From Paracyclopina nana (Eukaryota; Arthropoda; Copepoda; Cyclopoida; Cyclopettidae), in assembly GCA_019096065.1 (NCBI GenBank), contig JAGUCH010000007.1, positions 5,354,501 to 5,418,500 of the forward strand: a DNA stretch of 64,000 bases, given 5' to 3'. Every line of letters starts with the position of its first letter. Position 1 is the stretch's first letter. Positions 1 to 64,000 of the stretch are shown here, one piece after another. Position numbers and translations under genes: made by a program. The notes beneath the pieces are model-generated. The model had not been told where the DNA came from, did no database searches, and saw only the letters and a program-made list of their open reading frames with translations.

Positions 1-3000
1 GATTCAAACGACAGCCTCGGAATCGACCTTTGTCTGCCTGTTGGCAGGGCGAACGGAGGCCATTAAGCGGTACCAAGAGAGGTTCCCGGAAATGGAGGAT
101 GCTGATATTAATAGCCGCCTGGTGGCCTATTGCTCCGACCAGGCCCATTCCAGCGTGGAAAAGGCCGGTCTCATCGGCCTGGTCAAGATCCGCTACATTG
201 AGAGCGATGAGAATCTCAGCCTCAGAGGGGACAAGCTTAAGGAGGCCATTGAGACCGATAGAGAAAATGGATACGTTCCCTTCTTCGTAAGCAAATACGT
301 ACACTTACATTGTAGTACGTACAAATACAGCTTGTATTCTAAATAGCCTTAGATGGGTGTTTTTTAGGTGCTTTTTTGGGGTATAACTGCCAATATGTAT
401 TTATTCTGTATTTTATCTGTATTAATTTCTAATTCGCAATTTCCAAAGATAATTGTATATCTGAGTCTTTTCTGAGCTTTTTGAGCAGCTTTCTTAATTG
501 GTGTCCTTTCAGCTGTGTGTGTCATTGGGAACCACTGGGTCCTGCTCGTTTGATGCTCTCGCGGAATTGGGGCCAATTTGTAAGGCAGTTTTCCAATTAA
601 AATGCTAATTTCAAGTGTGATCTCCACCCTTCTTTTCTGCGTGAAACAAAAGGCCAAGAGGAGGAGATGTGGCTTCACGTGGATGCAGCCTACGCAGGCT
701 CGGCCTTTGTTTGCCCGGAATTCCGGAATTTCATGGAGGGCATCGAATATGCTGATAGCATTGCATTCAACCCATCCAAATGGCTTCTCGTTCACTTTGA
801 TTGCACAGCCATGTGGTAAAATTGAGGCCTAAAAGGCCCTGATCATCATGATAAAAATACCCTAGCTTATTTGCCACAAAAACTAAGTTCAATTTTCATT
901 CAACTTCAATTTTGAAAATGAAATTCAATTTGAAAGGTTCAAATTCTCGAATATTTCCTGAATGCTAACTGTATACTATGCATATGTATGATTTAAGTTT
1001 AACAAACAGATTAATGATCAGGGTCTTGATTTAGCATAAATGAGCTACATTTTAAAAGTCGTCAACTTGCAGGGTGAAAAACAGCCGAAGTCTGCACAAA
1101 ACATTCAACGTTGAGCCTCTGTATTTGCAGCATGAAAACTCCGGCTTGGCCATCGACTACATGGTAAAAAATAAAAGAAAGCAAAGTAGAAAATGTATCG
1201 TAAAAAGGAAAAGTTTGATTTAATTTAACTTGGATCAGATTGACAAGATTGAAATTGAAACTCATAATTTTGCTGCTTAATTGGTTCAAATGCATAAATG
1301 TGTCAAAAAACATAGAAGCATTAATAATAAGATTAACCGGTTCCCATTTACAGCACTGGCAGGTACCTTTGAGTAAGCGATTCAGGGCTTTGAAATTATG
1401 GTTTGTCATCCGAAATTACGGAGTCAAAGGGCTGCAAGCACACATCAGAAAGGTGACTTTTACTCAACTGAAATTGTATTGAGAAAATAATATCAAATGT
1501 ATTTTGTAGGGAGTTCGGCTGGCGCAAAAATTCGAATCTTTGGTCCTGGCTGATGAGCGGTTCGAAATTCCCGCCAAAAGACATTTGGGCATGGTCGTGT
1601 TTCGCCTCAAGGGAGAAAATGATCAAACTGAAAAGCTGCTGAAAAAGCTCAACGGCTCAGGCAAAATGCACGCTGTGCCAGCCTCACTGAAGGGGAAATA
1701 TGTGATTCGGTTCACTGTGACTTCACCAAAAACGAATTTGCATGACATCGCCAAAGATTGGGAGCTCATCCAAACGTTTGCCAACGAAATCCTGGGAAGT
1801 GACGTGACTATCACCAAAGCACGAGTTCCCCTAAAAGGTACTTTGGAATTCATCTTTAAAATCTGCACTCATTGATTTCACATTTAAAAGTGACCTGAAA
1901 TATGAATTTTGAGCCTCATCCTGCTTTCAAAAATTAAATTTCACCAAAAAGCAGAAAAAGCTAAGAAACTAAAAAACTTTGAGATTCGGAGTCTTACTAT
2001 GCTTTCAAAATTAAATTTCACCCAAACAGCTGAAAATGCTAAGAAACTATGAAACTTGAAAGATAGAGCCTTAATATGTTGAAGAAACTATGGCTATGGG
2101 AAGTTTTTTAGAATGGAAGGATGTTTGATAATTGCAGAGATCAAGGAGAAGAACCCCCAATTTGGAACGAGCCTCCTTTTGGCCAACATTGGGCCCAATT
2201 CGCACATGTCACCCAAAATTGTCAATGGCAGTTTTGCGGCTCTCTTTGACACCAATGATGTGGTGCAGGATTTCTCCAAGAGGCTTTTGCACCTGAAAAA
2301 CGAGGCCAAGGACTCAGGTAGCTAATTTGATATACTAAAATGAAAACGTTGCCTAAAAAATACCATGAATATTGCGTAAGGTTGGATGGTTTCCATGGGG
2401 CAAAGTTGCGAAAGTCGCGAAATAAAGGCCAGCCTGCCCACAGCAGTTTCAACATGGGGCCCCAGAATCCCCCCTGCAATTGGTAAAATTCAACATCAAG
2501 CAAAAAGCCTGCTTAGTTTTCCTTTTCAATGTTTTTTGCCTTGCACTTGTATACTTTTGCATCAAAGAAACTAGCTGTGACAGTTCTGGCACTCTTTGAA
2601 AATAACCGCCTTCAGTAGGGTAGTTCATGGGCCCAAACAGCTTAATTGAGCAATTTAACTCAAAATTGCATCAATTTGAGCTTCGCTGACCCAAAATGCA
2701 CTGTTATTTAGTTAGAATCACTTTGAGGGGGCAAAATAGCTGGTCTAGAGGTTTAAAATGGGGCAGATGCCTTGAAAAATGGCCAAGTGAGTGATTATTG
2801 TTTTTTCTTAATTTGTAAAATGTATTTAGCTTCCAAAAGGCGTTTGCAAGGCATTGCTCTTAATGGGAGAAACTATTCGTTGGATTCCTGTATTGGCCTA
2901 GAAAGCCCTGGCCTAATTCAAGATCACGGTAATTCTTGCACACAAGCAAATCACATGGGACAATAAAAATTGTCACAGCTTTCTTCTCCCATCTTACATA

Positions 3001-3548
3001 GATTTTTGCATGTCTTCTATATTTGCATGTCCTTCAAAGTTATTTTTGTAAGGTCCGAGTCACACAAAATCAGACTAGATTGAATTTCTATTAAGCTAAA
3101 AAAGCTAAATCTAAAATTTTTCCCTTTTACTCTCATTAATAAGCAAAATTTTCAAAATATGTACGAAAGCTCATTACACTCAGCTTTCTTGGCAAGAATC
3201 AAGATCAAGTTTCAGAAAATGTAAATTAGTTGGATTTTTTGTGATTCAGACCTTATGGCTTGAATTTCAGCCATAACTCATTTAATTTTAGCCTCGAATG
3301 TATCCAAGGGCAGGGAAAGGTCCCACTCTTTGAAGAAGCATTTGAGGCCAATGAACTCGAACAACAAGACATTTGCTGAGCAAGAGGAGGACGGATTCGT
3401 GCAAATCTTCATCAAAAAGGATCATTTGGAAGAGCTCCAATCCATTTTGACCATCCAAAGGAATTCAAAGGACATTTCACCAGAGGAAATCACTTCCCTG
3501 TGTGGAATTCTGGCTGACTGTGGCATTTTGGAGAACAAGGAGAACTAA
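1..3548 (+). CDS. Hdc: Histidine decarboxylase, 3' part (5' end outside window)
   Basis: PLP-dependent group II decarboxylase that makes histamine from histidine, the arthropod photoreceptor transmitter. Exons read as 2-286, 513-579, 653-815, 1073-1163, 1354-1452, 1510-1837, 2138-2317, 2830-2928 and 3292-3548, with all phases compatible. The first exon opens inside the substrate/PLP domain ([14 protein letters not shown]). Later exons give [21 protein letters not shown] with the PLP-contacting Asp, and [11 protein letters not shown], whose Lys binds PLP. The order and wording of blocks follow insect HDC more closely than DOPA decarboxylase, including a C-terminal block ([18 protein letters not shown]) that matches the post-catalytic tail of Drosophila HDC as I remember it. 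The tail after it is shorter than in Drosophila. The acceptor at 652 is weak but restores the frame. An aromatic amino acid decarboxylase paralog is the alternative, less likely because of the tail. Confidence 0.93.
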
Positions 3549-3873
3549 AAGCCCACATTGGCTACCTAGCTCAGCTGTTTTTGCGGACAACAAATGCTAG
3601 TCTAACTTATTTCAGAGCTACCAGACTTTCCTCTCGAAAGTAGTATTACCCACAATATCTGAATGTTTAGCTTGTAAGGGATCATGGCATTTTAAAATAA
3701 ATTACTTCAGCAGCATTGACATTGTTTTTGAAATGGTGACGCTATGAAGCGAAACAATCGAAGTGATTTCATAATTAAGCATATTGAAACTCGTGTGATT
3801 TCTATGCTTTTGATTGAAATGATCCGAGGCATGTAGAGGCAATCTGCAGCCTTGGACACCTATCTCGCTTTTA
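3549..3873. other. Convergent 3' intergenic spacer
   Basis: Spacer between the 3' ends of the histidine decarboxylase gene and the SmydA-like gene. It contains an AATAAA-like signal near 3696-3702 usable by the upstream gene. I see no gene in it. Confidence 0.6.
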
Positions 3874-6346
3874 TTATTCAGGTTTCTCCACAGAGTCCAC
3901 ATAGGTCTCCAATTCAACTAAATCAAGCCTTGCAATTGCTGCCAATCTCCCTTCTTGAATGCAAGTAGGTTCATAGCTAAATATTTGAATGCATTCCTTC
4001 AGATATTTTCGCACTTCCTGAAAGCAAAAAGGGCGTATGAATATTAGTTTTCCTCGACTTTTTTTTCGGCCTCACCTTGAGAATGTTTTTCAGGTGATCC
4101 ACAGATATTTCTCCACTTGAGTATTTTCTTCTTGCATAAGTGGACAAAGTGGACTGGAGTTCATACATGACCACTCCTCTTAACCGAGAAATACCTAAAA
4201 ACAACCACATAGCTTATACATACCATGTAAAGACCTGTAAGCCTTAATTATGTTTTGAGAGAAAACAACTTTTAAGATTTATATTAAATCCCATTTTGTA
4301 GAAGATTCATTGCTAGTATACTTTAAAATATCTTTGAAATTACCTGGGGATATTTTGTTGGCCACATTTAGAATCTCCATGCACAATTTCTGCTTCTGCA
4401 CAATGTCCTTTTCATGCAGATCATGCAGCAAGTCTTGGCTGCCTATCATTTGGCTGAGTGCCAATTTGACATCCATCAAGTAGTAGTGGTTAGGGTGAAG
4501 ATTTTGCGAGTGCTTCCTCACAAAGCTCTGGCAAGCCTCAGGGCTACCACGTTCAAGCCTCACCAATTCCTCGCCAATTGACCGGATCACTGCACTGACA
4601 TAATTGGCAGCCTCGACCTTTTTGCACACACTGCACTGCCATGAACTGTCTGAATCCAGAGGGTCCATCGGAGTGAGATAGCCTAGAAAATATTGCCACA
4701 GTGAATTGAAATCAGGAATGAGTGAGAGGAATCAAGTCTCATTAAAGTCAAGATTGATTATCACTGATTAATTTGCCAAAAAAATCGAACGGTTGCTGTA
4801 AACAAAAAATTACCAGCTCGTTCAATGCTGCAACTTGGGCATCGGAGTGAGGAGAACTCGGTGCCCAGCTCAGAGGGGTCGGTGCACCTTGGGCACCTGC
4901 ACCTGAAGTACTTTGTTTCATACAGGTGCTGCTGTCGATTGGCAGTGCCCCACATCGGGTCAGAGTACATAATGGCTATGTGCTCGCCTTTCCGGATTGG
5001 CACAGCTGCCCGGATCTGAAATCTCCATGGTCATCCATGTTCATCTATGCTCAGCTATGTTCATTGGATGTTACCTGAATGTTGCAGTTCATGTCAAAGT
5101 GCTTGCTTGCATTATTAACACAGCTATGCTCAACCAGGGAAGCACTCCTGTACATGGCTTGACATGGCGTTGCAGTGACAGGCACTTCATGGGCATTGAC
5201 AAACAGAACCCCGCAAATGTGCAGGATTTCCTCATCGCTGTATTCCACAGGATTGAGCGAGAAAAATTGACGGAGCACACGAAGCATTGTCATCTTATCT
5301 TTGTCAAGTCTGCAAATATCGTTAAGAGTCATTAAGCAAAAAATGGTGCATTTTACTCTTTCAGGAAAGTTGCGCTTTTTCCTACTATAAAACATGCAAG
5401 AATCAATCTTACATTAAATGAGACTTGATTTTCACCACTCAGCTCTGATTTCAATTCGCTTCCTATATATTTGCTTTTAACATTGATTACCTTCCAGTCC
5501 TTTTTCTCTCCTCTTTGTGAGCCTCAAGTTCAAAAATGGACTTGTACTTGTCAGGGTCGGCGGATTTGAGAGCCAATAGCCTCAATATGGCCACTGATTC
5601 ATACAGCGGGAACGGCTTGCCTGGGCTCTTGATTTCCAAGCTAATTGGTGAGCCCCTTTGACGGGTTAATCCGCATTCAGACTGATGAGCAAAGGCGCCA
5701 CTGCACGTATCACTGCACATTGGCCAACCACACAGTGGACACCTTCAAAGCAATGTGACAGTGAAACCAGCAAAAGGACTGGTTAATCCCCAAATTACCT
5801 GGTTTTGCCATCAACTGGTTTGTAGCAGGATAAGCACACAGGTGGAGTTACAGCCATGGGAGCCACCACCAAAGGAGCCTCAGCCAGAATCAGCTCTCCT
5901 GGTTTCAAGTCTCTGGTGGCAATGATGTATCTACCCATTTCAGAGTTGTTATCAGAGCAAACCTGAAATAAGTCATTTTGGGTGACTGAAAGTGCTAAAA
6001 AACAACTTAGTTGCTTAGCAATCTAATTAGGATATAACACTGTTTTTCCAAGAAAGCCTGCTAATTCTGCTTAAAATTCAAAATTTCAGTTTTGGTAGCT
6101 GAAATCAAAATAGTAGGAAAATGATTTATACAAAATGAATCAGCCATAAAAGTGAAAAATAAAATTTTCCCTAGCTCATGCAAATTAGCTTACTTTAAAT
6201 GCACAGCATTGGTTCTTATGTTTTCGCCAATGCAATTTTTGATGCTCCCTGCTGCAGTAGAAGGTCTCATGGCAGCCTGTGCACCTTTGGTTGGCTTGCA
6301 CATGGCAGTAGGCACAAATGAACTGGTCAGCTGCAATGTCACCCAT
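3874..6346 (-). CDS. SET and MYND domain protein, SmydA-8-like
   Basis: Eight exons on the minus strand: 6346-6194, 5962-5799, 5742-5491, 5309-5075, 5015-4814, 4682-4344, 4194-4076, 4017-3874; all phases agree, giving about 535 aa. Start is the first ATG, just before an N-terminal MYND zinc finger (Cys11, Cys14, Cys22, Cys25, Cys31, His35, Cys47). A split SET domain follows: GRYIIATRDLKPGE, a second Cys-rich patch (RCPLCGWPMC), the SLVEHSC block, GEHIAIMYSDP and the post-SET cysteines CRCPRC. The layout is that of arthropod-specific SmydA proteins, presumed lysine methyltransferases or regulatory SET proteins. The canonical NHSC is EHSC here, as I recall for SmydA members, so methyltransferase activity is uncertain. 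The C-terminal half is helical and TPR-like, as in the family. Confidence 0.9.
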
Positions 6347-7836
6347 TTTCTTGGGAGAGATTACCCATCTAAAAATACATCGTTTTCAATCTCTTCTACT
6401 AGTAGACTGAGCTAACATTTAGCAGCAGGAGCAGCAAGCAGCCTTGCTAAATGTGAAAGCAGCAACAACTCAAAGAAAGCTCTTAGCATAGAGTGGAAGC
6501 TTTTGATGCTTGCTTGCTTGCTAGTAGTGTTCCTAGGTGTTTTGCGGAATATCTATTGGCCAGCCCAGGTCATCTGCAACTAGTGAAGCATGCAAGGCTC
6601 AAACTTGACAGACAGCTTTCATCTCATGACCATGAGAAGCACCCAATTATTTCAATGCTAATCTGCCCCACAGCTCAATGCAGCCAAATCCTTTTCAGAT
6701 AATGTCTTATTTTTTTATTTTTGTGACATTACTGAATTGCTTAGTTTTGAAGGTTTGAAATAACAAGAAATTGCTTTCATTTACAGCAATTTTGCTCTTG
6801 CTTTCAATGGTAAAAGTCTAGAAAAAGAGTTCCCAAAATAATAATGACTTACCTTGAAAAGCGAGGAGAGTTTCTGGTCTTGGTGGGTCTTGCAACATAA
6901 AGAAGTTTTCAGCTAGGTCAGAAAAAATGGCTATTTTTGGCTTTATTGGCCAAGGCTCACATGATAAATTGCACTGACGCTGCAGAAGCATTTCTGCAAC
7001 AATTGTTACTAACTGAATTTCTCTTTTTTATATACACTCTTTTCAAAGCAAATTGACTAACATTTAGTAGATATTTATAGACGTTAGTTAGTGTAAAGAT
7101 TTCACTCTAAAAGGTTAAAATTAGTAATGAAAGCAAAAGTTATTTTAACATTTTACTTAAATAGGGTTGTACTGCTTTTGGCAAACTGCAGCTAAGGTCA
7201 GTTCAAAGGGACTACCAACTTTTCAGTGTGCAAAAAAGTTTGGATGCCTCAAGCTGAAGAAAGACTTCAAAATAAAATGGAAGCTGGGAAAAAGCAATAT
7301 AGCCCAAACTTGTTTACTCAGTTGCCGCCATCCTTTTTTTTCAAGTAGAATCTGATGCAAAAGTCAATAAACATCACATGATTGCTGTGGTTTTTTGGTG
7401 TGTCAAATAAAAGTGACTTGAAGCCCTTGACAACCAATAGAAATACTTAGAGCTAAAGTCTGACTCAGAAAAAGACACCTTTTCTTGCCCACAAAATTAA
7501 CCTAATGAGAAGAAATGCTACTTTTTTAATCCAATATAATTAACTCAGCTAGAGTATGATCTGCACTAAATTCTAACCAATTAAAAAATCCTAACATACA
7601 TTTTTGGTAAATTGTAGCATTTTCAAGAGCATGATTTGCACCAGTTTTTTTATCATGTCTTTGTCCCCTTAAAATGCTCAGGAATAAAAGTTTGGAACTG
7701 ATTATGAAAAACTGGGAAAGCACGTTTTTTGGTTCAGACTCTATGGAGGCTAAAAGTGGCGAAAGCTCTACTTCTATGGCTACTCAGTACACACACACAA
7801 ACCTTGAATGTTAGTATTGACCTATGATTTGCCATT
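6347..7836. other. Intergenic region, no gene seen
   Basis: AT-rich spacer between the divergent starts of the SmydA-like gene and the membrane protein at 7837. Only short open frames with no family resemblance or splice support. Promoters of both neighbours must lie here, but I could not pick out convincing core elements. Confidence 0.5.
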
Positions 7837-8900
7837 ATGGTCAATAAACGGGCAAGAAATCGGTCCAATTCAACAATGTCTAGCAAGTCTGATAATGATA
7901 ATTCAAGCTCATCCATGGAAAGTGGAGAAAAATGTGTGAATGGCAAGAAAAAGCAGAGAATCTCCCCTCTCAATGGAAACTTCTGCTTACTTCAGCTCTA
8001 TTGCTTATTCAGTGGGCTCATTTTGGCTGCTGTGCTCTATTTGCAGCCCAAAACAGGCAGAAATTACTGCCTTTGGCTCACCATGTATTCCATAAACATT
8101 TTTGGCTCACTCATGGCCACAATGCGCCCAAAACTCTTAGGTAAGGCTACAAGTTGGCATTTATGAAGCAATCTTTGAAAAGTTGCCAGTACTGCAAAAA
8201 GTCAAAAGTTTCAGTAGAATTGCTAGGCTAAAAGTCTGCGAATTAAAAAAGTCTAAAGAAGAATTCAATACAGCACTAATTTGCATGAAAAAGTTTAAAA
8301 GTCCTATAATCAAATAGTCTAAATTGTACAAAGTCTTAGAAAGCAAAAAGCCTAATTGCTAAAAATACCTAATTTGCAATATAACTACACTCTGATTTCT
8401 ACAACCATCAAGTTTACTCAAGTATTAGTTTTTGAATGAGAAGTCTACTAAAAATTCAGATGATGTGAATGTTTCTGAAAAAAGGGTGAAATATATTTTC
8501 AGGGCACTTGGTATGGCTGTCATGGTCCATTGTTTCAACTTCAATCAACCTGTTTATCCTGCTAGTGTTCAGTATCCAATTGTTGAGAGCCATTTTGGCT
8601 CAGCAGGAGACAGTCCAAATTTTTGCTGCTGATGACACTTCATTAATGGGCAAAACTTGGCACTTGTGGAACTACGAAGAAGGCATGGAATGCTTCAATG
8701 TCACCTTCCTAATTGTTTGGATGAAATTCTCCAACTTTTTCATTGGCTCAAAGTCAAAGTTGAGGACTGAATTGGACAGACCCAGACCCTTGCCCCTGTT
8801 TGCCCTCTGTGGATTCTACAGCTTCATACTGTGCACATTGGGATATTTATGTGCCAGCCACTGTGGCCAAATTCACTGTTTGTATTTACTAGGTTGGTAA
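7837..8900 (+). CDS. Unrecognised multi-pass membrane protein
   Basis: Two exons, 7837-8140 and 8503-8900, with a clean donor (TTAG/GTAAGG), acceptor (TTTTCAG) and matching phase, encode about 233 aa. I do not recognise the family. The first 45 residues are Ser/Asn/Lys-rich and look cytosolic. Then come about four hydrophobic segments: near residues 52-68 (LLQLYCLFSGLILAAVLYL), 75-92, 102-130 (WSIVSTSINLFILLVFSIQ) and 190-210 (FALCGFYSFILCTLGYLC). Between the third and fourth lies a more polar stretch with an NVT sequon. The layout resembles small four-pass arthropod proteins. The stop at 8898 could instead be read through if the weak donor just before it is used, so the 3' end is unsure. Confidence 0.6.
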
Positions 8901-9375
8901 TAAATAGCTCAAAGAGTTTTAAAAGAGATACAAAAAGTATAATTCTACGGTGGAGACACTTGTGTGTTAGATTGATGATTTTGTTTCACTTTTTTTGCTC
9001 AAATGAAAGGAAACTGCATTTTTTGAAATCACAGTTGGGCTTTTATGAAAGAATATTTGTTCTTGGCCTCCCCTATAAAAAAAGCAATCCAAGGTTGAAT
9101 CCTATTCAGTAATTCAGGGTTTTTCGGCAGATTTGCAATGTCAGGCCTGCTAAAGCTTAGAAATAGCCAAGTGTCATTCAATGCTAAAGCATAATATGTA
9201 CTAAAAAATGTTGTTACATTGGCCACATGTTATTTTTCTCGGAAAACTACGGATCACAAAATGAATGTCAGGTGTTACATATCTGGAAAATACGCTTTTT
9301 ATCCTTTCAAAGTCCGTTTGATGTATGCTTCCAAAGTACCTTTGTTAAGGATGGTGCCAAGAATTAGTGGCTTCA

Positions 9376-9582
9376 ATACTAGGTGTGTCATTGGCCTTGA
9401 CTCAAGAATCTAAAAATGAGGCTTGCCTTGAGCTAACCAAAGTATTTTCAAACAAACTTTCTAATGAGCTTTCCCAAGATCCTTTCAATGGCATAACTGC
9501 TTCAGTTTTATCAGAAATGAAATGTATGACAAAAAAATCCTTAAAAAACCATGCTGTTATGAAATTCAAAAGTCATTTAGGT
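9376..9582 (+). CDS. Possible orphan exon
   Basis: An open stretch bounded by an AG acceptor and a good donor (TTTAG/GTAAGC) that would encode about 68 residues with a KSLKNHAVMKFKSHL motif near its end. It could be a further exon of the membrane protein upstream or a relic. No family resemblance and no partner exon were found, so it may not be coding. Confidence 0.25.
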
Positions 9583-9650
9583 AAGCACGTTCAACAAAAA
9601 CCAGACAAAACCTGAAAAATCTTCTTTTCCAAAGCATGAAAAGGCTCCAG

Positions 9651-9735
9651 CCATATGTGCAAATGACATGTATTTGCAATCAAATGTATATATATCTTGA
9701 AACCTTTGTCAAAACATTTCAGTTGAGCTGAGACA
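9651..9735 (+). promoter_or_regulatory. Core promoter of metalloprotease gene 1 (TATA plus initiator)
   Basis: A TATATATAT box at about 9686-9695 lies about 31 bases before an arthropod initiator TCAGTT at 9719-9724. That leaves a 5' leader of only about 15 bases before the ATG at 9736. The block from CATATGTGCAAAT through the ATG is nearly the same in front of the second metalloprotease gene, while most of the intervening DNA is not, which supports a functional promoter. A palindrome-like GCAAAT/ATTTGC pair sits upstream of the TATA box. Confidence 0.6.
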
Positions 9736-12700
9736 ATGTTCAACTACGTACTGTCATTTTTGGCATTGTTGCCTTCACTGCTGTTGGCAGCCGATCCAAC
9801 TCCAACCTTCTCATGGAGCACGGATACTGATCCAAACTGCAATGGAATTCTGCAAATTGCTTACTTGGACGGCTCAGGAAACAACCTATTTGGTCCATTT
9901 AAAGCCTGCATGAACTTCTTCAATCCTGCTAAGCAATATTGCAACTTCATTGGACACATTATGAATCAAACAAATCAAGTTCCTGTGGCGCTCACTGGAT
10001 CTTGTTTGAACCAGTGGAACCCATCTGGAACATTTGTAAGTCCATCATTAGATCCAATTTATCTAAGACATACCAGCTTTCAGTCTTCGATGAAGTAGCT
10101 AAACAAATCCTTTATGCACAGGTAACATTGGTGGCTGACGTGCACCCACAAGTGCCATCAGGATCATTCAAATTATCACAAGTCGCTCGAAATTTGATGG
10201 TGTCAATTGCAGTGGAACATGAAAAGCCAATTAATAATTTCATACAAGATGATTCACTAAGGTCACTTACAGAACCAATAACTGAGTCCAATATCATGAA
10301 ACGCCAATCACCACAATTGGGTCCTGGTTACCTGTAAGTTACCATTGCAATTGTTGATTAAATATTGTTTTTCTAAGAAATAGAAACTCACAAACTATAA
10401 ATAACAATTTAAAAACAAAAATTATTCTTTTACAGCTTGCCTTATATTGCAACAGTTGATCCAAGTGTGGTGACTCAGTTTCCTAACTCCTGGGAGCAAC
10501 ATGTTGATGCTATTTTGACACACTCTCAGTGCCACTTTCTGAGTCCAAGTTTGGGAACAACTATAAAATTCATCAATGTCTTGGATTATGTTGCTACCAA
10601 TGAGATCCTTTTACCTTCTAGTACTGGATTAAGGTAAATAATGATTTGGAATCCTAGATTAAATACTCAATCCTTCTGTGTCCCTTACAGCAATTTAGTT
10701 AGCCAAATTGCAAATTATCCTGAGGCTTCATATTATCCTGGCTTTACTTATGGTACATCAAATACTTATTATGGATACACTAACACACTATGCTCTGCCA
10801 CTGGAAAGACTGTAAAAGGGCAAGTCATCAGGATCACAACTAATGTTTTACTTTCAAGCAACATGTTGACAAGATCCCTTGGAAGGATGATGGGTATGAA
10901 CGATGATTTTACTGTAACCAACGGACTGTACACCAACAAATTATGTCCTGTTAACAATGCAAGTTGCTCTACCATTGGAGGGTTCATGGACTATGCTCAG
11001 TTTTATCCAAATCTTACTCAATGGTCATGCTGCAGCCAAAATGACTTCAAAAACTTTTTCAACAGCAACCAGCCCTTCTGTCTTGAAGATCTAAGTGAGT
11101 GACTTTATATCATAATTGCATTAGATAGAGCACACAGTTTTATGTTAGGTGGATACCTTGGCCCCTTTTTTTCATGGGCCAGTCCCAACAACTCATTGCC
11201 AAATTGCCTTGGAACTTTATTAATAACTTACAAGGGAATAAATGGCATAGCCTTCCAGTACAGAGCCTGTATGAACTATTTCAACCCACTCTCAACCCAT
11301 TGCAACCTGATTGGCTATATTGAGAACATGGATGTTCCTGTTGCTATGACTGGAGTTTGCCCGGGACAAGCAACAAATGGACTAGTAAGAACATGCCTAA
11401 AAATTACCTAGATCATAATTAAGAAAACAAAGGACTGGCTTCACAAAGTAAGCTCACATTGACATGTCATAATGACTGGAAATTGCTCTTTAATACTTAA
11501 TTAGCTTAAAAAGTCTGTTTTCTTGGACTTTGTGAGCCCTTTGCTTATTTTTTCAATTATCGTTAGAATCCATTTCTTTTTGTTTGATTCTCCTTTAGAT
11601 TCTCCTTATCAAGTGCTACCTATAACATGCCAGTTGCCCTCATGCCACATACAAAAAATAGATTTTAGGAACAATTATGGCCCTTTATATCATCTAGAGA
11701 AAGAAATGTAACACCAGAAACATGTAAATGCCCTTATCTTTCAGACAACATTGCAACTTTTTGATTTTATATATCCTGAACCACACTGCAAACAGACAAA
11801 TCCTGCATCACTTTACAAGCCTAGAAACCTCTACTTTCCAACAACAAGAACAAAACTTACTTAAAGAGTATGGTTCTGGAGAAATAAGGCTTCAAACTAA
11901 TCCTAATTTTTCTTTGCATGATGCTCTATAATTACTCAGCTTTCTAACTTACTTTTAGATTACACTGGTATCTGGAGATGCAACTGTTCTTGCCAATGGT
12001 TTATTTGCTGTCATTGCTGTTGGTTCAGCAAATGGTGATGACCCCTCAGAGATGGTTGGAGAGCCAATTAGCAATGACAACTCAATAATAAGTGACATTG
12101 CTTACCCAGATGTCAAAAGGTCCATTCAAGCAAGTCTATCAGCAAGAGCATCTGCACCTTTAGCTGCAGCTTATGAGTAAAGGCATAGCAAAAACATGCA
12201 ACGAGTAGTCTATATAAGCAATTTTTCAATAGCTTAACCATTGTGACAGCTTTGGACCCATTGTTTCAAGCAAAATTTACTAGTGACAGCTATAGAGAAG
12301 TGATTGATGCCATTTTCACCCATGCCCAATGCTATTACTGGAGCTCAACACTTGGAACAAAAATCAATCTGAAATTAAACCAAAATATTTTCCTCTTCAC
12401 AGCAGCTAACCTTAATTTGAATGATATGAACACTATTCCAAACCTTAGGTAAGACCAGACTCCTTTTTTCCATAAAGAACTATTGCTGAATAGATTTCGA
12501 ACAGAGCTACTGAAGCATTCTCCAACACTTTGCCGCTTGCAAATTTACAAGTGTATTTCACATATGATAACAACATGGGTGGTGTTGCTGGAGTAGCTTG
12601 GCTTGGAACTGTCTGTGATACATCCAGAAATCAAAGAGTCAGCATTAATGAGTATTTCGTTGATGCAGCCCGAACTGGACAGACAGTAGCTCATGAAATC

Positions 12701-13287
12701 GGTCACAACTTGAATATGCAGCACGATTTCATAACGAATAGTAATCAAACAACTAGCGACAGATTCTGTGATATTGGTGTTAGTGGCACCAAGTGCACAG
12801 GACTAGGTGGTGTCATGGACTATTACCAGAAAAACTACACCAGGTGGTCATGTTGCAGCCAAAGTGATTTCAAAAAACTTTATGATTCCACCAATCCCTT
12901 TTGCCTTTCAGTAGCAAGTAAGTCAAATAGAGTCGCTACTCTTGATTCTTGATCATTATATAAGCTACTTTGATAACTTCTCAATGATAATGCCTTTTAG
13001 GTCAGAATGTGACTTCAACTCCTCCAACCACTACTACAACCACTACAACAACCACCACTTCTACTACAACAACAACTTCTACAGCATCCCCTCCTACCAC
13101 AACAACAACTCCTACAACAACTACAACAACCAAGAAATCTACAACAACCAAGAAAACCACAACAACCAAGAAGCCACCTTGCACTGACAAATTGCCTGCA
13201 AAAAAATGCAAGGATATCAAGAAAAAAGGCGGGTGCAAAAATCAAAGCCAGGCTGCATCATGCAAGAAAACTTGCAAGAAGTGCTAA
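9736..13287 (+). CDS. Secreted reprolysin-like metalloprotease with dead and active units plus ShKT domain (copy 1)
   Basis: Nine exons (9736-10035, 10122-10333, 10436-10633, 10691-11094, 11149-11384, 11959-12176, 12233-12448, 12505-12917, 13001-13287) give about 827 aa. After a signal peptide of about 18 residues there are two homologous units, each a Cys-containing prodomain-like part and a metzincin-like domain. In the second unit HEIGHNLNMQH (12692-12724) is a full M12 zinc site, followed by GGVMDYYQKNY, whose Met fits the Met-turn. In the first unit the equivalent stretch (about residues 297-310, MLTRSLGRMMGMNDD) lacks all three zinc histidines and the Glu, although the downstream GGFMDY and WSCCSQ blocks remain. 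The protein ends in a short Thr-rich linker and a six-Cys ShKT domain (13177-13284). Expected role is extracellular proteolysis. A polyadenylation signal follows at 13463. Confidence 0.88.
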
Positions 13288-13462
13288 ATGTGCTGCTGCC
13301 TAGCGTAGCAGCATGAGCCAATAACCAACGGATCGGGCTTTTAATTCACCTTTAGCAATTACACTACATTTTCAATTTGGCCTTGACAAACAAAATACAC
13401 CAATCAGAACTAACACACAACAGAGCTATAATTAATGTGGAACTTGTATTTTTTCAAAATTG

Positions 13463-13468
13463 AATAAA
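13463..13468 (+). terminator. Polyadenylation signal of metalloprotease gene 1
   Basis: AATAAA about 175 bases after the stop codon, the first canonical hexamer downstream. Confidence 0.55.
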
Positions 13469-15375
13469 AATTTGGCTTTCTGCACAATTTGATGTGACTA
13501 GACAAAGTTTGCTGTACAGGAAAATAGCAATTCTCCAAATTATTTTGGCAGGCTTGCACTCTTTGTATTATTATTTATTAACTATTCAAAGTTTCCATTA
13601 CCTTGTAGATCATTATGTATGAAAATAGGTTGAAACAAAAATTATTCTCATTTTATGGCTACTTTGTATGAAAGGCGTATGAATTGCCTAGTCATATGAT
13701 GTGAAATTTAATTTACATATCGCGTAAACTATATCAATGAAATTGATGCACTTAAAATGAGAAAAATTTGCAATATTTGCAAAAGTCAAATAGTCAATAA
13801 ATTCTGCATTGCTTTTAAGCCATGTTTTAAAGAACAGATGTAATTCGTTTGCTCAAGTGTGAAATATTTTCACATCTATATGGAGCTGATGCTGTTCAAT
13901 ACATTTCATGAATGCTTCTCTTTAAAAACTTATCATCAATTCTGACCAGAAGCGTTCAGAAAGTGTGCAAATCACCCCCTTCACTTTAAAAGAACTTGAC
14001 CAGATAATGCCTCAAAATGCCAAAAAGACGGCAAGTTTGATCAAAACTGGTAGCTCAATAGAAAAAGCGTGAGATTAGCCGGCTTGCCAAGAATGTCACA
14101 TTCGCGCTATGAAGAAAATGACAAAATTAGCACCCCTGTCACTTAGATGAAATAACTAAGGCCCGGTTACCTACAAATTACGGCCGAAATTATGGCATAT
14201 TTAATTACTGAACAGAGATAAGTTCAGAGTTTTTGGCAGAATATTTTTAATTAGCCTTAATTTAATAGTGCAATTTTGAAGAAAAAATGTATAAAAGTTG
14301 TTTCGTCCCCTCTCAAATTGGCAAATATCAGCGTAATTTTGCTCAAAATTACGCCATAATTTTGTAGGTGAACCCAGCCTAAAATAGATAGAGTTATTTC
14401 AAGTTGCTTTCTCCAGCCAATATTTGCCACATAATCAAATTATGTCCAGTTCTCATCATGACGGATTTAAAAAAAGCGAAAAGAAGCCTCACTTTTAGCT
14501 GCTCAAAACAACGTGGGGTGGGAATGGCAAAATAGCCAAATTAGTTAACAATTACTGGGTTACTGACATTGGAAAGCTATGAAAATTGCACAAATCAAGC
14601 CAAAAATATGTATTTTCTTTGCAATCTCACATTTATTTCATAAGCGTCAAGAGTCAAAGATAGCTAGTGAGAACTATTAGATATTTTTGCATATAAAATG
14701 ACCTAATGAATCTTGGAATGCATCAATGGTCATTTGGCCAGTTGTATCCACAAAAAAACCCATTGTTGAACATTTGGGGTGATGTACCCAACAAAATCAT
14801 AAGAAAATATCCGAAACGCAATTTTGCTACGAAAAATATGACATGAATGAAAACACATGCTAAAACAAATGTTCACCTTTAAAAAAGTAGCCGCTTTAAA
14901 ATGGTAAAAAAACCAAAAAATCTAGTACAGCCAATGTTTTTCATCTAACTTCGTACGTTCAAAGTGAGATTGTAACTAAGTGTTTTATGCCCAAGGGAAG
15001 CTAAAGTAAATGCTAGAAGGAAAATATTGTGCTTAAATGAATGTTGAAACTAAAAAAACTTAAGGTGAATTAATTGCCATTTCTCGTTAATTTACTTTTT
15101 CGATTGAACAGTTAAATTATGGGCAAGTGAGTTGAGGCAGATAATCATGATTGTTTTAATTGCTCTAGGTCCAGCTAAATGCTATAAAACTTAATGATGA
15201 GTTGGCTTACATGATAAGTCTCGGTAATTGATTTAGCAGGCCAACAAATTCTTACATAAAGTAACTTTCTTTGCCCTTAGTTTTGCTAAAAATCTGATGC
15301 CTCGAGGTCAAGCATGCCCGGACAAAAAAAGCGAGGCTGAAACATATTTATTTTACATGGGCGAATAAATATGAT
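13469..15375. other. Spacer between tandem metalloprotease genes
   Basis: About 1.9 kb of AT-rich DNA with no open frame of note. It holds one Tourist-like MITE (14160-14379) and otherwise nothing I recognise. Confidence 0.6.
14160..14379. mobile_element. Tourist-like MITE, copy 1
   Basis: A 220-base element with terminal inverted repeats beginning GGCCCGGTTACCTACAAA and ending in the imperfect complement (TTTGTAGGTGAACCCAGCC). It is flanked by TAA on both sides (14157-14159 and 14380-14382), the target duplication typical of PIF/Harbinger-derived MITEs. It has no coding capacity. Related copies are at 35492, 56999 (partial) and 57333. Confidence 0.75.
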
Positions 15376-15378
15376 CTA

Positions 15379-15463
15379 GCCACATGTGCAAATAACATGC
15401 ATTTGCAATCAAAAATATATATTTTTCAAAGCTTTAGCAAAAAGGATCAGTTGAGTTGAGACA
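15379..15463 (+). promoter_or_regulatory. Core promoter of metalloprotease gene 2 (TATA plus initiator)
   Basis: Counterpart of the block before gene 1: CACATGTGCAAATAACATG, ATTTGCAATCAAA, an AATATATATT box at about 15413-15421, then TCAGTT at 15447-15452 and the ATG at 15464. The spacing from TATA to initiator is about 34 bases. Confidence 0.6.
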
Positions 15464-18400
15464 ATGTTCAACTACGTACTCTCATTTTTGGCATTGTTGC
15501 CTTCATTGTTGTTGGCTGCTGATCCAACTCCAACTTTCTCATGGAGCACGGATACTGATCCAAACTGCAATGGAATTCTGCAAATTGCTTACTTGGACGG
15601 CTCAGGAAACAACCTATTTGGTCCATTTAAAGCCTGCATGAACTTCTTCAATCCTGCTAAGCAATATTGCAACTTCATTGGACACATTATGAATCAAACA
15701 AATCAGGTTCCAGTGGCACTCACCGGATCATGCCTGAATCAGTGGAATCCATCGACTACATTTGTAAGTTCTACACTTGATCAAATTGATCGACAACATG
15801 CTAGCTTTTAATTTCAAGATAAAAACCTGAACAAATGCAATTTTCATAGGTGACATTGGTAGCTGATGTGCACCCTCAAGTGCGATCAGGCTCTTTTCAA
15901 CTCCTAAAATCAGGAAGGAATGGAATGGTTGCAGTTGCAATTGAGCATGACATGCCACTCAATGAGCCCATACAAGATGATGCATCAAGATTTCTTAAAG
16001 TTCCTTATACTGAGTCCATAGCAAAGCAGCGACAAGCACCCCAACTAGCTTCTGGCTATCTGTAAGTGAAACTTTGGAGAGGAATTCTCTTAACATTTTC
16101 TCCAACCCTTTCTGCTCTCAAATCAATTTACATAACAGCCGAAATGAATCAATCCTCATTTTTAACGCATAACATGCCATGCCTGTATATATATTCTTTC
16201 TTCAGCTTGCCAATTGTTGCTATGGCTGATCCAACTGTGACCACCCAAATTTCAAATTGGGAGGAGCACATTGATGCCATCATGACTCACTCTCAGTGCC
16301 ACTTTCTGAGTGCAAGCTTAGGGACAACATTCAAATTTGTTTACCCTACTGACTATGCAGCTGTAATCGAATCACTTGCTTTAACTTCCACAGGATTAAG
16401 GTAAACCAAAAAAACAGCATCCCCGTTGTATTCCTTCTTATGCCGAATTTTTTGACTTCACTAATTGCCTCTATGAATGGTTGCGTTTTCCCCATCAGTT
16501 GTGCTAAGTGTGGTATACTCATTTTTTCCCTAGCAATTTGGCGGCGGAAACTGCAAATTTTCCTGATGCAAACTTCTATGCTGGCTTCTCTTTTGGTACA
16601 TCTGAGGCCAGTTTTGGCTACATAAATTCTCTATGCGCAAGCAGGGCAGTAAGAAGCCGACTCATAAAAATAACTCCGAATGTATTGAAGTCAAGCAGCG
16701 CATTCACTTTTGCTCTCGGAAGAGTTATGGGCATTGATAGGGATTATGATGTTGCAAATGGAAAATATGTTGACAAACTCTGCCCAACTGGCGGCTCAAC
16801 CTGTTCCGGAATAGGAGGGTTCATGGACTATGTTCAGTTATATCCAAATCTTACTCAATGGTCATGCTGCAGCCAAAATGACTTCAAAAACTTCTTCAAC
16901 AGCAATCAACCTTTCTGCCTCTCTGACCTATGTAAGCGAATGCTTGCATAAACAGTAGTTGCCATTTGATCAAACATATGTTCATTGCTTAGCTGGGTAC
17001 CTTGGCCCCTATTTTTCATGGGCCAGTCCTGACAACGCATTGCCAAACTGCCTTGGAACTTTATTAATCACTTACACGGGAGTAAATGGCATAGCCTTCC
17101 AGTACAGAGCCTGCATGAACTATTTCAACCCTCTCACAACCCATTGCAACCTGATTGGCTTTATTGAAAACATGGATGTTCCTGTTGCAATGACTGGAGT
17201 TTGCCCAGGACAAGCAACAAATGGACTGGTTCAAAAAATTCAAAAATAAGCCTCCTTTATGTACTGACATTGTTTTTTGAACAGATTACACTAGTATCTG
17301 GAGATGCAACAGTTTTGGCTAATGGTGTATTTGCTGTTGTAGCAATTGGATCAGCTAATGGTGAAAAGCCAACAGAGATGATTGGAGAGCAAATCAAACA
17401 CGATGGGTCTATCATAAATGACATTGCATATCCAGATGAGCCAGAAGATACTCGACAATGGGGCCAGTTTTGGAGTCAGCTTTGGAGCCAAAAGACAAGG
17501 GCTGTGAGACCATTAGCAGCAGCCTATGAGTGAGATGTCCTGACTTATAATGTGAAGTGATTATTACACAAGTTCATTTTCAGCCTGAACATTGTCACAG
17601 CATTGGACCCACTGTTCCAGGCTAAGTTTTCGAGTGAATCTTACAGAGAGGTGGTTGATGCCATTTTCACTCATGCCCAATGCTACTTCTGGAGTTCAAC
17701 GCTTGGAACAAAAATCAACTTGAAATTGGATCAAACTGTTTTCTTATACAATTCCTCTAACCTTAATCTCAATGCAAATAACACCAATATTAATCTTGGG
17801 CAAGCTCACTTTGCTTCTCCATAACTAGAATTTGAAAGAATAATATTCCTATCTTTTGTTTTCAGGGCAACAGAGTCATTCTCCAACACTTTGCCTCCAG
17901 CTAATTTGCAAGTATATTTCTCTTTTGATAATAATCAAGCAGGTGTTGCTGGGGTTGCGTGGCTTGGTACTGTTTGCAGGACAGACAGAAATCGAAGAGT
18001 GAGCATTAACGAGTACTATTTTGATGAAGCCCAAACTGGACAGATAGTAGCTCATGAAATTGGACATAACTTGAATATGTCACATGATTTTATCAGCAAT
18101 CCTGATGGATCAACAGGTGACAGATCATGTGATATCGATAAGACCAAATGCACTGGCATTGGAGGTGTAATGGATTATTACCAGAAAAACTACACCAGGT
18201 GGTCATGTTGCAGTCAGAGTGATTTCAAGATTCTCTATGACAAAAATGATCCTTTTTGCTTGACAGAAGCAGGTATTTCTTATGCTGTAGAAGCACTGTG
18301 CATCTGATTGTATTAATTGTATTTATTGCTTCTTATCATTGAAGAAATCGTGACAGAAACTACCACAACACCAGAAAATACAACAACAACAGCAACAACA

Positions 18401-18772
18401 ACGACAACTACATCAACAACCACAACCACTACAACAACCACTACAACTACCACTACAACAACAACAACCACTACAACAACAACAACCACTACAACAACAA
18501 CTACAACAACAACTACCACTACAACAACAACTACCACTACAACAACAACTACAACAACAACCACTACAACTACCACTACAACAACTACAACTACCACTAC
18601 AAAAACAACTACAACAACAACTACAACCAAGAAAACAACTACAACTAAGAAGCCAAAGAAATGCAAAGACAATAAAAATAAAAAGGTATGCAAGAAAATC
18701 AAGAAGAAGGGCCAATGCAAGAACAAAAAGCAAGCCAACAAATGCAAGAAAACTTGTAAAAAGTGCAATTGA
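15464..18772 (+). CDS. Secreted reprolysin-like metalloprotease with dead and active units plus ShKT domain (copy 2)
   Basis: Tandem paralog of the gene at 9736. Exons: 15464-15763, 15850-16061, 16206-16400, 16534-16931, 16993-17228, 17285-17529, 17584-17799, 17866-18272, 18345-18772, about 878 aa. The first exon product is almost identical to copy 1 over the signal peptide and prodomain start. The live zinc site HEIGHNLNMSH is at 18053-18085. The unit-1 equivalent (about 16699-16745, FALGRVMGIDRDY) again lacks the His and Glu residues. It differs from copy 1 by a much longer Thr-rich linker (about 95 residues against about 35) before the six-Cys ShKT domain (18660-18768). The seventh intron starts with GC (GG/GCAAGC) where copy 1 has GT, and the fifth has an unusual GTTCAA donor. 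Presumably secreted, with the linker heavily O-glycosylated. Confidence 0.88.
18357..18640 (+). repeat. ACN trinucleotide repeat encoding the Thr-rich linker
   Basis: Nearly uninterrupted ACA/ACT/ACC codons inside the last exon of metalloprotease copy 2. Mixed third positions show it is not a pure microsatellite. It produces a long mucin-like Thr stretch in the protein and a long artificial Val frame on the other strand. Confidence 0.9.
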
Positions 18773-19321
18773 AGAGTTGGACCACAACGAATAATTGCAA
18801 CAATTTGGCTTTGATTATAAGGAAAGTTCGATTGCTCTTCTAAATTACTACAATTTCGAAAAATCAGCAAAAAAGATAAATCAGGATCACTTGAAAAATT
18901 TTCATCAAAGTATCTCAACAAATAAATTGGATCAAAATCATATAATTGACCTATTAGTTATAATCAGCAATGGAGTCCTGAGCCTGCTCATTTGAGCTCT
19001 TCATGGATTGACTGTCCATGTCAGGGCCATCCACTGTGACAATTCTATACGGAAATATGCAAATTGATTCACCAAACTTATTGTAGTACTTTCGTCATTT
19101 GATGCTGCTCGATTCAATGAAAAAGCGTGAAATTCAATTTTAGCGCCCATTTTTTAGTGCTCGAGAAGGAGGAGCCTGTAAATCAGCTTTACCAGACTTG
19201 GAAATTTTACTTCAAAAATTGCTTAAATAAGGCGTTTTCTAACATCTCACAGCTTATTCACGAAACTCACGATTCATAGAACTCTACTTTTTTCGTAAAA
19301 AGCCCTTCCATAGCATAGTCA

Positions 19322-20010
19322 GATGTATCGGGCTCGGGTTGGGCCTGAACTTTTTTCTGGCTTCGGGCTTTTTCGGGCCAGTCAAAAAATGGGGAAACCG
19401 TACTTTGATCTACGTTTTAAGGACTACATGTTGTTTACGTTTTACGATCTACGGCGTCCTTTTTAAGATCTAGCGCGGAGTGGCTAGAGACCATTTTATA
19501 CCTGAGTTTTAAGATCTATTGGCGTCTGTTTTAATATCTATTGGCGTCCGTTTTAAGGTCTAAATGACTTTTAGAGCAAAATACTAGTTTTAGGATTCGT
19601 TTTGTTTTAGTATCTACAGCTCGGAAATTATTGGTTTTTGTCTTTGCAACCTTGATATTTCCTGACTCAGTGCTGAATCTCATTCTCAATCAGATACTTG
19701 TCTCACTTTTTGTTCACCTGTTGAATAGGTAAGACATTCGCAATTGATCTGAATCTGAATAATATCACTTTTCTGTTAAGAAATTCACCTCAATTACTCA
19801 AGGTTATGCAAGTGAAGGGATCTTAACAATCAAACTCAACATTTTTAAAGCTCATAATCAAGAGCAATTGTTTTTCTGATTTAGAACAAGTTTTTGAACT
19901 TAAAAAATGCCATTCGGGCCGAGTCGGGCTCGGGCTGGGGTCTTATTTAGCTCGGGTCAGAAATTGGGATCGGGCTTTCGGGCTAAGGCCTGAGCCCATT
20001 TGCTCACCAG
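19322..20010. repeat. Repeat block: TCGGGCT-rich ends around degenerate ~25-base tandem units
   Basis: Clusters of TCGGGCT/TCGGGCC at 19327-19380 and again at 19915-19990 bracket a stretch (about 19405-19565) with degenerate units of the form TTTTAAGATCTATTGGCGTC, seen about five to six times. The GC-rich ends in an AT-rich background suggest a decayed transposable element. No terminal inverted repeats or target duplication could be fixed. Confidence 0.45.
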
Positions 20011-21503
20011 TGAGCAGTGATAGATCCAAATTCCAAACGCAGCGACTTTATGCAGTGGGCTCTTTTAAAAAGATTTTGACTCGCTTAAAAAAGTCGCGAA
20101 AATGCAACTTTCAGGCTGAGCAAAACAATTGATAATTTTTCCGCTTACCTTGCTTCCAAAACGGCGCATTGATTGCTTGGTTCATCAACGGGTCATTTCC
20201 TTAAAATTTCCATTCACTTTTCACTTCAGGATTCGCTAGCTTGTTGACGAATTCTGTTATGGCATTGTGAAGTAGCTCTCTTCAACTTAGTACTGAGCAC
20301 TGACTAACTGAGTTGCATCATCATTCCCAGACTGGATACCACACAAAATGCCATTCAGCGCTAAAAAGCGCCAGAGTCAGATGAAATTGAATATTGTTTT
20401 TAATCCTCTGGAAAATGACAAAACACGTTGGAATTGAGTGTGAAACCCCGCTAAATCGTATTATTGTCATAACCACATCTAATAACTAACTGTAAAGAAT
20501 ATTCTCAAAAAAAGCCACTTTTTTAGTTCCGTGTATTTAGCGATTTTTCGCGGTTTTTCTCACACATATCATGCAAAACGAAGCTCTGAAAGTAGAGTTA
20601 ATTCGATTTATCGAAGAAAATATCTATGAAAAAACCTAATAAAAGATCGGGTAGCTCTGATGCAACAAACTTTGTCTCACTCTCAGTTCCCAACTTTTAC
20701 GAATCACGATTTAAAAACGTAAACAAATTAACAAATATCACAGCCAAAAAGGAAAATAGGCTTGATTCTTGCGAAGTAAGAGAAAATAACCAAGTTCAGC
20801 GATGATTTTGACGTGAAAAACGGTAAGCCGAGCATTTTTAATTTTGGCCCTCTTTTTCAGCCGGAATTTAGCGGAATTCTTGCGTTGATTTTGCGGCTGC
20901 GAAATCCATGAATTGCAGCCGGCCGAGCATGAATTTTCGCGCTCAAAAGAGCAATTGAAACTCCGCAAAGCAGCAGTTTTAAGCACTGCCATTTTTTTAC
21001 TGCTTTCATTTGTCGGATTTTGGGCCATTCATAAAAGCCTAGAAGAGCTCACAAATATCATGCAAATAGCTTGAATGCTGAAAAACAACAGCAGAAAAAA
21101 GGCTTTTTCGACATTCCAGATTTTGCCTCACAGAAATCATAGCATTGGGTTACATTTTATGTATTCTTGGCCATTTTCGATTGAATCTTCATCAAGAAAA
21201 TTGCCATAACTCATCTTCAGATTTTTTGGCCGGAGAAAGCCTTTACAGTCAGTTGCACAAATGCCCTTGAAAGCAAATATTTTGGCCTTCAAAAAGATGC
21301 CGGTTTTTTCTATAATTCCAGGCCTTTCCACTTGAGGCCATATTTGAAGTGGGTTTCCTCTTTTCTGTCATTCCAGAGTAAAGTTTAACCATGGAAGATC
21401 AATCTTTTTAGTTAAGCTAAGTTTTAATTATGAAAAACTCCCCAAAATCATAGCTTTTAAGTGAGCCTTAATTAGAGAAAGTTGACATCATTTTAATCTA
21501 TTA

Positions 21504-21712
21504 GGCCGTTCTCATATTGCCGGAAAAAGCTAAGCTAAGGTAAAATTAGCTAAGCTAAGGTAAAAATTATGCAACGAAAACCGGTTATTTCGCTCAACAT
21601 TCACAAAAAGCAGCTACTTTGCTTGAAATGTTGAGCGTTTGCTTAGCTATTTTTACCTTAGCTTAGCTATTTTCACCTTAGCTTAGCTTTTTCCGGCAAT
21701 ATGAGAACGGCC
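21504..21712. mobile_element. Foldback MITE with long terminal inverted repeats
   Basis: About 60-base inverted repeats start GGCCGTTCTCATATTGCC and contain two internal copies of TAAGCTAAGGTAAAA. Both ends are followed by TATTA, read as a 5-base target duplication (a TA duplication is equally compatible). The loop is about 85 bases and non-coding. The tip sequence GTTCTCATATTG recurs in the element at 55751, so both belong to one broader family. Confidence 0.75.
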
Positions 21713-23125
21713 TATTATTGAATATGTTTATGGCTAAGCTATATTTGGGAGTAATGTGATAAGGATCAATGCGAAATGATTTGAATGCTAACATCAAGCT
21801 TTTTTCATCAATTCATGCATCTTTTTCGCCAAAATGTAGTGCAATGCGCGGTTTTGGTATCGAGAAAGGCTTTGAACAACTGAGAAAAGCCTGGATCAGT
21901 TACCATAAGTGTGAAAAAACATATTGTGGCAATCTTCCTTCTTGGTGAAAGCCTAGAAAATGCTTGTTGATTTTGTTTCACAAAAAAGTGTCAATTTGGC
22001 GCCACCCAAAGAAGAAGAGGAAGTATCAAAATACATTTTTGACAAAGGAAAGTGACTCAAAGGCGTAAACAGCTTTGAAAAACAACTTTGCGAAATAAAT
22101 TATAAATAAATGTGTTCTTGATGCTTTCATTTTCCATATTCTATACGGAGTCCACAGGGAGATCAGAAAATCTCATTATGGAACCCCCTTGATAACTTGA
22201 AGAGCAATGCAGTAACCAAAAATCAGATTAAGCATGTGGCATCGTAAAATGTAGATTGAAAATCGGATCTGTCTTGATCCAATGTCTTAAGATCAATTAT
22301 TCAATGGCAAAAGCCACATTTTTCCTTATGCAATGCTCAACTTCTTCGGAAATCCTTTCACAGCCATTTTTGCTAAACATGAAGCATTAAATTCAAAAGA
22401 TCTGATTTCAGTTTAATCAAGCTACTGGAAAGGGACCAAAAAATATTTTACAAAGTATATAGGTGATTCAATTTGATCCACACCAAAGAAAGTAAGTACC
22501 TGGCTCTATTAAGCTTTTAAGGCACAAGCCTGGGTCTTTTTATTGGGCTTCTTCATACACAAAAATGGCTCAATTTGATGGTAGTATGTGGCCTCTATAT
22601 AATAATAGCTTTCAGCAGAGCTTCTTCCGCCCAATTCCAGGCCCTTTTTTGCTGGCAAATACTTCATTAACTTGCTAGCAGTAGTTGTTGACAATCTTCA
22701 GGGCCAAAAATAGCAGCAAGACCAACAAGAAATTATCAGCTCCCTGACACATCTGTTTTTTTCCAAACTTAAGTGAAGTGAGAAAGCCTTGGGCTCATAT
22801 CAAATTGCTTAATCGAGTTGAAGAGTATTTTTTAAAGCTTTTTCTAACTTTTCCTATGAAGCTGCAGTCTTCTTGGAAATCATTGATATTTTTGAAGGTT
22901 TATTTGATACTTTTCGAAATAATGCAGAGAAGAAAGATGGGATTTTTGTGGCCATTTTTCACAATTTAACAAGTGCACATGGGAATATTGTCTCAGGGCT
23001 CCATCGTACTCTGAAGTGTATGTATATCTGCACTTTGTATTGACTTTAGAGGCCGTTGATTAAGGGAGCTTGTGTTTTCACTCAAAGTAAACTTGGGGAA
23101 AACCAATCAATTATTTTGAAAACTT

Positions 23126-25109
23126 TCACAAATGATTGGGTAGATCTGGATTGACACTGTCTTCCAACTCGAGCATTACTTTGAGCACAGTTTCTTCACA
23201 CCATGGTCTGGCAATAACTTGCACATTGAGGCCCATGCCTTCTGCACCCAACGTTCCTTCTTTGATCCACTTGTTCAGTGGACCATCCTGATTCACCAGA
23301 GGAAAAGCTGCCAGATTTTCCTGATCTACTCTAGTTTCTACTGAAACCTAAAATTATGCATATCTTTTATAGGCTCCTCTCTTTTAATACTGATGGTTCT
23401 TACTGGGACTGATCCAGCTGGGAAATTGAGTAGATTATAAACTGCAGTGTAATTAATGGCACCCAGCTGGTAGGCTGGAAATCCGAGTTTTTGGCAGGGC
23501 ATATTGAAACCAGGTGCAATCATCGCATCAATGCCATAGTCATTCCACAGTTTAAGAACTTGTCGAACTAGAGCCAGCCTCTCAGCTTGTTTCTCCCACA
23601 ACTGCCAAGAGTAAGGAGTATTAAATCCCTCCAGCATAAAGCCTCCAATAGATGGTGAAAGGAATTTCATTATCAATGGGCCAATCATTTTAGTCAGCCA
23701 GTTAGGCAATGCCCATATACGTTCCAGCATGCCCAATGACAAGCTGTCTACCTTTCCATCTTTGAGTAAATCTAGAGTTCCTTTCCACCCATCTGCAGTA
23801 GCAAAAACTCCATAGAGCATCATGACTTTTTGATGAAGCTCCCCTAAATCAACTTTTATCAGCTCATGGCCCTGTTGTTCCAAAACACTTTTAGCATGCA
23901 TCAATGCTCTTTTGACACCAGGAGTCACCTCATTGCATCCATCAAAATCATACCAACCAATCTTGAAGTGCTTTTTCTCAACTGGCTGATACGGTAATTT
24001 TACCAACCTTGGATCACAAGTGAGCCTTTGAAGGTTTTCCAGATTAACCATATTCTTGAAGCAGACATCAATTATCTTTGCTGATCTACCCATGAGTCCT
24101 AGTGTGTTGTACAGGCCTACCACACCTACAAGGCCTCCATCCGAACCCTGGCCTGTAATAGTCAATCGACCAGCTGTTGGTTTGAAACTGGTAATACCAC
24201 AAAACATTGCTGGAATCCTGACACTTCCACCAAGGTCTGATCCTATGCCTAGTATTGAGCCTCCCCCAGCTATCAATGCACCTTCTCCTCCACTAGAACC
24301 TCCTGGGCTCCTGCTTGGATTTCTAGGATTCACAGTGATCCCATAGATTGGGTTAGAGCAATCAAAAGAGAAACAAGTCTGGGGCAAGTTAGTTCTGCAA
24401 AAAGGAACTGCCCCTAGTTCTCTGAGGGCCAAAATGATTCCAGCATCTTCAGGGCACAATTTTCCTAGATTTGAAGGTATGCCCACAGTAGCGTCTTTTC
24501 CCTTTACATGTATGTGTTCCTAACAAAAAGCAGTAACTTAAAATTCTCAATTGTTGAACTGGAGTTGTTTACTTTCAAGCTGATTGGGATACCATGTAAG
24601 GGTCCTCGTTTTTCCTTGGGTAGTTGATCCAATTTTGCAGCTTGCAATATAGCTTCATTCTCTAGGAAGCCCGTGACAGCATTGCTCAACTCTTGAACTA
24701 TGAGTGCTTTTGCTTCAAAGGCTTGTAGCACTTCCATCACTTTTATCTCTCCATTCTGAAGAAAGGCATGCAATTCGTCAAATGGCAAGTTGACAATTTC
24801 CTCTCTCCTTGATGTCATGAGCTGAAATTAAATAATATTCTTTATCAAGTAATTCCAGTTAATTATTCTCACCTCTCCATTTATTAAAAGACTCTCCCTC
24901 AAAGCAGCAAAGGCTTCATCCCTTTTTAGTTGACATTCAGCCACTTTTTGGGCTAACTGTCGCCTACGAGCGAAAGAAGTGGCCCATTTAAATAAAAAAT
25001 AGGAGGATCCAGCCGCCACTGCAACTACTGGAATCCACCTTTTTCTTTCTTGCCCACTGTATTCAAGGAAGACATTTTTTGAAGCTGCAAGCAATAAATT
25101 AGCGGCCAT
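23126..25109 (-). CDS. Fatty acid amide hydrolase, FAAH1-like (copy A)
   Basis: Exons 25109-24873, 24821-24573, 24519-23404 and 23347-23126 with all phases compatible, about 607 aa. An N-terminal membrane anchor lies near residues 26-45 (WIPVVAVAAGSSYFLFKW). Amidase-signature residues are present: Lys in PISLK, the SPGGSSGGEGA loop with the cis-Ser, and GIGSDLGGS with the nucleophile Ser. The FSFDCSNPIYG and NYTAVYNLLNFPAGSVP blocks match animal FAAH1 and not bacterial amidases. It hydrolyses fatty acid amides such as anandamide on ER membranes. The last intron starts CCA/GTAAGA and ends TTTTAG, only 56 bases. It forms a tandem pair with the next gene, about 1 kb apart. Confidence 0.92.
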
Positions 25110-26104
25110 GCTTCCTCGCTCAAACAGAAAATAGTAGTTTTTGTATGATGCATTTTCTTGCTAGCAGCAGCTAGGAACAACTCTGAAGCTTTGGATAAAC
25201 ACTTCAGGCTTGTTATATTTGTAACATGGCATTATTTAGAAATGAACTCTTGCAATTTTACTAAAATGAAATTACTCTTCTACATCAATGATTGATTCAA
25301 AGATGATGGATGCGAGATAGCAAGGTGAACTAGTCCAATAGTAAATTGAGCGTTATTCAAAAAATAGGGCTAGTTTGAAGCCTTATTTCTCCGGAACCAT
25401 ACTCATTAATGATTGATTGATTTTTGTGGATAAGTGGAGGTAACTAGTCTTTCAAATTGGTGCAGGACATGTTTTTAAGTGGTGTAGTTCAGTAGCTATA
25501 AGCAAAAATAGTTGTGATGTTGATTCAAATTTTTTGAATGTTCCAGCGGCTGCTTTTTTTGTCAAATGAAAAAGTGATCTTGTTACTTAAAAGTGATGCC
25601 GTTATTAGCAGATCCATCCCCAAACTCATCAATCTATACATGGATTGGCTATTGGCTTGCATTTAATCAAAGCATTTGATGCAAACCAACCTCTATTCCT
25701 AAAATAAGTAGTTCATAACTAAATTGTTGATAAGGGCTGCTTAGGACCTATTGGGCCAAATAAAAAGATATATTAGCCTTGTAAATCATTTAAGTGCAAT
25801 GTCCTGTAATCATGGTCTGCCTAAAGGAACCTGCTTGGTAAAAACAGCTCAAGTCCTGTTTGTTTACAAAGCGCTCTTAGAATGCTTGCAAGGAATTCTA
25901 AAAATAACTTGTATGACTGGAGCTTCAAGTTTGTAATGCTATATACGTAGCATAATCTAAAAATTGAAAACAAACAAGCGGAAGGAAATTTTTCTTTTCA
26001 GTTGACAGGCATCATGCATAGTTAAAAACAATTTTATTAATGAGATATTACATCCAAGAATCGATCATGTCAAATTGCCTGCTCTCCCTTGGCTGACTTT
26101 GTAA
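25110..26104. other. Spacer between the two amide hydrolase genes
   Basis: AT-rich spacer holding the upstream region of copy A and the 3' end of copy B. A TTTATT (AATAAA on the minus strand) at about 26034 is a candidate polyadenylation signal for copy B. No gene seen. Confidence 0.5.
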
Positions 26105-28089
26105 TTATATAGGTAAAAAGTCAAGGGTTATTTTTTCCTCTAATTCAAGCATCACTTTTAGCACAGTTTCATCGCACCATGGTCTGGCTATGATTTGAAC
26201 ATTGAGGCTCATGCCTTCAGCTCCCATTGTTCCTTCTTTAATCCACTTGTTTAATGGTCTGTCTAGATTTACCTCAGGAAATGCTTCCATATTGTCCTGA
26301 TCTTCCATTGTTTCTGATGAGACCTGAAATTACGAAAGGCATAATGGCTGTTTCCTATCATATTTTATGACAGTTCTTGCAGGGACAGATCCAGCCGGAA
26401 AATTGAGAACATTGTATACAGCTGTATAGTTTGTTGCACCCTTTTGGTAAGCAGGATATCCCAGTTTTTGGCTGGGCATATTGAAACCAGGCGCAATCAT
26501 CACATCAATACCATAGTCATTCCACAGTTTGAGGATTTGTTGAACCAATGTCAACCGCTCAGCTTGCTTATTCCACAACTGCCAACTTGTCTGTGTGCTG
26601 AATCTCTTAAGCATAAAGCATCCCACAGATGGAGAAACATATTTTATGACCAAGGTTCCTATCAGTTTAGCCAGCCAATTTGGAAGTGCCCAGATACGTT
26701 TTAGCATGCCCAAAGACAAGCTGTCCACTTCTCCATTTTTGAGTAAGTCCAGAATTCCTTTCCACCCATCTGCAGTGGCAAAAATTCCAAAGAGTGTCAT
26801 GGCTTTTTGATGATGTTCTCCCAAATCAACTCTGACTAGTTCATGACCTTGACTTTCCAAGATATTTTTAGCATGCATCAATGCTCTTTTGACTCCAGGA
26901 GTCACCTCATTGCATCCATCAAAATCATACCAACCAATCTTCAAATGCTTTTTCTCAACTGGCTGATACGGTAATTTTACCAACCTTGGATCACAAGTGA
27001 GCCGTTGAAGGTTTTCCAGATTAACCATATTCTTGAAGCAGACATCAATTATCTTTGCTGATCTAGCCATAAGTCCAATAGTGTTGTGCAGGCCTACCAC
27101 ACCTACAAGGCCTCCGTCTGAGCCTTGGCCTGTTAATGGCAATCTACCAGCAGTAGGTTTGAAACCAGCTATACCACAAAACATTGCTGGAACCCTCACA
27201 CTTCCACCTAGATCAGTTCCTACGCCTAGAATGGAACCTCCCCCCGCTATCAATGCTCCTTCTCCTCCGCTGGATCCACCTGGGCTCCTGCTGGTGTTTC
27301 TTGGATTCACAGTGATCCCATAGATAGGATTGGAGCAATCAAATGAAATGCAAGCTTGAGATAAATTAGTCCTGCAAAATGGCACTGCACCCAATTCTCT
27401 CAGAGCCAAAATGATACCAGCATCTTCAGGGCATAATTTGCCTAGATTTGAAGGAATGCCCACAGTGGCATCTTTCCCCTTAACATGGATCAGCTCCTAT
27501 GGGCATCATGATTGTTTTACCATTGCATAAATGATTTAAATCTTTTTTTCACTTTCAAGCTGATTGGGATGCCATGTAACGGTCCTCGTTTTTCCTTAGG
27601 TAGCTGATCCAACGTTTTTGCTTGCAATAAAGCATCTTTCTGTAAGAAGCTTGTAACTGGATTGCAAGACTCCTGAACTAGGAGAGCTTTAGCTTCAAAG
27701 GCCTGTAAGACTTCCATCACTTTTATGTCTCCATTTTGTAAGGAGGTGTGCAACGAGTCAAATGCCATGTTGACAATTTCCCCTCTTCTTGGCGTCATGA
27801 GCTAAAAGTTGCTTAGGTTTTGAGTTACTTTTTATTTCCTTTCTAAAGTTGTACTGCAGATTCTTCGAAAGCACTGTCTTACCTCTCCATTTATCATCAG
27901 GCTGTCCCTCAAGGCTGAGAAGGCAAGCTCCCTTTCATGTTGCCTTTCAGCCACTTTTAGTGCTAACTGTCGCCCGTGAGCACATGAATTGGCCCACTGG
28001 AACAAGAAGTAGGAGGATCCAGCGGCTATTACAACCCGAGTAATCCACATCCCTTCCTCACTTAGGTCCATGGCTTTGAAGATGGACAT
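26105..28089 (-). CDS. Fatty acid amide hydrolase, FAAH1-like (copy B)
   Basis: Exons 28089-27883, 27801-27553, 27496-26381 and 26323-26105, about 596 aa. Intron positions and the 1116-base third exon are the same as in copy A, so this is a recent tandem duplicate. All amidase-signature elements are kept (PISLK, SPGGSSGGEGA, GVGTDLGGS). The N-terminal anchor segment (VVIAAGSSYFLFQW) is shorter. The last intron begins CCT/GCAAGA where copy A has CCA/GTAAGA, a GC-AG intron if spliced at the homologous point. No closer GT restores the frame. The two proteins differ mostly in the cap/membrane region and the C-terminus, so substrate preference may have diverged. Confidence 0.9.
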
Positions 28090-28625
28090 TTTTAAACGAT
28101 CCTAGCAATAAATGAGCCATCATGCTTTAAACTTTTTTGGCTTAGCCCTTTATTTGATGAAGTTGCTTGCCTGTTGCCTATGAGGAAAGTTGAGTTCAAA
28201 GCAGCTTATAAGAATAAACAGAGTTGCACTTGATCTCTTTTATAATACGCAAAATTCCCAGATTTTTGCTATGAAACAGGCTTGAAGATATTCTTAGAAA
28301 AAAACATTTTGTTATTTCAGACCCTAGTTTGATAAAATATACTGCTTACATAAACTAGCATGACATTCTTTTTTTGTTGACAATTACGAGGGATTTTGTG
28401 AAATCCGCTTTGAAAATCTATTATCAGCTGCTTTATGTTTCCACAAGAGGAGATTTGTTGCCATTTTGGTTTTGAAATGTTTCTAATGCTTTTTTTCAAA
28501 ATACCTTAAAGTCCCTCTAATTTTGACAGAAAAAGTTAATGAAGAATGCAAAAAGTCTGTAGATAAAGACATAAATACCACATAACACTTTAACATAGAA
28601 TTTATATCAATCAAATTGTGCTGTT
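28090..28625. other. Intergenic, no gene seen
   Basis: Short AT-rich spacer between the amide hydrolase copy B start and the 3' end of the GT32 gene. Only trivial open frames. Confidence 0.5.
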
Positions 28626-31029
28626 CTAGAATGTTCTCTCCGAGTGGAAAGAAAGGGGGCAAAATTTGGGCCCCAAATATGAAAAGGCCGGCTTGTTGGC
28701 GCCATAGTACTGAGGCCTCAAAATTTGGACGTCATTCTTCATTGAAGAGGCGTAAAAATCGACAGAGTAGCTATTCTTGAACGTCTCTGCCCACTCGGCC
28801 AGTGTTCGCTTTTGGCTCACTAAATGATTGGCTTCCAGCCACGGAAATGGGAAAAACAACTTGGACTCGACGACCTCGAGGCCGCCACAGCGTTTTGGGT
28901 CGTACGAACCACCAACTGCAAATAAACAACAATAAGGCTATATCCCCTTCGCCTTTTTTCGAGTGTAGCTCAATTAACAAAAGCATATAATTTTTTTTGG
29001 GAAGCCGATTGTATTTTGGAGCAGGGTATTTGGCCAAAAAGTTGAAGATAAATGAGACTTAAATTTGATAATTCATTTTAGGCTCAAAAACTAGCTCAAC
29101 CTGACTTAACTGGTTTACAGAAGTATACTAGGGTGATAATGACTAGAGATCTCCAGAAATTTGGCCAGCTTTTTTATGCTGATGCAGTTTGACCCACAAA
29201 TGTGAATTTATGGTAGCCTTTAGAAAGTGCTACTGTCAAAGATAAGTCATAAAAGTATTATATCCCGTTCATGTGCAAAGTTGCTTTTCGGAAAGTAAAA
29301 AATTGTCATAAGGCAAAGGAGTTTTGGTATCAAACCACTTAAGAAGGGCTTCTCAACTAGTTGAACCAGGAAACGAGTTAACAAATTTAGGGCAAAATTC
29401 AGAAAAACTTTGATTATTTCAGCTGTATCTTAGATGTAACAGCTCTGCAATTTTTGAGTTGATTCATATGAATTTGTGTGATGAATATGGATTCAGAAGT
29501 AACCAGTTTGGCAATGAAATTTAAATGTAATTTTGAGTGTTTACTTTTCAATAGTCTTAAAATTGACCCGTTTTTTTTCCAAAGTGTTAGCATCAGCAGA
29601 AGTTTACTTTTGTGTTTGTCATAAGACAATTTTTCTCCTTTCGGTAAGGCGTTCGGCGTGCATTATCGTAAGGAATTTGGGGGCACATGAACGGGATATT
29701 AATGCAACTGCAGGCTTCTTTTGCCTAGGTGATTCATCAACGTTTCTGGACATGCCTTTTCCCTATCTGCTCTGACGCATTGTCACGCAAGCAAAAAAGG
29801 TCAAAAAAGGTCTAAATAGCGGATATTTTCCTCCTTTTCATCATTATCTTTGTAATTTGTAATTTGGTGAAGTGAAGGGGTAAATTGTAAATTTATTTTT
29901 ACCTGTGATATGTCTGAATCCAAATTCATGCTCTTTGATGTTGCAAATGGCCTTCAGAGCATTTGTCAAAGATGTAGCACCTCCAGAGGACCAAAGGTTG
30001 CTGTTGAAAAGTACATTGACATTTTGCATGGCTAGCTTCAGTAGTTCGCTGCCATTTTGAGCCATATGAAAGGCTCCATTGGCTACAGTTTGCCCCAGAG
30101 ATTTTAAGCCTGTTTCTGGGTCTACAGGCATGTTGAGAGACTCAAAATTTTGGTCAGTTGAGATCAGATTTTTATCCTGGAACGCAAAAAAAAAAATCAT
30201 TACCTTGGAAACTTCAAGCTGAATTGAGATGTGATGCTAGCAAGACTCTTTAATGGATAATTTCATTGAAACTAATCATTGATTCAGAAAAAGTTGTTTC
30301 AGTAGTGGCTTAAAAGAATCAGATGATGTAGAGAAGCAAATTACAAATTTGGAAAAAAGTAATTAGTAATTATTGACATTTGTGTAAGCTTCTTAAATGA
30401 CATTATGATATGAGACTTTTCAAAAGTGTTTTCAGCATGGAAAAACTAACTTTTATCAAGTTTACCTTAAAAGCATCTAGAGATTTCAAGTTGACAGTGT
30501 CTATGTCAAAGTACCATCCTCCAAGTTTGTAAATTGCAGCTAATCTGATGGCATCAGACACATGATGTATTTTGCTCCTGCTTGCCAAAATCTTGTTCTT
30601 AAGTTTTTCACTGTCTAATGGAGTGTTTCTTAGCACAGCATCAAAGTCTTTGATAGAGTAGAATCTAATGTTCTTCAACTGGACAATTTGGGCAGTTGCA
30701 TTGTTGGCATTTGTGCTGATCCTTGTGGAATTGAACAGGGCAATTATGGTTGTTTTGGGGTTATTTCTGGCTGCAGATTCTAGTGCACAGGCTTGCCTTT
30801 TCTTCAAGTAATTTCTGCCTGAAGTCTCTATAAAAATAACTTGGTTGCCATGGTTCTTCTGGTAAGTGGACATCAGTTCTGGTGACTTGAATAATTCCTC
30901 CAATAAGAAGACATTTTCACTGTTTTTGTCAACATCACACTCTTCTGTTGTTGAAACTGATGACTGAACACTAAATATAGTTAACAAAATGTTAGTGATA
31001 ACAAGAAGTACTATCTGTAGATAATTCAT
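28626..31029 (-). CDS. Alpha-1,4-galactosyltransferase-like (GT32, A4GALT family)
   Basis: Three exons, 31029-30466, 30176-29903 and 28915-28626, encode about 375 aa. A signal anchor (residues about 4-22, LQIVLLVITNILLTIFSV) gives type II Golgi topology. The GT32 core shows HHVSDAIRLAAIYKLGG followed by the DXD metal site (WYFDIDT, Asp175 and Asp177). Downstream are the NGAFHMAQ and GFRHITG regions and the GGSYDP segment seen in A4GALT-like enzymes. Members move galactose or N-acetylhexosamine onto glycolipids or glycoproteins, and arthropods have many copies of unknown acceptor. The second intron is about 990 bases and holds nothing I recognise. Length fits the family. Confidence 0.88.
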
Positions 31030-31445
31030 TTTTGATTACATGGCAAAATCCAGAAAACTGCACAAATATTTAAGGTGATTACTTCAAGTGGAACAGTGAG
31101 TAAAACCTGGCCATTGCATGGCAAAATTCATAAATCACTTTATTCATAGATTGTTTCAAACTACATTTTGGAGTCAAAACTTTACTATTCATGTGCAAAA
31201 AAAAAAAAAAAAAAAAAAAAATTGAGGACCAGTTGCTAATTTCAGCTATTTCATAAAATATCAAACCATTGGTATCAAAGTTGCTCTGACAAAAAAAGTG
31301 TACAATTAAGATAGAATTGACATCAATTCCTCATAAGCAGATTGGACATTTGACATGCAAAGCACACTAATTATTACCTTAATTAACATCAATGTCTGAC
31401 TTCTGATGGCCTGTTGCTATTAAATCTGAAATCATGTTTTTTTTT
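31030..31445. other. Spacer with a poly-A run
   Basis: Short spacer between the GT32 gene start and the GPCR 3' end. It contains an A-rich homopolymer of about 24 bases at 31197-31220 and a TTTATT at about 31451 near the GPCR stop. No gene seen. Confidence 0.6.
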
Positions 31446-34400
31446 TCATTTTATTAAACTTTTGTTGTTGTTGAGCTTTGTGAACCTGGAATTCATTCTG
31501 AAGAGGTTTCTGGCTGGTGAATCCGAATTGCCTGCGTTATTAGAAGAGTTTGCAGCCAAAGCTGTGCCCTGGGTCTGAGTAGGAGAGGCCATTTCATTTT
31601 GCATTTTGGCTTTGTTGGCCCGACTCCTACAAAGGGATCCATGCTTGAAATAGTAGATCAAAAAGTTGGATGAGCACACCAAAGTCAGCAGAAAGTGACT
31701 GGAAGAAAGTAAGGAAAGGATTATTTATATGCCTCCTCTTCATAATTGAGCTCCCCACAAATCAAGATAAAGTCAGAAAAAAGTCAATGTTTGATAAAGA
31801 ATCTATGAATAATCTTGTTGATAGGAAAAGTGTTAATACAAAGTGCAATTTCCTTCTAAGGAACTGAAATCAGAATTGATGTGGTACAACCAAGTCTCAT
31901 GGAAAGGGAAATTATTTCTTGTTTGTACATTTGGCAAAAAAAAAATTTTAATGCGACATCTGTAATGTTGAATGTTAACTTGCCTGACATTGGTTATGGA
32001 GTTAACCCAAGTTGGCCATGGCATTTCTTCGTCATCTTTCCTTGTGTAGGTCCACACCATTTCATAGATGTTTGGAATCAGTTTCACACTGCAAGAAGAA
32101 AAGTTTCACATATGATTCTGGCCAGAAGATGGCACACAAAAAAGATGGTCCCATAAAGAATATTCTGGGCTTTTATGAGACTTGAAATGGAGCTTTAAAC
32201 TATCATAATGTAGCTCATCTCTGCTTAGTGATGGACCGAAATCTAGCCCGTCTTAACTAATCAACTCATCTTTTGCCTCAAACGGAATTATCAATTTTTG
32301 ATCCAAACACATTTGCCTCATAAAGTTATTGTTATCAGACTTGGCCTCTTTTAATTAGCACCTAAATCAACTCGAAATTCTCTAAATGAAGCTCACGCTA
32401 TGGCTCTCATTTTTTGGCTAGGAAATTCAAATTGAAGTGGGATGTTTTAAAGGCAGATTTTACCAGAAAGCAGTGACATGAAAGTCGACGAAAAGGCAGC
32501 TAAAACCCAAGGGAGAAAAAAATCTGCTACCCTGTCGTCCTTAGCGCTTCAACTCTTCAAGTTGCTGGAGTAGCACTTCCCCAAACTAGTGATTGAACGG
32601 TCTTTTTTTTTTTTAGATTTCGTCATCTTTTTTTCAAGTTTTCTAGCACTTTTCAAACAAACCACAAAAAATAAGCCAGGATGAAAAATCCAATCTGAGC
32701 TGTTTTGGGCAATATTGATTTCAAATGTTTGTGAATCTTAAAAAAATATTCTTCATCCCAAAAGTTACTTTTCACAATTAATTTTCTTTCAGCTAAAATG
32801 TCATAATGTGCAAAAGCATGTGAAATATTTCTTTTGGGAAATATTGGTCTATCTCCAGTGAATGTTGGAGAATTTCCAATGTCTTTTCCAAGCAAAAAAC
32901 AATCTTCTTACCTGTGACAACAGACAAACATATAGACTATGTAGATGGATATTTTGGAGAGCAGCACTTCTCTTCTCCTTGGTGTGGTGTGCTTTTTCAC
33001 CTTTGATGAGGAATTGGTAGACTTGACTCTTCTGAAAACCGACGAAGATCGACTCAATTCTGGCGAGGATCTTCTGCTTTCCACACTGTCGATCCTCACA
33101 ATTTTGTCAGGATCTACAAACAAAATAGAATGATTTTTGTCTCATAAACAATCATGAACAATTTGACATTGCATGATACTCGGTTGGAAATCCATGATTC
33201 GGATTTCAGAGCCTTCAAGTTAAATTGTACGTTCAATGAAAACTGAGCCATTCAACAAGATTTTCCCTCGATTTGTTCCACTTACTTAGGCTGGTTGTCG
33301 ATGTTGGCTCATGGTTATTGGACTGGTTATTGTGATGTCTCACAATCCTGGATGAAGAAGACCCATTGGTCACGTATGAAGTTGGGCGAAGTCTGTGAAG
33401 CTGGCTTTCATCAATTGAGGCTGATTTTTGGCCTCCACGACCCCTCGTTGAAGAGGCTGTTGTGGATGAGGTCAGACAAACACCCAGTGTGTCTGTCAGC
33501 CGAGACTCAAATTCCTTGATTTTCTTGTAGACCTAAAACACGGAGTTTGGTGAGATTACCCCTAAATGCTTGGAAAGACTTACAGCTATGACGCAAGTTA
33601 CTGAGAGTGGTAGGATTACTGCTTAATTGGGAGCCACAAAAAATTGGTACAGACATCAGAAGTAGTAACCTTTTACAAAGTGCTTTATCCTTTCTAAATC
33701 TGATCATTTAAGTGTACTCTTTCAAGCAAAGGTGTGTTTCATCAGTATTTGAAAGTCTTTGCTATAGCTTCAAACCAATTTTATTGATTTATGGCACTTT
33801 GTTGTAATTTGTGAAAATAGCTGATTCTTTCAAATAAATGTTATCAAATTAAAAGTTAACGCGATCTTTTTGATGATTCAGTTCAGCTTATTGCCTAATC
33901 AAATCTAATTATTGGCTTTAGTTACGTAATGCGCCGAAATTGATTTGAATTGACCTTAATATTGGATGTAGGTGATTGCTCAATTTGACATTTAATATTT
34001 AATATATAGTGCTCAAGAAAAAAGGAAGTTTTCTATTAAATCTCATCTATCATTTTTTTTTCTACTAGATGTTGTTTTGATCTTTGATGCGTGATTGATG
34101 CATTTTGTGAGAGGGGCCTAAAGTACCTCAAAGGCTGACTTACTGTTAGTCAATATGTTCCACTTCGAAATTCAGTTTTCAGTTAAGATCTCTAAATTAT
34201 CTTATTTTATCCTATATTTAAAAAAACATGCGCTGTAAAGCAATCTCCCTGACATCTAGCCAGGACTTCATTTTACATAAAGTGATCTGTCCTTCTTTCT
34301 TAAGGAAAGTTACACGTACTCCATTTGATTTTCGTTGTGCATTGAAAGTACATGACTTTTCTTGGCACAGGAAAGTGTTTATCCGTTTTTGGCTTGCACA

Positions 34401-36884
34401 ATATCCTCAATTATCTAGCTAATGTTCTAGAACCTACTAACTGGTTACAAATTATAATATTTTCCAGTACTTTGCGTGAAGGAAAGCACTTTTCATTTAC
34501 TGGTTAAGAACTAAAGTAGGAAAGTTGGTTAGGTTATTGTAATGGACAAAAGCAGGAGAGCACTTTCTTTACACATAAATAGAAAAATCACTTTACAGCA
34601 CCTGGTCAATGAAACTACTTTATACCCTTAGGTGCTGTAAAATGGCTATATTAGCAGGTAATTTCTTTTAGCAGATCCTGATTGAGGTAAAGGAAACTAC
34701 TTTCCACTCCCTGGTGCTGTAAAATGGACAATTTAGTTTCTTACTGTGTGGTTGAGTGTGGCAAGGACAATGAATGGGCCCAGGATGTTGAAAATGAGGT
34801 TCATCCAAAGAATGTAGACTCTGATGTAGACTGGGTTCAATCTCAGCTGAGTCGGTTGGAGTTGAAGGGTGGAGTTAAGCGGTTCGTTCTCAGCTATTGT
34901 CCCGTTATCCAAATCGCCTTCCCAGACTTCGGTTCCATTGTGCAGAGTCAAAGTACGAATCTCCTTGACATTCAGCTCGAAAAACTTGGAGATGTTGTAC
35001 AGTATGGAGAAACAGATCACTGGTATGATAAATGTCTTGGTGGAGTAGACTCGCCTGAAATGAGTCATGTTTTAGAAAGCTTTAATAGAGTTGTTTCTCA
35101 GCTTTAGAATAAAGTGAAACACAAATAGAAACATGACAACTGAGTCTGGTTGCTGTGGTAAGCTTGAGACTTTTGAAGCATTCGTGAAAATGAAAGAAGT
35201 GACAAGTAAACACTGTCTCAGCAAGAATGATTTTCGCTAATAAAAAGATAAATTGTCTTTATAGCAAAATGTTGACAAATAATTTGCAAATAATTGTCAA
35301 TTAATTATCAAATGATTTCTAATGTTCATAACGGCATTGAAGTTATTGCCAGATCTGCCAATAATCAAAAAATTACAAGGTTTAAGCCGATTAAAAAAAA
35401 TATGTTAACTCTATCCTAGTACATTGCAAAACAAATCTTGAGCTTTATTGTGCCATGTCATGAAGCAACTTTGGAGTGAAAAATGAACTAAGGCCCTGTT
35501 CACCTGCATTATTATCAGCAAAATAACGCGCGATATTATGTTGAAATTTGCAAATATGTGGTATTTGTAAAATCATTTTTCAGATTTTGACTTCGGAATA
35601 GGTATATTGGTACCAAAAGCCATCCTACACCAATATAAAAATTCTCAGTTTCTCAGTATTTCTCTCCAATATTTTGCCAAAATAACGGCCATAATAAGCA
35701 GGTGAACAGGCCCTAAATGATGAATAAAATTATATCCAACAGTCTCTGGGCAAAAGGCACAAAAGACCCCGCCAAAAGTTTTTTTTGTTGGTGAAAACAA
35801 GCCTAAAAAAAGAAAAGTTTGTCTCTGAGAAATTGCAAAACTTGGTCCCTTCTTTTGCCAAGTTTGCAAATTGAGATTTCGTGATAAAGCTCAACAGCTT
35901 CTTAATATCGTTTCTACCATGGCAAAAAAGTGGTGATTTTTTTTTCTCCTCAGCCCAACAATCCATTGGACCATGCTAAGCTGGGACATTAATTATCATC
36001 CCATTCTGAGCAATGGGTTTTGCTCTGCTTGCTTCTTGATTTATTGCTCATTAAAAGCTTTTCTTCTATTTAATCCACAAAGTCAATTTCGATCTTTTTC
36101 AGCTTTGGAAAGCTGATAAAAAGCTCTAAAGAAAATTACCTAGTCTTAATAAATGTTACAAAAAAACAACAACTTCAAACCAAGAAAATGAGGCCAAAAA
36201 AGGTACATGGTCATTTTTTGTGCCTAGTAGATGGTCACCTCTTTAAAAAAAGTGGTTCAATATTTTAATATGGAGCCTTGTGCTCTGACAAACTTTTTTA
36301 TGTCCATAGTTTATGAGGATGACTTGCCTTCGAGGTAAAAAAGGGTAGCAGACTGCGAGAAATCTTTCCAAGGCCAAAGCCACAGTGCAGTAGACACTGC
36401 CCATAAGTCCAATTTGGGCTATTGGAATGACATAAGGTAGCGAAGGGATTCGGGCCAATTGGTCATAGGAGCTCCAGAATTTGGTCAATGCAAACAGATG
36501 AATCGAGCAAACCACATAAATCTGAAAAGAAAATTAATTAACTTTTTTTGCTTTCCATCATTTTTTTGGCAATCACATAATTAACCAGAGAATTTTATTG
36601 TCAGTTCTTTAAAGTGTGCTAAAAAAGGATAATTATTGCTTACATCAAGATTGCTTTTCAACATGGTTTTTTATGCAAGGTTTTGGCTATGATGCATTGC
36701 TTACATTATGTGGATGACTTACCATGTCAAAGATTGCCAAGACGAGTAATAGATTATGAAAGATCCTGTGGACTCGTTGCCTCCAAAAGGTCCAAATGGA
36801 GACTCCATTTCCAAACAGCCCAATGATGCCAAACACAAAAATGAGCAGGCCTTCTACCACCCATTCAAAGTAGTTTTCCACCAT
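31446..36884 (-). CDS. Rhodopsin-class peptide GPCR, FMRFamide-receptor-like
   Basis: Seven exons: 36884-36723, 36521-36328, 35054-34745, 33532-33286, 33113-32912, 32088-31984, 31698-31446, about 490 aa with compatible phases. TM1 is in exon 1 (LLIFVFGIIGLFGNGVSIW). TM3 in exon 2 ends in LALERFLAVCYP, an ERF in place of DRY. TM4 (PVICFSILYN) and TM5 are in exon 3. A long Ser-rich third loop spans exons 4-5. TM7 bridges exons 6-7 (SHFLLTLVCSSNFLIYY, an NFLIY ending typical of FMRFamide-like receptors). Two introns appear to use AG/GCAAGT donors (after 36328 and 31984); only these keep the frame and give sensible TM4 and TM7 joins. The start is unsure: an acceptor at 36892 means an upstream exon may encode the extracellular N-terminus. 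Likely neuropeptide receptor at the plasma membrane. Confidence 0.82.
35492..35713. mobile_element. Tourist-like MITE, copy 2
   Basis: A 222-base element inside the second GPCR intron. Inverted ends GGCCCTGTTCACCTGC and GCAGGTGAACAGGGCC-like, flanked by TAA on both sides. The interior is shared with the copies at 56999 and 57333 (for example GGTACCAAAAGCCATCCT). Confidence 0.85.
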
Positions 36885-39800
36885 GACCAATCTAAAAATA
36901 ACTGAGTTCAGGAAAGATATCAGGGAAGAAATATAATTGGCTTGTACTAGCCATTTCGCTCAAAAAAGCTGAAAATAAATTCAAAAGAATGTTTACTAAG
37001 CAACATTCAATGCTTGATTGTGAACTGTTGAAATTGATGTCAATTGAGAAAGCTCAAAAAAATCTATGATTTGGCAAATGACAAAGTAAGCAAAGAATGA
37101 ATGCCATGCATGCTTTGCTCAATTACTTTGTGCGAACAAATGTGAATTTATTAGGTGAACAAGTGTTTTGATGCATTATTTATGCACATCAAAAAGTGCT
37201 TTGACATATACAAAGTTTCTTCACAAAGCTGTTGATATCAAAGCTTTGTGATTCCGCGCACGTTCCAACTGTTTGCTACATCCATGACATGCCAAATAGC
37301 AGCCAAAATCATATAATTCCTGGTAGTCAGCACAAGAAGAGAGATGAATTTCCGCAAAAAGGGAACTCTACAGGAATCTTGCCCATAAATTTTCCCATTG
37401 GCACAAAAAGATTGGAGGAAGAGAGAACCCATAAACTTTACATATACATTTTTTAATAAAGGTATTTTGAGTTTCACGACATTTTCTATGCTCATTTTTT
37501 AAAAATATTTTTAACCTAAGCTTTAAGGTTCAATCATAGATACTTATCATATATTGATCGCTCTAAATTATCGTTCAAAAGTAAAGAGATGTCACATAAA
37601 CTAATTTGTAGAAATTTCGCGTTTAATGAGACATGATCATCCACTCTCATTTCTGTTATCAGTTTCTTGCTGTAAAATTGTGCGTTTTTAACGCAAAAGC
37701 TTTCTTTCGATATTCTATGACAAAAAAGTAATAATGTAGCAAAACAAACCTTGGGTGATGAAGATGGATGGGCGTGTAAAAGCGATGCTCTGCTGTGACC
37801 ACTCGCGCTGCTGAACTGAATAAAATGCCGCGATTCTCCGCAAGCAACGAACAAAGTATAAATGGCCGTCGTCGTCGTTCTCTCCAAAGACTTTCGGTCT
37901 CATCCAGACTTTCTCCCCGTTCGGCTACTTCTGTTGCAGAATTAAGCTTTTCTCCGAAAAAATAAGACGTTTCTGCTAATGTCAATATTTCAATATCAGT
38001 ATATACCTTTTTGCGAACATTTTTTGTCGTATCAATGTAACTATGTTAGAAAGCACAATTTTGCAGCAATGAACTGAAAAGAAGAATGAAAGTTGAAGAT
38101 TTGGACTCATTAAACGCTGAATTTATTTTTATTTGTAAACTCATCGCAAAAAAACTTTTGGCGAAAAGCACCGATAAAATAAATTGTTCCTCAATTACTT
38201 CTTTCAATACATTTTTTGCTGAAGTAATTTAGCATTAGCTAATTTTAGATATTTATGAGTGAAGTTGTGACATTTTTGCACTGATTTTTGACGTAAAAAC
38301 TTTGCATCATCAAATATCCAATGCTGAAATATTGCCTTGAGGCAAGACAAAGGCACAAGTTTATCATCAATAACCGCGATAAGAGCTGGTGGTAAACATG
38401 TAATAATATTAATGACAGCATTTTTCAAGATGCTGCAATTTCTGCTTGTACTTTGCCAGCAGGGCGGCCTTCCCTTGGCCTTTGAAATAATGATGGCCTT
38501 TTTCGAGGTCAAAAGAAATGTGTGTGGGAATTCCACTGGCCTCGATGGCCTTGGCCTCGGGCACAAAATGTCTTGAAATGTGTCAAGAAACCCAGAACTG
38601 TGAATCTTTCAGCTTTGTCTAGGGCTAGTGTGAGCTATTTCGTGCTGCTACTAACGGCACAGTAGAAGAAAAAGGCCAAAAAGAGGCAGCCTTGCAATGG
38701 TGAATGCTGTGGTGTGTCCATTGTGGACAATTGCCAGGCATTGGAACCATGTTGGACACTAAACCTCAAATGTCAGCAAAAAGCATAATTTTATAATTTA
38801 ATTTCACTTTGCCTTTTATCTTTTCATTTAGCCGAGCAGAGGACTTGCTAAGTTGCTGAATTTACTAGAAAGTAAATTACTTCAATATTTTCATTTACAA
38901 AATAAATTGATTGATTTTGCTAAAGAGAGGTAATTAACATATTTTTGTTTGAAAAGAAAAAGAGGCTGGGTCAATATATGTTATTCAAAGTACATTTTTC
39001 GGCTATATATAAGTGCTTTCCTTGAGTGAAAGTGCTTTTGAGTTTGTCTCATGATAGCACAAATTATGTGAGTAAAAATTCAATGTTTTGAAAGAGCTTT
39101 CAAAGATATAAATTCAATTCAGGTCATTGCTGAATAAAAAAGGCATTAAAAGAGGGAAAGAAAAGTTGAGCTCTTCGGCTGTCAGATAAACAGCTGAACT
39201 GTCCCTTTTTGGGCCAGCAAAAAAGGCCACTCAGGTTTAATTTGAACCTTGTTGGGGCTCCTCAACTGAGTGACCATGGCCTTAAGTTAGATGAGTTTGG
39301 TGCTTTCCCTCCAAAAAAACAACTTTTAAAGTAATTGTTTTTTTATCCGGATGAATGTATCCTTCCTAGAATAAAGTTTATTTTTGCAAAATTGGATTCC
39401 CAATGCAATTTTCATGGTTTACTCCCTTGAGAAAGATTGATCAAAAGAGTGAAGAAGCCAGTGTAGCTTGCTTAATTCTTTGACAAATTAGGCTTACTTG
39501 GCAAAAACTAATTAAATTAGCTTTCTAATTAGACTTTGTCTTTAAAAGCGAACTTTGACGCCTTCATTGTCAGCTCATACTATATTCATTAAGTTAATTC
39601 TATGCTGATCTAATTTATGAACACCCAAATGCTTTGATGTCACTTCCATTTTTCAAATACAATTTACAAGCAAATTCATTACTTCATAGAAAAAAGGATA
39701 GCATTGAAACTCATTTGTATTCTCCCAGCTTAAAATCAGTCGACACCTGGAAAAGACCCTTTTTTGCCCCAATATTTGAGGCTCGTTTCACGGATTTTCT

Positions 39801-40393
39801 GATTACTGGAATGGGACGTGATAGGGGCTGTTTCAGTCGAGAATTGCCTTCAAAATTGCCCACATTGTGAATGGATCTACCATCAGCCGGTTTCTGCCAG
39901 CTGCAATCTCCACGCATAAAAATTGTAGTAATGAGTTTGTGGAGGTTATTGAGGCCGATATCGATCATGGTGGCTCATTGGGCAAGGATAAAATTGAAGC
40001 CAGCAAAAAAAGACTCAGATCAGAATTGACCCTTTTTTTTATTTGATTGACTGGGCAGCTTAGACTGAGGGTAGATTTTTGGTGTCATAAGCAATAAGAG
40101 TATAGTGAAAAATAAATTAGCCTATAAAATAAATTTTGCTTTTTCGGTATTTGCATTATGAGCTATGATTTCGCTAAAGATCTTGTTAAATTGAGCATTC
40201 CAGAGATTTGCACTTTTGAGGCTAAGCATGTTTGTATCGTGTAGCAAAAGTTATATAAGAGAATTCAAATCATGCGAAGAAGTGTTCCATTTCTTCAAGT
40301 GAAATTGATCACGGAAGGAAAACTGATCTCGCTTTTAAGATTTTTTTCGGTTTCAAGCTTTGCAATTCATTTGTTTAGGCGTCCTTTTCTAAG
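36885..40393. other. Long region with no supported gene
   Basis: Presumably contains the 5' end and promoter of the GPCR. Overlapping minus-strand frames at 37534-37985 and a frame at 39711-39968 (with a MRGDCSWQKPADG stretch) have no recognisable domain. They could be untranslated exons or relics of the kelch gene that follows. No repeats stood out. Confidence 0.5.
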
Positions 40394-41262
40394 GTTCTGA
40401 TCGCATCCGGATCTGGAGGAGTGCAATCGACAATCCGGATGTCGCTTATGTGACTTTTTTGCCAATGTTGCCAAGTGTTTCAGCTCGTGGCTTCCTTGCC
40501 CACGTTCCGGTCGTTTGTGGAGGCAATTCCACAAGCAACTCGGCCGATGCTTTCTGTGAATACACATGCCATCAATTATTGTCAAGTGGCTGGTAACACT
40601 TATTTCCACAATCCACACCCCAAACTTTTCCACTACTGGTGCCGACAAATTAATCCTTTCCGGATTGATTCCTAGGTATTCCTTTGCACTTATCGCACCT
40701 CATCTATGCCCTCTTTTCATGCTTCTCAAATGAAAGATTGTGCCAAAAATATGCCAAAAACAGAAAATTCAATGAATTTTTTTTACTTTTTTGATTTGTT
40801 ATGGCCAAAGTGGGTTTAAAAGTGGAGATGAAGAACAACATTCAGGCAAATTTGGCTCGGTTCTCGGATAATCAATATTTTCTCAAAATAGCGACCATAA
40901 TTTGCAAATGAGCATTTGCCTTAAATCGAAGCTAAACTGTCCACTTTGATTGAGCATGCAGTTTTTTTGCCCATCACTGCACTCAAACCAAATCAATTTC
41001 TAATGAGTCTTGCAATTTTGATTTCAGCTCACCAAACTGACAGTAAATCAAAGCTCCTATAGAGGCCTTTTTTGAAAACCTACTCATTGCTTCAGGCTTG
41101 GCAGTCCTCAAGGATGGCAATGGTAACCCTGAGACCATAACTGTGGTGGGTGGAGAGGCCATTGACGATTTGGCCTTTTTAAAGGAGTTTCTTGATTTGC
41201 ACAGGCATTTTGAGTTCAAAGTTGGGACCGATTTCATGCTCAAGCTGAGCCAGATTCATTGA
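40394..41262 (+). pseudogene. Kelch-repeat protein fragments
   Basis: Two exon-like pieces. The first (40394-40592) reads RGFLAHVPVVCGGNST with two following cysteines (EYTCHQLLSSG). The second (41096-41262) reads AVLKDGNGNPETITVVGG, then EFLDLHRHFEFKVGTDF and a stop. Both look like the GG-containing kelch blades common in crustacean secreted or intracellular kelch proteins. The splice phases of the two pieces do not match, so either an exon between them was missed or this is a decayed gene. Upstream exons were not found. Confidence 0.45.
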
Positions 41263-41538
41263 ACCAAGGAATCCTTTTGACCATTGGTCTCACTAATTGT
41301 AAATCCAACAAACATTTTCAGCACAGAGTAAAGATTACCCATAGCAAATCTATGCTGACCACTTTACTACATGCCTATAATATTTTTGGGCTTAATTATC
41401 ATTTATGAGCCTACTTCGGCAGAATTCCTGATTAAAAAAGTTGTTTTTGATCACTGCACAATTTTGCGACTCATTAATTTGTAAAGCCATGGTTTCGAGG
41501 TTTTATGCTAGTCTAATAGAAACGTGCAAACCTAGCCA

Positions 41539-44461
41539 ATGATGTATTTGGGCTTTTTCCTAGTAATTGTGGACTTGGCTTTTGGTCTTTCTCAAAAGCA
41601 ATTAGGCTTCAAGAAAATGTCATTTCCATCCTCTGTTTGGCCTAATTATGTATTCCAAGCTGTGGATACAACAAAATCCCTAATTGAGTGTACGGCATTA
41701 TGCACAACTCATCCACTGTGTGATGGCTTCCATTTTGGTCCGAATGATGTTTGCCTTTTGGCAGATTTGAGTGTTAACTTGAATACAGTAGGAATTCAAC
41801 AGGATACATACATGCATGTCAAATTAGGTATTTTGATTAGTTTAAAGTTATAACAGCATTAACTATGTATCATTTATTTGCCTAAAGTTAAACTTGAGGA
41901 GCAACAAAGTGCAGATTTTGATCGATATAATGTGACAGGCTTGATTTATTGGCATGATAAAATTACTGATACTGAGATGATTCAAGAGCCTGCAATTGAA
42001 CTGGATTGCCTGAACAAATGCTCAAATGTAATCAAGACAAGCTGTGACTTTTTTGTTTTTGACCACCAGACCAAAATTTGCTACACTGGTCAATTATCAT
42101 CAACTTCTGGCCAAGCTCCAAATCCAGCCATCTCTGGAACTGTTACTCTGTATGGAAGAAAAGGTAAGGAACCAAAGAAGATACAGATCATTATATTAAT
42201 TCATCATTTTACTAGATGAGATGCAATTTAAGCTGAATGCAATCACAAACTTACGCCCAGGCATCCCTGTCTCTTTGTGGTACAGCTACGTATTTAGTGT
42301 ATTGGATACAGTCACTACACTTACTGAATGTGGAGGCAACTGCTACATGGATACTGCCACACCTTGCCACTTTTATGTCTATTTCAACAGTATTTGCTAC
42401 CTGGGAGCTTTTGACCAATCCAACACTCTGGTTGATCCAAGTGCATCAGAAGCAGATGTTTATCTCAACAGAGGTGAATTAGGCTCTTACAAATGAATAC
42501 ATTTTATAAATGTTCAATCACAGAGAGCATGCAGAGTTATGCACATCAAGGATTTATCCCAGTTGACAACTCCTACTATTATGCTCAGTATTCAGTCAAA
42601 GAAATTACCAACACACTCAATGAAGACATGTGCAAGATCATGTGTCTTTTGGATACCAGCTGCCATTATTGCACTTTCAAGCCATCATACTTGACTTGTC
42701 AGCTTGGCTATTATAGCAGTAGTGTGTCTTGGAGCCAGTATTCTATGGTTGGAACTCTGAGAACATTCATCAACCCAAATACTGTCATCAATGCACAAGC
42801 TCTGAACTTTTATTCTGTGCCATCAGCAGATGACATTTGGCCATCAAAAATCATCACCATCAAAAGTGACTTTCCAAATCAAGAAGTGTGTGCTGCTTAT
42901 GCAATGCTGGATGGAAGTACTTACAACCTCTATTACTATGATGAAGCCTTGCTTTCCTGTAATCTAGGAAAATTTGATGCTTCTTCAGCCCTAGTTCCAA
43001 CTGAAATAGGGTCTACAACGGAAATATTCCTCAGAAAAAGTGATTTAAGGCATTTATTCTTATTTCAATAATGAATTGAGATTTTGTTGTGATTTTTAGG
43101 CCACGTGGAATCACTAACAATTGACTTTTCAGTTGGTCAATATTTATCAGGGAGTGATTGGGCTCAGCGAATGTTTACTTCTTTTCAAGCAGAAATATTC
43201 AGGCTTTGTCTGGCCCTTTGCAAGTTTCATGCCAAATATTTGCCTACATTGGAACCACTTGCTACTTGGGCCACCCAAATACAATTTATGGCAATATCAC
43301 TTCATCAACCAGTGCATATACTTATGGCAACTATGGTAACAGACATTTTAGCATTAAAAACAACATTTAATTGTTAATTAAACAGATGCAATGTGGACAA
43401 CATGGGGCTCATGGTCATCATGTGATTTTTCATGTCGAACAAGATATTATGCCACCATGTCTAGATGGAGAACATGTGATGACCCCTCTTCAAAATACGG
43501 AGGCAGAGATTGTCCAACTTGTTACGCTTATGATCTTGCCCCTTGCAGTCCTTCACCACCAGCCTGCCCAAGTGGTAAATTTGTCTCAAATCCAGCTATC
43601 ATCAAAAAATTCTTGATTACAGGCATTAAAACAGTTGCAATTTAGCAGATACATGCAAAAGAAAGCTTCATGGCTTATTAAAATTTATATTATTTTTTAG
43701 TGAAAATCAACTCATATGATGATAGAGCTACACTTGTCCTTCTAGCTTTGAGTCAATTGCTTACTCTTCTGCAAGTGGCATGCAAGTAAAGGCTTGAAAT
43801 ATTTCTCACCACCAATTTCATTTCAGAGCATATTCAGTTCTTCTTATTATGATCGAGAATATTATGTTCAATGTGGAGTTGTCAACAAACGAAGATTGAG
43901 GTTGTCTTGCTCTTGGACTAGTTATCTTAACAACATGGATCAGACCTTAGCTTAGCTTGGTATTATGTTAGGCTCGTTTTTATTTACAGTACACATAATA
44001 GATGCATTTAAACATTTATGCCTGGTGACATATAATGCATTGGCTCAGCAAAAACCAAATGAAAGCTTGTGCATTGGATCATGCATGGACTGAAAAACAT
44101 TCAGCATTATCTACTTGGGTTAAAACAAATTCGTCTTATTCTAGTGTCCTAACAGTGGATTTGTTACTGGTCTTAGTAGTTACCATGATAGTTACTATGA
44201 GGATCGAAGGTTTCAAGTCAACTGTTGCACATACCAGAATACTTGTCTCAGGAATTGCTTTGTAACTGGATTGCTTGGAAGCCAACATGGGTCAATGAAT
44301 TATTGGAATCCAGATAATTACTTCATAAATGGAGTTTATGCGGTTCATGAGTTTGAGGAGTAAGTCTTGAATCAATTTTAGAATAATACAAATTGATTTT
44401 TTAATCATATTTCAGTGATAGAAGATTTTCATATTATGTTTGTGAGGCGTACGAATGTTAA
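41539..44461 (+). CDS. Secreted PAN/Apple - TSP1 - dermatopontin mosaic protein, with frameshifts
   Basis: After a signal peptide (MMYLGFFLVIVDLAFG) come exons 41539-41827, 41888-42163, 42216-42473, 42524-43039 and 43100-43335. Each carries one PAN/Apple-like module (paired Cys, C-x-F-x-F and CYLG-type motifs); the fourth exon appears to carry two. Exon 43386-43574 is a thrombospondin type 1 repeat (DAMWTTWGSWSSC). Exons 43701-43785, 43827-about 43944, 44156-44359 and 44416-44461 form a dermatopontin domain (YTCPSSFESIAYSS, SSYHDSYYEDRRFQVNCC, DRRFSYYVCEAYEC). Two single-base frame changes are needed: near 43220 (between LCLALC and SCQIFAYIG) and near 43733 (between SYDDRA and YTCPSS). The donor after 43944 is also missing. 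Either a recent pseudogene or assembly indels. A matrix or adhesive role is likely. Confidence 0.7.
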
Positions 44462-44902
44462 ATATCAAACCTATCTTGACCATGAATAACAAAATATCTT
44501 CTTGACCACTTCCTTTCTTTTCTTCAATCCATGATAAGTAGTTAAATAATATGAGATCGCAGTTTCATCATCATTTAAATATTTGTGTAAATCTGGTCAG
44601 TTTCAAAACATTATATTATGTTATACTCAAGGTAAGCACACAACAATAGAAATGTAATTAAATATCAAATTCACAGCTAAAAAGACTAAATGTTATTTTT
44701 AGCTGGATGATGCATACATTTTTTAAGTAGTTATTTGTACTTATGTCTTGTATAATGCATGAAAATTCATTGACTCTCCTTGACTCATGTGTACCTATTT
44801 TATTGTATTTATAATCAGGCATCAGTTCTGCATAGGATATTTGTAAGTGGTTGTTACTTAGAGTGTATTTGAGCCTTAACAAAGTTTGAAAGAGTACTCT
44901 TT

Positions 44903-46723
44903 TCATGAGTTGATTTTTTTGACATTATTAAACAGTCTCATGTTATCCTCCTTGATGACCTCAAGCACTCGATCATAGAATTGTGATTTTGTGTAGTTGA
45001 ACACCTTTTTCTGCATGAATTCTTCAAGAACTTGCCCTTCGTAATGAGCCTGATTCCATTGTCTGTCCCACCATCGACTCTTGGCATTTGACAGGGTTCC
45101 TCCAGACTCTTGAACCGGAGCTGGACATCCATAATGATCTTCATTGGCATTGTAAGGCATTTTGCCAAAGCCAATCATGGTCATTTCAACATTCCTAGCC
45201 ACCCTTGAGCACACCAAGCATTCGAACCTTTCGACAAAGTTGCCCAATGCCAACTGGGCTTGTTCAGATACTCCCCAAGATCTTTGTGACACTGCCCTGA
45301 TTAACCGGTCATTGGTGACCAAGGACAAGTGGTTGTCATTGTAGCTAGGCTTGTGGAGCAAATATCTCTTGTATTCCTCTTCATATTGATGCAATTGAGC
45401 CAAGTACTGAGCAAGCTCTTTGGCAGAGTTGAATTCTTCAACATGAATGGCGGACTCTTCATTGGGGAGCCAATCCCTGACATTGGGAGCACCAAAGTAG
45501 ATGGGGACACTGCCAATGTGGAGAGCTTTCCAAAGCTTCTCAGTGATGTAGTCTTCGCAGACAGCATTCTCAATGGCCAGGACAAACTTGTACTGTGCCA
45601 AGATGTGTAGGAAATCCGGATCCTTCATAGTCGAAGGATCCCTGAGATGTGGGGGCAAGTCTTTATTATGAAGACAATACCCGTAGGAGTCCACCTGGAC
45701 ATGTTTCATTAGTTCAGACACATATTCATCCCTGCCTGAGGGTGTATCACAGCTGGATTGGACATAGGCAACCAGCCCAAGTCCTCTGGTTTTGATAAGC
45801 TCATTCTTCATGTCAACAGGAACCATAAAAGTCTGCAATAACAAATTATAATACATATGAATGATGCAAATCTTGCTCAAAGAAAACATAAAACATTGAT
45901 TTGCAATTTCAGTTTTCGTAACTAAAAGCCATGTTGTTAGAGGATCATAAATCCGGATTCAAATATCACTAGCTCTGTGAACTAATGTTAACCATATCAT
46001 TATGAGTATTAACCTCATCTGTGATGATGTCAAGGTTGTCAAGGTACTGTAGTGTTAATGGTACATCAGACTGACTCCGAAAAGTGGCAGTGTGATTGAA
46101 CATTCGAATGATTGAATCTTGACTGATGAGAGGATTGTTTTTCGGACTTTCTTCATGGATCAGAGCCCAATCTTCATGATAGTGTCGAGGGAATGGTAAG
46201 TCCAATATAGAGAAATCAGTGCCATAAAACATGATGGCACTTGTCTTGGGGTGCTCTTTGAAGCTTCGATTATGCGAAAAGTAACACCTATATGCTCTTC
46301 CACTCTTGTCATTGCACACCTTGATGCCTTCAATGCTCGAAAAGGGAGTCCACCAGAGTAGGATTGGTAAAGTGAACTCTAAGTTCTTGTAAGCAACATT
46401 TGCACCCTAAAACAAAGAAGAAATATCCTCAAGAAAGGAAACTTCAAGCATCACATTACAAAGTCAGTTTTGCCAACTGAAATCCAGATTGACAGAAAAT
46501 GATGCATAAATGGCTATCGAAGATTCGAATTGAGCCTTGAAGAACTTACCTTTTTGATATCGCTAAGGATCATCTCAGAGATCAGTCTTTGCTCCTTTGG
46601 CTTAGGACTTGTCACAATGCTCAGTACTATGTTGAGACAAGTACTCAAGATCATGGTTCCGAGGCAAGCTGTTCCCAGGAAGAGGAGAACTTTCAGCTTG
46701 ATTCTCATGATGAAGCTGATCAT
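44903..46723 (-). CDS. Alpha-1,3-fucosyltransferase, FUT10/FUT11-like (GT10)
   Basis: Exons 46723-46550, 46406-46014 and 45832-44903 give about 498 aa. The start is the first in-frame ATG; a TTG lies five codons upstream. A signal anchor (LKVLLFLGTACLGTMIL, residues about 10-27) gives type II Golgi topology. The donor-binding GT10 core is plain: FVLAIENAVCEDYITEKLW, then GSVPIYFGAPNVRDWLP. The upstream acceptor domain has the WALIHEESPKNNP block typical of the FUT10/11 branch rather than FUT3-like enzymes. The extended C-terminal tail with RWWDRQWNQAHYEG is also a FUT10/11 trait. It would transfer fucose from GDP-fucose to N-glycans. The second intron begins GTTAAT, a weak donor. Confidence 0.92.
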
Positions 46724-47739
46724 TCTGAAGTTGGACAACCATCTGACTTCAAGTAATGCTAATAAATCTTCTTATAGTTTGTCATGCCAATCCTCTCAGG
46801 AGACTAATGTGGTGTTTTAGCGGTGCTTTCGCGTGACTGCAGAGCCTTTTCAAAGAAAAGAAAGCTGATTTGCCAACATGTCTGTGATATCATGTTATTA
46901 TGGCAACCAAAAAAGAACCTAGGTTGCTAAACACAAAACTACAGCACAATAACAAGCCTTTGACATGCCATAAGCAAGGAGTAAGACTTCCATTTTATTT
47001 TTCATGCTTTAACTGACAGATGTTGACAAACCAGTTTGACCTAAAATCATCATAAAAGGCCATGCCATGTCTAGGGACAAAGCGATTTTCGGCCTTGACA
47101 TGGTAACTTATTAGTCATTGCAAGCATTAATGTAATGAATCATGTCAAAGAAAAAAAACTCAACCAATTGGAGATTTTTCTGTTTTTAATCTGGCTTTTT
47201 CAAAGAATTTTGGGCTATTAAGTGGAGAAAGCAAGTGACAGCTTTGCAGCCAGTAATGCTAGAAAGTTACGTTACCTCACATGAGAAGTTTCGCTCTCTT
47301 TGGCGTTTCTTGGCTGTTTAGCTGCTTATGACAACCTTGAACCTATGCAGCATTGATGAGCCTTTTAAAAATTCTTGCAAGAATAAGTGCAAACGTTGAA
47401 ATTTAGTTAATTTACATCCTAGCCTCCATTTGATATGTTTTCAGTGTTTTTGTTTACATTTTAGCAGAGTTACTCTATATTCTAAATTAGCCACAATAAT
47501 AACTTTTTGGGCGTTTCCAACTACTTTTTGGTGACAATTTAATTGATTTGCTTTCAACATAGAAAAGAGTTAAATGAGCTAAACCAGAGACTCTGTACAA
47601 CTTTTTTGGGGCCAAAATAAGCTTCATGTCAGTTTATTTGAGGTCTGCAGCGTCCAATTATAACGAGTTTCACACAGAAAAAATGTGTGCGGCTGTCATT
47701 CATTTCTTGCATTTTACAACTAGTCAATTTAAGGATGTA
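46724..47739. other. Intergenic, no gene seen
   Basis: About 1 kb upstream of the GT10 gene and downstream of the forkhead gene. No open frame, repeat or RNA gene recognised. Confidence 0.5.
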
Positions 47740-48852
47740 TTAATGTAAAAGTCTCTTAAGGTCTTCTTCTTCTGGATAAAAATCCAAGTCAAAATTGATA
47801 GCTTCTGAGTCCTCAGGGGATTCAAAATGTGGCCTTTTTGGCTGAGGTTCCAGTAATATGTCAGATGGATTAACAGGGCACATTTCGGCTCCTTCAGATG
47901 CCATTAAGTAATTTAAGCCCTGAAAAAATACTCATGTGTGATGCCAAGTAACAATTTATTTTCAATACTTTAAATGTATGGACCAATTACAGAGCAACTC
48001 TCCCCAAAAATAGTTTTATATTGATTAACTTTTTAAAACAATGCTTTGCATGTGAAATTAACTTACATGAGACTGGTGCTGCTGCATGCTTTGCTGCTGT
48101 AGTATTGATTTGTCAAAATTGATTGTCCAGTAGCTCATATTATTGCTACAATTGCTACTAAGATTATTAGTCAATCTCACAAAATGTTGGCTGGTGAGTA
48201 AGGTGTATCTGACAGTGTTCTATAAAAATAATGAAAGGATTGCTGTGTTGGAAATATTTACAAATATCGCAAATACCTTCAAATCCGGACAGGTTTTGAA
48301 GTATGGAAAATTGCACTCGATCCATTGGCAAATGTGGCTCACTGAAGACATGAATTGTGGAGAATGTTCAATGGCCATAAAAACAAGCTTTTCATAGCTG
48401 AAAAAGCACATTAATTAAATATGACGTAAGACGTCTTTGTATTGTCAACTAAGCATGATCAAATAAAAATGTGGCTAGACTCAAACATGTCCTCTCAATT
48501 TATTGTTCAGTTCATGTTCACTGAAATTTAACTGTGAAGGCTAAAATTGCATCACGTCAAGATTAAATTTCAACTGAGAAAAGTAATTGAAGCAATATTA
48601 CGTGTATGGAGGTTTGTGCATATCAGGCAAACTTCTGTCGATGGATTCTTCTCTAGTCACCTCATCATCATTGGCCTCTTTTACATCTTTGGCATTCAGC
48701 TTTTGGAGCCAATCGATACAAGTGAGGCTGCTGCTTCGACCTCGCTCTTCTGAGGCCATTGCTAGACTCATGCCCCATAACCACACAACTTGGACATTCT
48801 TCTTTAAAGTAAGCGAAATCCTGGCCATTTCCTTGCTAATTATCTTGGACAT
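47740..48852 (-). CDS. Divergent forkhead-box transcription factor, FoxN-like
   Basis: Exons 48852-48602, 48397-48277, 48219-48067 and 47919-47740 with compatible phases, about 234 aa. The forkhead domain starts KPPYTYEKLVFMAIEHSP and continues through ICQWIECNFPYFKTCPDLK, which resembles the FPYFKTAPD wording of FoxN1/4. Helix 3 is degenerate: NTVRYTLLTSQHF stands where forkheads have W-x-N-S-V/I-RHNLSLN. A wing-like SYWTINFDKSI follows, then a Gln-rich stretch and an acidic C-terminus (FDLDFYPEEEDLKRLL) that could activate transcription. The protein is short for FoxN. Loss of the RHNLSL core raises doubt about normal DNA contacts. A further 5' exon is possible. Confidence 0.72.
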
Positions 48853-49032
48853 TTTAGTAACTCACAAAATTAAAACAATATGGATTGCAAGTCATTAACT
48901 ATGGGTAATGCTAACTAATGTCGTGAAATATTCAAGGCCAGGAAGGAAGGCTACTGACTGACCTTGATCAATTCTCTTTTACTCAAGGCTTTCTATTTTG
49001 CAATCTGAAGTATGTACACATAAGGGCAATGC

Positions 49033-50948
49033 TCATGCATTCGGATTTGAGACTCTTCCACTGAAGAGCACCAAACCAGTTGAGACATCTTTGATGAAGA
49101 ACAAGAATGGTTTGTTCAAGTTGATGACCTTTTGCTCCAGATTGATAAGGGCACTTTTGGCCAAGACTCCAGTGGCAGCGGCAGCTTCAGTGCCGTCTTC
49201 GTTCACTTCAATGAAGGCTTTCTGGATGACTTCATCGATGTACAGGTTGTCATCATCACTGAGCCCCTGGAGCTCAGCCTTGGTAGGATTGAAGACTGTC
49301 TCGAGTCCCATTGGGATCAATTCCCTCTTGAGGTCATATTCAGACTCAATCTTGAACTTGGGCATGGTTAGCAATGTGGTCATTCGAGGGTCCAGATGAG
49401 ATTCAAAATCTGCTTCCACGACTGAAAAGTTAGAACATTTGTAGACAATCCAAGAGAAAAAGAAATGTGTGTCATTTGTGTTCAATTTTAAAAACTAAAA
49501 TCTAATTGTAATGGGCAATTCGATTCAAAAACTGTTCTTGATGAAATTTTTTAAAAAGAAAAGAGTACCTAATGGCAAGTCATTGATGACGTCATCAAGG
49601 ATAAATCCAGCATGTGGACTCAGAATGTACATGGCAACCTTTTCACCTTGGTATGGCAACTTGAGCACCAGAGTCGACTCAGACAAGTTTCCACTCCTCA
49701 GCGAAGACTCCACTGACATCATTGAGACATTTCGCAATATGATGCCAGAATCGAGGTAAAACTTGCCATCAGTGAATGTTTTCCTCCTTGAAAAGGCATT
49801 CTTCCAAAGTCCTTTGAAGTAGATGGCATTCACGAGGACCATTTTGGTGGCAGACGACACCGCTCCAGAAGGTAAAAGGTTCTTTATTTTCGAGTTTGTC
49901 CTCGCCTCAACCCAATTGTTGATTTGTACTCTCGCCGAGTCTGGACTAGTTGCAAATTCAACTTTGTCAGGAAGGCTGGAAAAATATTCGCTTGCTTGGA
50001 ATTCAAAAGCACGTGTGAGGCTATAATTGGCATCGATGTACACTTTGTTTGCAGACTCCAATATAACATTTGCATCAGACTGAAAGTAAAGAACAATACT
50101 ATTAAATTATAAAAGCTTCAAAATATTTAAGAACCTTGAGGTTTTTGTTGGCTTTGGCAAATGATCCCAGGTAAGCACTTTCAATCATTGAGACATTTTG
50201 ACCACATGGAAAGGCCAATACTGACATCAATTCCTCTTTTGAAGCTCCCAAAGCTCCAAGATAGATCATGGACAATACTGAGGTCACGCTGAAGGATGAC
50301 AGCACCATATTTTCATAAGGATCCACTGAGCCCAAGATTTGGGTGAACAGCTTCAAATCAAAGATGTTGGCACTTTCAGCCAGTTCATAATCAAGCAGAT
50401 CTTCTTGAGATTCAATGGGGACACAGTTGGCTGAGAATTTACTGCTTGAACCACTTGTCACATTGATGACCACAGCTCCAATGACAAGTGCGACAATGGT
50501 GCCAATGAGCACCCCAATTCCCCAGGACAAAATCCATGATCGATTCCTTTAATACAATAAAGTTACAGAATGAAAATTCAAGTACTGAGAACCGATAAGA
50601 TTAAATGAGTGTCACAAAAAAGTTTTAATCGGATATTTTCAGTCAGAATAACTTTAGTGTTCTTAGAATATCACAAAAATATCAAGTATATTCGAGTTGA
50701 TTTTGAACTTTTTTGGAAATACTTGCATATTTTCAATCCTGCTGCAAATCCTTTCAAATCCAAACTGAATGAAAATGTGGAAGAGCATTGAATATCAAAG
50801 GGCATGGAGCTCATATTCAAATGTGTGTTTATACACTTAGTAGCATGATGATTCACCTGAAAAAGTTACTTCTGGATGTCGAAGTCACATTGGGATTTTC
50901 CACATTATTACTCTGTTGAGTACTCACAGGTGTGTAATCTTTGCCCAT
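49033..50948 (-). CDS. Membrane-anchored serpin
   Basis: Exons 50948-50857, 50546-50135, 50079-49569 and 49421-49033, all phases compatible, about 467 aa. The first exon encodes a hydrophilic, Ser/Thr/Asn-rich N-terminus of about 31 residues, followed by a hydrophobic segment (WGIGVLIGTIVALVIGAVVI). This is a type II signal anchor instead of a cleavable signal peptide. The serpin fold follows: NMVLSSFSVTSVLSMIYLGA, INNWVEARTNSKIKNLL, LVNAIYFKGLWKNAF, and FLFFIKDVSTGLVLFSGRV near the end. The hinge is EVNEDGTEAAAATG, which fits an inhibitory serpin. The next residues are VLAKSALINLEQKV, so the cleavage site probably lies around Lys-Ser or the leucines. It likely inhibits proteases at the cell surface or in the secretory pathway. 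Confidence 0.88.
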
Positions 50949-51561
50949 GTCTGGAAAACAGAAAATAAAATATTGAGTTTCAGGATGTAATTTTTTGTTC
51001 ACGTATCACACTGACCTTACTAGTTAGCCTCACTGATTCAATCTGTGGAAATACAGTTTGATCAAATCAATGCAAAGTCACGCCCCACACTCACTATTAT
51101 TTTGTGTGCTGATGTAGCACATCCACTATTTAGTTTTTCAATGCTAATTTGGCCTTCCTTTTCCCGGAAATCGCAACATGCATGTACTTTTATATCATTT
51201 ATCGACGCAGCCAAGGAAAATCTTGTCGCATAGTTAACTTTTAACTGCAAGTCTCTTAAACTGAGAGCCAACTTTGAAGAAAGAGCAATCAAATGTCCTT
51301 AAAATGCATTTGATTTGAAAAAATCTAGAATGTTTGAAAAGAGCCCCACTTACTTCTAAATTTGTTGAAATGCGTCGAGCTGCGTTTGTTTTCTAATTTG
51401 AAGAAAATGTGACGTAGACATTAATTGTAATAATGTGAATCCTGCGAAACTGCTTTTTACTGAAAAGAAGCCAAGCTCGTTTAATGATCAAATGATTGAG
51501 TCGAGTTTGTTCCAGCAGGAAAGTCATTAATTATGCATAGTATACCTGACTAAATGGCTAA

Positions 51562-51996
51562 TTAGGAGTCATTAGCTATTTGCACAGAAGTTTTAAAGTT
51601 CATTTTGGCCTTTTTTTCGCCACTAAGCAAAGGAGAAAGGCTTTGGTTGTTCCTCTTCACTGCGATTCGCGTGAAAAAGTTGTCATTCTTTCCATTTGTC
51701 ATCACACTGGTCATTGTTTCTTCTATTAGAGTATTTTCCTTGTCAACACTTTCCTCCAGTTTGCTAATTATGCTTGATAAAACAGATGTCAAACGCACTT
51801 TGGCATTTTGTGTCAGCTTTGGATTTCGGCTCTTTTTCAATTCTTCTAAAATTCCGCTTGCTTTAATCTTGACTTTTGACTTGAGGTCATCTTCTTCGAC
51901 TTCCTCTAGACTTATCTCAATTTCAGCCTCATTTATGTCCTGAGTTTGGACTTCTTTGGCATCAAAAAACACTTGACTTTCATCATCACTCTCCAT
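51562..51996 (-). CDS. Small acidic hypothetical protein
   Basis: A single-exon frame of 144 codons with a plausible ATG context. The N-terminal 45 residues are acidic (EIEISLEEVEEDDL), then a helical, Lys/Glu-mixed middle (LTSVLSSIISKLEESVDKE) and a basic end (GEKKAKMNF). I do not recognise it. It lies about 410 bases from the divergently oriented Toprim gene, so the two may share a promoter region. Confidence 0.5.
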   Translation of the reverse strand: MESDDESQVFFDAKEVQTQDINEAEIEISLEEVEEDDLKSKVKIKASGILEELKKSRNPKLTQNAKVRLTSVLSSIISKLEESVDKENTLIEETMTSVMTNGKNDNFFTRIAVKRNNQSLSPLLSGEKKAKMNFKTSVQIANDS

Positions 51997-52408
51997 TTCT
52001 TAGGCTTGTAATTTCGAAACGGGGAAATTTCACTGACAACCCAAATTGTAGGATTTCTCTTCCTCTTAGTTATGTCAATTTGTGCCAACTCTCATATCGC
52101 GGAATTCTTCAAATGTTTAGAAAAAAATAGTGATTAGAGGGCAATGTAAATGGGCAACTGATTAGATACTTACGTTCATCAATTATCGGTAAAAAGTTTA
52201 AACATTGTGATTTGACAGAAAATATTGAAAAAATTCGCACTCTTTTCGCGGATTTTTCCCACTTTGTTTTGAATTTTACCAGAGTGTCAAAATAACAAAA
52301 AGTCATTTAGTATTAGAAGTCGCCAAAAAAATATGTACTTTGGCTTCAAATAGCCAACTATGTTTTCTGGTAGCAACAAGATAAAAACAGGCCTCGCCAA
52401 GCTAAAAC

Positions 52409-53782
52409 ATGGAAATGTCAACAAAGCCGATTTTGAGGCTGTGGAGCGTTTTCAAAGTAAAAAATTGTAACCATAGGCCTTTACAGGTCTTTGCGAAGGC
52501 CAAAGAATCCACTTGGACTTCCTTTAAGGCACACAAAGTGAACTTGAATTGTCCGTTTTGTGGAGCGCATTTCCCCAAAGAAGAAATATTGAATTGGCAC
52601 GTGAAGAAAGTTGATGCAAATGCTGTAAACAAGCAATTCGAGGACGAAAACACTCACGATTTCTACAAGAAAATTTTTGGATGTGAAATAATCAAATATG
52701 CCACCAGTGAGTATGTTAAGTGTCCCAGTGGTCTTATTGTCAACAATAGTGGTCAATTCAAAGGTGACATTCTTTATAACTCTAAAAATATTCACTATTA
52801 AACTCAACGAAACCAATTCCTGAATGAGGAAAAACCCTTCAAAGACTATAAGCAACTTTCCTTTTAATTTTTAGGCTATTGGTACAATTTCAAGCTTGGT
52901 AAAGGTGGAGGCCCAGTTGAAGCCATCATGGAGACTCAAAACATTGGCATTGTCAAGGCCATTGATTTGGCAGCTTCTTATTCCGGAGCTGATCCTGCTG
53001 AAGACAACTTGTTCGAATTTGCAAATGAGGTAGAAGTCCAACGAGCAAAATTAGATAAGCTGAAAAGAGTGGAAGCTGCTCAAGAATTATGGCATAAAAG
53101 TCTACCCATAGAAAACACTCTTGGGCAAAAGTATCTTGTGGAGCATCGAAAATTACCAAAGGATTTGCTCAAGCACTTGACTTTCAGATTCCTACCAATT
53201 GGCATTCAGTACAAAGATTGGAATATGTCAGAGGAGAATTATGAAGACAAAAAGGTGAGTCTTCCTGCTGTTTTGGTGCCAGTGGAGGACTCCCTAGGAC
53301 AAATACTTGGCATCCAGAGGATCTTTCTCCACCCCAAAACTGGTGGCAAGCCTGCGAAGAAGCACAAATTCTCCAAGGGCAATTTGAAAGGACATCCTGC
53401 TGTGATTTATCGAGGTGAATCCCCATGCGACAAGGTTGTCATTGCTGAAGGTCCGGAAACTGCAGCCTCCGCAGTTTTAGCATCGGATGCTTTGGCAACG
53501 CGAATTCCAGTTTTGGCATCCTTATCATTGGGCAATTTGCCCAGTTTGGCCAATAGTATTGCCAAGCGATGGAAGCCCAAAGTTGTCATTCTTGCAGCTG
53601 ACAATGATGCCAATGTGGAAGATGTGGAAGCTATCAACAATTTCAAATCCAACTTGGAGAACATTGATATTGATCTTGTTGTAAAGCGTCCTACTTTGCC
53701 TTTAAAAGCGACCAAGTTTGATTGGAATGATGTTTTGGCTCAACAAGGATTAGACGAATTAATGAAGCAATTCAAGAGATAG
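52409..53782 (+). CDS. Toprim-domain primase-like protein of plasmid/Rickettsiales type, with intron
   Basis: Two exons, 52409-52763 and 52875-53782, joined in phase 1, give about 420 aa. The N-terminal part has a CPFC pair (Cys48, Cys51) with a C2H2-like spacing to His64, but lacks the last ligand. Across the splice it reads GLIVNNSGQFKG then YWYNFKLGKGGGP, the pattern of the primase-type domain preceding Toprim in plasmid and phage proteins. The C-terminal Toprim fold has VVIAEGPETAAS (catalytic Glu about residue 310), ILAADNDAN (Asp361, Asp363) and FDWNDVL at about 401-406. From memory, these blocks resemble the Toprim part of Rickettsiales TraA_Ti-type conjugation proteins (VPV..GQILGIQRIFL, HKFSKGNLKG). 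There is no polymerase or helicase domain. The intron, AT-rich flanks and neighbouring animal genes argue for a gene resident in the host genome. Function unknown; nucleic-acid binding or nicking is conceivable. Confidence 0.8.
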
Positions 53783-53954
53783 CAAAGGTAACATGTTTTC
53801 AAATTCTCTGAGAAGACTGTTCTTTTTGGAAATAGTTAACCTGCTGAGTTCAAAATTAGCATGATTTTATTTGTGGTGACCATATTCTTTCATGCTTATT
53901 ATACCTTCTGAATTATTTGTGATTAATCATGCTGAAGAAAAACAAAACCAAGCA

Positions 53955-54123
53955 TTATGACATAAGCACGATTCCTGGTGTTAGGCAAACTTGGCTCTTT
54001 TGTAATAATTTTTGTCCCTCTTCGAATAGTTTGAAGATGTCATTTGAGGGCTTTTCATTTTCACCCTTTTCACATGTCAAACTGATGTATACCATTGTGA
54101 AATGAGTCTCACTTTTGGCATAA
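53955..54123 (-). CDS. Possible terminal exon of an unknown gene
   Basis: After an acceptor (TTGTTCTAG) a frame of about 56 codons runs to a stop with well-mixed sequence (THFTMVYISLTCEKG, then NDIFKLFEEGQKLLQKS). A possible first exon is the frame starting at 54539, which has a donor near 54427 (TTTCCCAAG/GTAATC). The pair would be a small gene divergent from the GT11 gene. The family is not recognised and the join is not proven. Confidence 0.3.
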
Positions 54124-54597
54124 CTAGAACAAAAACCATCTGCTCTCATCTGATTTAAAGTAGCAAACAAACAATGCTAGTCCATATAGTATTTATTTTG
54201 CAAATATCTTTATACCGTCTGACCGTTCAAAATTGGACGGTGCGGGAATCAAAAGTTTGTGTTGTGAATTCATGAATTTTGTGGCTTAATGGGTATCGTT
54301 GGAAAGCTTGAACCTTTAGACATCTTTTTTCTTTTCTGACAAAATGAAAAATATTATAGTGAATTCCCCGTTACATCAAAAAATAAATGACTCACCAGTT
54401 TTTTCGTGACAATTTTCTGGATTACCTTGGGAAAATTGAATTTTCCCGGTTTTTTCCTCCTTAAATTGATTTTTTCTACTTTTACAAAAAAAAAAAAACG
54501 CACATCAATTTTGTAAGCATATGGTTGTTGCAGTTGCACATTTTCTGCACAATCTTGCGTTTTGCATTTTCAGTTTAGGTGGCGTGTTGCATCCGAG

Positions 54598-57500
54598 ATG
54601 GTAGCTCAGGAAAGCAACGCTAAATCGGACAAGAAAATTCGCCAATTTTGCTCCGTTGCTTGGGATTTTAACAAGTTTACATCCTTTGTTACTATCTTTA
54701 CAGCCTTTGCAGCTCTATCGTTTGTGGTGAGCATTCTGCTCAATCCCAAACTTGACTCATCCCAGAAGTTGTTGGACATCACGCTGAACAGACCAAAGAA
54801 GTATTTTGCTACTAAAGCGCAGCAACCACTCGTTTGTTTATATCATTTGCCAATCATGGGTAGTGATGGAACGAGCCGGAAATTTTCAGCTTGGTCAAGC
54901 CTCAAGCTTTTTGAAAAGTGTTTGAGCAATCCCAAGCTTTTGAAAATTATTCAGAAACTTTTTCAAGCTCAAAATTCTCAATTGAAGGTTTTTTCAAGCT
55001 TTTCACTTATTTGAGCACTTTTAACACAAAAAATATGGCAATTTGTAGTCAGATTTGACAAAATTACCAAAAACGCAAAAAATGACTGAAATAGCTTTAA
55101 CTTTGATTTAAGATCTGCATTGTCTTAGGTATTTGTCGATTTTAATATCAGCCCTCTCTTCTTTTTATTAAAAATGGATTGGCAATTTTTTTGTCCCAAG
55201 CGTGTCAAGGTTATTCAAGCTTTGCATTTTAGGGGCTTCAAGCTTTTCAAAAGAGTTCGAGCAATTTTTGCTTATGCTTTTTGCTTACGTAGCTCAAACT
55301 GGGTTTTAGTTTCAAGCCCAGCTGGAACTCGTCCCATCACTAAAAGAGAGTAAATGTTACTGTATATTAATATTATAACAAGACTTCACATCTAAAATAA
55401 TTTTTTTGTGAAAGAATCTGCCATCTTAGAAATTCTTTCATCATACCATAAACTGGCCATTTATGTTAAATTAACCCAAAGTCCGTTTAGTCCCAAAAGT
55501 CCAATAATCATCCCACTGTCCCGGCTCACATTGTCCCAGCGGCCCCCTGTCTCAGCATACCAGGTCCCAATCAACCCACAAGTCCCAGCATCAGTCTGAC
55601 CCTACATTTCACTGGGCCCTTTTAAGTCCAAATGGCCCAATATCGGGATGCTGGAACTTTGGGAGACTGGTGCAAGTGTCATACTGGGATGCTAGGGTAT
55701 ATGCGACACTGAAACGCTGGGACGCTTGGACCAGTGAGACGATAGGACACTGAAGGGTGTTCTCATATTGGACTTTAGCTTACCAAAACTTGATTTTGGT
55801 TAACCAAAAACTGGTTTTAGTCAAGCGCTATGTAGTGGCTGCCTACCAAAAACAGGCTTTTGGTTAACTAAAATCAGGTTTTGGAAAGCGTAAGTCCAAT
55901 ATGAGAGCGCCCTTCAGACATTGGGACGCCAGGAAAAAGGGATGCTGGGACAGTGAGACGCAGGGACTGTGTGGGGGGGACTCCTGGGACCAGTGGGATG
56001 TTTAAATTAGTGAGACTAGTGTGACGCTGGGATGTTGATTTTCCCAAGTTTTCTGAAAGTTATTGTAACGTGTTTGCACTCCTTCGTTTTACCCAGGTTG
56101 AGTTTATGCCGTTATGTAACATTACCTATGTAAAAAAATTGAAAAAATCGAATGTGATGGTGTTATCGATTTTACCTAGGTGTCAAGGCAGATGTTACGT
56201 AATGACTAAAACTCTTTGTTGATAAAACGTATAAGTTTCACTGAGTTTTTTTTTGGCATATTAGGGCTCAGTATTACTGGTTGGGTAGTGGGATGCAGGG
56301 AGCATTTAGGAGATTTCATTAATTTGCCCCAATTGAGCCAATAAAACTTCTCCTATCAGCATAAAAATCCTCTAAAACCAAATATCATTTTTGGTCCAAA
56401 AGCCAATTTTATAAGCAAAAGAAATTCTGTCAAGTCGCATACTTCCGATTTTGCCACAAATGCAATGTTCAGCTTTTTAATTTAAGAACTAAGTCCAAAT
56501 CGACAGGTAACGATTCAAATTTGGCCTAGAAAAAAACATAATGTTTGGCTAAAGTTGACATGGGTGAATTCAGTAGATCATCAATTTTGCAGAAATTCGG
56601 GCTTCCATAACTGTTAATACCGAACGGCTCCAATTGAGTGGTAAGGTCAGGGAAGTCAAACTAAAAGTTTGATATGATTATCCACCAGAATTGGCTGCGG
56701 TCACTTGCTCTCCCGGGAATCAGTAATTTCAGGGGCTCCATAATTTTGTCCGACACATTTCGTCACGTTGTAAAACGGCCGACACAATTGGTATAGTTGT
56801 AAAATGACCGACACAATTTTAGCGAAGGGTGCATTTTTTTGCTCGACACATTTGGTATAGTTACAAAATGACCGACACATTTTTGACAACATTAGCCTTT
56901 TTTGACCTGCACATTTGGTATTGTTGAAAATGACCGACACATTTTTGCTGATGTGTGGCCTTTTCTGACAGACATATTTGACATAGTTGCAAGACTAGGG
57001 CCCTGTTCACCTGCAATAATGTCAACAAAATAACGCGCGAAAAATATGCTGATATTTGCAAATATCCAATATGTGATAAATCATTTTGACTTCGGAATCG
57101 ATCTTTTGGTACCAAAAGCCATCCTTCAATGCTATGGGGTGTTCTCTGTTCGAAAGACAAGAGTGACAATTTTTTTAGTTGCCATTATCGATATACTTTT
57201 CACAAATTAAAAAAAAATTTCACATTTTTACAAAAGTATCAGTCGGACATTTAAATTTGACATTATCTTAGTCTTTCGCAAGTTTTGCACAGGCACGCTA
57301 TTTGAATACCTCATAACATAAAACGTAATTAAAGGCATGTTCACCTGCTTTTTATGGCCGTTATTTTGGTAAAATATTGGAGAGAAATACTGAGAAACTG
57401 AGAATTTTTATTTTGGGGTAGGATGGCTTTTGGTACCAATAGACCGATTCCGAAGTCAAAATCTGAAAAATGATATTACAAATACCAGATATTTGCAAAT

Positions 57501-59868
57501 TTCATCATAATATCGCGCGTAATTTTGCTGATAATAATGCAGGTGAACAGGGCCTAAATGGCAGCTATTTAAATACATTCGGAGGCTATTTAAATACATT
57601 TTACGATATAATCTATTTAAATAGCGTGCCTATGCAAAACTTGCGAAAGACTAAGCCTATATTTGTCGGACTTTCTATTTTGACAGAAGGCAGTAGATGT
57701 CGGACATTTTACAAATTGATTTTCGGACACAAAAAAGTTCCCCCATTTTCATCTCACGTTGATTTCGCGACTTTTTTCTTTGTGCGCGGCTCCGCGTGAA
57801 ATCGTCAAAAAACGCAGCACTGTGGCATGAAGTAACTTTTATTAATAATAACTCTTATTAGGCTGGGAGAATGCGAAGGTCCGTTCATCACAATTCACGA
57901 AAACGGCCGCCTCGGCAACTTTTTGTGCCAATACTCTGCCATTTACGCATATGCCAAGGAATTCCACATGAGAGCCGGACTCGGGGCCAAAATGGCGAGC
58001 ACGCTGGCCAAGATCTTCCCCAATTTGACCATTGGCAGGCTGCCTAATTGCTCGTTTCATTGGGAGTACATCGACAAGCCGCAATTGATGGAGAACCTGA
58101 GCATTTCAGACTCCAGCCACATCTTCATCAAATTCTACCCTGGCCCCCAAATGATGACCAAATTCGAAAAGTACCGGCTGGACCTGATTGCCACGGACTT
58201 TCGCATGCGAGCTGACCTCGAGAGGTCGGCAGAAAAGTTCCTTCGGGGAATTGCGGAGAGCACCAACGCAACTCGGTTTGTGGGCGTCCATGTGAGGCGC
58301 ACTGACTATTCGAAGCACTTGCGAAAACTGTTTAATGCTCGCACCATCACTGGCCTCTACTACATTGAGGCCATGCGAAAATACAGAGAGTACTACAAGG
58401 ACCACAAGGTGGCCTTTGTGGCCACTTCGGATGACAAGGCGTGGTGCAGGCGGGTGCTTGGCAGCGAGGAGGGATTCCACGTCACAGACTCTTCGGCCTC
58501 CAGAGAGCTGGACATGCTCATCTTGTCCAAGACCAACAGCACCATCAGAGGGTAGGATGACTGTTTAGGGCGCTCCTGTGTCAGGTCGATCCCTTATTAT
58601 ATAGTCTAGTTAAGCTATGTTGCAGTTCAGTTCTCATTTATTTGTATGATGGAAAGCAGTTTTCGCATGTATAGTTCAGTTTACCAATTCGCCTCAGTTT
58701 ATTCAACTACACATATGTAAAAGCTCTGACGTCTCACTTTATCAAGTGACACACATATATTTCATAAGGTATTTATAAAGTATTTGAATTCAATTAAACA
58801 ATTTTACTATTACTTGAATTTTACTGTTTGACTGAGCTCCTCTAGACATGGTGCTCTCTGTAATATTGGCTTTCAAGGAGCTTGCTTTTAAGGTCGATTA
58901 TGATGCCAAGGTCAGTTGATCAAGCAGCAATTTCTAGGCAAGTTCAAGCTTAGCTAGCGTCTAGCAGTTGATAAAGGTTGGTAATGTTGGAGACAATCTT
59001 GAGGTTGGCGACTTAGCCAAGGCTGTTGTCTTTGTCAAGGGAGGTGAGGTCTGCAACACTATTGAGCTCGGCAATGCTATCCAGGTTGGTTGATGTCGTT
59101 TTCCTTGCAAATGTTGATGGACTGGTTGATATGTTTCTCTGACAAAATTGACATTTGAATCAATTAATCTCAGAGTTGCTTACAGAGCAAGGAGCAATCG
59201 TAACTTCTTTAACATTTGAAAATTAGTTTCCTTCATATAAAATCGTGTGAACAAATTATAAATTAGGCTAACAAAATATCTATGCCTCATTTTACAAAGT
59301 AAAAATCTCGTAGCATTACTTGGCTCTCGCAAGCTCGAGCCCGCAAAGTTGCCACTCGATTTTAACTTTTAATTTGCTCAGGTATTTTATTAGCTTGTTT
59401 TATAAATTGTTTACATATACCTATAAACAGATATTATATTGGTAAATCTTAAATTAGTTTAATGAATTAATTCATGCTTGCCAAGCTAAATGAAGTTGCT
59501 GTACCGAACTTACCTTCAAAAAGTGATCTCAGATGAGGCCTTTTTTCTCGGCAAATCTACTGCTACCTATACATTTTACTCTATTTGTTTCATAATCTAT
59601 GCTTCATTCCTGCAGGTATGGATCGTTCAGCTTCTGGTCCGTCTACTTGAGGCCGGGTGGCAACGTGACTTTAGCTGATGGATATTACGCGAGAGAGCCA
59701 CCAGAATTAGGCGCCGTTCGAAAGATGGCTTTTCCCTCTTGGAATCTCCTGAGGGATCCCTGCTTTAAGCACACCAATAATAGTGGACCACCAGAGCTCA
59801 CCGATCATTGCAAGGCCAGAAAAAAAGAGTATGGCATTGATGATCCATTCAACTTGATGAAGAACTGA
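54598..59868 (+). CDS. Alpha-1,2-fucosyltransferase, FUT1/2-like (GT11)
   Basis: Three exons, 54598-54800, 57862-58551 and 59616-59868, with matching phases, encode about 381 aa. The first exon gives a short cytosolic tail and a signal anchor (FVTIFTAFAALSFVVSILL, residues about 27-45). The second begins at GPFITIHENGRLGNFLCQY, the GT11 N-terminal block, and contains the GDP-fucose-binding HVRRTDY, then VAFVATSDDKAWC. The third gives YGSFSFWSVYLRPGGNV, the third conserved GT11 block. It would add fucose in alpha-1,2 linkage to galactosides in the Golgi. The first intron is about 3.06 kb, far longer than most here, and is packed with MITEs and tandem repeats. The coding exons are more GC-rich than neighbouring genes. 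A polyadenylation signal is at 59948. Confidence 0.92.
55470..56040. repeat. Inverted arrays of a degenerate ~10-base GGGACGCT-type repeat
   Basis: From about 55490 to 55600 the strand carries units like GTCCCAGCATC. From about 55640 to 56035 it carries the opposite orientation (GGGATGCT, GGGACGCT, GGGACAGTGAGACGC). The two arms form a loose large inverted repeat, interrupted by the foldback element at 55751-55916. The region lies inside the first intron of the GT11 gene. Confidence 0.55.
55751..55916. mobile_element. Foldback MITE related to the 21504 element
   Basis: Ends TGAAGGGTGTTCTCATATTG and its near-complement CAATATGAGAGCGCCCTTCA, with a palindromic interior built on TTTTGGTTAACCAAAA-like motifs. 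About 166 bases including the TGA/TCA edges. It shares GTTCTCATATTG with the termini of the element at 21504. The target duplication could not be fixed. Confidence 0.65.
56740..56990. repeat. Tandem repeat of CCGACACATTT...GTAAAATGA units
   Basis: About four imperfect units of roughly 55-65 bases, each with GACCGACACATTTT and GGTATAGTTGTAAAATG. On the minus strand they give a repeated peptide (about NYTKCVGQ), but this looks like a by-product. It ends directly at the partial MITE at 56999. Confidence 0.65.
56999..57128. mobile_element. Tourist-like MITE, copy 3 (3' truncated)
   Basis: Starts GGCCCTGTTCACCTGC and follows the copy at 35492 through GGTACCAAAAGCCATCCT, then similarity stops. The right inverted end is missing. 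Confidence 0.75.
57333..57554. mobile_element. Tourist-like MITE, copy 4 (opposite orientation)
   Basis: A 222-base element, reverse-complement in order to the copy at 35492. Left end AGGCATGTTCACCTGC, right end GCAGGTGAACAGGGCC. TAA flanks both sides (57330-57332 and 57555-57557). Confidence 0.85.
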
Positions 59869-59947
59869 CACGAAACCGAGCTCATTGTGGATATATCATG
59901 ACCAAAATTAATGTTTCCCATAAAAGAATTTAATATGCCTCAGTTTA

Positions 59948-59953
59948 AATAAA
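59948..59953 (+). terminator. Polyadenylation signal of the GT11 gene
   Basis: AATAAA about 80 bases after the stop codon. Confidence 0.65.
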
Positions 59954-60617
59954 CTATCTACTTTGAGTGTGTGAGTAAATGATAAAATTGGCATGAAAAT
60001 TTTCTTATTTTGTGTTGTTAAAATTGAGAGGCAAGTTTTTTGTTGCCTTGCTTGGATTCCATGGCTTAGCTGCCCAAGGTGATTTAAAAGCAGAAGTTAC
60101 CTGCTTCTTCAGGCAGGCAGGCTTAGAAACACTTTTAATGCTCAACTTCTTTCAAAGGTGGCGTTTTAAGCCATTTTAAGTGTGAGCCACTGGAAATCCT
60201 GCATTTAAAACAGTATTTTTCGATCAAATTGTGTGGAAAAAATTTCTAAGGTACGTCTATGGTGATTATGGCTGAGAGGGCCTTTTTTTCTGCTGAAAGG
60301 ACATCCTTGGGTTGTTTTAGTCCTTCATTTCAACCATAGATGGCGTAAGAGCAAACCTTCTCTACTCTCAAACCATCAGTTGTAAAAATATGGCTCCGGA
60401 CCATCTTAAAGTGACCATAATGGGGCAAGTCAATTATTTCTCTTCTTTGAATGATCAGATTGATTGAAGGCTAAAATGCCTAACATGACTTTTTATTGTT
60501 TATTAAACGGAAAATATTCAAGCATGATTTGCTGTGGCTCATCAGCAGAAATTTCAAGATTTCTTCTTAAGCAATCATTCTGGCCACACCTTAGGCACTT
60601 TTTTCTGAAGTTATTTA
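59954..60617. other. Intergenic, no gene seen
   Basis: AT-rich spacer between the GT11 gene and the retroelement. No open frame or repeat recognised. The base composition changes sharply at about 60618. Confidence 0.6.
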
Positions 60618-60794
60618 TGTAGCAGGATCCCAGGCCTGCGTGTCCGGGCGCTCACACCTGCCTCCCCGGTGCGATAGATGCTTTGCTTTGTATATGACGT
60701 CAGTAAATATATGGATGTACCGGAGTAAACAACTCTGTGCCCTATTCTATACGAGCGTCGCGTGTCGGACTCTAAGAGTGTTCGAACCCCTACA
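60618..60794 (+). repeat. Putative 5' LTR
   Basis: Begins TGTAG and ends CTACA, a perfect 5-base inverted pair with TG..CA termini. It is followed three bases later by TGGCGCGGTGCTGAGGAC. The second LTR is outside the window, so this rests on one copy. Confidence 0.5.
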
Positions 60795-60797
60795 AAT

Positions 60798-60815
60798 TGG
60801 CGCGGTGCTGAGGAC
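60798..60815 (+). other. Putative primer-binding site
   Basis: TGGCGCGGTGCTGAGGAC begins with TGG, the complement of a tRNA 3' CCA end, three bases after the LTR end. The matching tRNA cannot be named. Confidence 0.4.
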
Positions 60816-61118
60816 AACTCTTTGAGTACCGCTACATACGACACCTTCGCTCCCATGAAGGTCACGTAGGCCAGAGGCCAGCCAGTGACCAGTGATCGCA
60901 AACGGGAAGCAACAATAGTGTGACTATCCTCCATCCGCCGTAGCTCTACCAAGAGCATAATGCGCAGGATCCGCCGCGTTCAGGCTGAAAGCATGCCACG
61001 AACACAACGAACACATCAACCTCGCCCACGGGGCTGGAGGCAGCGTTGCTGCAGCTACCCATCAGTGCGTTCAGGCTAAAAGCATGCCACAAACATCAAC
61101 CTCACCCTCGCAGAGGCC

Positions 61119-61565
61119 ATGGTGGTTGCGGGCGGGAGCAGTAGTGGGCAGCAGGTCCCGTCGCTCGCATCGTCCATCGAGACACCGGGTGCGGATGCTG
61201 GGCCCCCTGGCTTAGACGCCAGGACCGTTTCTGCATCGACGCCGGGGCGCACCCCTGTAAAAGGGAGGCCGCCTAACCCCCGGGTCACCGGAAACGTGGG
61301 AACAGCAGGCATCGCGTCACTCTGGCAGAAAAACACGAATACGCTGTTGGCCGGCTACGATCAACGCCGAGCACCCCTCGTCCCAGCCGATACCTCAGGC
61401 CCGCGAAGGGAATCACCCAGAGGAGTCGCACGGGAGAGGCACCAGGCCTTGTCTCAGCCAACACCCGGGACCTCACCTGGTAGAGTTGCAGAGAGAGGCG
61501 CATCACTCCGCAGAAAGATGCTCTTAGTTAATTGTACCATAATTGCTGCACATGGCTGCAAATAA
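61119..61565 (+). CDS. Unassigned Pro/Gly/Arg-rich frame in the retroelement
   Basis: A 148-codon GC-rich frame with SSSGQQVPSLASS near its start and SLWQKNTNTLLAGYD in the middle. It lies between the leader and the gag-like region. It may be an N-terminal gag remnant or non-coding leader with chance openness. No conserved motif seen. Confidence 0.25.
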   Translation: MVVAGGSSSGQQVPSLASSIETPGADAGPPGLDARTVSASTPGRTPVKGRPPNPRVTGNVGTAGIASLWQKNTNTLLAGYDQRRAPLVPADTSGPRRESPRGVARERHQALSQPTPGTSPGRVAERGASLRRKMLLVNCTIIAAHGCK

Positions 61566-62332
61566 ATCTGATAAACGAAATCGACACGATTAATTCATCG
61601 CCATTTCACGCTCCCAAACGCAAAATGATCACCCTGCGCAGCGAGGCTGCCGGGTCGGCCACGCGCACCCCGTTAGAGCCGGCGGCTGCAGAGGCCGCGG
61701 CCATCGATCAGGTCTAGCAGAGGCCATGAATCCCCACTAAGGGCAGAGACCCTAGATTGCATCAGATCAGAGTGCCAGAGCACTTCATTGCTGAGGCTGC
61801 AATTCAGCGCATCATTGCCTGCTGCAGCAGCATCTCGCGGCCACTTTCTGCGCGGCAAATAAATGGCCAACAAACAAGCCATAAAACTGGCCCCTTTATG
61901 AGGGTGCATGCTGCGTTTTTCACATGTGCGAGGCAATTTTCGAGATTGTCTGTCAACGTACTGTGAGCCATTAAGCTGCCGCTAATGCGCAAAAAGCTCT
62001 GTTTCCAAACAACCGTCCTGTTTTACGATCGTCAAAATCTCCCATCTGGGACCAGATCGAATAAACAAGCTCAAATTTGCTGCACTAGAATTAATTGTCC
62101 GAGGGGCAGGGGCCACAGCGGATGCGGCTGGGAGTGACCGTTGCACTAGCGGGCGAGAGTGGCTATAAAGGAACGAGGAGTGGGGGGAAAAAGCACAGTT
62201 CTTGGAATTACTTCCACTCTACTACACCCCCTTGCTCTTGCGCTTTTTACACCACTCTCGGTAATTATAAATTCTCATTTACATCGGCCATAGGCCTAAC
62301 CGCTTGTCTGTGCAGTCACCCACTCGCTCATC

Positions 62333-63407
62333 ATGCCTATCAGCCGCTCGCCTCCTCCACCATCAGGCAATGATCGATCGGGCACCTCGCCTGACAGCAA
62401 TGCGTCAGCCGCCCCTCCGCTGAATCTGCAACAGCGCTTCAAATCCGACCTCGAAAGCCTCGGAGCTGCCGGGCCCGCTGCGGGGGCCCGGCCAGGGTTG
62501 GACCCACTGGGATTCCCTAGGAACGCGGAGGCAGCTGTGGACCCCACCGGAGGGGCACGGCCCCGCAAGGGAGCCGGAGAGGGCCCGCCGGCGGAAACCA
62601 ACCCAGCGACGGCCACCGCGGATGCGGAATTCCTCTCTCAGGCCATGCTGTTGCAATTTATGCAACGCATGGAGGCTCAACGCCAAGCCGATGCCCGAGC
62701 TCGCCAACAGGAGGCCGAGCTGAGGCTCCTGGAAGCCAACACCCGCCGCCTCGAGGCCGAGGCCGCTGCAGCCCGCACCGGACGGAAGCGCAAGCTTGAG
62801 AAATTCGAGGACACTGAGGTGGACAAGTGGCTCACCTTTCGCCTCCATGTGGAAGCCACCTTCCTGGGAAGGAATCTGAGGCCTCCAAGAAGTTGGAGGT
62901 CAAGCACGCCATGGTGGGCGTGGCCCTCCGTACCGTCAACGAAGTGGAGCTCCACCTGACGGATGAGAGTTTCACCCTTGCGCATCTGCTCGACGCCTAC
63001 GAGAAGTTCTTCGTCACTGCCACGTCCTCCCAGGTCGCCCGTATCGCCCTCGAGACCGCGCAACAGCGTCCTGACGAGGGCATTCCCCAGTGGCACGCAT
63101 GGTTGCGCAGCATCTTTGTCCGGGCTAAACCAGAACTGGCCAAAGAGGTCGAGACGTACCGCATCTTATCCGCATCTTCGTGACCAAGCTGCACCGCAAG
63201 GACGTGGTCATGGGCATCATTGGCCACAGATTCACTACCATGGCTGAGGCCCTGGAAGCCGCCTGCCAGGCCGAATGCTGGCTATTGCTGGGGCAGGGTA
63301 AGGGTTGTGTCGCAGCCCTGCTCCCAGGCTCAGGGGACGATTTGCAGGTCGTTTGCTTCTACTGCTACCCTAAGGGCCATCGCAAGTCCGAGTGTCGAAC
63401 GCTCTAG
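62333..63407 (+). pseudogene. Gag-like region broken by frameshifts, with CCHC zinc knuckle
   Basis: Three consecutive frames: 62333 to about 62865, then about 62865 to 63183 in another frame, then 63180-63407 in the third. The first is Pro/Ala-rich and enters an Ala/Glu/Arg coiled coil (about 62640-62790). The second has a capsid-like helical stretch (HAWLRSIF, AHLLDAYEKFF). The third ends in CFYCYPKGHRKSEC, a C-x2-C-x4-H-x4-C knuckle that binds RNA in retroelement nucleocapsids. A TAG follows at 63405. The breaks mean no full-length product can be made from this copy. Confidence 0.65.
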
Positions 63408-63757
63408 AGCAACAAGCGCGCCGGCCGTTACGATCCCAAGGTGGACAAGTGGGCTTACGCCGCCACCTTCGACAAGGACCAGGGATCTAGAGGCCAATCT
63501 TCTCGAGGCCTGGGCCGACGCCGAGCCTCCGGGCGGAGCAGCAATTCTGACCGCCGGAGCTCCAACAACAAGGGCAGCAAGAAGCCTCGGGTCAACGAGA
63601 TCCGCGAGGCCTAGTCGGAGGGAGAGCACAAACCAGAGGCTTCGGACGACTCTGCCCAGGGAAACGACTCAAACCGGTTGTAGAGAGCACCAACTGGGTC
63701 CCACCTTCTTCCATAATCCTAGCAGCTCTCGACCACATCAGCAGCCACCAACAGTTC

Positions 63758-64000
63758 ATGGCCCAAGTTCCGATCCGCATCGGCAAGGTCAAAACGAGGG
63801 CCCTTGTTGACAGTGGCAACAGCTGGCGCACGTGCATCTCCGAAGACTTCGCCCGCCGCCTTGGTGTCTTCCCCCACAGTGTGCGGCCCATGCCAGACAT
63901 GCCGGCCGTGGGCACCGCCCACGCGCAACAGAGGCTCCAGGTCCTGGGAGAACTCCGGCAGCCACTGCGGGTGCAGCTAGGGGACCACCCCCACTCGTTC
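63758..64000 (+). pseudogene. Retropepsin-like protease fragment (open at window end)
   Basis: A frame with ALVDSGNSWRTCISEDFARRLG at 63800-63865. DSG is the aspartic protease active-site triplet (63809-63817) and the hydrophobic context fits retroviral-type proteases. The frame upstream is closed by stops within about 60 bases, so it is not continuous with gag. The fragment runs off the window end. Confidence 0.55.

Follow-up and report, generated by a model that had tools for sequence, protein, structure and literature searches.

How a Toprim gene of bacterial-plasmid type comes to lie in the genome of the copepod Paracyclopina nana, and what it could do there, is the question raised by this locus, which we analysed within a window of 64,000 nucleotides (the whole stretch presented above). 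We find that it is a real, unusual host gene. The reading that we favour, with a probability of roughly 0.6, is of a nuclear gene from an apparently old eukaryotic family, built on the primase module of a conjugation relaxase and priming most likely in mitochondria.

A two-exon gene in an arthropod chromosome

Joined together, the two exons (Table 1) give a frame of 1263 bases encoding 420 amino acids, and the intron between them has 29% GC and holds an in-frame stop. The splice junction 52763/52875 is supported because the homology of the two exons is contiguous in relatives: aligned alone, exon 1 ends at residue 124 of relative P0002 (E 5e-10) and at residue 45 of relative P0001 (E 7e-5), and exon 2 picks up at the next residue of both proteins. 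The two-exon structure proposed in the initial annotation is thus backed by homology. The first ATG (52409) is flanked by A at -3 and G at +4, with an in-frame stop just 5′ of it. The gene is presumably expressed. An intron near that of the window gene was also considered for P0012 and P0044-P0048 on the basis of their ORF starts, and was dropped because the residues upstream may be coding.

Table 1. Features of the gene and its neighbours in the window
Feature	Position	Strand	Details
GT10 fucosyltransferase ORF	44906-45958	-	Upstream of gene
Serpin ORFs	49036-50548	-	Upstream of gene
Exon 1	52409..52763	+	Leader, zinc-finger-like segment, first half of zinc-binding-domain-like module; homology to P0002, E 5e-10
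Putative presequence-like N-terminus	52409..52510	+	Residues 1-34; from charge
Remnant C2H2 finger	52550..52612	+	C48, C51 and H64 kept; last His missing
Intron, spliceosomal-type, GT..AG	52764..52874	+	111 bp; homology unbroken on both sides
Exon 2, TAG included	52875..53782	+	Remainder of zinc-binding-like module, DUF7146, Toprim
DUF7146 (N-terminal subdomain of primase RNA-polymerase domain)	53063..53398	+	Residues 182-293; Pfam, fold
Toprim_3 domain	53435..53749	+	Residues 306-410; Pfam
EGPE catalytic motif	53447..53458	+	E310-E313; E310, G311, E313 invariant in 20/20 family rows
DxD metal motif	53600..53608	+	D361 and D363; invariant in 20/20 family rows
DWND = DaN- motif	53720..53731	+	D401-D404; D401, N403, D404 in 20/20 rows; W in 19, F in 1
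GT11 fucosyltransferase ORF	57836-58552	+	Downstream of gene

The surroundings are those of an arthropod, as initially described. Chitin_bind_4, a domain that marks arthropod cuticle proteins, has 80 matches in the host genome and none in 14 prokaryote control genomes. The assembly comprises 92 Mb in 10 contigs and the window does not contain a single N, so that the integration between serpin ORFs and a fucosyltransferase ORF lies in gap-free sequence. At third positions the gene has a GC of 0.42-0.45, within the 0.37-0.69 spanned by neighbouring exons. Nothing else in the genome matches exon 2 or Toprim_3, and the window showed no hits in Rfam or tRNA scans.

Several other features of the window were observed. 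Positions 9727-18304 hold a tandem family of secreted proteins that, from reading of the translations, carry a metalloprotease-like HEIGHNLN motif, with nearly identical N-termini at 9727 and 15455; at the end of the array lies an ORF (18317-18769) consisting mainly of a long poly-Thr run, followed by a tail rich in Cys and Lys. A tandem pair of similar amidase-like ORFs lies on the minus strand at 23341-24519 (Pfam Amidase, E 2.9e-67) and 26333-27496. From 60500 to 64000, GC climbs from about 40% to 51-61% and long ORFs are present, one with a retropepsin-like DSG motif recognised by eye; the segment resembles a retroelement, two of its ORFs gave no match in Pfam, and no internal repeats of at least 40 bases were found in it.

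An intact primase core

Both domains of exon 2 exceed their curated Pfam cut-offs (DUF7146, E 1.3e-14; Toprim_3, E 5.3e-12, at 46.5 bits versus a cut-off of 27.2). The sequence contains the motifs EGPET, AADND and FDWND, and the complete Toprim active site first noted here is borne out by the family, whose 20 aligned rows all share E310, G311, E313, D361, D363, D401, N403 and D404. The DaN- motif is described for mobile-element Toprim primases (PMC5512222). An AlphaFold2 model of exon 2 (pLDDT 93.9) has the fold of a DnaG-type RNA-polymerase domain, predicted to be kept whole; the structure predictions used alignments of 38 and 32 chosen rows. Domain score, catalytic acids, motif and predicted fold together suggest a mobile-element DnaG-like Toprim primase of Toprim_3 type, in keeping with the primase-like character first ascribed to the gene. 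A PDB sequence search with the core alignment returned seven DnaG or T7 primase sequences (E 0.003-1.2); when the full alignment served as query, the matches listed (the best 60 of 97) were C2H2 finger proteins.

Known primases differ from this gene in several respects. Unlike DnaG and T7 gp4, it has a broken zinc ligand set and no helicase: the full DnaG set is missing at the aligned places in the window gene and in the relaxases, and in the subgroup P0005-P0007, P0010 and P0042 the alignment can be read as placing one Cys near the first ligand position. Identity with cellular DnaG (TIGR01391) was rejected on this incomplete set and on an NCBIfam dnaG score of 16.5 bits for exon 2 against a cut-off of 283.6. 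Identity with Twinkle was rejected for lack of a DnaB-type helicase domain in the 420 amino acids; the active site is kept here and lost in the host's own Twinkle. By their description, RP4 TraC and IncI Sog are likewise Toprim primases of conjugative elements and prime transferred single-stranded DNA (PMC5512222).

A family of stand-alone relatives

Protein searches, which were blind to long proteins, placed the gene in a family. The first search found 19 proteins at E ≤ 0.01, comprising 14 strong matches (E ≤ 6e-21, 31-39% identity) and five weak ones (E 9e-5 to 3e-3), including one that bears the name putative DNA primase/helicase. Two profile searches extended the family, the nearest members being P0025, which shares 55% identity across a third of the protein, and P0023, with 49% across half of it. 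The window gene and its family form one clade in three trees (support 100/98, 100/99 and 100/99). Within it the gene pairs with P0023 (100/96 in the tree with ten added loci), and the pair then joins P0001 and P0004 with support of 99/97 and 99/96, but 92/91 in one tree.

The first tree had 50 rows. For later trees P0042-P0045 and P0048 were brought in; P0014, P0017, P0026, P0028 and P0029 were dropped as long branches or fragments, and L021 and L023 as near-duplicates of L022. The third tree also added ten bacterial loci, L034-L043. Absent from all trees were the fragments or near-duplicates P0011, P0020, P0021, P0024, P0025, P0046 and P0047, the bacterial proteins P0027 and P0032-P0041, and fragment L027.

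We infer from the C2H2 finger, the leaders and the ORF shapes that the relatives are eukaryotic, and their divergence suggests that the family is apparently old. A domestication particular to this arthropod, as first assumed, is not supported, since the gene falls in the wider clade. The initial annotation had also held that placement within a long-standing animal Toprim family would speak against its reading, and this is found in part, because the gene is nested in a wider clade that appears eukaryotic. As one member of a family, the gene is less singular than first assumed and gains in interest.

A probable origin from a conjugative relaxase

The nearest bacterial counterparts are the C-terminal modules of TraI/MobF and TraA relaxases (TIGR02760; Legionella, Piscirickettsia), which have the same DUF7146 and Toprim_3 domains and the same catalytic acids. 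Like the window gene, this conjugative module has a degenerate zinc-binding module and the DaN- motif. In contrast to the relaxases, the window gene stands alone at 420 amino acids with neither relaxase nor helicase, is split by an intron, and has a finger remnant and a basic leader. Exon 2 by itself matches only the C-terminal part of TraI_TIGR (TIGR02760) at E 7e-27, as expected from the bacterial conjugative origin first proposed; identity with TraI itself was rejected, with 93 bits against a cut-off of 930 and no relaxase or helicase present. We consider an origin from a bacterial conjugation primase very probable.

A scan of prokaryote genomes found 25 loci, 22 of them at E 4e-26 or better, in Legionella, other Legionellaceae, Cysteiniphilum and proteobacterial bins including one alphaproteobacterial. 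The best-scoring locus has 34% identity (tblastn) and fragment L027 has 40%. At the 22 strong loci, 17 ORFs span 1923-2640 amino acids and five span 535-1342, three of these five being open at a contig end. The two ORFs scanned for domains, L004 and L009, encode a TrwC or MobA_MobL relaxase, then a helicase, then DUF7146 and Toprim_3. With the family profile at E ≤ 1e-30, matches were obtained in 12 of 369 genomes from one class and in 7 of 385 from the other (counts that take in the two centre genomes), and each of the 34 matches falls in an open frame of 607-2433 amino acids. Bacterial ORFs of family size carrying the module scored weakly (481 amino acids, E 4e-11; 330 amino acids, E 1e-10). 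Among 72,556 plasmid records 79 match, all below 60% identity; the 40 listed have 27.7-34.7% identity, and 39 of these are annotated as traI or mobF.

A Rickettsiales or alphaproteobacterial donor, as first suggested, is uncertain. In its favour, the alphaproteobacterial bin L009 lies inside the Legionella-type relaxases that form the nearest outgroup; against it, five long ORFs sampled from class Alphaproteobacteria branch further out (99/97). Such a Toprim is described in TraA_Ti of Rickettsia bellii (PMC4564193); the trees took in no named Rickettsia sequence. The exact sister group of the family among the near Legionella-type relaxases appears uncertain. Forcing the window gene into the Legionella relaxases of TrwC type costs 113 log units (p-AU 4e-9) and into the wider Legionella-type set 72 log units (AU p 3e-5), both groups having been named after the trees were seen; these placements were rejected. 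The simplest reading would be one transfer ancestral to the sampled family, and transfers between eukaryotes may also have occurred. Within the bacterial part of the tree, the Toprim modules of TrwC-like and MobA-like relaxase ORFs (L003-L018, L034) form separate groups, L009 grouping with MobA-like Legionella relaxases and L034.

A zinc finger, a leader and a possible mitochondrial role

The full C2H2 finger pattern is present in 10 of 27 family proteins, three of the ten being near-duplicates of one another, and in none of 25 bacterial ORFs, some of which are cut by contig ends. Most of the other 17 family proteins start at or downstream of the finger position; P0004 and P0048 extend to its place, where the finger was not found in either. 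The first 30 residues of the window protein have a net charge of +5 from the first ATG or +7 from the second (52415). Basic, acid-poor N-termini occur in 8 of 10 family proteins, compared with 276 of 3234 internal 30-mers. These ten were taken without P0010 and P0011 (near-duplicates of P0006) and without proteins starting inside domains, and the window gene was counted from its second ATG, though it passes from the first also. The charge limits were chosen after the sequences had been seen, and the signal weakens under a stricter limit (no acid, net +4), at 3 of 12 entries versus 64 of 2263 internal 30-mers and 6 of 122 N-termini of bacterial-locus ORFs. The N-termini of P0003 and P0009 fail even the lax limit.

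We propose that a eukaryote received the Toprim primase module that forms the C-terminal part of a Legionella-type conjugative relaxase. The module would have shed the relaxase and helicase and retained its RNA-polymerase core of DnaG type, together with a zinc-binding-domain fold in which the ligand set was already broken. It would also have acquired a basic leader and a C2H2 finger, the latter possibly as a substitute for the lost zinc site. The protein would bind single-stranded DNA and make short RNA primers, with metals held by E310, D361 and D363, most likely in mitochondria, where animal Twinkle has no primase site. That the protein makes RNA primers on single-stranded DNA seems reasonably probable. 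A mitochondrial location, to which we give about even odds, is proposed because of the basic, acid-poor N-termini. With relatives that often combine a zinc finger and a mitochondrial-looking leader, the gene may start DNA synthesis in this organelle.

The host has a Twinkle gene (C2:9387934; L029:94-1821) matching human Twinkle at E 2.5e-65. No Toprim family matches it at E 0.01, and on our reading of the alignment the EGxE and DxD positions lack acids, which agrees with the loss of priming in animals. Metazoan Twinkle is reported no longer to prime, mitochondrial RNA polymerase doing so instead (PMC6299598). A phage-type RNA polymerase gene, which we read as POLRMT, is also present in the host genome (two matches, one through a TAG). 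As POLRMT primes animal mtDNA, an extra primase is not required; it would be an addition, perhaps for repriming. A broader idea, which we put forward tentatively and consider rather doubtful, is that a second primase, of bacterial type, exists in some animals: a Toprim enzyme of the DnaG kind, acquired from a conjugative plasmid and given a new zinc finger, which would be imported into mitochondria and there prime or reprime the DNA, supplying the activity lost by Twinkle.

Alternative explanations

There are other possible explanations for the role of the gene. The protein could have the same origin and be an active primase in the nucleus or cytosol, serving repriming, repair or control of mobile or viral DNA, with the finger as a nuclear DNA-binding module. 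Nuclear DNA binding is a typical role of C2H2 fingers and the pattern recurs in the family, but the basic, acid-poor N-termini point elsewhere, and we regard this as unlikely. Toprim domains also serve nucleases and topoisomerases, so that a domesticated protein without priming, for example with a single-stranded DNA- or RNA-binding or nuclease role, would fit the broken DnaG zinc site of the lineage and the missing helicase. The catalytic acids are nevertheless kept in 20 of 20 rows despite 32-39% identity to the window gene (first alignment), and the whole RNA-polymerase-domain fold is kept in prediction, which makes such a protein distinctly unlikely.

The source of the gene can be questioned in the same way. 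Carriage of the family by large eukaryotic DNA viruses, with later passage to animals, would be consistent with two relatives on long contigs (343 kb and 95 kb) and several that are single full-length ORFs; it is very improbable, as five viral contig scans using one to six exact peptide patterns each found no relative, and phage matches are weak (8 of 50,697 records). An origin from phage was likewise considered and given little weight. Bacterial contamination or a recent endosymbiont insertion is suggested by the clear bacterial-type domains and is already largely refuted, to the point of being scarcely credible. Against it stand the intron, the animal flanks, the gap-free window of a chromosome-scale assembly, the low identity of plasmid and prokaryote matches given above, and the closer identity, over parts of the protein, of P0023 and P0025. 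Additionally, TrwC, the only relaxase family searched for, was not found in the host genome.

Significance

In the main text of an animal gene transfer compendium, Toprim, primase and relaxase are not mentioned (PMC13342648), and among the open-access papers listed, judged by title or start of abstract, no animal gene of this kind was recognised. An intact conjugation-type primase core in an arthropod chromosome, with catalytic acids kept family-wide, lies outside the reported animal picture of Twinkle and POLRMT at the sequence level. It provides a defined protein with which to test if a conjugation primase from bacteria can serve in animal mitochondria, and would be a case of a conjugation protein's domain turned into a lasting eukaryotic gene.
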